Assembly (NCBI GenBank): GCA_903813345.2 | Contig: CAIIXF020000007.1 | Location: forward strand, 9,865,730-9,929,729 | DNA: 64,000 nt | Direction: 5' to 3' | Source of the DNA: Owenia fusiformis | Lineage: Eukaryota; Annelida; Polychaeta; Sabellida; Oweniidae | Shown here: positions 1-64,000 of the stretch, piece after piece | Position numbering within the stretch: position 1 is the first letter of the stretch | How the letters are laid out: each line of letters starts with the position of its first letter | Program-made: the position numbers and the translations under genes | The notes under the pieces: model-generated | What the model saw: the letters and a program-made list of their open reading frames with translations, nothing else | Databases searched by the model: none | Told to the model about the DNA's origin: nothing

Positions 1-21
1 GACGAAACTATTCTTACGTAC

Positions 22-2696
22 CTATAGATGGGCAGGAAACCTGGGTATTGTTCACTAAAACAAGATTTAGACATTGTAATTAGTTAAACATTTAGTTTGA
101 AATAATACAAATAGTACACTATAATTACTTTTTTCTTTTTTCATTCATTTTATACTATCCTAAGAATGTAATATGATTATTGATTACAGAGAACAGTCCA
201 TACAGCAACAAATTACGAGAAATTATAAGATATAAAGCTAATTCAGAATGCAAAATAAAAAAGTATAGGGTCAAACTGAAAATGTAAGACCCTGTTATGA
301 AAAAAATTAAAACCAAATGAACAAAAAAATCCTAAAAGTATAAAGTACTAAACTGTACCTATGCCACGCGAAATTAAAATATAATATTTATAAAGATTGA
401 AACAAGTAATAATAAGAAACAAGATAAGTAAATAACTTAAAATAAATGACACACAAATAAACAAATAAATTAACTTGTAAAACTTTTTCTATTTCTACTT
501 GATAAAACTAATCAATAGGTTTATTGAGATATTCTAAAATTGAAGGATTAAAATTGATTTATATTTGAACCATCTAGCAGGCAGATCAGATTGACTGTTA
601 GATGTTGGTAGAAGGGGTCCTACTCTTTCCTTAATTCTTCATATGGAAGAAAAAAGAGGTGGATTCGGAATATTCTTTGTCTGGTAATTTTAGATCATAT
701 GAACATAATCACTATTTGTAAAAAAACAAATATTTCTGGACTTGATATGTATGAATTTTTTTATGTATGAATATTAGGTCTTGCCAACATTGAAAAAGCC
801 TTCTCAAATGCAACTTTCATATGATGAAGACAGCATAATGACCAAACAAAGAATGAATCTTAGAAATACACTTTTACTTCATATTGAGACGGATTTACAA
901 TAACATGTATATGATAAATAACCCCATAGATGCAAGTGACTGATGGCTCCAGCGTTATACTTCCCAGTTTCGAAAGTATAACATATCTTAGCGATTAAAA
1001 CAGTTGACTATTACAATAATCTTGCTTATTGAAGAGCAGATTTGTTTTTAATTGATATCAACTTTCAACTACAAAATTTCGGATTTGTTTGTGAGGAGAT
1101 TTTTGGAGCCACCATACCCTCATATTTATCATAATAATTAATTAAAATAGTAAAAGGTTTAATGTTTAAGTTGAAGCTAATCTGTCAATAATCTATGAAT
1201 TGCTTCATTTACCTACAACAACATTAGGACCTGCAATAAATAAATTAAAATACACTTATTGGTTTACTTATTGGTTTAATTTATTTTAATATCAATTTAA
1301 TGAATTTGGATTTAAGCAACTTGAAATCAAGTAATTGATAAAGGTTATGGACCTTGGTTACTGAATCTTGGTAAATGTGAAAATAACCAAAAATATAGAA
1401 AGGCTATATTGTGTTTTAAATTGATAAAGTGAACAATGAGATGTTTAATTGGGTACTCACTTAAGTCAATATCCAAGCGGCATTCAAATGTGTTGGAAGG
1501 TTCTAGTGATATATCATCTACTGTGGCAGCTCTGTACCCATCCTTACATGTACACACATTAGATACGCAATCCTGGAAAAGTCCTGAACATATTTTCTTT
1601 GAATTGTCACAAGCCTCGCCAAGCAGAGGGAAAGATGTGCCATCTGATGTTGGATCTTTTCTACATCTGCCACTAGATTCAAAATACTCGTCTTCACATT
1701 CACATTCACGTTGAGGGACTAATGGATTGAATGGTGGGCATCGTGAATTCGGTCGTAAGCAAAATACGTTTGCTTCTGGGTTACATTGTTCCCCAAGATC
1801 AGCAGCTGCAATGATATGTAATGATAAACTAAATGAATTGCAATAACAATCAGTTTACAATCAAATATTGAACAAGCATGGACCTAGATGAGGAGGAACG
1901 AGAGAGCTCAGGAGGAATATAAATCGTATGTGCTGTTTCAAATCAGTTTCAAAATGTCAGCTAAATCCTAACAATGGGTCCTATTCAAAATCAGAAATCT
2001 AACAAAAAGTGAAAGGTTTACTCCATTGTGATGAATATTACATTGTAATATGATTAAACCATTCAACCTGTGCCTCCCATTCACATTCGTTTGACTTCTT
2101 AAAAACAATTTCATCTCCATACCTTGTCCACATGTAGTCTTGTCTTCTGATGGTAGAAACCCAGTGTTGCACACACAAAATTTCCCATCGCATCCTCTAG
2201 TGATACACCTGGCATCAGCAGGACATTCAGCTACACTTTCACAGCCTTCATCTATATTAGCTGCATCTATAATGGATACATAATGATGTTGGTGCAAAAG
2301 GACAGAAAAGGTTACCAAGATGAGCTGTTATATAGGGTAAAAGCCCAGTGTGGGTCAATAAAAATAAAAGGTATTCTAAAAGCGGGCTAAAACTCTGCAA
2401 CGGTTTGAAATCAATTGAAAATTCAAAAATTAATTTAGGTTTAACCCCATTTCTTATAGAGGTTTGCATGGAGAAATCCAATCACTGAATGACTTTTAAC
2501 CGGGACAATGATCTGGGTTGAATATTTATAGATGGTAATTATATCATTGTACTATGCCTGCTCAACAAATTGTACAGTCATTACTTTTATGTTAGGGCTG
2601 GTTGTTCATTTGGTGCGGCTCACCTGTCATTACTATAAGTACCATCAGTACCATCAGAAACGTCATAGACAGACACCATTTCAGTCTTAACTGCAT
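22..2696 (-). CDS. Secreted Cys-rich (EB/EGF-like) protein, 5' part of gene
   Basis: Three well-supported exons join in frame on the minus strand: 2696-2624, 2266-2123 and 1805-1461, all GT-AG and phase 1. The first encodes a start Met and a hydrophobic signal peptide (MQLRLKWCLS, then a Leu/Val/Met-rich stretch). The next two encode Cys-dense modules with the spacing of EB or EGF-like units (CESVAECPADARC, CVCNTGFLP, CECEDEYF, CTCKDGYR). A fourth small exon at 54-22 is possible: AG acceptor, GTACGT donor, frame kept. The protein would be secreted or extracellular. The 3' end lies beyond the left edge, so a membrane anchor cannot be excluded. No known orthologue is recognised. Confidence is high for exons 1-3 and low for the fourth. 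Confidence 0.7.
55..1460. other. Intron of the Cys-rich gene; one short unexplained open stretch
   Basis: AT-rich, with no supported gene. The + strand segment 778-902 stays open for about 41 codons before a stop and has a conserved look (SYDEDSIMTKQRMNLRN). It could be a transposase remnant, but I cannot assign a family. Confidence 0.5.
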
Positions 2697-2762
2697 CTAC
2701 AAGTATAGATCCATTAATACAAAGAAATCAATATGATGTTGCGTTTATAGTTATTAGTGACA

Positions 2763-3420
2763 ACAAGGCACAGGACGTGAACGAGATCACACCATCAAAT
2801 AGGTGTAGAACTTGATATCCCCTATCATGTGTGCGAATTTGAAGGAAATCCAATAAGCGTTTTTTTCTAAAATGGTGATGACAAGATTGATCAAAAAAAC
2901 CTTTAAAATGGCCACCAGAAAACAAGATGGCCACCCAAAAGTTAATCAGCTCTAGTACTTGATATCCTCTATCATTTGTGTAAATTTGAAGGAAATCTGA
3001 TGAGCGGTTTTCCTGAAACGGCGATGACAAGATTTTTCGAAAAACCTTCAAAATGGCCACCAGAAAACAAGATGGCCACCCAAAAGTTAATCAGCTCTAG
3101 TACTTGATATCCTCTATCATTTGTGTAAAGGAAATCCAATGAGCGGTTTTCCTGAAATGGCGATGACAAGATTTTTCGAAAAACCTTCAAAATGGCCGCC
3201 AGAAAACAAGATGACCACCCAAAAGTTAATCAGCTCTAGTACTTCATATGCTCTATCATCTCTGCGAATTTGGAGAAAATCTGATGAGCAGTTTTCCTTA
3301 AACGGCGATGACAAAAAGCGGGACGATCACGACCACGATCACGACCACGATCACGATCACGATCACGACCACGGCCACGACCAGTATGACGACTATATCC
3401 CACCGATGGTGTGATAAAAA
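2763..3420 (+). mobile_element. Tandem-core repeat element, copy 1 (pearl/HINE-like)
   Basis: A non-coding element with a recognisable layout. The left flank carries ATCACACCATC (2786-2796). About three units of a 145-bp repeat follow (TTAATCAGCTCTAGTACTTG and AAAATGGCCACCAGAAAAC motifs), then a GATCACGACCAC microsatellite (about 3325-3382). The right end carries GATGGTGTGAT (3405-3415), the exact inverse of the left motif. Two relatives lie at 11901-13120 and 17341-17672. The architecture matches the bivalve 'pearl' / Helentron-associated non-autonomous elements; that family assignment is inference. Minus-strand reading frames here are repeat artefacts. Confidence 0.75.
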
Positions 3421-3866
3421 GTAACAATGTGATGTAAGTTAGAAAACATGTCAACCCATAATCAATAAGTGATTTTCTTAATGCCTAAACATTTAACTTT
3501 CAGTCTACAATTCAATGCGTGCATGATTTCACTGATAAATCATTTTAGAAATGACTACTAATAGATTTAATTTCGATAGTTGATGTTCTTCAAATGTGCT
3601 TTATTAATAAGAAAAGAAATAGAAAAGATAGAGACAAGTAAAGATTAAGTTTTTGTTTCTATATATTTATCAGAATTTTACAATATTTTTAAGGTTATTT
3701 GCCATAAATTGTTTTAAAAATTGATATAGGCATGCTTTTTAAAAGCTTACTTCAAACAGTTAAATTCTCTATCCCCTTATTACATACCTTTTCTATGTCA
3801 TGTGACCACATACATGAAATGATGTCCGAGATAAATTCTAATGTCTCAGATACAAGAATTCTCACA
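3421..3866. other. Intergenic, nothing recognised
   Basis: AT-rich spacer between two repeat elements. No coding or structural signal was found. Confidence 0.6.
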
Positions 3867-3871
3867 CATCT

Positions 3872-5342
3872 CAGACTTGCCAACCTAAAAGGAAAAAGTT
3901 TTCGGGAGATTTAAAAAAAATTGCGGTATTTTAACGGGAGCTTTTTTCAAAATCCAGTAGTTTTTGCGGGAGTTTTTTGAAAAAAAGCGGGAGTTTTTAC
4001 GGGAGATTTTTAAAAGATTGGTAGTTTTTACGGGAGATATAAAAGAAACAGGAGTTTTTGCGGTAAATTTTGCAAAAAAACGGGAGTTTTTACGGGAGAT
4101 TTTGAAAAAACTGGAGTTTTTACGGGAGGTTTTTTAAAAAAGGTATTTTTCGCGGTAAAATTTAAAAAAACGGGACTTTTTACGGAAGATTTCAGAAAAA
4201 ATGGGAGTTTTTGCGGTAGGTTCCGAAAAAACGGGAGTTTTTACGATAGGTTTTGAAAAAACGTGAGTTTTTGCGGTAGATTTTTAAAAAAACTGGAGTT
4301 TTTACGGTAGATTTCTGAAAAAACTGGAGTTTTTACGGTAGATTCTGAAAAAACGGGAGTTTTTACGGTAGATTCCTGAAAAAACGAGAGTTTTTACGGT
4401 AGATTTCTGAAAAAAAGGGAGTTTTTACGGTAGATTTTGAAAAAACGGGAGTTTTTACGGTAGATTTCTGAAAAAACTGGAGTTTTTACTTTAGATTTTG
4501 AAAAAACGGGAGTTTTTACGGTAGATTTTGAAAAAACGGGAGTTCTAACAGTAGGTTTCTGAAAAAACGGGTGTTTCTATGGTAGATTTTGAAAAAATGT
4601 GAGTTTTTGATGTAGATTTCTGAAAAAACGGTAGATTTTGAAAAAACGGGAGTTTAATTGGTTGAAATTATTATGATAATAAGAACTTATAATCTAAGAT
4701 AGATTTCACTTACGTTCATTATTTTACAGCAGTCCCTTCCCATAATGTGCCTTATATTGCGGGAATATTTTGTTTAGCGCCATATAAAAACAAAATGTAT
4801 TCTCCCGACAGAAGTATGACAGAATATGAATTGGCCCCCCTTTGTGAACATTTGGTGTGCAAACTTATACCAAACTGATCGCAGAAAAGCAATTTGAATC
4901 ATGGGAATGAAGTACTTTTAAGTTATTTATGGAAGTCTTGGAGTAACAGAAAGAAGCGTGCCTGCAATAATCAAGGTCACAAATTTGTCAAATTCCTTTT
5001 AAATACGGTAGATTTCGACAGCAAAAAACGGAGATTTTACGGGAGTTATACCAAGAATACGGGAGATTTTACGGGAGTTATACCAGAAAACGGTAGATTT
5101 TACGGGAGTTATACCAAGAATACGGGAGATTTGACGGGAGTTATACCAGAATACGGGAGATTTCAGCAAAAATACGGGAGATTTTACGGCCATATTTTTA
5201 AAAAAAATTACGGTAGATTTTAGTAGAAATACGGTACGGGAGTTTTTACGGGAGAAAACGGTACGGGAGTTTGGTATTTTTTACGGAAAAACAAAAAATT
5301 TACGGGAGATTCCCGTAAAAAAACGGGAGGTTGGCAAGTCTG
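3872..5342. mobile_element. TIR element carrying minisatellite arrays, 5-bp target duplication
   Basis: The ends are perfect 15-bp inverted repeats (CAGACTTGCCAACCT at 3872, AGGTTGGCAAGTCTG ending 5342). The direct repeat CATCT flanks both sides (3867-3871 and 5343-5347), which reads as a target-site duplication. The inside is almost wholly minisatellite: about 25 units of roughly 30 bp (ACGGGAGTTTTTACGGTAGA type) at about 3889-4660, and a second array at about 5005-5335. About 340 bp of non-repetitive sequence separates them. The CAG terminus suggests a hAT-like non-autonomous element; the superfamily is inference. The reading frames inside are repeat-driven. Confidence 0.8.
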
Positions 5343-5347
5343 CATCT

Positions 5348-6129
5348 GCTATTTCACAATTGTGAAAATCTGAATCTAATATCTTTAAATGCACATACAA
5401 TTTCAAATACAACATACAATCAGGAGTGACAAAAGTCTTCATATTTATTTTAATTTTAAATTATTTACTTTGCAAAAAAGATTGTGATGCCATATCTCAA
5501 TGTGCAAATATACTCAATATAAACTTAATCCAAACTTCAAGAACAAGGAAGTTTCTGATATATTCTCAGTTCTCAAGTTAAATACTAATAAATGTCGGGT
5601 TTAGTACAAAACATGGCACCATAAATGTCTGAAAGAAATGTTTGTATGAAGTTTTTGAGAAACCATTTGCATTTTGTTTTGTAAAGTCTAATAACACAAA
5701 TGTGTCAACAAAATCATAGCTATTTGATACATAATAAATACACCACTCCCATTTCATTATAATCATGGAATCTTGTATTCAATGAAAAAAAATGTTGGTG
5801 TATATATAAGGCCATATAAGGCATAAATTGATAATGGGATTGATCATTGAGAATGGTATTCATAGGTTGTATAAGAACTCACAACTGAATGTATAACTGT
5901 AAGAAAACTTAGTAAATTGTTAGCTTTTTCAAAAGATGGTGCCTCATGTACTTTATTAACATATAACTGGAAGTATTTCCCCAATCTATTAACAAGTGAA
6001 GCTTATCTATGTTCATGGCAAATCCACCAAGTTCATGCTACTTGTACATTTGATACAACTGTAACTATGTGTTTTGATAAATATATATTAATGGCATTAT
6101 CACTCTGCCTGGATTCCTTTTCTATTATG
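5348..6129. other. Intergenic, nothing recognised
   Basis: AT-rich spacer with no supported gene. Short frames here show no homology I recognise. Confidence 0.55.
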
Positions 6130-6131
6130 TA

Positions 6132-7038
6132 CCAGGCCGTTCAATAAGTTCACAGAAAAATGCTCTCATTTCAAAGATTTTTGATATTTTCTCATTAAAT
6201 GTTTACACAATGTGTAAAAAATATTTTTCAATTGATTCTTTGAATATCAGCATCTCTAATTCGATTGGTCAAAAATAGTGGTTACTATGGTAACTTGACT
6301 TTTAGGTAGGCGGGCACTTTTTATGTCACACAATTTATCATTAGAGAAATCTATCATTATGTGCAAATCAAGGATCCCTATGTTCGATTTGTTCTAATTT
6401 AAATAACAAACATAATGAGGGAAAATGGATGCTCATAGTTTTCATAGACATTTCCGGAATCCCTGCTACTTAATTCTGTACCAGAGGGCCAGAAAATCAA
6501 CAAAGAGTATTACACTATGGTAAGTTAATAACTTAACCATTCAGCCAAACTCTAAATTTTTCTATCATGATAATGCACCCAGTCACACTGCTAATTTTGT
6601 GCAGGAAACCATCACACATAGCTTGTAAAATAGATGGCAAAGCTGCCCCAAGTTCCATACTCTCCAGAGATAATCCTTGATTCTGCTGTTTTCAACAGGA
6701 TGGAGGATCAACTAAGAGGAGCATATCGTGAAACAATGCAACAACTTTCGACTGTAGTCAAGATGACCCTTCAAACAAGTTTTCCTGATGTCTTCAGAGC
6801 ACAGTTTCAACAATGGGTTGAACACCATGGGGAGAATATTTCGAACACCTTATGGGACAATAGTTATGACTATTATAGCTATTGAATAATGTGACGTAAA
6901 AAGTGCCATTTTAGAAATGCTGATATTTTCTGAATCAAATACAAAATGTTTTTTACACATAATATGAAAATTTCATGAGAATATATCAAAAACCTTTGAA
7001 ATGAGAGCATTTTTCCATGAACTTATTGAACGACCTGG
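6132..7038 (+). mobile_element. Internally deleted mariner element with transposase relic
   Basis: Inverted ends (CCAGGCCGTTCAATAAGTTC at left, GAACTTATTGAACGACCTGG at right) extend inward with good similarity for well over 70 bp and show further inverted matches to about 190 bp. A TA dinucleotide precedes the left end, as expected for Tc1/mariner insertion. The interior keeps + strand transposase fragments: the second catalytic Asp region (YHDNAPSHTANFVQ, about 6560-6610) and the C-terminal region beginning YSPE (from about 6660). The usual YSPDLAPxD motif is degraded, so the third Asp is lost. Frameshifts and the 907-bp length (about 1.3 kb is usual) show it is dead. Confidence 0.85.
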
Positions 7039-7124
7039 AATAATGGGAGGATAACGTTTTTCAACTCTGGTGATTTAGATTCATGATTTCCATTAAAGGG
7101 TCTTGATTGAGAAATGAAGGACCC

Positions 7125-7785
7125 ACGGTCCTGTGCTCACACAGTTTGGAACCTTCAGAGGAATATATATCCTGACTTTCAAACAAAAATATTGATTTGG
7201 ATTTGTAGTCTCAAACTTTGAGAAACTTAGATAGCACAGTAGTGTGACCTAGTTTGATGACCTTTGACCTTGAAAATTAAAGGTCAAATCCTAAAACTAA
7301 TGTCAGATTTGAACTCCTGGCAACTTGTAGATGATTTTCAAAAAAAATTGGTCAAATTGAAGCAAGTTGAAAAATAACTTATTTTTACTGTTTTTTGACG
7401 TCAAATATCTCAAAAACGGTAAAAATTTGATGCTGACTATATTGGGCAATATGTAGGGAATGCTTAAATCTAGTAATGATGTAACTCATTGCAAGAAATG
7501 ATCAAGTATAAGGCAAACTTTGAGAAACTTGTCAATCACTAAACTTGCCATTGACTTTATACATGAGAAAGTTTCCTGAAAATGACTAAGTCCTACTTTT
7601 TGTCAAATTTTATAGAGTAAACACCAAAAACTGTAATTCCAAGAGCTTTGAAATCTTCAGAGGACATAAGTTGCATACACATTAATTTGTGCGGCCAATG
7701 TTGACGGACGGACGGACCAACGGACGGACCAACGGACGGACGGACGCCTGGTCGATCCCATAGGCTCACTGTGTGAGCCAAAAAT
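7125..7785 (-). mobile_element. Tandem-core/microsatellite repeat element
   Basis: The element ends in a (ACGG)n-type microsatellite (about 7704-7746) followed by a perfect hairpin GGCTCACT/GTGTGAGCC (7763-7779). A related TGCTCACACAG lies near the left end. The segment 7190-7400 is the reverse complement of sequence in the 33773-35778 element (ACCTTTGACCTTGAAAA, ATCTACAAGTT and CTCAAACTTTGAG motifs), so the two belong to one family in opposite orientations. Non-coding. Confidence 0.65.
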
Positions 7786-8791
7786 AATATACGGAAACAG
7801 AAAGGCCCCTACAACACTTTTAGATTTTGAGCAAAGGCCGAATGTAAGATGAAGTTCAACATGGATAACTGAATTCATTTAATTATATCATTGTCTTACA
7901 TGACAGCTATTATGGTGAAAGTATGTGATTGTCAAAAGTACATCAAACATACATATAATCCATTTAGTGATGGTGTAGTGATGCAAACACAGTATGTTTA
8001 TGAACCAGGATATGGTAATAGATATCTATCAATTATGCACTTATATTTATCAATTTCAGATTTAAATGTTTAAATACACCAGTTTTCGATGGATTTTTTA
8101 ACAATAATTGTTGGCTGAATTGCATTTCTGCAACACTGACATTGAAGATGCTCTTTCCTTTTGGCAGTTTTCAAAATATTTAATTCTAAGAATTTACTTA
8201 CCCCCTCCTCAAATTCCAGTAGTTAAGGCCCATGAAACACAAGCAAACATTGCTTAAGGAAGCCAAATTGAGTGCAATTTTTCTCCAAATCGCAGTCTGT
8301 TTTTAATTTCTTTTTAAATTTTGGATCCTTGACCTCAGAGTTAGAGACCAAACTCAAATAGGGGCCAGTTAGACATTGGTCATTGGTCATCTTGCATATT
8401 TCAATTCCAACCAATACAAATTACAAAACATTGTTTTTTCTTTAATAATACTCATACAATATATTAATTAAATATTGACATTCTCCATTATTCAATTTAA
8501 TAACTCCATGCCACATAAGCCAATGATTGATAATATAGTAACTGATGTTAAATAAAAAATAAGATATCAATCAATCTTAAAATAATACAGCATACTCATA
8601 TTAATCATAATAAAAATAGATATGATATGTATACAATGTACATACAAAATAAATAACATTGAGATACACAAGCATGACAGTTAAGTTTTGTTAAAGGTGC
8701 AACAAAGACCTTTCCACCTCTATTTTAAGTGTAATCTAGATCGTTTCTTTTTACAAAGACCAGAGAAATGTTGAGAGTAACTTTCTAAACA
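7786..8791. other. Intergenic, nothing recognised
   Basis: AT-rich sequence between two mobile elements. No gene or RNA was recognised. Confidence 0.55.
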
Positions 8792-9361
8792 TGTGTAACA
8801 TTATCCCGTTCCCGGACTATGGTCCTGTGAACATCTCAATCTTTTGCCTGTGCGATTACAACATGGGAGAATTTTTTACTCATCTTACACTTCAGATACC
8901 TACTTCAATTAAATAGATTCCTTGGTAATTTAGCATTCTTTTCGTGTAGTTGAATCCACAATTGTCTGGGTTTATCGGCAGAACGAAGACATTTTCGTTT
9001 TTGATCGCAATATTTGCGTGTAACATTTAACTTATTTCAAGCGTCAAATTCCTCCATATTGGTACTTCCGGGCTACATCCGGGACAGCCAAACGGGGGAT
9101 TCCCCTTTTAAATCCAACCGCCATTTTGAAAAGTGATGGAATCTCTCTCGATGAAAAAGAGAAAATGTTCCCGTTCTGCCGATATACCCAGACAATCGGC
9201 GGTTCCAATATATTAGAAGTTACATCTTGAGTTCTATAATGCATTGAGGTAGGTATCTTAAGTGTAAGGGGCGCAGATAATTCTCCCAAGTTGTAATCGT
9301 ACAGGCAAATGAATGCGCTCAGTGCAGGACTTTAGTCCGGGAACGGGATAAGTGTCACACA
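8792..9361. mobile_element. MITE/foldback element with long terminal inverted repeats
   Basis: The two halves are inverted copies. ATCCCGTTCCCGGACT near the left end matches AGTCCGGGAACGGGAT near the right end, and the similarity continues inward (TTGCCTGT.CGATTACAAC, CTTACACTT.AGATACCTAC) for about 200 bp. The middle (about 9010-9130) is single-copy. No transposase is encoded. A target duplication is not clear. Confidence 0.75.
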
Positions 9362-10093
9362 TTTACAATATTTTTGCTCAAAGTATTCCATATCAGGCCT
9401 TTTTTCTGAAATGTCTGTCACCTTTGACTTTATTCCATGGTAATCCTCTGATTTTTTCCTCTTTTTCAATTTTAATAATTTCTGCATCTTTAATCAGAGA
9501 TATCACAATTTTCAAAAAGGAATTATTTCAAAAAGGCAAAGAAAACATTGGCATACTTTTCTAAAAACTGCTTCCAACATTGAACTCTCTCTATTCTTTA
9601 CTGCCACTTTAAAATCAAATATTACTGTTACATCTAGTAGAAACTTTGGGTTTTCTATACAAAGTTGATAAATGTCCAGTTTCTTTCATTAAATTTGTGT
9701 ATGAAGTAGCTTGCTCATTTTATATCTGTTGTAGTGATAAAGCATTTTGTAGAAATGTCTCCTTGAGAACAGTCTTTGTGAACACATTTTAATTCCTAAC
9801 ACATTTTATGATACACCACACTGTACATCTTACAAGTTTTTTCATGGATTAATAGTGAGAGATGTCAATGAAATCTTTGGTAACTGTTTCTTTTTACAAA
9901 GCAACATATATCAATTTAACATACAAATGTAACCTCTAAGGTTAAACTGTGCAGGAATAGTTATTATATATATGAACCAATTTTTAATCATAGGTACATT
10001 ATATCGTTGTATACATGTATATTTAAAGCAATTAACGTATGAATCTCACAGTACAAGTAATTTATAAACATTCTACAAAGGTGTCTTGCATGG
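9362..10093 (-). other. Probable 3' UTR of PTPN23
   Basis: This lies directly downstream of the PTPN23 stop codon on the minus strand. A minus-strand AATAAA hexamer sits at 9434-9429 and is the likeliest polyadenylation signal. That would give a 3' UTR of about 0.65 kb. No coding signal was seen. Confidence 0.4.
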
Positions 10094-10680
10094 TTATTTC
10101 TTGCCTTTCACAGACCACATGGCATCCAATTGACTCAGGGGGTCGGCAGGGTCCACCTGTGAGCTTTCAAGACAACCAGAATGTGTATTAAAGTTTGCTT
10201 TTGTTATTTTCCTCTTTGAACTTGGGCTAGGTTCAAGCGTGAACTTTTCAGGATTTTGTAAATCAGTTAATGCAGTGTTAGTGATCTCAGTTGGTTTCTG
10301 AGTGTCAGATTCTGTGGTGATGTCATTTGGGTTATTCTGACCAACAGAATCTTGAATATCATCTCCATTTATAGGAGCAACTTGTTCTTCATGTTTATGT
10401 GTATCAACGTTTTTCGCGACTGGCTCAATATTAACTGGCTGTTCTGGAGCTCCATTAGCTGTTCTGTTATCCTCCCTCTGTGTGTCATGTATTTCTGCGG
10501 TGGATGTATGGGGAGGAGGTGGGGAAGAACTGGATGTTTTGAACATCTCTGAGATACTTGACTGTATAGCTGTAAGATTCCCAGTTCCCAAGATAAAATC
10601 CTCAGATGGGAGTCTGTGTGGTTTCTCTCCAGGACTTGGCAGTTTGTCACCAAATGACACACGACTGGTTAATATACCCC
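10094..10680 (-). CDS. PTPN23: PTPN23 last exon: C-terminal tail
   Basis: Encodes about 195 residues, starting in phase with the PTP exon at 33489-33290 (Lys-Arg across the junction). It is low-complexity, Ser/Pro/Thr-rich, with two recognisable family patches: an AIQSSISEM segment near the start of the exon and the terminal SRK..A.FN...[10 protein letters not shown] block. It is separated from the previous exon by a 22.6-kb intron, which is the main reason the gene could be split in automated annotation. Confidence 0.88.
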
Positions 10681-13600
10681 CTGAAATCACACAAACAATA
10701 AATATTAAAGACCAAGTTTCTTCATCTTATATGAGGGGATACTGATAGGGACAGGCACAGCATGGGGGCAGTAACCTCCAAGGTGACTCAGTGTCACATA
10801 CTTCATCTAAAATATGTTCAAATGTTTATGTTTAAAACATTGCTTTGCCAGTGTTCTCCAAAGCATTCTTTCTTAAGTAGTTGAAAAATTAAAATTAAAA
10901 ATATGCCAATTTATCATGATTCTTCTCAGATTCAAGTGGGTCTAATGGGTTTTCAAAAGGATGCAGCAGCCACTTGTTTTTTTGTTTCATTGCTAGGGAG
11001 ACCACTGTTCACATATGTATAACCTTCACAATGACAACTGTAGTTCAAGGAAAAAACAAAGTTAAAATAACCTTCTTGCTTCTCTACTGAAACAGAATCT
11101 ACGTGTATTCTGAAATGCAAACGCAAAGTCAAAACAATTTCCATTAATGTTAAGGAAATAAAAAGTTATTGTCGTATCATGCTGTATCATGGTACAAGCA
11201 AATAGAAAATGTCAAAGTGGTGTGATCAAAGTACTAAAAATAAGTAATAATTAAAATAACTCCATCATTTGCTGGCACAATTCAACTGATTCATGTTCAC
11301 AAGAATTGGCGAATGTAAAATGATTCTCAACATCGCAGTGGTCATAATTGTTGCATCTAACATCATACATGTAGATGGAGGAGATAGTGTCCAAAATGGT
11401 AAGGTTGCTTCTTTTTCAATGTCAGTAGTCTTTAAAGGACAACTGAAATAGCTTTTCCCAACTTGCAGCTACAAAAATGCGTTTTTTTCCATTGTAAGCC
11501 CAAGGTAGAGTTCTTGCGATAGCCATTATAAAATAAATGTTAGATAACTGCTAACGGTCATAGATAAGGAAATAAAACTAACTGATCAATCAAATTGGCC
11601 CCCATGTGATAACTAACGTCATATACAAAATATAGCTTTGGTTTATTGGTTCCTTAGTAATCACAACGTCACGGCAACCATAGGATTGTAGTGTAAACAA
11701 ATAACAAAACATTTTGGCATTATGACGTCATGATCTAATGGAACAAAACGGGCCACGTGGGGACCAGTGAAAGAGATCACGTGGGGGCCAATAATGTCAC
11801 AACCAATTTGAATATTGCTTATTAAGCAGCTATAACGATCGTTAGAGTGAAATAACTTTCACACTACTGATAAGAAAACATGTCAAAATACATTTATCAA
11901 ACAAGGCACAGGACGTGAACGAGATCACACCATCAAATAGGCAGACACTATGAACCAGGAAAACTGTTCTCCTATTATGTTTACAAATTTCAAAAACAAG
12001 AAACAAGATTTTTCAAAAAAACTTCAAAATGGCCACCAGAAAACAAGATGGCCACCCAAAAGTTAATCAGCTCTAGTACTTGATATCCTCTATCATTTGT
12101 GTAAATTTGAAGCAAATCCGATGAGCGGTTTTCCTGAAATGGCGATGACAAGATTTTTCAAAAAACCTTCAAAATGGCCACCAGAGAACAAGATGGCCGC
12201 CCGAAAGGTAATCAGCTCTAGTACTTGATATCCTCTATCATGTGTGTAAATTTGAAGGAAATCCGATGAGCGGATTTTCTGAAATGGCGATGACAAGATT
12301 TTTCGAAAAATCTTCAAAATGGCCGCCAGAAAACAAGATGGCCGCCCAAAAGTTAATCAGCTCTAGTACTTGATATCCTCTATCATTTGTGTAAATTTGA
12401 AGGAAATCCAATGAGCGGTTTTCCTGAAATGGAGATGACAAGATTTTTCGAAAAACCTTCAAAATGGCCACCATAAAACAAGATGGCCGCCCAAGAGTTA
12501 ATCAGCTCTAGTACTTGATATCCTCTATCATGTGTGTAAATTTGAAGGAAATCCGATGAGCGGATTTTCTGAAATTGCGATGACAAGATTTTTCGAAAAA
12601 TCTTCAAAATGGCCGCCAGAAAACAAGATGGCCACCCAAAAGTTAATCAGCTCTAGTACTTGATATCCTCTATCATGTGTGTAAATTTGAAGGAAATCCG
12701 ATGAGCGGATTTTCTGAAATGTAGATGACAAGATTTTTCAAAAAACCTTCAAAATGGCCACCAGAAAACAAGATGGCCGCCCAAAAGTTAATCAGCTCTA
12801 GTACTTGATATCCTCTATCATGTGTGTAAATTTGAAGGAAATCCAATGAGCGGTTTTCCTGAAATGGCGATGACAAGATTTTTCGAAAAACCTTCAAAAT
12901 GGCCGCCTGAAAACAAGATGGCTACCCAAAAGTTAATCAGCTGTAGTACTTCATATGCTCTATCATCTCTGCGAATTTGGAGAAAATCTGATGAGCAGTT
13001 TTCCTTAAACGGCGATGACAAAAAGCGGGACGATCACGACCACGATCACGACCACAATCACGATCACGACCACGATCACGACCAGTATGACAACTATATC
13101 CCACCGATGGTGTGATAAAAATTATATTGATTCCTTTAGGTTAAAAATACCATTTCATATCTGCTAAGTGGGTGGTTTGTCTATTTTTATGATCTGTCTC
13201 AACTTCATGTAGATGTAAATTGGTTTTCAGGTGGTTGCAACCTTATTTTCAAAATCTCAGGTGCAGCACACATTTAATTAAATGCTCGGAAATTCAGTGA
13301 TTGTTAAAGAATGTTATCAATTCTAAAGGAAAGTGTGTGAATGTTATACAGTGAACTTATTTTGTGTCAACAAGAAAAAATTAAAATACAGTATACAGTA
13401 CATCTATATTACAAGTTCAGACATTTACGGTAGATGTAAGAATCTAATCATTATTTAGTTGATAATGTTTACATGCTTCTTATCAATTTCTTCAGGAAAA
13501 AGAATACGAGTGAAGCGAATCATTGAACCAAATACAGTAGGTCATATATTTTTTCCTTAATAAAGTAATAATTTAACCACATACAACATGTTTGTTTCCT

Positions 13601-16600
13601 GATCATAATTTTTTCTTCTTTTTAGTTTTTTCTTTTTTTCTAGTAACCATCACTCCATCATTTGTTAACTATTCAAGATCATTAGTTGTACTTTTATTTG
13701 CCATTATCTCATGAATGAGAAATCATTTGTTTGTCATCCCATAATTTTTAGGATGCATCGCCTAATGAGCATCCATGGATGGCACTTCTATCTGTAGGTG
13801 GTTTATGTGGAGCTAGCATTATTACAGAGTGCTACGGACTAACAGCAGCACACTGCTTTGGAATACCGTAAATTTCACTATTATAACAAATAGAAATCTG
13901 ATGACGTCAATCAACCATGTTTGCTTTAAGTGAAGCCATTTTCTTAAAGTTCTTAGATTTCAGAAAAGTTTGAGCCCTTTTAATATTTTACAATTGAACA
14001 TTTAAGTTTTATTACATTCAGATACTCATTGGTTAACCTGCAATCAAAGTTTGATCAGTATTAAAAGAATTTGTCCATCATTTTGAAAACTCTGGTTACT
14101 ATGAGTTTGCTTTATTCTGTGATTCAAAAGTAAGTTATAACATAACTAATAAATGAGTTTAAATTTCAAAATGTTGAAATACATATTGATTAATTTATAA
14201 AATTTTGTCTGTTTATTTTCAAGCAAATCACCTCTAGAAAGGTTAAGTGTTAGCGTTCATAAGAGAAATAGCACAGATGAGAAACGACAAGAATACTATT
14301 TATGGGATAAATACAAAGGTGATACAGAAAAGAAATACTTCAAGTATTACATGCATGAAGATGCCAACAATTCCACAAACTGGATGCCTGATCTTGCTCT
14401 TGTGAGACTTTCCCACCCTATTACCTTCATTCCAAATAAAGTTGGAGCCATACACCTATCGAAAAAAACACTTGAAAAAACACTAAAAGTCCAAGCATAT
14501 GGATGGGGGCGAGACAAAACATGTACAACAGGAACTCTGCAAGATATTTTAAAAAAGCGAAACGAAGACTTGGATGCATGTAAGGCTGTAGGTGGTCAGT
14601 GCTCACATACTTTTACTAATATACTTGGAAAGGGAGATTCTGGAGGACCATGGGTATCTGCAGGAAAGGATGAATCTGGTGCTTTGGTGGATTGTCAAGT
14701 TGGTGTCTCTGAATCTTGCATACTTCCTATAGATGATAGCCGTATTATGAATATCGATTTCTTCATTAATAATGGCTGGATAATGAAAAAGATCAAAGGT
14801 AAGAATATCTAAACAGTTTTAAACGTTCACTTAATGCAAAATATATATTCTACTACAACAATTGGTCAATGTTCACTAATATCATTAAAGATGAATATTA
14901 AAAAATGTATGTAAATAGAGTAAATGGTAAGAACTAGCATATAACAAGAGGTCACACAGTTGAATAGAGATATGAGGATGCTATTCTAAAAATATATAGA
15001 CTATACAGTACAAATATGTAATATATATATACTGTTATGTGCAGTTTTTTCTTTACTTTACTACAAGTGTATGAGCTAATATCAATTGACACTTTTTATC
15101 TTGTTTAAAAGAAATTGAAGAAGATATACTGAAGGACAAGGAGTTCCCCAAATATTGCAATGAACAGGTTATCAAAACATGCTCACCATTTATTCCAAAT
15201 AAAAGTAAGCACATTATAACAATATATGACTCTCCTAGTAAAACTTTTATGTACAATTACAAATCTTTGAATTGAATTTCAATAAACAAATGGATGATAG
15301 ATAAACTTTGACAATGTACTGTTTTCATACTGCAACAAACCATTTTATAACTCCTACACTTGAACATATAAAAACACAAGTATCCTACATGCAAAACCAC
15401 TAATTCTGTATATATCATTACAGCTGTTGATCTGGTGTTTGTATTTGATATGTCTGGTAGTATCAGTATGCAGTCGTTCAATTTGAGCAAGGAAGTGGCT
15501 ATTATAATCTACAAAGAATTAGTTGCTAAAGGGTACAGTGTCCTCGTGTCTGTTGTCACATTTCATGTTGATCCCACTGTCCAGTTCTACATGAAGAAAT
15601 ACAAGCCTGGTAAAGTCCCATCACCAGACGTAATTAATGCCATAAATAATATAACTATGGAACCTCTCAAAGATGGTCGGCAACAGTCAAATACAGGAAA
15701 GGTGCTGAATGTGATAAAGAAGGAAATGCTTGGGAATGGAGACCGTTCGTATGCACCAAGTTTTGTGATATTATTTCATGATGGTGTACTCTTCCCGAGA
15801 TCACCGAGAAAGAGAAGAGATGTGATCAAAATAGCTAATACCATAGAGAAGCAGTACCATGGTGATATTCTTGGGGTTAAACTCAATAATGAAAATGGCT
15901 TTAATAATATTGGTAAAAAAGATCTGAAGAAAATTGCCAGTGGAGATCCTTCGAAGAATGATGTGTTCCCAAGTGCTGGTGGTAACCTGTATGAGGAAAA
16001 CAAGGATAAAGTTGCTGAAGCAATCGTGAACAGAATATCTGAAGAATAATTCCCTGTACACATACTTATGTGAATAAATTTTATGAAAATGAAAAACATA
16101 TTCAAGTTCAAATCAAAAGATCTTAGTTCTATAGTATAACTGATTACTAGACAACCATAGGTTTGTCTGACATTCAGCGAGCATGGTTAATTCAAATCTA
16201 GCATTAGATCACTGAGTTATTTAATAACATCAGGAGTATTTGAAACATTCCAATATGGTAGTGATGTAATATTTCAAAGTACCGCGAGTTGTTTGTAGAA
16301 TGAATCGAGGGAGTTTTTTCATGCATTTTGCTTATGTTTTTCATCTAAAAACAACAATACACTGTAAAACATTTTAGTGACAATAATATTGCTCCGTATA
16401 ATTCCCCCAAAAAGTTATAATTTTCACGGATTATCTACAGATTAACACCCAGGTATTTTTATTTTTCAAACTTCAGAGGGCTGGGAATCATTGTGTTCGA
16501 GGCTTTGAAATAATATAATGCTGTTTTAAATAGGTTTCATGTATGCCAATAATTTCTCAAATTTTGTAAACTGCACCAATTCTTTAATCCCTAGAATATT

Positions 16601-19600
16601 CTCTTGAAGGAATTTCCCATGTTAATCCAATGGTGTGGTTCAAAGCAGATTTTGAGATAACAGTGCAGGTTTAATTTGCCATCTGTGAAAACATGATATT
16701 TTGAAAATGCAAAGTTCACTTGATACTCATGTGCAAGGATTAGTTGCTGCAATAGCTCAAGAAATAAAACATCTAACTTGTCATCAGAATGTGTGATCCA
16801 TGCAGAATATGATCCTATGTTTCAAATTTAATGAATGACCTTCACATTGGTAACTTTTGTTTCAACTAAACTGATAAGTTATGGCTGTGATGCCATAGAT
16901 GCAATCTTGATATGCCAGGATTTGATTCTCCAATAACTCAAGTGACAGAACACTTAAACTGTTATTAGAAGGTTTTGATGATAGAAAATATGATCCGATG
17001 CTTAAAATCCAATGTATGGCCTTCACATTGGTAATCTTGTTCAAGGTAACCTGTACTAACACGGTAAAAATAACTACCTGGTACATAGATTTGCTACTTT
17101 TTAAATGTTAAAGAAATTAAAATTTATTACTATATCATACGGAGGTAGTGAAATGTCACACCAATGATCATAACATAAAGTTTGTCCTTGAGAATGAAAA
17201 CTGCAACATTTCTTGTCTTGAATTATTGAACAAAGGTTTACAGAGAATGCAAGGAAGAAAAATGATTCTCAACATTGCTGTTTTCATCCTTGTTGCATGT
17301 AATATAATGCATGTAAATGGAGGTAAGAATACTTTATTTTATTTACAAGATGGCCACCCAAAAGTTAATCAGCTCTAGTTCTTGATATCCTCTATCATTT
17401 GTGTAAATTTGAAGGAAATCCAATGAGCGGTTTTCCTGAAATGGCGATGACAAGATTTTTCGAAAAACCTTCAAAATTGCCGCCAGAAAACAAGATGGCC
17501 ACCCAAAAGTTAATCAGCTCTAGTACTTCATATGCTCTATCATCTCTGCGAATTTGGAGAAAATCTGATGAGCAGTTTTCCTTAAATGGCGATGACAAAA
17601 AGCGGGACGATCACGACCACGATCACGACCACGACCAGTATGACGACTTTATCTCACCGATGATGTGATAAAAATTAGCCAGCATTTGAGTTATTTTTGT
17701 GGATGGAAAGACAGATTGACAATATTATCATAATTCTAAAGTGGGTAGCAAAAACATAAAGTAAACATATTACTTTATTCCAGATGTCAACCTGATATTT
17801 GTATTTGATAAGTCAGCAAGTATCAGTGTCGGATCTTTCGAGCTGAGCAAAGAAGTAGCTATCAAGATATATGAAGGTTTGGTTGCCACTGAGGAGAACG
17901 TCTTTGCCTCTGCCCTCACATTTGATGTTGAGCCAAAAGTAATGTTCACCAAAGATGAATATACTACAACTTCCGACCCTGGTGTTGTTTTTGCTATAAA
18001 TGCTATTACCATGGAACCTTCCAAGGAAGGTCGACGTCAGACAAATACAAACAAGGCTTTGGAGATGGTCGAAGAAATGATGGATAATGCGTTTGTTTAT
18101 ATCATATTATTTTATGATGGTGTGCTCTTCCCTAGAACACCGACGAAGAGAAGAGATGTGATCAAAATGGCTAATAAAATAGAGGAGCAGTACGATGCTG
18201 ATATTCTTGGGGTTAAACTCAAGAATGAAAATGGCAATAATCGTATTGGTGCAAATGATTTGAAGAAAATTTCAAGCAAAAATCCTTCAAAGAATGATGT
18301 GTTCCCAAGTGATGGTGGTAACCTGAATGAGGGTAACAAGGATGAAGTTGCTGAAGCAATCATGAACAGAATATCTGTAGAATATGTTTTGTAAATAATT
18401 TGAATGGAACAATAAATATAAACTGAATTTAAAGAATTCATTAATGAAAAAAAGTTCCTTCCATCCAAACCAGAGTCCTTACAATGCGAATATCCATTCT
18501 TTATTTGTGAATCGCAAGTTCCCTTACGCTTAGAATTCCTACATCGCGAACCACACAGATTTGTGGTTCGTGATGTGGGAACTCCATTCGTGAGTGGAGA
18601 AATATGTTCAGGGAAGAAGAATTTGTGGTCGGGGACTAAAGGATCCACATCTGCATTGTGAGAACCATGGCTCAGGTGGAAGGAACATAGTATGTGAGGT
18701 CAGAACTGATGATCGCATTAGTGGAAGTCTAGGAAGCCTGACAATTCCATTCAAAGCTATACATGATGAGTTATGGCACTTTTGCTATATATGCAATCTT
18801 AATATGCTAGCCAAAGTAAAAGAACATCAAACTTATTATCAGAAGGTTGTGATCCATAGAGAATATGATTCCATGTTTAAAATTCAATGCATTACCTTCA
18901 CAATGGTAACTTTTGTTTAAGCTTAACTGATGAGTTATGGCACTTTTGCTATATATGCAATCTTAATATGCTAGCCGCGCCCAAGTAATAGAAAATCTAA
19001 TAACATGTTATCAGAAGGTTGTGATCCATAGAGAATATGATTCCATGCTTAAAATCCAATGCATGACCTTCACATTGGTAGCTTTTGTTTAAGCTAAACT
19101 GGTAAGTTATTGCTGGGATGCTCCAGATGCAAGCTTGATATGCTGGGATCAGATGCTGGGATAGATCAAGTAATAGAAGATCTAACATGTTATATCAGAA
19201 GGTTGGGATCCATCGAGAATAATTATGATCATATGCTTAAAATTCAATGCAAGGCCTTCACATTGGTAATCTTGTTCAAGGTAACCTGTACTGACACAGT
19301 AAATAGCACAGAGAATCTACATGCAAAATTGTATATGTTAAAGAAATAAAACTTTATTGACTTATCATAGGTAGGTAGTAAAATGTCAGGCAAATAATCA
19401 AAACAGAAAGCATGCCATTGACATTGATAATTGCATCATTGGTTGTATCGAATCATTGAACAAAGGTTTACGGAGTAAGCAAGGAAATGAAAATGATTCT
19501 CAACATTGTAGTGGTCATCAGTGTTGCAAGTAATACATGTAAATGGAGGTAATAGTGCTTTATTTTATTAAATATAACTGGCCAGCCATGTGTTAATCTC

Positions 19601-22600
19601 AAAGTATCTTTTAAAATCTTTTTTCAGTCAAATTTATTGAATGCAGGATCTACTTGCTTCATTGCTGAGGAGACCATTTTTCATGTGTGTTTATGATGTC
19701 GCAAATTATTCGAAGAAGTTTAGAATCAACACAGAATCATTTGTTTGTTTACCAGTTGACCAGGTAACATTTGAATGATGACACGGACTATGCTATCAAA
19801 TTCCAAGAATTCACTATCAAGAGTGTTATATGGCATCATGATTTGGATCTGTATCATACCATTTTGCGATATTGTATAATTTTAACCATATTTAACATTA
19901 TATGAAGGATTTTTAAAAATACAATAATAAGTCAGTATTTTTTATAACATAATAATGAATTAATTTGAAATTAAGTTCTGTTTTGATCAACTGATTCAAA
20001 TTAAAGTGAAATGAAGTGAATAATTAAAGAAGCAAACCCGCTCCATAGGATCTCGTAGAAACAATAAAAGTAGTAAATATTTATATTTCTTATCAATTTC
20101 TTCAGGTGAAAGAATACGAGTAAAGCGAATCATTAAACCAAATAAAGTAGGTCATATATGTTTTCCTTAATAAAGTAATCATTTAACCACATACAACATA
20201 TTTGTTTCCTGATCATAGTTTTTTCTTGTTTTGTTATAGCATTCACAATATCATTTGTTCGCTATTGAAGACCAATGCATTAACAAGACTAAATGTCACC
20301 ACCTTGAAAGTTATTGAAAATGCTAAGAATTTGTTACAGACACCGACCACCAAACACCATTCACAAAAAAAGTTGGAGACTATAACAATATGTCACCATT
20401 TCTGGTGTACTAGTTGTACTATTATTTGCCAATATCTCATGGGTTAGAAATCATTTGTTTGTCAAACCATAATTTTAGGACGCATCACCCAATGAGCATC
20501 CATGGATGGTGCTTCTTTCTGAACCTGGTATCAAAATATGTGGGGGCAGCATAATCACAGACTGCTATGGCCTAACAGCAGCACACTGCTTTGGAATACC
20601 GTAGGTTTATGAACACTGGTCCATTGATATTTGCCAATTTTAAAGCAGCAGCCATCTTGAAAATCTTTATTGCATAAAACTAATACATCATTACAACAAA
20701 TAGAGGAAATCCATGCAGTTATTTTCAGGATGGATAAACAGACAGACAGATGGACTGACTGACAGACAGAGGGTTTCACTATATCCCTTCCAAACTTTGA
20801 CCGTTTTGGGATAATAAGTAATTTTTTGAAATTAATAAAATTTTGTATAATTATATGATAAGAAAGTTAAAAAATATTTTTTTGCCTGTTTATGCTCACA
20901 AAGACCACCTCTAGAACGGTTTACTATTGGTGTTCATCAGAGAGGCAGCAAAGATGAAGACCGCCAAGAATATTATTTATGGGATAAATACAAAGGTGAT
21001 AAAGAAAAGAAATTCTTCAAGTATTACATGCATGAAGATGCCAACAAATCCACAAACTGGATGCCTGATCTTGCTCTTGTGCGGCTTTCTCACCCTATTA
21101 CATTCATCCCAAATAAAGTTGGAGACATACACTTATCAAACAAAGCACTCAAAGAAAAACTTAAAGTCCAAGCATATAGATGGGGGCTAGAGAAAACATG
21201 CAAGACAGGAAATCCACAAGATATTTTAAAAAAGCGAAATGAAGACATGGATGAATGTAAGGCTGTAGGTGGTCAGTGCTCAGAAACTTTTACTAATATA
21301 CTTGGAAAGGGAGATTCTGGGGGACCATGGGTATCTGCAGGAATGGATGAATCTGGTGCTTTAGTAGACTGCCAAGTTGGTGTATCGAGATCGTGCCCTA
21401 ATGACACTAGGAGCCGTATTATGAATATAGATTTCTTCATTAATAATGGCTGGATAATGAAAAAGATCAAAGGTAAGAATATCTAAACAGTTTTAAACGT
21501 TCACTTAATGCAAAATATATATTCTACTACAACAATTGGTCAATGTTCACTTATATCATTAAAGATGAATATTAAAAAATGTATGTAAATAGAGTAAATG
21601 GTAAGAACTAGCATATAACAAGAGGTCACACAGTTGAATAGAGATATGAGGATGCTATTCTAAAAATATATAGACTATACAGTACATGTATGTAATATAT
21701 ATATACTGTTATGTGCAGTTTTTTCTTTACTGTACTACAATTGACACTTTTTATCTTGTTTAAAAGAAATTGAAGATATACTGAAGGACAAGGAGTTCCC
21801 CAAATATTGCAATGAACAGGTTATCAAAACATGCTCACCATTTAATCCAAATAAAAGTAAGCACATTATAACAATATATGACTCTCCTAGTAAAACTTTT
21901 ATGTACAATTACAAATCTTTGAATTGAATTTCAATAAACAAATGGATGATAGATAAACTTTGACAATGTACTGTTTTCAAACTGCCACAAACCATTTTAT
22001 AACTCCTACACTTGAACATATAAAAACACAAGTATCCTACATGCAAAACCACTAATTCTGTATATATCATTACAGCTGTTGATCTGGTGTTTGTATTTGA
22101 TATGTCTGGTAGTATCAGTATGCAGTCGTTCAATTTGAGCAAGGAAGTGGTTATTATAATCTACAAAGAATTAGTTGCTAAAGGGTACAGTGTCCTCGTG
22201 TCTGTTGTCACATTTCATGTTGATCCCACTGTCCAGTTCTACATGAAGAAATACAAGCCTGGTAAAGTCCCATCCCCAGACGTAATTAATGACATAAATA
22301 ATATAACTATGGACCCTTCCAAAGATGGTCGGCAACAGTCAAATACAGGAAAGGTGCTGAATGTGATAAAGAAGGAAATGCTTGGGAATGGAGACCGTTC
22401 GTATGCACCAAGTTTTGTGATATTATTTCACGATGGTGTACTCTTCCCGAGATCACTGAGAAAGAGAAGAGATGTGATCAAAATAGCTAATACCATAGAG
22501 AAGCAGTACCATGGTGATATTCTTGGGGTTAAACTCAATAATGAAAATGGCTTTAATAATATTGGTAAAAAAGATCTGAAGAAAATTGCCAGTGGAGATC

Positions 22601-25600
22601 CTTCGAAGAATGATGTGTTCCCAAGTGCTGGTGGTAACCTGAATGCAGAAAACAAGGATAAAGTTGCTGAAGCAATCGTGAACAGAACATCTGAAAAATA
22701 ATTCCCTGTACACATACTTATGTGAATAAATTTTATGAAAATGAATAACATATTCAAGTTCAAATCAAAAGATCTTAGTTCTATAGTATAACTGATTACT
22801 AGACAACCATAGGTTTGCCTGACATTCAGCGAGCATGGTTTATTCAAATCTAGCGCTAGATCACTGAGTTATTTAATAACATCAGGAGTATTATTTGAAA
22901 CATTCCAATATGGTAGTGACGTAATATTCTAAAGGACCGTGAGTTGTTTGTAGAATGAATCGAGGGAGTTTTTTCATGCATTTTGCTTATGTTTTTCATC
23001 TAAAAACAACAATACACTGTAAAACATTTTAGTGACAATAATATTGCTCCGTATAATTCCCCCAAAAAGTTATAATTTTCACGGATTATCTATAGATTAA
23101 CACCCAGGTATTTTTATTTTTCAAACTTCAGAGGGCTGGGAATCATTGTGCTCGAGGCTTTGGAATAATATAAATGCTGTTTTAAATAGGTTTCATGTAT
23201 GCCAATAATTTCTCAAATTTTGTAAACTGCACCAATTCTTTAATCCCTAGAATATTCTCTTGGAGGAATTTCCTATGTTAATCCAATGGTGTGGTTCCAA
23301 GCAGAATTTGAGATAACAGGAGGGTTTATCTTTAAATACACCTTATTGGGTTGCTTTCATTTATATTGCATACCACATATAAACCTTCCAAAAATCAAAT
23401 TGTTGGCAAGAATCTGAGCACTTGAAGGTACAATCCTCATAATGACACATTTATAGTGAGTATTTGTATACAATATTTGCCCCATTTGATCACCATTGTA
23501 TATTCTTTCGTTATAGCTCAAAATCTTTCAGTTGACCGTGGAATAACCAAAGATTGCATTTTAAAGCGATGTGCAGGTTTAATTTGCTATCTGTGAAAAC
23601 ATGATATTTTAAAAATGCAAAGTTCACTTGATACTCATGTGCAAGGATTAGTTGCTGCAATAGCTCAAGAAATAAAACATCTAACTTGTCATCAGAATGT
23701 GTGATCCATGCAGAATATGATCCTATGTTTCAAATTTAATGCATCACCTTCACATTGGTAACTTTTGTTTCGACTAAACTGTTATGGCTGTGATGCCATA
23801 GATGCAATCTTGATATGCCAGGATTTGATTCTCCAATAACTCAAGTGACAGAACATTTAAACTGTTATTAGAAGGTTATGATGATAGTAAATATGATCCG
23901 ATGCTTAAAATCCAATGTATGGCCTTCACATTGGTAATCTTGTTCAAGGTAACCTGTACTAACACAGTAAAAATAACTACCTGGTACATCGATTTGCTAC
24001 TTTTTAAATGTTAAAGAAATTAAAATTTATTACTATATCATACGGAGGTAGTGAAATGTCACACCAATGATCATAACATAAAGTTTGTCATTGAGAATGA
24101 AAAATGCAACATTTCTTGTCTTGAATTATTGAACAAAGGTTTACAGAATAAACAAAAAAGAAAAATGATTCTCAACATTGCAGTTTTAATCTTTGTTGCA
24201 TGTAATATAATACATGTAAATGGAGGTAAGAATACTTTATTTTATTCAATAAAACTTATCTTAATCCTTTCTTGGTCAAACAAAATTTATTTTTGTTGTA
24301 TTGTTGTTTTAGAAAATAAGAATTGTATTTTGGACCAATATTTCAGAATATAGGCTAAATGCAAATTCTGGTTAAAGGCATCAACTGACATCAATTACAT
24401 GTACATAATAATAATGCTTCTGAAAGATATTTCAACTTAATGAGAATTCCTTATCTAGGTGACCATTTTGGAATAAAAAAAGATGATATAATATTTGCAA
24501 TCTACTCCTTAGCTTTGATGAAATTAGACATACTAGTACTCGTGAGCAATGCAATTCCCAAATCTGGGCAATCATTCTGGATTTCTAGAGGGTGAAACAA
24601 TATGGTACAATATTTGAAATCTACATCTTTCCACCAAATATGAAAAAATTAGCGAGCATTTGAGTTATTTTTGTGGATTGAAAGACAGATTGACAATATT
24701 ATCATAATTCTAAAATGGGTAGCAAAAACATACAGTAAACATATAACATTATTCCAGATGTCAACCTGATGTTTGTATTTGATACGTCAGGAAGTATCAG
24801 TGTTGAGTCTTTTGGGTTGAGCATAGAAGTAGCTATCAAGATATATGAAAGGTTGGTTGCCAATGAGGATAATGTCTTTGCCTCTGCCCTCACATTTGAC
24901 GTTGAGGCCAAAATAAAGTTCACCAAAGATGAATACACACCTACTTCCGACCCTGGTGTTGTTGATGCAATAAATGCTATTACCATGAATCGTTCCAAGG
25001 AAGGCCGACGTCAGACAAATACAAACATGGCTTTGGAGATGGTCGAAGAAATGATGGATAATGCGTTTGATTATATCATATTATTTTATGATGGTGTGCT
25101 CTTCCCTAGAACACCGAAAAAGAGAGGAGATGTGATCAAAATGGCTAATACCCTAGAGCAGCAGTATCATGCTGATATTCTTGGGGTTAAACTCAAGAAT
25201 GAAAATGGCGTTAATAATATTGGTGAAAAAGATTTGAAGAAAATTGCCAGTGGAGATCCTGAACAGAATGATGTGTTCCCAAGTGCTGGTGGTAACCTGA
25301 ATGCAGAAAACAAGGATGAAGTTGCTGAAGCAATCCTGAACAAAATATCTGAACAATAATTCCATGTACACATACTTATGTGAATAAATTTTATGAATGA
25401 TCATGTATACTTTCAGAATTCTGTGTCTTAAGGTCAATTATTTCCACCTTGCCGGGCCTGTTCTAGGGTATTAGTACTAGTTCAAAAGGCATTTATTTTA
25501 CCATATTGACCTGAGCAATATGTGACGTCATAGTGGTGGGCCATAGTGGCGGGCCAAAAATGGATTAACGCCCGGCTAGAAATGAGATATCGTTCAATGC

Positions 25601-28600
25601 ATATAATTTTTGTTCAGAGGTACTCAGTTCTTGCTATGGTCACACCTTTCACCTGAAAATCACCTGAGCTATCACCTGAAAATTATATCAATGCTCGTAT
25701 TCCCAAAGGACCTCTTGTTAAACAGTTATTCTTCCTTTTATATATTAATGACATGACTGAAATAAAATATATAAGTGCTTTATTTTTGCCAACGATACAT
25801 CAGTCTACTACCCATACTACTTTACAAGAGGACATGGACATTATTATCCCCTGGTCAAACAAATCTGGTCAAACAGGTTAACATAACAAGAAGTGCACAT
25901 GTCATCTTCCATGACAAAAATTCTTTCCTGAACGATTATCTACTTGGTATCGATGACAAACCCATAGCTGAAACTACTTACCATAAACATCTTGGACTCA
26001 TCTAGGATGGTAAGTTAACTTTTAACTAGAATTCACAGAATATCAAATCCCACCAAACAAACAAAATATTCATGAATTTATATATGTCACATTGTAATAC
26101 ATACCATCTACACTGCCCTAGATTTGCTGATAATAAAAGACAGACATTGGAGATATTTTACTGAGGAATTTAGGGATGAAAAATGTTACTTAATTACTTA
26201 GACACATCGAAGGTATTAATCCTTAAAACTTAAAACCATCAGAAAGGAGGTGATCGTGATCATTAAATAATGAAAGATATCAGTCTGAATAATGGTGCAC
26301 ATTTTCTTGGTGTTAAACTCAATAAAGGTAATGGCATTGATCCTAATTTGGAGCAGAGGATTTGAAAAAACTTGAGAGAAGAAACGTGAGCCTTCCACTG
26401 CAAATGATGAGTTTCCAAAAGAAGAGGTCGACACTGATGAAGAAAAGAATCCAGTTGCTGAAGAGACCATCTACAAAGGTATGACACAAATCCATATATC
26501 CACTGAGAGATTTATGGGTTGATATTTTGAGAAGTTACAGTTCACTTGAAAATAGGATTTATTCAATTTGACTTTAAAAAATGTTTAAATGTTTTTGCAA
26601 TTCATTTCACAGCTTCACATGCATGACATTCACAATGGTAACTTTTGTCTAAGCTAAACGGATAAAATATTGCTGCAAACCATAGATGCTGATGTGCGAT
26701 AATTAGATGCTGCAATAGCTCAAAATAGCTGAAATAGCATGTACATGACAATTAGAAACTTTATAAATGTTAAAGAAATAAAATTTTAGTGCCACATCAT
26801 AGTTAAGTAATAAAATGTGTAATAAAACTTAAGAATGATTTCGAAATCAGATATGTTATTTAAAAGCAATGATAACTGCAGCATTTCTTGTTTGGAACCA
26901 CTGAAGAAAGGTTTACAGAGAAAGCAAAGAAAAAAATGAATCTCAACATTGCAGTTTTCATCTTTGTTGCATGTAATATAATACTCGTACATGTAAATGG
27001 AGGTAAGAATACTTATTTTATTAAATATAACTGACTACATGTTTATCTTAAACTATTTTTATGTCTTAATCCTTTCTTGGTCAAACAAAATTTATTTCAT
27101 AATTTTGTTGTTTAAAAAATAAGATAATTCAATTAAAAAATAGATTACACTGTTCAGTTTTGTCACAATATTTTTGTGGTCAACATACATTAAGAGACTA
27201 GTATGAATTTACACAAGTTTTACAATATGTTTTGCCTTTATCATTCCATTTCATGCATTTTTCTTAACAGTATAACAGTTCTGACTTAATTTCAGGATAA
27301 TGCTTCAATTGTTAAAGTTATCTAGCAAAATATTGAGTGTTTTTTTAAATTCTAATGAATTTATGCATTTTTGCAATTTTAAAACTTCAATATTTGATCA
27401 GATATATCAATCCTTATATTTTCAAGTAATTGAAAATTATAGGATTATAAGGAAAGTACACTGGCATGATTTTTGTCCTCTCCATCCCTTCTGGATCTTT
27501 CTTCTACAAACAGAATGTTTAAAAGTGACCATCCCCTACACCATCAATTGTAGATAACATCCCCATAGGTGTAATATATCATATGAAAGCTTAATTGATT
27601 GTGGACTGAAAATCCAGAAATAATGAAGATAATCAGAGAAACCAATGCAGAGCCTGTCTGGAGATTTCTTCAATTCGTGGTCCTCTACTGGAGATTTCTA
27701 CAATATTGTTTTGTTAAGATTCTTGGTTCATTTTTAGTGATTTTTACCAAAACGTTTCAAAAACAATCGATGTTATTATTGTGAAAATATGCTGTTACTT
27801 CATTCTGAAGTTGAAAATAAGCCATTCCTGGCCAAAAAATTGCATACATGAAATTCCCTGGGATTTTTTTGACTCATTCATATATGGGTGCTTATTAGAA
27901 TTGTCTGAAGCAGGTAATCTGAATTTTCAAAGCATCTCAGGTGCTAATTACAGAGAATATGTTACATCTTTCCACCAAATATGAAGAAAATCTGTTTACT
28001 GGTATTCTAGTTATTTTTCAGATGGATGGATGCACAGAGAAACGGACAATTTTTTCTGAATTCTTAAATGGTTAACAAAAATATGTACAGTACAAATATC
28101 ACATTATTCCAGATGTCAACCTGATGTTTGTGTTTGATAAGTCTGGAAGTATCAGTGTTGGATCTTTCGAGTTGAGCAAAGAAGTGGCTATCAAGATATA
28201 TGAAGGTTTGGTTGCCATTGAGGATAACGTCCTTGCCTCTGCCCTCACATTTAGCGTCAAGCCCAAAATAATGTTCACCGCTGATAAATATACTCCTACT
28301 TCCGACCCTGGTGTTGTTGATGCTATAAATGCTTTTACCATGAATCCTTCCAAGAGTGGTCGACGTCAGTCAAATACAGACAAGGTATTAGAGATGATCA
28401 ATGAGGAGCTGGAGAGATGGGCACCCAATGGCAATGTTTTTGTGGTATTATTTTATGATGGTGTGCTCTTTCCTAGAACTGCGATCAAGAGAGAGGAGGT
28501 GATCAAAATGGCTAATGACATGGAGATGGATGGCTCTGCAAATATTCTTGGAGTTAAACTTAAGAATGGTAATGGCAATGATCCTTTGGGAGCAAAAGAT

Positions 28601-31600
28601 TTGAAGAGAATTGCCAGTGGAGATCCTGAACAGAATGATGTGTTTCCAAGTGTTGGTGGTAACCTGAATGCGGAAAACAAGGATGAAGTTGCTGAAGCAA
28701 TCGTGAACAAAATATCTGGAAGATAATTCCCTGTACACATACTTATGTGAATAAATTTTATGAATGATCATGCATAATTTCAAAATTCTGTGCCTGAATT
28801 TCAATTCTGTCTGCTTCGCAGGTGCGTAATTCTTTGAGGAGTGAATGGTATAACTGGTTACTGGATATCCATTAGATTATGGTTTATATCCAATTAAAAA
28901 AATGTACATGACATGTTTGTTATTTTGAAAATGCTAGGTAACTTGACAATCAGAGAGCACATGGTGTATTTGACATATGGAAATGCAAAGTTTGCCTGAT
29001 ATTGAAAGACTGAATGGTATATTTGTCATTTTGAATAATGCAACTTTACTTTAACATTGAGAGACAATATGGTTTATTTGTCATTTTGAGAATTCAAGGT
29101 TCATTTGACACTGATCATGTATGAATTAGAGTATGAATGAAATGTTCCTTGGTGTTATGGTCTCAGATTGTGATATTGGTACTTGAATGATGGGGGAGGG
29201 GGTATTAGACACTTGTTTCTTTTCACGTTGGATTATGATTCGGTATAGTCAGGGTTTTATTTCCTTATAACTGCTGTGCTCTTAGTTTTCTTTTTCTTGT
29301 TATGTTCTGTATTGGTATTTTCCAGTTGGCACTTGCACTTACACATTTAATTAGCGAAAATTCCTTTTGAAAATGAAAGATTCATTTTCCATTGGAGAGA
29401 TCATTATATATTTAACATTTTAAAACAAGATTTTCTTGATATTCAGGTTTGTCTGAAATTGTGAGAGGGTATGGCATTTTGAAATGTAAGCTTAGTTTAA
29501 ATTTAGATGTTTTGAAAATGCAAGGTTTACATGAGCTTGAGAGTACAACCTTTATTTAAATGTAATGTTGCCAGGTGAGATCAAGATATCTTATAAAAAT
29601 TACCAAATTCACTTGATATTGAGAGTGCATGCTTTATTCAAACATAAGCTGTGATGAGTATTTTGAGTTGAGAAAAGAAGTAACTTGATGGAAAATGGAG
29701 ACCATCCTAATATCACTGTTTTATGATTTGATTTTATGTTGGTCTAGTACACCCTACAACTGTAACCATCAGAGAGGGAGTGATCATAAAAGCTAATAAA
29801 GATATCAATCTAAACTAGGAAAATAGCAACTCCATGGAGTAGCAAATCCCACCGAACAAAACATATTTTGATAATTAGTGGCCATCTTGAAAGTTCCTTC
29901 TTGAACAGAGCATATCAGCATATAAAATTTGAACCAAATCCGTCCACTGGTACTTGAGTTATCAAAGATTATATTTTTTTCTGAAAAATGGCAGCCATTT
30001 TGAAATTCAGCCGCCATCTTGAAAATTCTTTCTCTAACAGAGCTACTGTGTTAAACATCACCATATAAAATTTGAGCCTAATTGGTATTTGAGTTATCAA
30101 AGATTACGCTTTTTATGAAAAAATGGCAGCCATTTTGAAATTCAGCCTCCATCTTGAGATTCTTTCTGTAACAGAGCTACTGTGCCCCAAGGCATCATCA
30201 TACAAAAATCTGAAGCAAATCCATTAGCTGGTATTTGAGTTATCATAGATTACATTTTTTACGAAAAATGGCCGCCATTTTGAAATTCCACCTCCATCTA
30301 TTTTCAAAATATGCATGAACGTCCATTCAAAGTTGATGTCTGAATGTTTAAAAGGTGTTTAGAATGAGGATTGAAAAAGTTGAAAATAGAACTTTTTCAT
30401 TTGAGATTTTTCTCGGTAGATCAGATGTAAGTCGAGAAAGAAGAGAGGAAGTCAAAACATTCCTGACAGAAAGCATATAAATCAATTTATAATTGAATCA
30501 AACAGCAGGAAAAAGAAAACTGCTTACAAGCGGAGGTTGGGGAACATACATCTGGTTTTATATCTTAGTTTTATTGATTGTAAAAATATTTATTTGCCTG
30601 ATATCTGCTGAGATGTGGTATGTATATTTGAGTTGATTATTAAATCAAAAAATAGTTTTTTCAGTCTGAGTATTGTAATTTGTATCTGATCTTATCCTGG
30701 GATGTAATTGAAGCCTCTATATCTTAGAATTCCTGTAAGATGGTTTATTTAACATGCATGACCGGCCTTCACAATGCTGAAATGCTTCAAGATAAACTGG
30801 AAAGTTATGACTGAAATCCTATACAGTGAAACCTGTAAAGTGGAACACCTCTAGAAATGGAACATCTCTGTTAGTGAAGACTTTTCAGAGTCCCAAGATC
30901 AACTGACTTAATATTAAATTAACCTCTATAAGTGGAAAACCTCCCAAGTGGAACACTTTTTAGAGGTTCCAAATGAGTTACAATTAGACAGGTTTTACTG
31001 TATATGAAATGCTGACAAAGAAGGATCAGATAGTGCAATAGCTCAACAGAAAGAGCATCTTACATCAGCCCCTATGCCTTATATTAACATAATTATCTTG
31101 TTCAAACTAACCTGCATAATCAGTGCAAAATAACTAATAGCCTCTACGTGACAATTTGCTGCTTCTTAAAAATTAAAGAAATAAAGTGTTATTAACCTAT
31201 CATCGGTAGGTAATAAAATGTATGACAAATGATTTCAACATAAAATATGTTACAAACAATGATATTGCACTTCCTGCATCAAATGAGAAAGGTCCACAAA
31301 GTAAGCGAGGGAAGAAAAATGATTCTCCACGTCCCATTGGTCATCACTATTGCATGTAATATAATACATGTTTATGGAGGGGATGTTGTCCCTAATGGTA
31401 AGAGAGCTTTATTTTCTGTGTTTATCTTATACTTTTTTTTGCCTTACCTTTCTTGTTCAAATAAATAAGCATTTTTCCAACCAAAATACAGTACCATCAT
31501 TTTGTAACAAGTCTTTTGTATTCAACATAAGGGACTGAAAGGAATTGCTCTCATCCTTCCTTTCATGTCATGTCTATTTTCTAAAAGTCAAACAGTTCCT

Positions 31601-34600
31601 TTCTTTATATCAATTTTTTTTGAAGGGACATAGACACTTTTGCTTGAATCTTCAATTACTTGGATATTTGATCAGAGATCTTACTCCTTATTATTTAGAA
31701 AATAATTTTTTGAAAATAGAAGGAACTGAAACAAAGAAGATTGATGAAGATTGGTCAAACATTTTACACTCTCTATTATAATTTCCTTCATCCATACAGG
31801 GTGCTTCATAATGACCATATCCCTTCACTTCTTAATGTAGATAGCTTACCCCCATGTGTTATTTATTTTCCATTTTTCTAGATGTCAACCTGATGTTCGT
31901 ATTTGATAAATCGGGAAGTATCAGTGTGGCGGATTTCGAGTTGAGCAAAGAAGTGGCTATCAAGATATATGAAAGTTTTGTTGACCTTGGGGATAACGTC
32001 CTTGCCTCTGCTCTCACATTTAGCGTCAAGCCCAAAATAATGTTCACCGCTGATAAATATACTCCTACTTCCGACCCTGGTGTTGTTGATGCTATAAATG
32101 CTTTTACCATGAATCCTTCCAAAATAGGTCGACGCCAGTCAAATACAGACAAGGTATTAGAGATGATCAAAGAAGAGGTTGATAGATGGATGCCCAATGG
32201 CATTGTTTTTGTGATATTATTTTATGATGGTGTGCTTCATCCTAGAACTGCAGCCAAGAGAGAGGAGGTGATCAAAATGGCTAATGACATGGAGGATGGC
32301 TATTTAGATATTCTTGGTGTTAAACTTAAGAATGGTAACGGGAATGATCATCTGGGAGCAATAGATTTGAGGAAAATTGCCAGTGAAGATCCAGAAGAGA
32401 ATGATGTGTTTCCAAGTGAAGGAGGTAACCTTGATGAAAACAACAAGAATGTAGTTGCTGATAATATCATGTACAAAATTATTGGCCCACAATAATTCCA
32501 GCTTTGTCTGTAAAAGTTCATGAAAATTAAATAAAACATCTTCATCAAACATGAAAGCATAGTTTATTTGATATTCTGAAGATAGTTTACTTAACTTTGA
32601 TGAGAGGATGTTTATACTTCACTGGACACTAAGAGAGACCATGGTTTCACATTTTGAAAACGCTCGATTCATTTCATCAGCCGCCTTGCCAAAGTTTTTC
32701 AAATAAAAGTCAAATGAATTAAATGTTAGTTTTTTCCCACTTTAATTTTTTGTTATTTACCCCATCAAACTTTCAATTACCTCATCTCATATTTTTCCAT
32801 CTTGATTAAGTTCCTGTTGACATTAAAGACACACATGATCCATTGTAGTTTAATGGTTCAATTGTCATGAAGAATAAATAAAACTGCTTCATTATCATTG
32901 CTTAATGGTATGTCAGGGCTATGGTATTTGTTACCTGCTGTCATGAAAATGGCATGGCTCATTAAACATAAACATATCTTAGTGAAATTTATCATTTATC
33001 TTGTTGATATAGATATTTGTTATCTTTATCTAACAGATATATATTATTCATAGTGTTACATGCAGCAAATGCACATTCTTCTAGATACATATGGGTTGAT
33101 CAATAAATTTTACAAACAATATTTGGAATCATGTCATCAAACTTGGCAGAAATACAGTAGATGGACTACCAGCAAATAATTGAATATTTGAATAATTTAA
33201 TGGAAGAATGGCCTTCTTTTGATGGAATAAAAACAACTACAAATATTAGGTTAAAAAGTTAATAACAATAACAATCCTGTTATACTTACTTTTCATGAGT
33301 AAATCCTGTCCATAGTACAGCAGAGCGTGATAACAGAACTCGAGCTCCTCCTTAGTGTACACCAAGTACTTTCGTTGTTGTCGGATTTGGCTGACGAGAG
33401 CAGCGACATCTATGATCCCATGCCCGATGTTGATCTCCTGAAGGCCTGTGTAGACCACACAGAATATACCACAACGTCCACTGCCGGTGCTGCAATCAAA
33501 CATGTTTACTCTTTGAATAAGTAAGGGGACACCCTTTACAGTACAAAGACACAACAAGCAATATGGATTCAACACATAGTTTGAGCGTTACAAATAATTT
33601 TGTTGATCAACTTTTGGTAAATCTGAAGCACGATTGATGTTGGGATCTGGTATTTACTTTGAAATGACTTTAATCGGTTGGTTATAACCCGTATGGATTA
33701 ATCAAAAACATCGGTCTGGACAGATATGTAGTGACGTCCCCTTGTGCAAAACATTAAATTGAATTAATTTTTATCGCACTTTGAAAAAGTGCTATATTGT
33801 CGTCGTCTTGTGCTGTTGGGCGGGCGGGCGTGCGGGCGGGCGGCACATAAACCAAATCTTGTCATCAAATTTCCAGGATAACTGCTTACCTGTTCAACTT
33901 GAAATTTTCACAGATGCAAGAGCAGACTAGTACCAAGATCTGATTAGGTTAAGGGCATGCTGGGTAAACTACGTGGTGGCCATTTTGAATTTTTCAACAA
34001 ATCTTGTCATCAAAATTCCAGGAAAACCACTTATCCGTTCAACTTGAAATTTTCACACATTCAAGAGCAGACTATTGCCAAGATCTGATTAGGTTTTGGG
34101 TATGCTGGCTGAATTACATGGTGGCCATTTTGAATTTTTCAATTTGGCGGCCATTTTGAATTTTTCAACTTGCTCCAAATTGACCAAATTTTTTTTTTAA
34201 AAACATCTACAAGTTCTCAGAAGTTCAAATCTGACCTTAGATTTCAGATTTGACCTTTCATTCACCTTCAGTGACCTTGAAAAGGTCAAAAAAGTTGATT
34301 TTCTAAATTGATATTTTGGATTTAAATTTAGGTCAGCTTAATTACAAAACACCTACTGAGGTCTGAAAAAGTTAAATTTTCAAGGTCGAAGGTCATTAAA
34401 CTAGGTCACAAATGATGTTATCCAAGTTTCTTAAAGTTTGAGACTACAAATCAATTCTTGTCATCAAAATTCCAAGAAAACCGCTAACCTGTTCAACTTG
34501 AAATTTTTACACATGCAATAGCAGACTAGTGCCAAGATCTGATTAGGTTTAGGGCATGCTGGGTAAACTACGTGGCGGCCATTTTGAATTTTTCAACAAA

Positions 34601-37600
34601 TCTTGTCATCAAAATTCCAGGAAAACCACTTATCCGTTCAACTTGAAATTTTAACAGATGCAAGAGCAGACTATTGCCAAGATCTGATTAGGTTTTGGGT
34701 ATGCTGGCTGAATTACATGGTGGCCATTTTGAATTTTTCAATTTGGCGGCCATTTTGAATTTTTCAACTTGCTCCAAATTGACCAAATTTTTTTTAAAAA
34801 ACATCTACAAGTTCTAAGAAGTTCAAATCTGACCTTAGATTTCAGATTTGACCTTTCATTCACCTTCAGTGACCTTGAAAAGGTCAAAAAAGTTGATTTT
34901 CTAAATTGATATTTTGGATTTTAATTTAGGTCAGCTTAATTACAAAACACCTACTGAGGTCTGAAAAAGTTAAATTTTCAAGGTCGAAGGTCAAGGTCAT
35001 TAAACTAGGTCACAAATGATGTTATCCAAGTTTCTCAAAGTTTGAGACTACAAATCAATTCTTGTCATCAAAATTCCAAGAAAACCGCTAACCTGTTCAA
35101 CTTGAAATTTTTACACATGCAAAAGCAGACTAGTGCCAAGATCTGATTAGGTTAAGGGCATGCTGGGTAAACTATGTGGCGGCCATTTTGAATTTTTCAA
35201 CAAATCTTGTCATCAAAATTCCAGGAAAACCACTTATCCGTTCAACTTGAAATTTTTACAGATGCAAGAGCAGACTATTGCCAAGATCTGATTAGGTTTT
35301 GGGTATGCTGGCTGAATTACATGGTGGCCATTTTGAATTTTTCAATTTGGTGGCCATTTTGAATTTTTCAACTTGCTCCAAATTGACCAAATGTTTTTTT
35401 AAAATCATCTACAAGTTCTCAGAAGTTCAAATCTGACCTTAGATTTCAGATTTGACCTTTCGTTGACCTTTGATTTTCTAAATTGATATTTTGGATTTAA
35501 ATTTAGGTCAGCTTAATTACAAAACACCTACTGAGGTCTGAAAAAGTTAAATTTTCAAGGTCGAAGGTCATCAAATTAGGTCACAAACAATGTTATCTAA
35601 ATTTTCCCAAAGTTCAAGACTACAAATAAATTCTTGTCATCAAAATTGCAGGAAAACCGCTAACCTTGTCAACTTGAAATGTTTACAGATGCAAGAGCAG
35701 ACTAGTGCCTAGGTCTGATTAGGTTTTGGCCATGCTGGGTAAATTGCATGGTGGCCAGTTTGCTCTTCAAAGTGCGATATTTATCACTGTGTGTCTTGTT
35801 TCATTATAGCGTTGAATATGTTCTCACCACAAATGTTACTATTTTTTTCTTTTCTGATCGTCTCATGAATGCTGATCAAATAGATAAATAATTTAAATAA
35901 ATAATGAATGATGATGATGAATATTAATCACTCTATATCCATGAACATCATGTATGTTCAGCAAAGATAAACAGAACATTGAATACTGTCGGCGTATATC
36001 TATATACTTGTATACACTGATTAAACACGTTTCATGACACAAAAATTTCCACATGCATGTTCTAAACTCCTCGTTAATTAAATATCACCTTGGTTTTGGA
36101 GGAAGAGCAGTAGAGGAAAGGCCACGATGGGATCTGCTACTGTTATTACTATAACCTTGATATTACTGTTAGGGATTATAGGGAGCTTTGACACAATACG
36201 TGGCGTGCAGGGGAAATGTTTGAAACCGCATCCAACTATAAAATGCAGTCGTCATAAACCCAAAGCCTGTCCAAAGTCGTACATATGCTCAAGAAAGGAT
36301 AACTTTAAATGTTGCAAGCAGAATCCACCAATAACATGTAAAGATGATAAAGGTAACATTCGTAAGGAAAAGGATGAATGGAAACACTCTGACCAATGCA
36401 ACACATGTATGTGTGGAAAGCAAGGGAAAATAGAATGCACCAATAGGAAAGGTTGTTCTGATTGTTTGAATCCGCATCCATCTATTAAATGTAGCGGGCG
36501 GTCTGATGCATGTCCAAACTCCTACAAGTGCTCAAAAGTTAAAAATGATGATAGATGTTGTCAATACAGTAGACCAGACACATGTAAAACGGTATATACA
36601 GATCCTCCTAAAAATCTCTTACCTAGATCATGCAAGGGAAAAGGTAGCAGAGCATGTCCAGGAGGATACAAATGTCAAAGCTTTGGAGGAAATAAATTCA
36701 CGATGTGCTGCTTGGAAAGTGTTACTACATGCAAAGATAATAAAGGTAACATTCGTAAGGAAAATGAAAAATGGAAAGACCAATGTAACACATGTTCTTG
36801 TAAAGGCCAAGGGAAAATAGAATGTACAAAAAGGATTTGTTCAACAACTCAACCTCCAACGTATGAATGCCATCCATCCATAAAATGTAGCCGTCGATCT
36901 CCCAATGCCTGCCCGAAAACATACCAATGTTCCAGAAGTAATAACTTTAGATGCTGCAAGGAGGATGTAATGAAACTGACAATATGTAAAGATGGCAACG
37001 GTAACATTCGTGAAGAAAATGAGAAATGGAAACATTCTGATCAATGCAACACATGCTCTTGTGGAAAGCAAGGGAAAATAGAATGCACAAAAATAAGATG
37101 TCCCAAAAATCCACCTCAAGACAACTGCCACCCAACCATAAAATGTAGCGGTAATGGCTGTCCTAACTCTTACAAATGCTCAAAGAAGGACAATAAATGT
37201 TGCCAGTACAATATACCACAAACATGTAGAACAATATATAAAGACCCTCCTAAAAATCTCATACCATGGGCTTGCTTGGGAGGAGGAAGCAAACCATGTC
37301 CAGAAGGTTACACGTGTAAAAGATTTGAAGAAAATCAATTCTCCATGTGCTGCTCAAATGAAGTTGCCACATGTATAGATGATGAAGGCAATATTCATAA
37401 TGAATCTGAAGAATGGCTACATCCTGACAGATGCAACACATGCACCTGTGGGAAGGATGGTAAAATGGAATGCACCAATAAAAGAAAATGTCCAAATTAT
37501 TGCACAACAAATGGGCGGATAGGATGGATAAAGGATAGCTGCCAACAATGTAGCTGTGTTAATAACAAATTTAGAAATTGTCAAAGCCGATGTGATGAGG

Positions 37601-40600
37601 CACAAAATAAAGGTAAACCATTCCTTTTCTTAGAATTCATTGATCTTAACTTAATATAATAAGAAACATTTCTGAGAAGATTCACACTTAAAGTGTCAAA
37701 GTAATAACTTTAATGACCCAGAAACTTGGGGGAAAACAGTAATACCGTATTTGCCGTAATTGGCGCCCATGTTCCTATTAGCGCCCACCCAGACTTTTGG
37801 AGGCCCGAGGGTGAGTCCCTGGTTGAAGAATCAACGATCATTGTGGTCAAACGTAAGAAAACAAGTGGGCGATAATAGGGTCCCGACATGTAATTCCAAA
37901 ACGAGGCTGAGAAAAAAATTCAGCAGGTATAAGTCAGTTTTCCTATAGATTTATTGAGTAAAATACCGATGTAAGTACATATTTTATATTCCATTAGTGT
38001 AGCAAAAAGAGTGGGATAGGTATGAACCCCACAGTCCATGCAAACGTGGCAAATTTCACGAACCAAAATTTTCTTCCAATTTTTTTCTAAACTGAAAGTG
38101 AAACTCCGGCATCTTTTCTCAGGTGGGACTCATATGGGCGCTAATAAGGACAACTTTTTGAACTGTTTTGACTTACTTTAAGCGCCCGGGCGCCTACTAC
38201 GGCAAATATGGTAAGTCTTATTTATACTGAGATAATTCTATAACTATCTAAAATCACTTCCAAAACCACATATGGTTCTTTATTGTGATTTTATTTACAC
38301 TGAGATAATATGATAACTGTCTAATATCACTTGCAAAACCATATACAGTGTATGGTTCTTTATTGTGATTTTAATATATAAAAGCTCTCTATGCTGAATT
38401 CCTTGTCAATATAGATGTGTGTTCAAGCAAATCATATAAAATTACCTTCATCAATCAAAATTCAATTTGCAACACAAATATTTAAATACATAAATACTAT
38501 TTTTTCTTATAGGCAAACCAGTGACATCTAAATGTGAAGATAGTTGTAGTAAGACTGCAAAGCTTGAGATGTGCCAAGGTAAAAAGGGGAAAAAAGAGAC
38601 ATGCACAGAAACAAAAGTAGAGATATCGACATGCCCAGCAATGAACTCAAACAAATGTGAACCTGGAATAAGAAGAACTGAGTCTACTGCAATTATCACA
38701 GGAGGAGATGAAGTCAAGCCAAAATACAACTACAGATGGATGGTCCACTTTGAAGTAAATGGGGGATGTCGTTGTGGGGGTACCATCATAAGTTCTAGGC
38801 ACATAATTACAGCAGCACATTGTATAAAATTTCTTTTTCGTTCCCAAAACATAACTGTAAAAACTGGTAAACATAAGCTTACAGATAGAGAGCCTTATGA
38901 GCAATCTCGTACAGTTCAAGTATCTTCCATTAAAATCCATGAACTCTATGAAAACTTTGATAATGATATTGCAATCATTGAGGTTAAGCCTCCATTAAAG
39001 TTGGACAATTATACACAACCAATCGCTTTCCCTAACATTCAAGAATTTAGCATAAATCAAATTGACAAAAAATTGTGCAAAGTGATTGGTTGGGGTGATA
39101 CAGCTGGCATCGGAACAATTTGTAAAAACTTGAAACTTTCCCATGTTTTGATGGAGACTGAAATTAAACCACAAAAAGATTGCATACTTAGTACAACTGA
39201 TAAAAAAAGTGTTACTGATAACATGTTTTGTGCTGGTTCAAAAAAAGGGAAAGACTCATGTTTTGGGGATTCAGGTGGACCTTTGATGTGCAGAGATGGT
39301 AAAAGAAATAATATATGGGAAATTTATGGAATTGTAAGTTGGGGACCAGCAAATTCATGTGGTAAAATGTCTGGGGTATACACTAAGGTAACAAACTACA
39401 TTGATTGGATCATGGAAAACACAGGTGGGTGGGGGGATTTCAGTGCTTTCACATCTTGTACTGTAACATGTGGAGGGGGGAAAAAAGCAAGAGTGAAACT
39501 TTGCCAAAGACCCCCATCTCTCCCCCATGGTAAATGCCCTGACATCCCAACAAAGAAAAAAAATAACTACCTAAAAGAGGTAGATGGGGAACAAGTGTGG
39601 ATAGAAGAGCAGGAATGTAATAAGAACAAATGCAATTGAGCCTTACTGTATCATATTAACAAATGACTTGTTATAGATTGAACATGACAGTGATATAAAA
39701 ACAAATAGAAACAGGACTTGATAACACAGTATATATCTCTTGATTCAATATCATGTAAAACAGAATTGGGTAATAAATAAATTATATGATGCACAGTTAC
39801 ACATCATGACTTGTTGAAGATTGAAGGATTTTCTTTAGTAATTTAATATTTGATCTGTTTGACCAAGGAAGGTTGTCGAGACAGCCAAGAAATGAAAAGC
39901 AAATCGACATGGTACTTTATCAGCCTTCCTATAGGCTCACATACTCAATCTGACTTGACAAATGACCTGAATAATCTGTCATCTAGGCCTAGCACAGTTG
40001 ATCTGCCCCACTACAGAACCACCTGTTCAAAATGAAGAATGTATGTTTTAAATACATTATAACTAAACCTACCTGCAATGGACTACAATAGGCTTCAGTA
40101 GACTCCGCTGTTGTTTGTAGTAATTGTTCACCTCATTAAGAAAACCCAGTAGACCAGTTGGACTGTCAGGGAGGCCACTGAAACAAGAAGCGTTTCTCAT
40201 AAATCATAACACTCTCTCACTAAAGTGGACATTATGGTCATTATTTGGCAGGGTAATCAAATAAAGAAGCAAAGCGTAATTTATACTTCATATTTTATTG
40301 GAAATTAACAAAATGTTAAAGTTACAATATTTCTTTCTTTCTACAACATATAACTTTGATGTTTTTATACATCTTCTTCAGATAAACTCAGTTTTTCAAG
40401 AGTTATTCTATTTTGAATCTCATTAAAATTATCTCATGCCTATAAAGTCCCTAATTGTGTTGTCAAAGATTTTCTAGACAACTGCCATAGTTACATAGTA
40501 TGTATCTAGTTCATTACCTTGATGGCCAACCTTTGTACTGCAGGTGTATGATAGATCTGGTTTGTCTCGACTGTAATACAAAGTAAAAGTCCTTTATCTC

Positions 40601-43600
40601 TATAATAGATAGCTTTCAATTTTTCAGCCAAACTTAAACTACAACTTTAACTTTTAATTTACGTTAACACCACTGGGGAGGAAGGTTTCTCAAAGAAACC
40701 AGGAAAGCACATTTCATTAGAAAGATTTTTGTTGTTTCCTAATCGAGGGAGTTGATTTGTTAATATCCCACCAATGGCGAAACAATGTCTAAGTTGTAAC
40801 CATATTTTGAAACTGGAATTCACCAACTATATAATTGCCAAATATTTTGCTGTAATTTGAAGGATGAAAGCACCTTATCTTCCTTTCCAGAGCTCCTCCC
40901 CAGTGCTATACCTGACTTGTAAAAGTAAAAGTTTGCATCGAAAGCTCTTTAATATGAAGAAATGTACAAATAAAGATTTCATGATAATCTTTGATCATTA
41001 TAAATTACAATTTTTTCTCATTTATCCATCTGAAAGATCAAGCAACTCGATGCACATACCTTTGTATGACTAAGAGTTATAATGCTTTCCACCCATAATG
41101 GTTTATCTGTGGTACGCTGAAGGGTCAGGGTGACATTAAAATACTGCACTGGTTTGCCTCTTTCTGTTGGCCAATAAGCTGGGACTTTGTACTATAAATT
41201 ACAACAGATATTTCTCAGGTTTAAATTTAAACATTATTCATGAAATCTTATACAATCAGCACTTTTTAAGGTTTCCGAGAACTACTTATTCAATAAAGGC
41301 TCTTGATTTAATGAGTACATATACAGTATATCTGGTAAATCATTGGATGGAAAATCTGTTTGAATATTTTTGAACAAACTGTGACATTTTAAGTTTTAGA
41401 TTTTTTGAATTATTTCAAACTAATTAAAAGACACATATATATTTAAAACTGAAGTTCTGTATTTCAAAATTGAAAATGAAGTTGGTATACAAGTATTCAT
41501 AATCAAATATTTTAAAGAGATACCTAAATCTAATTCTCTTTCATTTTGATTTAACTCATTTTCACTTTTGAATCATTATAGCTATGCATGAAACAATATT
41601 CATCAAGGTATTTCATGAATGACTGAACATTACATTAATAATATATACATGGGTTAGAACAGTATGGACAAGACATATGGATATTTACCTTTATCGATTC
41701 ATCCCCATTGAGCAGGTTTACCACAATCTCAGTGCCCTGTTCTTGTACCATAGTCCAGAAGTCTGGCACAGTGCCTGCAAGAGGGGCCTGTGTGACAATA
41801 AACTTGGGGCAACTTGGGCACAAATCCTGAAATAGAAATTGAATAGAAATAACATGTTAAAAATCTGATTGTGCTTATAACATTTCATATTAATAATAGT
41901 TGATGTAAACATCTCATTTTTGCTAACATGACAGCATCAGTCTTAGTCGGAGGTAACCACTGAATCCATTTTAACATGAGCGAATGAAATATGTGCTGGA
42001 TTGTACATTATGATAACAGTTGTATCAGTCAGTCCTGTCTGTAATACCCCATACTGCAGAAAACGTTAAATCAGTTGTATACTCGAGATATCTTTAGGGT
42101 TACTTTCCCCTGACTGTATTTTTTTGCATACAAGATTATTGCGATCCAGCATAAATATGTGGTAAGACTTACATCTATCTGACTAGCATTGATGTAATCA
42201 TCTTTTGTAGTGGACAAGCATACCCTTGACTGGTCATCTAAAAAGAGAATTAAAATATACTACATAAGGAGAGAGCTCTATACATAAGGAGAGACCATGG
42301 TACGCAAGAGAAAGCCCAAAAGACAATACATAAGGAAAATAAGAGTCTAAGACATAAAGCGAGCCCAGACATAATACATGTTTTCCTTTTATTCCAAAAT
42401 ACATTGATTTGAGATCCTTAGTCATCTTATAAAAAAATTATAATTACATGTACCATATATCTGATTAGTCTAATTCAAAATTTCTGAATATATTTGGAGT
42501 TTTATGCAGAATGGCTATCAAACGTCAGTTCAATCCCCTTTATTTCAAATGAGCGAATATTACATAGCAGAGATCCCACTTCAAAGTACAACTTACAAGG
42601 AATATTGTCCTGTGATCTATTCTTCATTGGGTAGCACTTGGCTATTGCCATAGTAAGCTTACGACTTGTTTTTTCTTGTTTCTCACTAAGCTCCTGAAAT
42701 GATAAATAAGGCGTTACACTTCAAAGTGTAACAATCTTTTACAGACTTTACAGACCAAATGATGGTCACAAAAAGATGGTTGCTAAACATGATGGTGACA
42801 TAACAATCATAAAATCTAAATAAGGAGAATAAATAGTATGCAGTCATCACACACAGGTGTTATTTTGGAAGTTGCTGGTAAAGGTATAGCTTGAATTATT
42901 ACATTTTTTAGCTCAATAATATTTTTTCTGACAATCATTATATTAATCTTATATCAATATTCTTACCCCAGAATAATACACACTTCACTAAAATGCAAAA
43001 GGAAAAAACTTTTGAACTTTTTGAGAGTGTGAATCAAATATGATTTTTGTTTTGAATTGTTATCCTACCTTCCATTCTGAATCGAGATGTGTAGGACCTT
43101 TTAGTGTATTTTTCCTGAGGCCATCTACCACATGTTCAAAAGTCTTCACCTCTCCAACAAACTTATCCAAAGACTCCTTATCAGAGAATGGATCTTTCGT
43201 GCTAGTTATGAGTTTATTTTTCATCTCTTCTTCTTGTTTGCGTTTAATATCCTCAGCGGTGATGACTACTGGAGTCAAGACTGGGTTGGGGCTGGTCTCT
43301 GCCTCTGGGCTTTTGGACAGGAGATCCACATTGACCTTTGGTTTAGGGGTTTTGGTCATAGGTTGAAGGATCTGGTTGTTCGTTGGCTGTAGTTGACTGT
43401 AGGGGGGATGTGTTTGTTGTGGGTGAGGGGCTGGGGATTGGTTAGCGAGGGGAGGGGTATGTATAGGCTGTGGGGGCGCTCCTGAATGAGGCTGCATTGG
43501 AGCTTGGTTTTGTGGGGGTATTTGACTATGTGGGGGTAGCTGACTTAATAAAGCTGTATTTGAAGTGGGAGGGACAGTTTGATAGGGTTGCTGGTAAGCT

Positions 43601-46600
43601 TGTTGTCCTGTTGTTGGTGGCAGCCCTTGTGTCTGCCCTTGTCTTGGTAGCTGTCCTTGTTGTAATGAAGGCTGCCCTTGTTGAGAAGGCTGACCTTGTG
43701 AAGGCTGACCTTGTCTTGGAGGCTGTATTTGCCCTTGATTTTGATACTGACTCTGCGGCACTCCATGTTGCCATGCCTGTTGACCTGGCTGAGATAACTG
43801 ACTAGATACAGGGTTAGCCTGGGAATGTGTTTGCTGGTAGGGATTATATCCTTGTTGTTGAAGTGGACCAGGTTGCTGGGCAGTCTGTGCCTGGTTCCCA
43901 TAGCCAGACTGAGTACCTTGGCTCAATGGAACTTGGCTGCTTTGTCCATACTGCACTTGATTGCCTTGATTAAACTGGCTACCCTGGCTGCTTGGTGGAA
44001 CTTGTTTGGCTTGGCTTTGTTGAATACTGGCCTGGCTGTTTGGTATTTGACTTGGGTATGAGGTTGAGTTTCCAGGTGGGTTTGTGTAAGGGTTCCATTG
44101 AGGAGTTGATTGATTAGACACATGGGATGTTGGAGGACTGTTATACCTAGACTGTGCTGGTTGGCCTGTATGTTGTGGTTGCATATATTGCTGGGGTTGC
44201 ACCTGTTGCTTAGGTAACATTTGTTGCCGTGGTTGATTTTGTTGTTGTGTCACTTGTTGCCTGGGTTGCATTTGTTGTTGTAGTTGCACTTGTGGTTGCA
44301 CTTGTTGCTGGGGATGGACTTGCTGCTGGGGATTTGCTTCCTGCTGGGGATGCACTTGTTGCTGGGATTGCACTTGTTGCTGGGGTATCATTTGTTGCCG
44401 TGGTTGCATTTGTTGTTGTGATCGCACTTGTTGCTGTGGTAACACAGGTTGGATAGGTTTTCCGTGTGTAAGGGTAGGTTGCTGGTATCCCAGATTGGTT
44501 GGCATATGCTTGGGGGATCCTTGTTGGATAGGTTGTTGCCCTTGGCTAGTTGGCTGGTAATTTTGTTGCACTTGAGGCTGCACATACTGCATGGGGGTTT
44601 GCCCTTGTTGGCCATGTGACTGTGTTTGAGGCTGAACATTATAGGCTTGGGGTTGCACATTTTGGCCAATTTTAGGCTGTACTTGCTGTGTCTGAATGGG
44701 GCCTTGTTGGGGCTGCTGGTATTGTTGTTGATTATATTGAGATTGGGGCTGTTGGAACTGAGTCTGCATTTGTTTAGGAGTTGGGGCGTTTTGATAAGAG
44801 GATGATGGTGGGGTGGGTTGGCTCATGTTTGGCTGAGATGCAGCTATAAACTGTTGAGGCTGGTATTGTTGCGCACCCATATACTGCATACTTATAGGAC
44901 CATGAAGATTACCTTCTGAATTTGGAATGGTTGTCTGACTTGGGTGTTGTTGTGGTGCTTGATTTGACATCCCAGGCTGTTGGGCTGTCTGATTGGGCAT
45001 TCCAGGCTGTTGTGCTGCCTGAGTGGGCATTCTTGTTTGTTGTGCCATTTGAGTGGGCATTCCAGGCTGTTGTGCTGTCTGATATGGCATTCCAGGATGT
45101 TGTGCTGTCTGAGTAGGGATTCCAGGATGGTGTGCAACTTGGTTGGGCATTACATGATGTTGTGCTCCCTGATCGGGCATTCTAGGCTGTTGTGCTGTCT
45201 TAGTGGGCATTACATGATGTTGTGCTCCCTGATCAGGCATTCTAGGCTGTTGTGCTGTCTGAGTGGGCATTCCTGACTGTTGTGCTGTCTGATTTGGCAG
45301 TCCAGGCTGGTGTGGTGGTTGATTTGATATTCCAGGCTGTTGTGCTGTCTGAGTAGACAATCCAGGCTGTTGTGCTGTCTGAGTAGGAAATCCAGACATT
45401 ACAGGCTGTTGTGGTGCTTGATTTGATTTTCCAGGCTGTTGTGCAGTCTGTGTGGGCATTCCAGGCTGTTGTGCTACTTGATTGGGCATTCCAGGCTGTT
45501 GTGTTGTCTGACTGGGCATTCCAGGTTGTTGTGCTGCCTGATTGGGCATCCCAGGCTGTTGTGCTGCTTGATTGGGTATTCCAGTGTGCCCAGGTAGATA
45601 TGGTTGACCAGGAGAGGCAATGGGGGTATGTATACTATCTACTGTGTGTGCAGTTTCAAACTTTGTAGTTGGCAAAGATGTTGGAGGTTGGTTAGACATG
45701 TTCTGTGAAGAAACACTTGAAGTGGATTGTTGTATACTGATATTTGGCTGATAACTGCTCATGTTGGGTTGCTGTGCTCCTATGTTTGCTTGCTGTGTAC
45801 TAAAATTAGGCTGCTGTGCATCCACATTAGGCTGATTTGTCTCCATATTAGGCTGTTGTGTCCCCATATGAGGCTTCGGTTCTCCCATATTGAGCTGCTG
45901 TGCTCCCATATTAGGTTGCTGTGCTCCCATATTAGGCTGCTGTGCACCCATATTAGGCTGCTGTGGTCCAATATTAGGCTGCTGTGCTCCCATATTAGGC
46001 TGCTGTGCACCTATATTTGGCTGTTGTAGCCCCATATTAGGCTGCTGTGCTCCCATATTAGGCTGCTGTGCACCCATATTTGGCTGCTGTGCTCCCATAT
46101 TAGGCTGCTGTGCACCCATATTTGGCTGTTGTACTCCCATATTTGGCTGCTGTGCTCCCATATTAGGCTGTTGTGTACCAACTTTATGTTGAAGGACAGG
46201 AGATCCATGTTGATTTGTTGGCTGTGTCTCCCCCATATTAGGATACATTCCTGATACAACTGGTACATTAGCTACTCCACCACCTGGGGCCCCACCCCCT
46301 GGAGGTCCACCTTTTTTATTCCCAAATGTTTTAGGTTTCATAAATGGGAGATAATCCTTCAATGTGAGAGCTGGGCCACCAGAAGGGTCCAAAGGGGGTA
46401 GTGTCATTGAGGCTTCCATTGAATCAGGTGCTGACCCAGGGGCAATAGAAGTTGCTAGAGATGTATTAGGGGGAGCAATATTAGTAGGAGCCACATTGGA
46501 TAAGCCGACAGGTGCTACAGGGGCAGTACCAGCTTCTGGGGCTTCACCAGGCTTTGGGGCTGTAGGTCTGCTCGGAGGGGGACCTTTAGGTTTATGTCTC

Positions 46601-49600
46601 TCAATAATCATTTCCCTCTCTTCATTCTGGGCCTTACACACTCCCTTAATCCTCAACAACAGTCTTGACACATTCTTCCCCAACTTTTCATAAAATTCAA
46701 TTCCTTTTTTAGATTTTTGGAGCAGATCTTCATAAACATCATAGGATAATATCAGGTTGCTTATGAAAGTTTGTTTGTTCTTATCTGCGGCTCCAGTTGC
46801 ACGTCGTGCTGTTGCGTAGTTGGCATTTGCCTCAGTTAGGGCACGTAGAATGTTGCTCTGGGCCTTAAGGTTCTGTTGGATCAAACCAACAAGCTGGTCA
46901 TGTTTCTTGATCTCTTCTAAGAAGAATTCCTGAAATATTAACCAATGGGATTAGTAACTCATATTGATAGCAGACTTGCTTGTTTCTTATCTGCAACTCC
47001 AGTGAATGCAAAAGCACAGTTCTGCCATCTATTAACAGACACAAAAACTTGAGTATGTTAAAATAGAAAGGCAATAGAATGTGCGAACAGACAATAATGA
47101 ATACATAATGTGCCAATTGATAATCTAAATATGAAATGACTGTAATTACAAAACAATATTTACTTACTTGTATCAAACATGAGGGTTTTGGAAGCAGTGT
47201 ATTGTTGTATAAAGTTTTATCACACATTTAGTTTGACATTATCACAGATCTTTTTTTCAATTTTTAAAAATCTTTTTCAACAAAGGTATGATACCATAGT
47301 AACCATAGAAATGCTAATTTCTAGACAATCCTTGCTCAAAGATTCAAGATAAAATTTTATAGATGTTTACAACAATCCTTAGAAATTTCTTGATGACTCC
47401 ACACCTATAAAAATCAAAAATATGACTGTTTGTGTAAGGTTTTATCAAACATCTCTCATATTTTTACCCACCTCATTCCCCTTGTCTTCTCGTGTTACCA
47501 AGGAAGATGTGATGTCATCTTTGTGTACTTGGGTACGAAACTGTTCCATCAACATTTCTCGCTGACTCTTCATCTCATCAACTTTACTAACCAGTCGTAA
47601 CATTTCGTTCACTGATGCAACATCTTCTTCACCTGGGTACAATTTAAGAAACAAAAATATTTTTCAAAGGTAGAAGGATAGGATTTTGTCAAAATAAATG
47701 TACCTGTGTAAAAGGATAGGCTACTCTTCAATGATTTGGGTCTGTTTTATTTGATTTCCACGTTTGACAAAATAAATGTTAATGATTCATGTAATTTTTA
47801 TATTTTTCATCTTGAATATAGAGCAAAAATGGTTCTGTAGTAACATTTAACCAACACTTCTATTCTTACTTTGCTGTGCAGTGGGAATAGCTGCTTGGAG
47901 CTCCTCAAGGGGTCCACTCAATAGCTTCAGGTTTGTGGTATGTGTATTCATAGCTTTATGTAGTTCACTGTTGGACTGACTGGCCACAGTGTGAACCTCT
48001 TTGAACTTGCTACATTCCTTAGCAGCCTCAGGGATTATCACAAGTATAGATCGCTTCCCAAACATGGCCTAGAAATAAGCCTCATTTTCTCAATTTCAAA
48101 AGTTGCAAATAGCATAATAGGGTAACAAAGGCAATAAAAATATTTATTTTTATTTAAGATATTTAAGTTATCCACATTTTCAGGTTTTTATGAGTGACTA
48201 TATTTAAAAGATAATTTTAATTTATTCAATAAATAAATAAATACAAAAATCTACCTGAAATTCCTCCTCCTGTTTCTGCTCATTTGCTATCAACTCTTCT
48301 ATTTCTTTAATTTCACACTCAACATCAAGAGACTTGCCCGAGAGTGCTGTAAAATAAATGGTGTTCTTTTAACTTTTTGACCACCTTGTATTTGCAAAAT
48401 CCTCCAGCCAGTTGCACTGTAGATTAATGCAAGATATATTTATCTACAAATACTATTCTTTAGATAATAGGGTAGATCAAGGGGATGTGAATGTTGATCC
48501 TACTGGATGAAAAGTATTACAAAAGTGTGATAACTGTTGTTACAAATGCCAAGCACCAACAATATTGGTCACAAAAAGCCAAATACTCCTTGCCAGCGAC
48601 ATAAAAACTCAGTTAACCGGCCCTGGACTTGTGCTTATGTCACACTTATGTCTTATGTCACACTTGTGTCTCATGTCACACTCTGATGAGCAGGTACTTA
48701 CCTTGCATTGAGGTCACAAGATCTTTGACGGCATTGGGTTTTACACTTATGAGGGCACATTTCTCTAACAAAGTCTGAGGTAGCCTCTCTGGCTCCCCTC
48801 CAGCAGACTTCAAGTTCTCAACTTGAAGTGATGACATAAATTGCCTGAAAATATTTATAGATTTAAGTGACAATAAATTGAGTAAAAATATGCAAGTGGA
48901 AATGGTGACTATAGTTTATCATATATCATTGAAAAAAAAACTAAAGGAATAAACATATCTTTAATGTCAATTGTGGTGGTCATCATGAGTTTTCACCAAG
49001 AGGGAGAGATTTGTGATTGGCAAGGCAGATCGAAATTTTTAGAATATCCATATTAGTATTTGTGCCGAAAATCTAAGAGTATATATTTTGGTGAACTTTC
49101 AGATGCATTACTGACTTGGCTAGACATGAATTCACTGCAAAATGCTCAAGTAGATTTGACAATATGAACTGAGTGAAAATACTAAAGTTGAAATGATTGA
49201 AAATGTGAGGATTGAGGGAACAAAAGACAATGTAAAAGAAATATAGGGACATACAATAGAGACATACTCACCCAAGTTCTTGATTTTTTTCCTCTACCTC
49301 AGAGCCGACTCGACGTAAGAGTTTCGCTTTCTCCTCGCTGTAGAGAGAGGAAGACTCATGAGCCTCGAGGGGGACCAGCTTGTGAAATATATCTATGCCG
49401 CATACTTCAGGGTCTGATGCATTGAAGGCTATGCCATTCACCAATTTGGCACCTATGAGTAAAACACAAAGATGTGAAGGTGGGGTACATAGTTTTTTTT
49501 ACATTTACACTACAGATTTTTAATCCAGGATGCCATTCAAAAAAAAAAAATTGCCGTGTCACACATGGCATTTTGAACACACAAATATTTATGTATATGA

Positions 49601-52600
49601 CCATGATTGAACACTAAGATTTATGTAAATTCCATAATTTTACCTTTCGGTTCTGGTAGCGAATCAAGAGCTGGTTCCTTCTCATGATAGACAAAGTCAT
49701 TATCCTTCTTAGCAGCATCATACCTACAACATCAATTCACATAAGTCACAACCATTCTGAATGTGAACTTTAATGACATACTCCACTGTGTTTATTCTTT
49801 GCTGAACATGTGTTGAATTAATGCTTAGCTCCAACACTCAAACTTAAAAGGCAAGACCAAAGAGGTAAATATTGCAATTGAAATTCAAAATGGCCATCTT
49901 GAAAATTACCCAGCATGGCCAAAAGCTATCAGATTTTGGCACTAATCTGCTTTTGCATCCGTAAAAATTTGAAGCTGAACTGATTACTAGTTTTCTTGCT
50001 ACTTGATCACAATATTACTTGTGCCATCCCGGGGTGATAGTAACTAGCAAACTTGATGATCTACAGAATACTATAATTGAAACATATAGAGGTTAAGGGT
50101 AAATTTCTATGAGAATATTTCATTACTTACTTCCCGACTACCACATCTCTTGTGAACCTCAGTGATTCGTGTATTTCTTCGACATCACCCTATAATAAGA
50201 ACATACTTATATATCATAGTATAACATGTTAACAAAGCGAAAAGCATCTCTGGCAATGGAAAATTTCAATACCCAATGGGACATACAAATCTATAAACAA
50301 ATGTGGCTTTTTATACAACCCACCTTTTATAGACATATCTCTTTTGCAAACTACACAATAAAACCGAACAAAAATGTCAATTAAATGAAATCAATAGTGA
50401 TCAGCGTCCTCAAATAGATTCCTCACCTTTCCTAATTTGTCACATTCCTCCAGTTTGCTTGATGCAGTTTTGAGGTAAGTGACCCTCTCGCCCCATTTCT
50501 GTTGTTCCTCAGACTGGTTGCTAAGGTAGATATACATGATACACTCGTGGAACTTCATCTTCAGCTCTAGCCGCCTCTTCCAGTCCTAAAATAGAACAAT
50601 ATGAGAACTATTTAAAAATCTAATGAAAAAGTATGTAGTAGACAAATCAGGTTAACCAAAAGGTAAAAACTCACCTTTACTTTGTACTTTTAAAATGTTC
50701 TTTACCTGTATTACTTACCTTTATACAATAATTGTAGACCACTTTTTTCAATAGTTTTATGTATTTTTTGTTTTATTATTACTTGCTTCTAGACTATATT
50801 CATGTTAAAGCGACCTGTAATGACAAATGGCGATTGGTCTTGCTTTCTTGTACTTCATATATTACTATGATTTAAGAATAATAAAAACATTAATAATAAT
50901 TGTAGACCACTTTTGGAGTCAACTGTTGAAATTGTTCACTGAGACAGTAAACCATTGACTGAGACTGAGGGTACCTCAGGAGTGGTCAACAGTAGCCCAT
51001 TAGACAGTCAACAATATAGGCAATTACTGAACCAATCAAAATGAAGTATCTAGACTCAGGAATGAACATACTTTTGCATACCTTGTATTTTCTGGAGCCC
51101 ACTATATTACTGGCATTACTGGACTCTAGGTACTTGAGGGCCTGTCTGTAGTAGTCAACGATCTGGCATGCCACCTTTGTTGTTATAGTGCTTTTCCTGT
51201 TGTCAATCATAGACTTCTCTAGGATACACTCCTGGGCCTGTGCCTACAAAACAAGAGATAAATGTTATAAACTAGGAGGTTTCAGATACAGTGTTAATCC
51301 AGATGTAAATGATCTTTAATCAAAAGGTCACTTATTTGAGGCAAAATAAATCAAATTTGGACATATTTTAAAAATCTAGTTTATTGTCTGATTTAACTCT
51401 TTTAGTTCACAGTTCTAAAAACTATTAATTCCACACTAAAGAATCTAAAAAATATTGAAATTCCTAAGCTCAAAAAATGTTTCACAAAAACATAAATGAA
51501 AACGCTAACATAGTATTATGACTTACCAGCATGAGATTGTACTTGAATGTTAGTAGATCATGAGTCATATCTACACTCATAACACTAGCGAAATGATCCC
51601 TCAGATGCTCAAAGGCCCAAGCTGCACACTGGAAATGTGTACAGGACATCTTCCTGCCCTGCAATAACAATCAACAATGAAGCCACATGATCAGACCAGG
51701 TCAAATACATTGAACCAAAAAATTTATATCTATATCAAAGCAAGTGTCTTGTCCCCCACGCCAGGACTGAACATTCTCCCCCTCTTACTTCAAAGTTCAC
51801 CAACCATTATGTTTTCACCATTTTATGTTCTCCCCACTATACATTTGTATATTTCCCAAACCAGTGTAGGTGTGTGCTTGAAGGGGAGTGGGGGGGGGGG
51901 TACTTAAAGACAAACCATGCTTACTCTCCTGCTGTGCTCAAAGAGAAATGATTCCAAATAAGAGATAATTTTACTACAGAACTAGGAAACATGACACATA
52001 TTAGGTCAACATGACATTAATGGGTAATTTATTTATATCAAAACATTAAACAATATTATAATTATAATTAACCGCATCTCAAGAAAACCAATTCTGATGA
52101 AATGAAAAGGAAGTATGTGAGGTGAAATCCTTAAGTGTACAGAACACTTGACCTTGGATCATACATATTACTCCAGGGATTTTGTTTGCTAGAAACCTGT
52201 TAAGGCTGTTAACAATAGCACTTGAATATAAATGAAGTGAAGGACACTTATCTCAATCATTCTTCGTATTCTTCCCAAAGTGATTACACCATGTATAAAG
52301 CTAGTATCAACGAGTCTTATTTTGAAATAAAATTCTGCCGTCTATGAGGCTATGACCTTTTCAATCATGAACAAGCATGACAAGTTTTTTTTTAAAATAG
52401 AGAAATTTTGATATCTAATTTTAAGAATTAGATTTTAATTTCATTTTAAGGGACGATGTCAAAATAGCAACAAGTATGGCAAAAGAAAATCTCTTATCAT
52501 GACAAACACTCATAAGTTTGGAAACTTGAAGTTTTCATTCATTGGGTAGCAATTCAAAGACTGTCCATCTTTATTTTGTTCCTGATTTTTATTAAACAGA

Positions 52601-55600
52601 AGTTAATAAATAATCCAAAAGGGTATTTCCAGTTGCAAAACTTATGGAGGGAGTGTACTTTTACCTCTGCTGTCTGTCTGTTGTCTATAGCTCCCAGAAT
52701 GGCATGCAGCGATCCAATATTATACAAGATACATCCCTGCTCAAACTTTACATCAGCAACTGTCACAGGCCTACCAGTGTATATGTCATCCCTAAAAGGA
52801 TAGAGTTAAACATGTATATTTATCTCTTTAGAGAAACAAGTTAAAAGTCTGGCATGACAATAAGAATGTTAAGTACAAGGCATGACAATGATAATTCACA
52901 GTATTGGTGTGATTAAATGGAAAACATGACAAAATGTCACCATCTGCTTGCAATTACAAAACTGTAACGATTTGTTACAGGCAGTGATGCCATATCAGAA
53001 TCCCAGTCACAAAATTGCTGGCTTGACATTGTCTCTTTAAAAAACGAAATAATTTGGAAGATTTCAATGAAACCGTTGAAGTTTATTAAAGTGTTAGGAA
53101 TTTGTCTTAAGCAGCGACTAGATGTTCATATCATGAAACTCCATACAGCTGGTCATTATACAGGACAAACTCAATTTGTATGAAAAACATGCTATCAGTG
53201 CCATAATGTCATTATGACCAGCTGAGGCCCCATTATCACCGTATTGTATCTCTAGAATGCAAGAGAATGACTCAACAATACAACTGTTTGCAATTGAACT
53301 TGATGTAGTTATTTGTCTTGCATAGCCTTCTGAAAATATCAGTCAAAGATAGAGGTTTCTGGACCCATCCTTAATTAAAGCTTAGTTTTGCAGTCCATAT
53401 AATCCTCCCATCCATGTTTTAACATAAAAAATCATCCCTTTTGCCTCATAAAATCACCTTTTACTTCCCAACTGCCACTATATACTAAATAGAATAAGAG
53501 AAAATCAGAGAAATTTTGGATTTTTGGATGACACTAACTCCAGTTAGTATTATACTGCTGCGAACAACTGATCTAGAATTTCGTGAAAAAATATGAAAGG
53601 GTGGCTAGATGGAATGAACACTCACCATGTAAAATGAACAGCACAGTCCCCTCCATCTCCCATAGGGAACCTTGATTGCAGGTTCTGGAGCTGGCAGAAG
53701 TAACGCTTCAATGTCTTGCATCCTACAAAGTCTTGTGAGATACGTGTTGCGCTCTAAAAATTAAATGAGACATTTTTATGATGATGGTCATGAATGTACG
53801 AGAGTGCATATTGTGAGGAATTATGCAAGTAAATATCATTTTTGTAACAGCTAAATAGCAACAAATAAAGTTAATAAAATTACATCACTAAGCAGTGGCA
53901 CAAATTACCTGACGTAAATTATCTAGCTCTGTGCACTCATTGCTGTATTCTGATGGATCTTCATTGTAATGGCTCCGTATGTACTGAAATAAATTGGAAA
54001 TAGTATAAGAAAATCATTAACCTTTCTTGAAAGAATCCTTTCTGTTCAGACAATAACCTAATGTATCCGCTTTAATTAGTGCTTGGGATAATGACATGGA
54101 TTGTTGTTGGAACGTTTATGGTATTGATCGCTAATTGCATGGGGGGAGGGTTCGAGGAGAAGGGTAGGGGGTATAAATCATGGGCGTAGCGCCCAGTACG
54201 CTGGGAACGCACAGGCATACCAGATGGTTGCAAATTCGCTCCAAATACAACCAAATTTGAAAATTTTCCTGGGGGAGAACCCCAAGACCCCCTGAATGCT
54301 CGTTTTTTGATTCACTCAACTCTTGTTCCTGTGGTCGTGGCATACTACTTAGAAAAATAACGCTACGCCCATGTAAATGCTAGTATAAATGTTAGATTCA
54401 TTGTCCGTGCAAAAATAGTCATCTTTCTTTCTGAGAGTGGTGTTAGTTCCCAGCCTTGGATTCGTTGAACTTTAAGAAAATTTTAGATTTGACTGACATA
54501 ACGAAAAAGTGATGTGGATTTTTTTGTCCATGTCAACATAAAATGTAATAACTTCACGATTTAGATTTTAACCACCGAATTCAATGTAGGTCCAGGCCTC
54601 AACACTCGCATTTTTTGCCTGGTGCGAAAATAACTAACTGGCCAATTTTGGGGTAGTTATTTGCTTCTGTCAGGTAGTTCTATATAAAATGATGTTATAA
54701 AATTTTAAATATAAATACACCCAGCATATAATGTTTATCTTGTGCCAGTGAAGCCTAATAACGCGCCAATGCTCACATTTATGAAAAAATTGACTCACTG
54801 CATTGAAATTCTCTCAAATTAATGCATAACTTCCAACATTCCAACATCCAAAAATTTGGAGAGTTTAAAAGCTATTGGAGGGTAGTGCACCTAAAGCAGT
54901 TATACATTGATTATGTTGGAGGAGACTGTACCTATTGCAATTGTTTAAAAATTTTGGAAGGGAGTGCACCTATTATAATTGTTTCCAAACTTTTGGAGTG
55001 AGTGTACCTACTACATTTCTTTCCAAACTTTTTAGGGGAGTGTTCCTTTATAATTGTTTCCAATATCCATACTTTTAGAGGGAAGAATACCTACTACAAT
55101 TGTTTCCAAACTTTCGGGAGGGGAATTTACCTATTAAAGTTGTTTCCAAACTCTTGGAGGGGAGTGTGCATATAACGATTATATAGTATATTATGTTGGA
55201 GGGGACTTAAAGCTGGACTACGCTCCGAAACGCAATCTTGGGTTGTTTCGGGGGTGAACTTTATCATTTTGAGCTTAATGAAAGATTATAGAATGATGAA
55301 CAAATGGGGCAAATCTTGTGTAGAAATACTGACGATAAATGTGTCATTTCAAAGATTTTTCATTGAATTTGCTTCGATCGGTGCCGGCGATATGATTTTG
55401 GAAAGGTTTCTAAATGAAGAACGTGACGTCACTTCCGAATCATAGCATTCAAAATGAGTAGCGTTTAATTACTTCTTCCTTTCATAATAATACGGTGGTG
55501 TAGCGGGTAGAACCCTCGCTGAGCACGCGGGAGGCCCGGGTTCGAATCCCGCATTACCCTTTTTATTTTTTTAACTAAATGATTGTTCTTTGATATTACG

Positions 55601-57650
55601 CAGAAAAAAACAATTTTTATTTACATAAACTTTATATTAGAGCTTGAAAATGTAAAAACAATATATGTCAACATATTGCGTTTTGGAGCGATGTGCAGGT
55701 TTAAACTAGATTGCAATTGTTTAAAAACTTTTGAAGGGGAGTCTAGCTATTTCATTTCAAGGGTTTCATTAGCAACAGGCAACAGGCGATTTTCATGTTG
55801 ATTTCACAAAATCGCCTGTTGTTTTTTAGGGACGTTTCAAATTTTCCATGTTAAATTAATGATTTCCATTGATTTTGCTTGTTATTTTCATTATTTTCAC
55901 TATTCTAGTGAAACCCTGTGACCAAACTTTTAAGGGGAGTGTACCTTTATATTGTTTCGAAACTTTAAGAGGGGAGTTTACTTTTTACAACTGTACACCC
56001 ACAAAGATTTTCTATTGAGAGTTTCAAAAATAGCCCTCCAATAGCTTTAAACTCTCCAAATTTTGGGATTTTGGAAGTTATGCATTAATTTGAGAGAACT
56101 TCAATGCAGTGAGTCAAATTTTTTTCATAAATGTGCGCATCAGCGCATTATTAGGCTTCATTGGCACAAGATAAACATTATATGCTGGGTATATGCACAG
56201 TCGAAGAGAATGTTCTGGGGAAATTCTTGATTGATATCTTATCTCGTTCGAAGAACGTATTAGACGTCCGTGGGTATATGTTATTTTTAAATATATTATA
56301 TAACATCATTTTATATACAAATACCTGACAGAGGCAAATAACTACCTGAAAATTGGCCATGTAAAAGTTATTTTGAGGCCTGTGTCATATCATTTCCTTA
56401 TTTTTCAGGATCAAAGTTGTCAAAATCTTGGTCAACATGTGTTGCATCACAGGCAATGGAACATAGAAATAACCCCCCCCCCACTCTCTATATATAAGTA
56501 AAATAAATTTTATTATTATATACCCAATATGTAACACTAATCCTGATTGGTCAATACCTAGTCACGTGTTCCGAAATAGATTTACTATTTCCCTCGGAAA
56601 GTTATATTCCCTCAAATGTGACGTCAGCGGGAATATACATTTGAACTATTGCCCGCTGACGTCACAATTGCAAGCTCTATTACCCTTGGAAACGTCTGCT
56701 CATCATCACTGCGCAGACGAAAAACAGAAAAATGGAGGATGAGAACAAACACAAATCAACTCCGTTCACCATGACAGACGTGCGTGAACGATACAATATA
56801 AGCAACGTGTATAAAGTTCCCTAAGCTCAATACGTCTGTGTAATTTCAAGTGTTATGATAATCTATTCCGCGTGTTAAACGCGATTGAATTTGTCAAGTG
56901 AGAGTCTCAGAGGCAAAAATTTCTGTTGAGCATCTGATGACGTCACAGCTTATAATGCTAACAATGGACCCGGGGAGGGGGCTTTCTAAGCCTTTTTGGC
57001 CTTCGCAGAGGAAACGGGACAAGAGTCAGTATAGGGTATATAATAAAACAAATAGTGACTGCCTAATTTCGAGCAATAGTGTAAATGATTTCCCCTTGGG
57101 AATATCCTCTACAATATACTATTCCCTCAGCCTGCGGCTTCGGGAATAGTACATTGTAGAGGATATTCCCTCGGGGAAATAATTTACACTATTGCCCTCA
57201 ATGGCAGTCACTATTTGTATACTTATATATAGAGAGTGGGGGGGGGGATTATTTCTATGTTCCATTGCCTGTGTGTTGCATTGTATCGATATGAGCTTAG
57301 CTGTGCAGAGATTAGAGTTATTAGCTCTATAAGTCTATTAGACACATTAAAATAGTAAATATACTGTAACACTTTTAGAACTAGGACTAAAAGGCTGAGT
57401 AGAAATTGCTTGTTGATAAACAAAAAAAAATTAAAAAAAGGTCACGCAAAAATGAATCATTCACCTTTTATTTGCTGTTTTCTTGATAACAAAGCGCGCA
57501 ATCATATCAAACAAGTCGATTGAACAAAACATCAGATACCCATCAAAAATAAAAATCCATTACCTGTTTCAAAACTGAGCTATATTCCGTGTATTCTGAG
57601 CTTATTTTCAGCTCGAATGCCACCATCGGCATCCGCGGAACTGCCTCCAT
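10094..57650 (-). CDS. PTPN23: PTPN23 / HD-PTP, complete 23-exon gene
   Basis: HD-PTP is a cytosolic/endosomal ESCRT adaptor for multivesicular-body sorting. Coding exons (minus strand, 5' to 3'): 57650-57564, 53983-53909, 53753-53626, 52791-52665, 51658-51527, 51243-51082, 50585-50427, 50189-50131, 49723-49644, 49452-49272, 48844-48702, 48346-48255, 48068-47870, 47632-47472, 46929-43069, 42693-42597, 42237-42173, 41826-41689, 41191-41060, 40570-40518, 40177-40073, 33489-33290, 10680-10094. All junctions are GT-AG and every phase agrees, giving 7023 nt, about 2340 residues (vertebrate forms about 1640). The start MEAVPRMPM and the tail ([10 protein letters not shown]) match family termini. 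Domain order: Bro1, V, Pro/Gln-rich, PTP, tail. The extra length is mostly in the Pro/Gln-rich exon. Introns 21 and 22 carry seven + strand genes. Confidence 0.93.
10681..11319. other. PTPN23 intron 22 start / upstream region of gene A
   Basis: No exon was seen. Being directly 5' of gene A, this is where its promoter would be expected. I recognise no definite core promoter element. Confidence 0.4.
11320..16049 (+). CDS. Gene A: secreted serine protease-VWA protein
   Basis: Exons 11320-11398, 13496-13536, 13752-13867, 14224-14798, 15112-15204, 15424-16049 give 1530 nt, 509 residues, in full phase. Layout: signal peptide ([10 protein letters not shown]...), short basic propeptide, cleavage at VKR/IIEPN, trypsin-fold domain (about 37-268), two-Cys linker (271-301), VWA domain (302-509). 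The catalytic triad is present: His in LTAAHC, Asp in PDLALVRL, Ser in GKGDSGGP. The S1-pocket base is not Asp (TNILGKGDS), so trypsin-like specificity is unlikely. The VWA keeps its metal site: DMSGS, the Thr of QSNTGKVL, the Asp of FHDGVLF. AATAAA lies at 16073. The order protease-then-VWA is the reverse of complement factor B/C2. It lies inside PTPN23 intron 22. Function is unknown; haemolymph protease is inference. Confidence 0.87.
11436..11880. other. Intron 1 of gene A, upstream part; probable repeat
   Basis: Non-coding. It has paired palindromic CACGTG-containing motifs (GGCCACGTGGGGACC and ATCACGTGGGGGCC) and no frame. It may be an unclassified MITE; ends were not defined. Confidence 0.3.
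11901..13120 (+). mobile_element. Tandem-core repeat element, copy 2 (pearl/HINE-like)
   Basis: Longest copy of the family, lying in gene A intron 1. The left end has GGCACAGGACGTGAACGAG and ATCACACCATC (11924-11934). About six to seven 145-bp tandem units run from about 12000 to 12960. A GATCACGACCAC microsatellite (about 13029-13083) follows, then the inverse motif GATGGTGTGAT (13106-13116). Because 145 is 3x48+1, each successive unit reads in a shifted frame; this produces a ladder of false minus-strand frames. Confidence 0.8.
16660..17261 (+). promoter_or_regulatory. Conserved block upstream of the VWA-gene signal exons
   Basis: The same sequence precedes the signal exons of several genes: here (gene B), about 18740-19490 (C, partly repeated three times), 23570-24164 (D), 26590-26935 (E) and 30750-31318 (F). 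Shared motifs include CCTTCACATTGGTAA, TTCAAG/CTAACCTG, TGTTAAAGAAATAAA and ATTGAACAAAGGTTTACAG just before the start codon. It is best read as shared promoter plus 5' UTR duplicated with the genes. No specific transcription-factor site is claimed. Confidence 0.5.
17262..18394 (+). CDS. Gene B: secreted VWA-only protein
   Basis: Two exons, 17262-17322 (signal peptide [10 protein letters not shown]...) and 17784-18394, join in phase 1 to give 223 residues. The mature protein is a single VWA domain starting [13 protein letters not shown]. The metal-site pattern is kept: D-K-S-A-S, the Thr in [10 protein letters not shown], the Asp in FYDGVLF. Polyadenylation hexamer at 18411. The intron holds a truncated tandem-core element. 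The protein has no protease exons and would be secreted, perhaps as a ligand-binding partner of proteins like A and C (inference). Start chosen because every paralogue shares the MILNI-type signal exon. Confidence 0.85.
17341..17672 (+). mobile_element. Tandem-core repeat element, 5'-truncated copy 3
   Basis: This holds one full 145-bp core unit and part of another, a short GATCACGACCAC run (about 17608-17637) and the terminal motif GATGATGTGAT (17659-17669), one base different from copies 1 and 2. The left flank of the family is missing. It sits in the gene B intron, and gene D, its duplicated partner, lacks it, so insertion came after the block duplication or was lost from D. Confidence 0.7.
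19493..22701 (+). CDS. Gene C: serine protease-VWA paralogue, signal exon frameshifted
   Basis: Exons parallel gene A: 20106-20146, 20479-20600, 20904-21472, 21767-21856, 22076-22701, all phase-compatible and open. Protease domain: cleavage site VKR/IIKPN, His in LTAAHC, Asp in PDLALVRL, Ser in GKGDSGGP, S1 base again not Asp. The VWA has DMSGS, the Thr in QSNTGKVL and the Asp in FHDGVLF. AATAAA at 22725. The expected signal exon (19493-19548) is 56 nt against 61 in B and D: five bases are missing near its 3' end, so splicing to exon 2 or straight to the VWA exon hits a stop. Either C uses another first exon, or it lost secretion and is decaying. Introns are nearly identical to those of A. 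Confidence 0.75.
20910..24240 (+). repeat. Second copy of the A-B block (segmental duplication)
   Basis: From protease exon 4 through the VWA exon, the 3' flank and the next signal exon, this stretch parallels 14250-17330 with very high identity, introns and intergenic sequence included (compare 14811-15240 with 21485-21905). The offset is about 6.65 kb at the VWA exons and about 6.9 kb at the following signal exons. The difference is a 250-bp segment at about 23315-23570. Confidence 0.85.
23315..23570. other. About 250 bp present only in the C-D block
   Basis: The A-B block reads ...GAGATAACAG directly into TGCAGGTTTAATT; here about 250 bp separates the two. The right border AGCGATGTGCAGGTTT also appears at 55688, inside another repeat, hinting at mobile sequence. 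It could be an insertion here or a deletion in A-B. Confidence 0.5.
24165..25359 (+). CDS. Gene D: secreted VWA-only protein
   Basis: Exons 24165-24225 (signal peptide [10 protein letters not shown]...) and 24758-25359 join in phase 1, giving 220 residues. The VWA domain begins [13 protein letters not shown]. Metal-site residues are complete: D-T-S-G-S, the Thr in [10 protein letters not shown], the Asp in FYDGVLF. AATAAA at 25383. It is the duplication partner of gene B by position and upstream sequence, though its C-terminal part ([15 protein letters not shown]) is closer to E, which suggests gene conversion between paralogues. Confidence 0.86.
25690..26110 (+). mobile_element. LINE reverse-transcriptase relic
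   Basis: Fragments of a non-LTR reverse transcriptase are readable across frames: FLLYINDM (about 25730-25755), an FA/TxDTSVY-like stretch, and KHLGLI near 25985-26003, in the right order and spacing. Stops and frame changes throughout show a dead 5'-truncated copy. The clade (CR1/jockey-like) is uncertain. Confidence 0.65.
26205..26480 (+). pseudogene. VWA-domain relic
   Basis: A decayed 3' half of a VWA exon. It has REEVI-like and [14 protein letters not shown] segments, then an Asp/Glu-rich tail resembling DVFPSxGGN...NKDEVAEAI. Several in-frame stops. No signal exon belongs to it. Confidence 0.7.
26936..28726 (+). CDS. Gene E: secreted VWA-only protein
   Basis: Exons 26936-27002 (signal peptide [13 protein letters not shown]...) and 28113-28726, phase 1, 226 residues. 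The signal exon carries six extra bases compared with B and D, keeping frame. The VWA starts [13 protein letters not shown]; the Thr in [10 protein letters not shown] and the Asp in FYDGVLF complete the metal site. AATAAA at 28750. Closest to gene F within the cluster (shared [14 protein letters not shown] and ELERW/EVDRW segments). Confidence 0.86.
29145..29345 (+). repeat. Dispersed repeat shared with 58185-58390
   Basis: The segment containing GTGTTATGGTCTCAGATTG and ATATTGGTACTTGA recurs at 58185-58390 in the same orientation with similar flanks for about 200 bp. It may be the end of an unidentified retroelement. Confidence 0.6.
29650..29820 (+). pseudogene. VWA-domain relic
   Basis: Short matches to the VWA exon occur in order: YFELRKEV (paralogues FELSKEV) and a region matching LFYDG...[15 protein letters not shown] with stops and deletions. 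A fragment of an extra VWA copy between E and F. Confidence 0.55.
29865..30310 (+). repeat. Tandem repeat of about 133 bp, three copies
   Basis: Repeated unit with GAGTTATCAAAGATTA, AAAATGGCAGCCATTTTGAA and CTAACAGAGCTACTGTG. A related degenerate unit lies at about 60820-60980. It resembles the core of a tandem-core element that has lost its ends. Confidence 0.65.
30311..30749. other. Spacer, nothing recognised
   Basis: AT-rich, no gene or repeat structure recognised upstream of the conserved block of gene F. Confidence 0.5.
31319..32495 (+). CDS. Gene F: secreted VWA-only protein
   Basis: Exons 31319-31397 (signal peptide [10 protein letters not shown]..., then GGDVVPN) and 31882-32495, phase 1, 230 residues. 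The signal exon uses the longer form seen in gene A (79 nt), with the donor 18 nt further on than in B and D. The VWA metal site is complete (DKSGS, the Thr in [10 protein letters not shown], the Asp in FYDGVLHP). AATAAA at 32530. Last gene before PTPN23 exon 22. The sequence diverges at the C-terminus ([13 protein letters not shown]), suggesting an older copy. Confidence 0.86.
32536..33289. other. End of PTPN23 intron 22, nothing recognised
   Basis: AT-rich sequence between the gene F polyadenylation signal and the PTPN23 exon 22 donor. No further feature was seen. Confidence 0.5.
33290..42693 (-). CDS. PTPN23: PTPN23 PTP-domain exons 16-22, catalytically degenerate
   Basis: Seven exons (42693-42597, 42237-42173, 41826-41689, 41191-41060, 40570-40518, 40177-40073, 33489-33290) encode about residues 1883-2145. 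Conserved PTP marks: [24 protein letters not shown], and the P-loop split between the last two exons (VHC / STGSGRCG). The nucleophile Cys and the P-loop Arg remain. However, the general-acid Asp of WPD is replaced (GWPSSGLP), the residue after the P-loop Arg-is Cys rather than Thr, and both Q-loop glutamines are missing ([12 protein letters not shown]). Vertebrate HD-PTP also lacks the WPD Asp, so weak or absent phosphatase activity is probably ancestral. Intron 21 between the two P-loop exons contains gene G. Confidence 0.9.
33773..35778 (+). mobile_element. Large tandem-core element, ~600-bp units with 13-bp inverted ends
   Basis: The ends ATCGCACTTTGAA (33773-33785) and TTCAAAGTGCGAT (35766-35778) are perfect inverses. 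The left end also forms a hairpin (GCACTTTGAAAAAGTGC). A GGGC-rich microsatellite follows (about 33819-33842), then about three tandem units of roughly 600 bp. Each unit contains CAAATTGACCAAA, GGTGGCCATTTTGAATTT and CTAGGTCACAAATGATG. Reverse-oriented fragments of the family lie at 7190-7400 and 49865-50000. Non-coding; family type (pearl/Helentron-associated) is inference. Confidence 0.8.
36127..39639 (+). CDS. Gene G: Cys-rich/pacifastin modules-trypsin-TSP1 mosaic protease
   Basis: Two exons, 36127-37612 and 38513-39639, join in phase 1 to give 870 residues. Order: signal peptide; alternating Cys modules in one 1.49-kb exon, comprising four CxxxxxKCS...CPxxYxCS...CC units, two CP.GY.C...MCC units and four pacifastin-like units (QCNTCxCG..GKIECT) plus one divergent; a TSP1-like Cys segment; trypsin domain (IITGGDE start, TAAHC, NDIAII, GDSGGP, Asp at the S1 base in GKDSCFGDS); C-terminal TSP1 repeat ([17 protein letters not shown]). 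Pacifastin domains inhibit serine proteases, so enzyme and inhibitor-like modules share one chain. The residue before IITGG is Ala, not Arg/Lys. AATAAA at 39772. Nested in PTPN23 intron 21. Function unknown; extracellular. Confidence 0.88.
37744..38212. mobile_element. MITE in the gene G intron
   Basis: Terminal inverted repeats ACCGTATTTGCCGTA and TACGGCAAATATGGT bound 469 bp. The similarity continues inward (GGCGCC, TATTAGCGCCC against GGGCGCTAATA). No coding potential. A target duplication is not clear. Confidence 0.75.
38218..38375. repeat. Two-copy 73-bp tandem repeat in the gene G intron
   Basis: ACTGAGATAAT...ATGGTTCTTTATTGTGATTTT occurs twice at 73-bp spacing, directly after the MITE; the second copy has a small insertion (ACAGTGT). 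Confidence 0.7.
43069..46929 (-). CDS. PTPN23: PTPN23 exon 15: end of V domain and Pro/Gln-rich region
   Basis: A single 3861-nt exon coding 1287 residues (about 596-1882). The first about 110 residues finish the coiled V domain. A PTAP motif follows (SRPTAPKPG, about residue 711), the late-domain signature that binds TSG101 in this family. Then come low-complexity tracts: about 17 copies of a heptapeptide GAQQPNM (about 45780-46185), about 20 copies of an AQQPGMPNQ-type unit (about 44990-45590), and a Gln-rich QPQQQ tract (about 44150-44450). The vertebrate equivalent is Pro-rich but far shorter. Opposite-strand frames here are shadows of the repeats. Confidence 0.92.
47472..49452 (-). CDS. 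PTPN23: PTPN23 exons 10-14: Bro1 end and V domain
   Basis: Five exons (49452-49272, 48844-48702, 48346-48255, 48068-47870, 47632-47472), about residues 337-595. Family marks include [20 protein letters not shown] at the Bro1 C-terminus, [40 protein letters not shown] and [11 protein letters not shown]. The V domain is helical and serves as the flexible ligand-binding arm. The spacing and order match vertebrate HD-PTP closely. Confidence 0.9.
49644..57650 (-). CDS. PTPN23: PTPN23 exons 1-9: Bro1 domain
   Basis: Nine exons, about residues 1-336. Start MEAVPRMPM at 57650, then [71 protein letters not shown] and [14 protein letters not shown]. Bro1 domains bind ESCRT-III CHMP4. The start was chosen because the N-terminus matches the family exactly and no upstream in-frame Met with coding character is seen. 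Intron 1 (53984-57563) holds three repeat elements. Confidence 0.92.
49865..50000 (-). repeat. Fragment of the 33773-35778 repeat family
   Basis: Reverse-oriented match to the unit end (CAAAATGGCCATCTTGAA, CCCAGCATGGCCAAAA, TTTTGCATCCGTAAAAATTT) inside a PTPN23 intron. Confidence 0.6.
54179..54373. mobile_element. Small 195-bp element with 13-bp inverted ends
   Basis: CATGGGCGTAGCG (54179) and CGCTACGCCCATG (ending 54373) are perfect inverses. The interior holds CCTGGGGGAGAACCCC and no frame. A short MITE or the 3' end of another repeat; PTPN23 intron 1. Confidence 0.6.
54593..56382. mobile_element. Long foldback element containing minisatellite and tRNA-like core
   Basis: Left (54593-about 54900) and right (about 56030-56382) arms are inverted copies: CAGGCCTCA/TGAGGCCTG ends, GTAGTTATTTGC, TATAATGTTTATCTTGTGCCA, ATGCATAACTTCCAA and TTTAAAAGCTATTGGAG. 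The right arm has about 85 extra bases (56195-56277). Between the arms is an irregular repeat of about 40-50 bp (GTACCTA.TACAATTGTTTCCAAACTTT) and a tRNA-Ala-like sequence with a T-rich tail. No transposase was seen. No clear target duplication. Confidence 0.78.
55494..55558 (+). tRNA. tRNA-Ala(AGC)-like sequence, pseudogene or SINE head
   Basis: A 65-nt sequence beginning GGTGGTGTAGCGGGTAGA and ending GGGTTCGAATCCCGCATTACC less a few bases. The acceptor ends pair (GGTGGTG with CATTACC, two G-U). The anticodon-like stem encloses TGAGCAC, placing AGC at the anticodon, and the T arm is close to canonical with a perfect pol III B box. Against a functional tRNA: it is short, position 33 is G rather than U, and the D arm is reduced. 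A T-rich run follows immediately (pol III terminator-like). It lies inside a foldback element. Confidence 0.5.
56448..57273. mobile_element. TIR element with 8-bp target duplication
   Basis: The ends CACAGGCAATGGAACATAGAAAT and its inverse extend about 55 bp on each side through a poly-C/poly-G run and CACTCTCTATATATA. The direct repeat TGTTGCAT flanks both ends (56440-56447 and 57274-57281), a convincing 8-bp target duplication. The interior is non-coding and palindrome-rich, including TGACGTCA-type sites (56622, 56656) and a large hairpin. An 8-bp duplication suits hAT or P-type transposons; the choice is inference. Confidence 0.82.
57054..57205. repeat. Large imperfect hairpin inside the TIR element
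   Basis: GTGACTGCC...CAATAGTGTAAAT..TTTCCCC..GGGAATATCCTCTACAAT is followed after a short GC-rich loop (CCTCAGCCTGCGGCTTCGG) by its inverse ending GGCAGTCAC. Stem about 65 bp. Confidence 0.75.
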
Positions 57651-60490
57651 GTTTATAATATACGTCATTACACTGAACGAAATCTAATCAAATTACCCCC
57701 GGGAATGGTGCTTGCTTTGAAACTATTTCATGATAGTGTGTTGATGGCATCATCTTTTATCACATGCTGCCTTTTATCTATTACCTATTTGGCAGATTAA
57801 GTGTATTATCTTATTTTGGCTCAATTAAATGGCATAACTCAAAATAGATTAAAAACCTATAGAAAATATCATAAAGACAAGGCTGACAGAAAACATGGCA
57901 GATATAAATTGATTATTTTTCCAGTTTTCTCCTGGTGACCATTGTAAAATATTGTGTTGGATTATGTCATTGGCTTTTCGGATGGATGTTGAATGTTGGC
58001 CCTTTGAAACGCTTTTAGACTTCAAGATTTGATTTTGTGTGTCCCACATCATTTAAGACTGAATGCTCTATCTCTATTTCTAGTATAGCTAATATCTACA
58101 ATTTTTTATGTTATGAGTGTTGGCTATCAATTTTAAATTTATTCTTCAACATGTATTCTATTAACTTCAGTGTCAATGAAATGTCACTTGGTGTTATGGT
58201 CTCAGATTGTGATATTGGTACTTGACTGGTGGAGGAGGGGAGTATTATAGACAGTTTCTTTTCAAATTGGATTATGATTTGGGATAGTTGGGGTTTGTTT
58301 TCCTTGACTCATGTATGTGAGATGTATTCTTTTTCTTACTGTGTTCTGTAACCATTTTTGGTACATTACTTTCCCATTGGCAGTTTCACATAAATATTCT
58401 TGTAGACTATTGTACTCAATTGACAAAATATGTTTAATGAATCAATTATTCCTTTCATTGAAATATGCTTAACTCTGTTTATTTTGGTGACTCACAATTT
58501 TTTATTGATTGATGTAATGGAATGTCAGGGACAAAACCTATTTCTATCCACACTATTTTCTCAAATCTTCAATAAACGTAACATAGATTTCATTTTACTG
58601 ATACAATTTATTGTGTAATTATTTTACATGTAACTCTACATAGTAATTCATGATTGTACCTTTAAAAATCTACAAATAGTCATAATACATCATCAATCTA
58701 AAAGAATTGAAGATGAACATCTTTATATACCATATATGAATGTATATTATTCAGTAATATAAAAGTTAGAATTAAATCTAAACAAAATGTGAAATGAGCA
58801 AGCAGTTAACTTTAGATACAATCTAAAATGGGACAATCAGTGAATATTCAATCACAGAGAAAATTAAGGAAATCCTTTATAGACCTCTCCCCTTTGAGTG
58901 ATAGTTCGAAATAATTCCAACAAAAAGAAAACACATACCTACATCAGGGGGGTAAAGCAGACCCGATGATACAATGAGCTTGCTCGGCGGTATCATGATT
59001 GTGTAACGGGTCTTGATGTATAAGTGAGCTCGGCAGTAGGTTCAAACAACGCGGATTCTCAAAGCATGTGCTCATGGTATCATCGTGGCTTAACACGCGT
59101 GTACATGTTTGACTCAAAAATATGTTTGGTATTTACACATTGTTTTGTCATTCACTTTGTGGATTAATACTCTCCGATGCCAATTGAATTAATCAAGAAC
59201 TAAGATATCTAACTGTCTAACTGTCATAGTATGCGTGGAACTACAGTAGTCTATCGTAACAATTCATACATTTCCAATACACCTTTGATTTCATAAGGAA
59301 TGCTTCTATTCATGCAGATCATGCACAAATCCTGTGTAACGTTTCAGTTTAAAAGTTCTACACATTAAATTCATTTGAAAGATTTCATTTGATGATGCAT
59401 GCAAAATTATGCTCTAGCGATCATATGGTATGACTTGTGGTATGACATTGAATTCATAACAGAGGCCACGTTTTAAACTACCACAATCAACTCTGGTAGC
59501 AAGAGGAAAAATCCATCAACTAAAGCTTCACATTTTATTTTTACATTGTTCTCACCTAAATGTTTTGTAAACAGTTGAAGTGGATGCAGCACTGTACAAA
59601 CTGAAGGTTCTGGTAGTACTGATGAACATCCCCCCGGTGTTCAGAAACTACTTGTACTGGCATGGGAATATTTGACAGTGAAGAGTGTGTCTTCATACAT
59701 GTCATATGAACACTTGGCTGGTAGTATAAAGTAATGATACATGTATAACTATTCATAGTGGTTGGTTGAGTCGTTGAGTGTGGATCGGGCAAATTGTCAC
59801 TTAACAAGACAAAAGTCATTGGTCAGATTTAGAAATGTTGGGCTTAATTAGCGACGGGGCAGACAAGAGGACAGTTGATTTTCTTCATTTGTTGTTACGA
59901 AAATCCCAAGTTTTTCTGGTGGAACTGTTACCATGTTACCTGGTAATGAAAGTCACTCAGTAAAGCTGATTGACTGGTTCCCACTTTAATGTAACTCAGT
60001 TGCCCCTTTTGGAATCAGGTTATGGGTATTAATTGACCTAACTCAAGTAACTAACAACTGGTGCTAGAAGCCAGCCACCCAACTATTGATCAGTACATAT
60101 ACTGGTACATGTGGATGTGTATAACAAATGGTTTACATTGCAAAGCTATGGTAGACATTCAAAGCATGTATGAAAGTATATTTAACATGGGGTATTTTCT
60201 GAGGAAAAATTTAAATTAACACTTCTGAAAGGTCATATTGAAACCAATTACTTTTCTCTTTCTAATGTTTTTCAAGCCAGCAACATCAGCATATGCCACG
60301 TTAATAATCCAACTGTCATTCCTTTCCATCTTTTTCATACAACCATGAATATCAGCATTAACTATGTCTATGATGCTACTGTCACATTCTCTTCACGTTT
60401 CTCTCTTGGGGAACATTCAGTCCTCACTATGCTAGTTTCCATGCAAACACACAGTATCTTTTATGCTAGATCTACAAAGGTTCTGAGTCA
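57651..60490. other. Intergenic between PTPN23 and the LEDGF-like gene
   Basis: PTPN23 5' UTR/promoter must lie just right of 57650. A repeat shared with 29145-29345 occupies 58185-58390. No protein-coding gene or RNA is recognised in the rest. Confidence 0.5.
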
Positions 60491-63343
60491 TCATACACCC
60501 AGTAAGCTATGTAGTTCCTCATCGTCCATAATGTCATCTCCAGTAGGAGTTTTGGCCTTTGCTTTTGGAGCTTTACTAGTCTTTTTCACTGGGGGAGGCG
60601 TATCTTTTGTGCTTTTGATAATCTGAGCTATCCTGGCATCTAGATCCTGGTGTTCCTGGAATAATTATCATATATCTTATCATATAATATGATAATTATC
60701 ATATATATTTGAACATGAGGAGATGGTGGGAGTGAACTTCAAAACTAAAGAATTTGTAATATTAGTTGTATCAATAGTTGAATAGCTCATAGTTGAATAT
60801 GTTTATTGATATACAGTTATCAAAAATTACACTTTTTCATGGAAAATACCAGGCATTTTGAATTCAGAAGCCATCATGAAGTTTCTCCAACATAGTGGGT
60901 CCCATGATCCTAAGGCATCAGAACAAAATTAAAATCAAATGTGTTGAGCAGTACTTGAGTTATTTTATCAACTATAAAAAACAGGAAGACAACTTGTCTA
61001 TATCCCTCTATATAACAAAGTGTGGAGGGATAATACATGTAATAATGAGCATGCTTTGCCTTAATTCAACAGAACAAAATGAATTGATGATCCAACTTTG
61101 TAAAACAAAATCAAATCTGTCAAAAACTTCATAAATTAATGAAGCAATTTGAGTTTCATCAATGGTAGATCATATAATGAATTGAAGTAAACAATAAACT
61201 AAATCCTAATTAAACAAAAAACATTAAAAATCAACAAGAAATTATCAAGCTGGTGCCTTGGTGCCTTTTTACATCTCCTCAATGATTCTGGTAACTCTAA
61301 TTCATCCTGGGTTTCCTCCTAATATAATATGATATCAAAGAATACAATATAGAACAATATAATACATTGCAACTGTAATTCGTTTTTTCCAGACAGAATA
61401 AGATGGATATCTTACCTTATAAATAAAAATCTGATCTCTAACTTAATTCTATACTTGAAATGTTAATATAAAAAGTCTCACACTTCTGATGAAAATTAGT
61501 AAATGCAGTCAAAGCTATTGGCTAATTGAAACAGATATGAGACCAAGTTAATTCTATTAATATGTTACCTCTGGCGTCTGTGGCTTTTCGCCATTTTCCT
61601 CCTGAGTTTCCTTGGCATCAAAAAACACTTCAATAATTTTATCCTTTGGAACAATGGAAACTTCCTCTGGCTTAGGGTCAGTGACTTTCTCTGCACCATC
61701 TTTTGAATCTTCATCCACAGCAGGGACCTTTTCATCAGTCTCTGCCACTTCATTTTTATTACTGTCAACAGATTCCAAAACTTTAGGAGTGGGTTCATCG
61801 ACTTCCATTTTCTCTAAAGCATCAAAATCATCTATTTTTTGGTCAGTGTTTGTGATTTCTGTTGCCATTTTTTCTGGCTCTTCTGAGGTATCCTTATTAG
61901 ATTCATCCTCATTTTTAGAGTCTTCAACATTATTAACATCCTCGACCTTACTATCAACAACATCAGTGTTGTCTTTGTGATCAGTAAGTTCTTGAGTTTG
62001 CGATTTGGAATCTTCACTGTCTTTTGTGCCTTCATTTTCAATGGCAGGACTTATGTCTGTATTTACATTTGTATTGTTAACGTCATTGGAAGTATTTTGA
62101 GTGGCTTCGTCTGGGTTGGCAGGTTCACCACCAGATGCTGTAGTTGAGTTTACTAGTTCTGTTTCAACAGGAGCGCCATTTACAGGAGAAGCATCTGTAG
62201 CTGCGGGAGTAGTGGCTGCTGTGACAGAGGGTTCTGAAATAAAAGTAAACATCAGTGGATGTTACATGAGACCTTTATGAAGTATGGGTTTGAATATTGA
62301 AGGATGTTGGCATCTTTTTAAATTTCGCAGCAGCCACAAGTTAAAAGGTGAATATATCTAGAGAAAAAAAGCTTCTGGTTTTCATATTCAAATAGATCCA
62401 CTGAGTAGACTACGGAAACAGTCATATCATTAGTGATGTACCTTTGTCTTGAAGATTTTCTTTATTTTCTTTTTGTTTTTCTTTGTCTTTGACTTCCTTT
62501 TCTTTCTGCAGCTTCAGCTTGTCTTCCTTCTGATATTCTTTGGCTTCTCTACTGAACACCTGGAAACAATGAACACCTCAAATATGATCACTTGTAAACA
62601 ATAAACACCTCAGATATCACTCGTAAACAATGAACACTTCAGATATGATCACTTGTAAATAATCAATATATCAATGATAAACACCTAGAACATGAACACA
62701 TATAAACAATAAACACTAATGAACACCTTTATGATGAACTATACACAAAACTTCAATGTTTAACAAACAAGAAGGGGCTTAGACTTTTACTAAAATAACT
62801 TTTGTGATACTTCTATCAACTCCCTCAGAAATATTACTGCTAGAAGCTTACCTGTAAAAAGTCTTGCCCTTCTGGAATCATAAACAGAGCCTTGAATTTG
62901 TTGTAAAGATGATCTGCCTTGTTTCGTATTCGCTCGTCACCTTTGTATTTACGACACTGAAATAATACCAATAATCACTATGTTGCAACTTGCAAATATG
63001 CCTAACATGTATGTCTCCATGTTGCAACACTCGTATGTTCTGGCACATTAAGAATATAGTAATGCACTGACATGCACTTTAAAATACATGTACATCTGTA
63101 GCTTAAAATATGAATTTTGATTTCTTGATTTAGAATTTTGTTTTTAACTTTTGCTATGTTAAATCAATTACTAGACAATCTAATACAAAAGTCCTACCCA
63201 GATTTCAGGTATTTAACAGGGAATTTGACAAAAATATTTACCTTACGAATGGTTGCGACTATTTCAGGATTTTTCTTTAACATGAGAGGAGAGATCGGTA
63301 GAGTCTGGAGTTCATTCATCAGTGCAACACATCTATCATGGTC
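60491..63343 (-). CDS. PSIP1/HDGFL2: LEDGF/HRP2-like protein, 3' exons with integrase-binding domain
   Basis: Exons 63343-63242, 62956-62852, 62559-62442, 62233-61569 and 60655-60491 join in phase. The first two encode the integrase-binding-domain fold of the LEDGF/HRP2 family (DHDRCVALMNELQTL, IVATIRKCRKYKGDE, IRNKADHLYNKFKALF). In animals this domain binds MLL-menin and other chromatin partners carrying IBM motifs. A charged Lys/Glu helix (62559-62442) and a 221-residue acidic Ser/Thr/Glu/Asp-rich exon follow. The last exon ends with the conserved DARIAQIIKS and DDEELHSLLG motifs. The N-terminal PWWP half lies beyond the right edge. Nuclear chromatin tether; same strand as PTPN23, upstream of it. 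One orthologue in most invertebrates, so the vertebrate symbol cannot be split. Confidence 0.85.
62567..62735. repeat. Short tandem repeat in LEDGF-like intron
   Basis: About five irregular units of 30-40 bp (AACACCTCAGATATGATCACTTGTAAACAAT type) directly next to the 62559 acceptor. Confidence 0.65.
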
Positions 63344-64000
63344 CTAAAACAGCAAGACATTGACTTTTAAACAAGTGTGATGCATTGCTACAATATCAAG
63401 AGACAAGTTAAAAGGTGGTTGGCATTTTGGCAATGGTATGGAGGAAACATCTTTGTGTCATTTGCAGGTGTCTCAAAAACAATAGCGACAGTGATTGTTA
63501 TTGTTAACCATCACTTCCCAAAGGACACCTCTTTTATTTCCTCTTGAGCCAGAATCATTTAAGTTGGACTCTGCTGCAGTTCTAGCCCCTTTGATATCAC
63601 TCTTAAATCTTTAAGCAATGTACATGTATAGTAATTTACATAAGATTGAGTTTTGGATTGGGTTCATTCAAAGGTAGAAAGCAATGTATTGAATTCCAAA
63701 ATTCGATCAAGATATACTTTAGATGATGGTTGTGACTTAACTGGTTGGTTGGATAATAGCAAATATCACTGAGAAATATTTCACTCTTCCTACGTTCTGC
63801 ATTAAATAGATGAATTTGTTCATTTAATTTCACACAAAATGCAGTTTAAGTGTTAAAAGAAAATAATTAGGTATTAGTTGTGAACATATTCAAAATTGTT
63901 ATTTTGTCAATGATAGAACGTCATTTTAAATTGTCAACAGACACTGAACATACAATAACAACCAACGATGAAATTAGGTCTAGAATCTCATATACAGGGT
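63344..64000. other. Intron of the LEDGF-like gene, nothing recognised
   Basis: Upstream of the first visible integrase-binding-domain exon and running to the window edge. No exon could be supported here. Confidence 0.5.

Follow-up and report, generated by a model that had tools for sequence, protein, structure and literature searches.

Gene A of Owenia fusiformis, a candidate tethered serine protease with a C-terminal VWA domain

Gene A encodes a serine protease domain followed by a VWA domain in one reading frame, and the domain order is confirmed for this gene. It is best read as a domain shuffle making a tethered protease, with a mechanism that we infer. Judging from its sequence, the product is moderately likely to be the zymogen of a secreted S1A serine protease, carrying at its C-terminus a VWA binding domain through which the enzyme would be tethered to a partner.

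Gene structure and domain order of gene A

Within the window, the 64,000-nucleotide stretch of DNA analyzed here, gene A occupies positions 11320-16049 on the + strand and consists of six exons encoding 509 aa in a frame that is open without an internal stop. All introns are GT-AG, with phases 1, 0, 2, 1, and 1. Exon 1 (11320-11398), which has a phase 1 end, contains the start codon and a hydrophobic signal-like peptide; the VWA-only genes of the same window start with similar exons. Exon 2 (13496-13536) carries the motif RVKR/IIEP, a putative zymogen activation site in which RVKR is presumably a furin-like motif, and counterparts of this activation stretch are present in gene C and in a related gene on scaffold C12 (the C12 gene). 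Exon 3 (13752-13867) encodes the N-terminal part of the protease with the catalytic His74, exon 4 (14224-14798) the protease with Asp135 and Ser218 (GDSGGP), exon 5 (15112-15204) a two-cysteine linker with phase 1-1 ends, and exon 6 (15424-16049) the VWA domain with its MIDAS and the stop codon, past which an AATAAA is found at 16073.

In Pfam, a Trypsin match covers residues 40-227 (3.7e-21, 76.4 bits; cut-off 20.6) and a VWA match covers residues 304-477 (1.7e-13, 51.6 bits; cut-off 23.8), while no NCBIfam match was found in gene A. Motif positions identify H74, D135, and S218 in the protease and D310, S312, S314, T392, and D421 in the VWA domain, which we take to be the catalytic triad and the MIDAS, respectively. 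The Trypsin match above the cut-off and the His/Asp/Ser triad place the protease among the S1A serine peptidases, and the Pfam match, the modeled fold, and the DxSxS..T..D motif place the second domain among VWA domains. The six GT-AG exons and the Pfam order bear out the first-pass annotation, which had described a protease followed by a VWA in one reading frame, and motif positions and alignments do the same for its statement that the triad and MIDAS are intact. The first 21 residues hold all of the most hydrophobic 17-residue windows (Kyte-Doolittle windows, as distinct from a signal-peptide program), and the next best window (1.66) is a protease segment. Because the strongest hydrophobic windows all lie at the N-terminus, the product is probably secreted, and the description of the protease as "circulating" found no support.

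Shorter forms of the product are possible, since poly-A-like motifs occur in introns 4 and 5 and retention of intron 4 would give an early stop and a protease-only product. The same motifs and the protease-only stop, along with the VWA-only genes next door, could also mean that the protease exons and VWA exons belong to separate, merely adjacent mRNAs. However, exon 5 sits between the two with matching phases on both sides, the last intron leaves just 219 bases ahead of the VWA exon, and this exon has no in-frame ATG upstream before a stop. Moreover, the domain order and the protease/linker and linker/VWA phases are found again in a diverged gene on a different scaffold, and we consider separate mRNAs very unlikely.

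A tandem repeat of 139-145 bases is located in intron 1 of gene A (12003-13021) and near the start of the window (2806-3314). A piece of the repeat is also found in the intron of gene B, as recognized by translation (similar ORF at 17369-17668), and ACGATC/ACGACC repeats come after it at each of the three sites. Rfam gives no match in the window that reaches the gathering score, and ARAGORN (bacterial setting) finds no tRNA.

Recurrence and divergence of the protease-linker-VWA order

The genome searched (498 Mb in 525 contigs, 12 of them >30 Mb) contains at least 34 matches to the VWA query and at least nine to the protease query. The best VWA match outside the window falls in C12:33.33-33.36 Mb, and this region also holds four of the seven protease matches outside the window, including the best one. 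On its minus strand, the C12 gene comprises a signal exon, protease, cysteine-rich linker, and VWA in six GT-AG exons encoding 488 aa without a stop, and its protease exon is the third among the seven matches. Pfam finds Trypsin (75.2 bits) and then VWA (30.3 bits) in the C12 gene, which is 40.1% identical to gene A over 456 aligned residues. The two genes share the phases of the exon 3/exon 4 (2), protease/linker (1), and linker/VWA (1) junctions as well as a KTCxPxxP motif in the linker, but the C12 gene differs in its 5' junctions and has an extra intron within the protease. Because the order and three junction phases recur in a 40% identical gene, the protease-linker-VWA order appears to be more than chance. 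Its recurrence makes the protease-then-VWA layout look like a genuine type of protease that evolved locally.

A CCP-like stretch, seen by eye, lies upstream of the C12 gene, and a reading of this gene as CCP-protease-VWA was rejected, as the gene's own signal exon separates the stretch from the protease. Sequences similar to the beginning of a VWA domain were also seen by eye immediately upstream of the C12 VWA exon, at L001:5480-5600 (- strand), and are perhaps decayed exon copies.

Gene C (19493-22701, + strand; exons 19493-19548, 20113-20146, 20479-20600, 20904-21472, 21767-21856, and 22076-22701) is a second protease-linker-VWA copy in the window, in which the first join is uncertain. Its Pfam matches run from protease to VWA as in gene A, and its protease, linker, and VWA exons are open; the signal exon has an indel relative to gene A. 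With the acceptor homologous to that of gene A the frame breaks, and gene C was rejected as a clean second copy on this ground; with a non-homologous acceptor 7 nt further in, it is open and encodes 498 aa. Gene C had been said to share the layout of gene A, which is secure for its domain order and less so for its start.

Protease exons 3-4 of genes A and C are, on codon comparison, under purifying selection (dS 0.336, dN 0.087, dN/dS 0.26). Identity between the two genes is 80% in intron 2, 51% in intron 3, and 87% in exon 4, and reaches 96.6-99.1% in the last two introns (4 and 5), in the exon encoding the VWA, and over 301 bases of 3' flanking sequence. This rise in identity from intron 4 onward suggests that the 3' part has recently undergone gene conversion or been duplicated anew. 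The VWA exons of genes A and C have a dN/dS of 0.955 on just 13 differences (3 synonymous and 10 non-synonymous). The VWA exons appear only moderately constrained, and less than the protease exons, because five other VWA pairs have dN/dS values of 0.445-0.686.

A genome-wide census scored 150 of 685 Pfam VWA candidates and 150 of 527 Trypsin candidates. Among the matches listed, which exclude the VWA and protease exons of genes A and C and the C12 gene, one close same-strand pair of protease and VWA neighbors was found by eye, on contig C208. In this pair, a VWA exon with phase 1 ends (C208:16827-17399, equivalent to L010:827-1399; + strand) is located between trypsin exons, and their four junctions all agree in phase (2, 1, 1, 0). 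When spliced in, the exon puts a VWA domain inside the trypsin domain just after GWG, and Trypsin matches in two stretches around the VWA (4.3e-55); the protein without the exon has a Trypsin match in one stretch (3e-59). The VWA exon could be an optional exon. At C1:37840411-37860487 (- strand), VWA matches with near-identical scores recur every 1885-1886 bases (11 starts), to all appearances a recent tandem array with two VWA matches in each unit.

The first-pass annotation had stated that no named family has this order, and a search of the open-access literature agrees in naming no protease-then-VWA family, although this is a limited test and annotated relatives may well exist. Papers with "VWA-SP" or alike concern, by title, Ku70, PET imaging, C3 convertases, and a mosquito complement inhibitor. 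Bacterial N-terminal trypsin domains, with no VWA, are described in part of another paper (PMC8567305).

VWA-only neighbors and putatively exchangeable C-terminal modules

In four genes of the window, all on the + strand, a signal exon similar to that of gene A is joined in phase 1 to a VWA exon with nothing in between, and the resulting proteins are 220-230 aa long. These are gene B (17262-18394; signal exon 17262-17322 and VWA exon 17784-18394, no protease, 223 aa), gene D (24165-25359; 24165-24225 and 24758-25359, 220 aa), gene E (26936-28726; 26936-27002 and 28113-28726, 226 aa), and gene F (31319-32495; 31319-31397 and 31882-32495, 230 aa). Exons 2-5 of gene A constitute a 1-1 cassette, because exon 1 ends and exon 6 begins in phase 1, and skipping them joins exon 1 to exon 6 in an open frame of 234 aa.

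Modules of relatives on C11 and C12 were taken as same-strand domain matches rather than modeled exon joins. One C11 relative (L008) has Trypsin, three Sushi, and CBM_14 on one strand, and another (L007) has two Sushi behind the protease on the same strand, with an EGF match in the stretch downstream that is not placed in a gene. A Sushi match follows the protease in one of the three other C12 proteases. The VWA and protease trees comprised eight rows each, with long branches flagged. Well-supported branches of the VWA tree require the protease label to change twice, and a single change is seen in 0% of 200 bootstraps; in the protease tree, a single label change occurs in 14% of 200 bootstraps. 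The trees do not show a single origin of the protease-VWA arrangement, and one and two origins both stand. The protease may have been lost in genes B, D, E, and F or gained in genes A and C.

The best reading of these gene layouts would be a single protease combined with interchangeable binding modules at its C-terminus. A more far-reaching proposal is that a phase 1 protease cassette was put between the signal exon and varied C-terminal modules, and that gene loss or exon skipping in this cluster yields a matched set of secreted proteins directed at one ligand, some of which cut (protease-VWA) and others do not (VWA-only), with a tethered protease arising independently of factor B. We regard this proposal as possible rather than probable.

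If gene A encodes a tethered protease, cleavage after RVKR by a furin-type or other protease would free the Ile N-terminus and switch the protease on, and the VWA would stay attached through the linker after activation. The VWA would hold the enzyme on a partner offering an acidic MIDAS ligand, which could be matrix, a surface, or another secreted protein. In such a modular family, the phase 1-1 protease cassette is joined to a VWA in gene A, whereas relatives seem to combine it with Sushi and chitin-binding modules; the VWA-only neighbors could bind the same partner without cutting it. The suggestion of the first-pass annotation that the VWA could localize proteolysis is a fair one, and it is strengthened by related proteases that appear to carry Sushi or chitin-binding modules at the corresponding C-terminal position.

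Alternatively, the VWA arm may be an anchor to matrix or tube and not a regulator, with the protease stored in secreted material that it matures or digests. The CBM_14 chitin-binding module behind a related protease is consistent with an anchor, as are two genes further on in the window, each a single long open frame. One (36082-37659) encodes a cysteine-rich protein with Pacifastin_I above the cut-off and lustrin-type matches below it, and the other (38494-39639) encodes a protease whose Trypsin match is complete and whose TSP1 match falls below the cut-off. However, adjoining genes need not share a function, and we consider a purely anchoring role rather unlikely.

Comparison with clotting-type proteases, VWA domains, and complement factor B/C2

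The family profile of the protease has 467 PDB sequence matches at 1e-8. The best 60 of the 467 are mostly clotting factors and kallikreins, and factors X, IX, and 2xxl, which is presumably insect Grass, are the best-scoring sequences. Among the PDB matches listed, the gene A protease is by sequence similarity nearest to clotting-type S1 enzymes. It is like S1A chymotrypsin-family proteases (factors X, IX, and insect Grass) in fold family, triad, and a putative Ile N-terminus after basic residues, but differs from factor Xa (1kig) in having Ile at the place of Asp189 and Gly at the place of Cys191. Eight of nine genome matches were aligned, with the weakest left out and the rows joined by hand (four are without some N-terminal residues and one is without an inner stretch). 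The triad is present in all eight rows, and the C12 gene has AIHC in place of AAHC. Position 189 is Ile in six rows (A, C, and four C12) and Thr in two (C11), position 191 is G in six and F in two, and the Asp189 of trypsin-like (Arg/Lys) specificity is absent in all eight. Because gene A has Ile at position 189 and Gly at position 191, its substrate preference is predicted not to be trypsin-like. Clotting and clip proteases carry their extra module N-terminally, whereas that of gene A is C-terminal.

D8, S10, S12, T90, and D119 are kept in all seven VWA domains aligned out of the at least 34 genome matches. Structure prediction covered the VWA exon and the window paralogs, and the model of the VWA exon is moderate (pLDDT 65.8, pTM 0.72). 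A Foldseek search with the model gives 271 matches with an E-value of at most 0.001, and the best 50 of the 271, with query TM-scores of 0.51-0.67, consist chiefly of integrin I domains (alpha-M and others), vWF A1/A2, and collagen VI; Ku is also among these 50, and a C2-containing convertase structure is at rank 42. The 57 PDB sequence matches to the VWA profile comprise collagen VI alpha-3, integrins alpha-M/alpha-L (alpha-M 3.4e-6), C2 (2.7e-6), a mussel thread matrix protein, and, more weakly, factor B (1.6e-4). From sequence and model, the VWA of gene A is taken to be of the ligand-binding kind, and these matches do not establish a particular link to complement. The VWA/I domains of integrin alpha-M, vWF A1, and collagen VI have the same fold and MIDAS residues, whereas gene A has a single VWA attached behind a protease.

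The familiar pairing of a VWA with a protease is that of factor B/C2, and a second, differently ordered pairing would be a natural test of what the VWA adds to the protease (localization or allosteric control), for which the VWA-only neighbors offer ready-made competitors. As given in parts of two papers, the architecture of C2/Bf is CCP-VWA-protease (PMC11312191; PMC4714745), and in the relevant part of the former, Annelida is named for C3 and DF and not for C2 or BF. Gene A could be a rearranged factor B/C2 acting as a C3 convertase, with the VWA gripping a C3-like protein. The matches of the VWA profile to C2, alpha-M integrin, and factor B and the rank 42 Foldseek match are consistent with such a convertase, as are the thioester-domain (TED) loci of the genome (17 exon-level matches). 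However, no Sushi match occurs in gene A (E up to 0.01) or the C12 gene (E up to 0.001), the order is reversed (Trypsin 40-227, VWA 304-477), the putative activation site is conventional, and factor B and C2 are both absent from the best 60 of the 467 protease-profile PDB matches. Moreover, none of the three NTR matches (C345C fold) in the genome is near a TED locus, although split exons could be missed. A rearranged convertase is thus highly improbable, and a circular permutation of factor B was rejected as the leading reading because of the missing CCP and the absence of factor B and C2 from those best 60 matches.

Gene A is like factor B/C2 in that a single chain, predicted to be secreted in the case of gene A, combines a MIDAS-bearing VWA with a protease of the chymotrypsin fold, and the MIDAS of the factor B/C2 VWA is present in the VWA of gene A. 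It is unlike factor B/C2 in having the protease first, no CCP found, and a conventional putative N-terminal activation site, and it is not filed under factor B because two defining features, the CCP and the order, fail. "Not factor B but a comparable idea", as first proposed, remains an apt description: gene A is not a factor B and may, by analogy, resemble factor B in one respect, the VWA arm on the protease.
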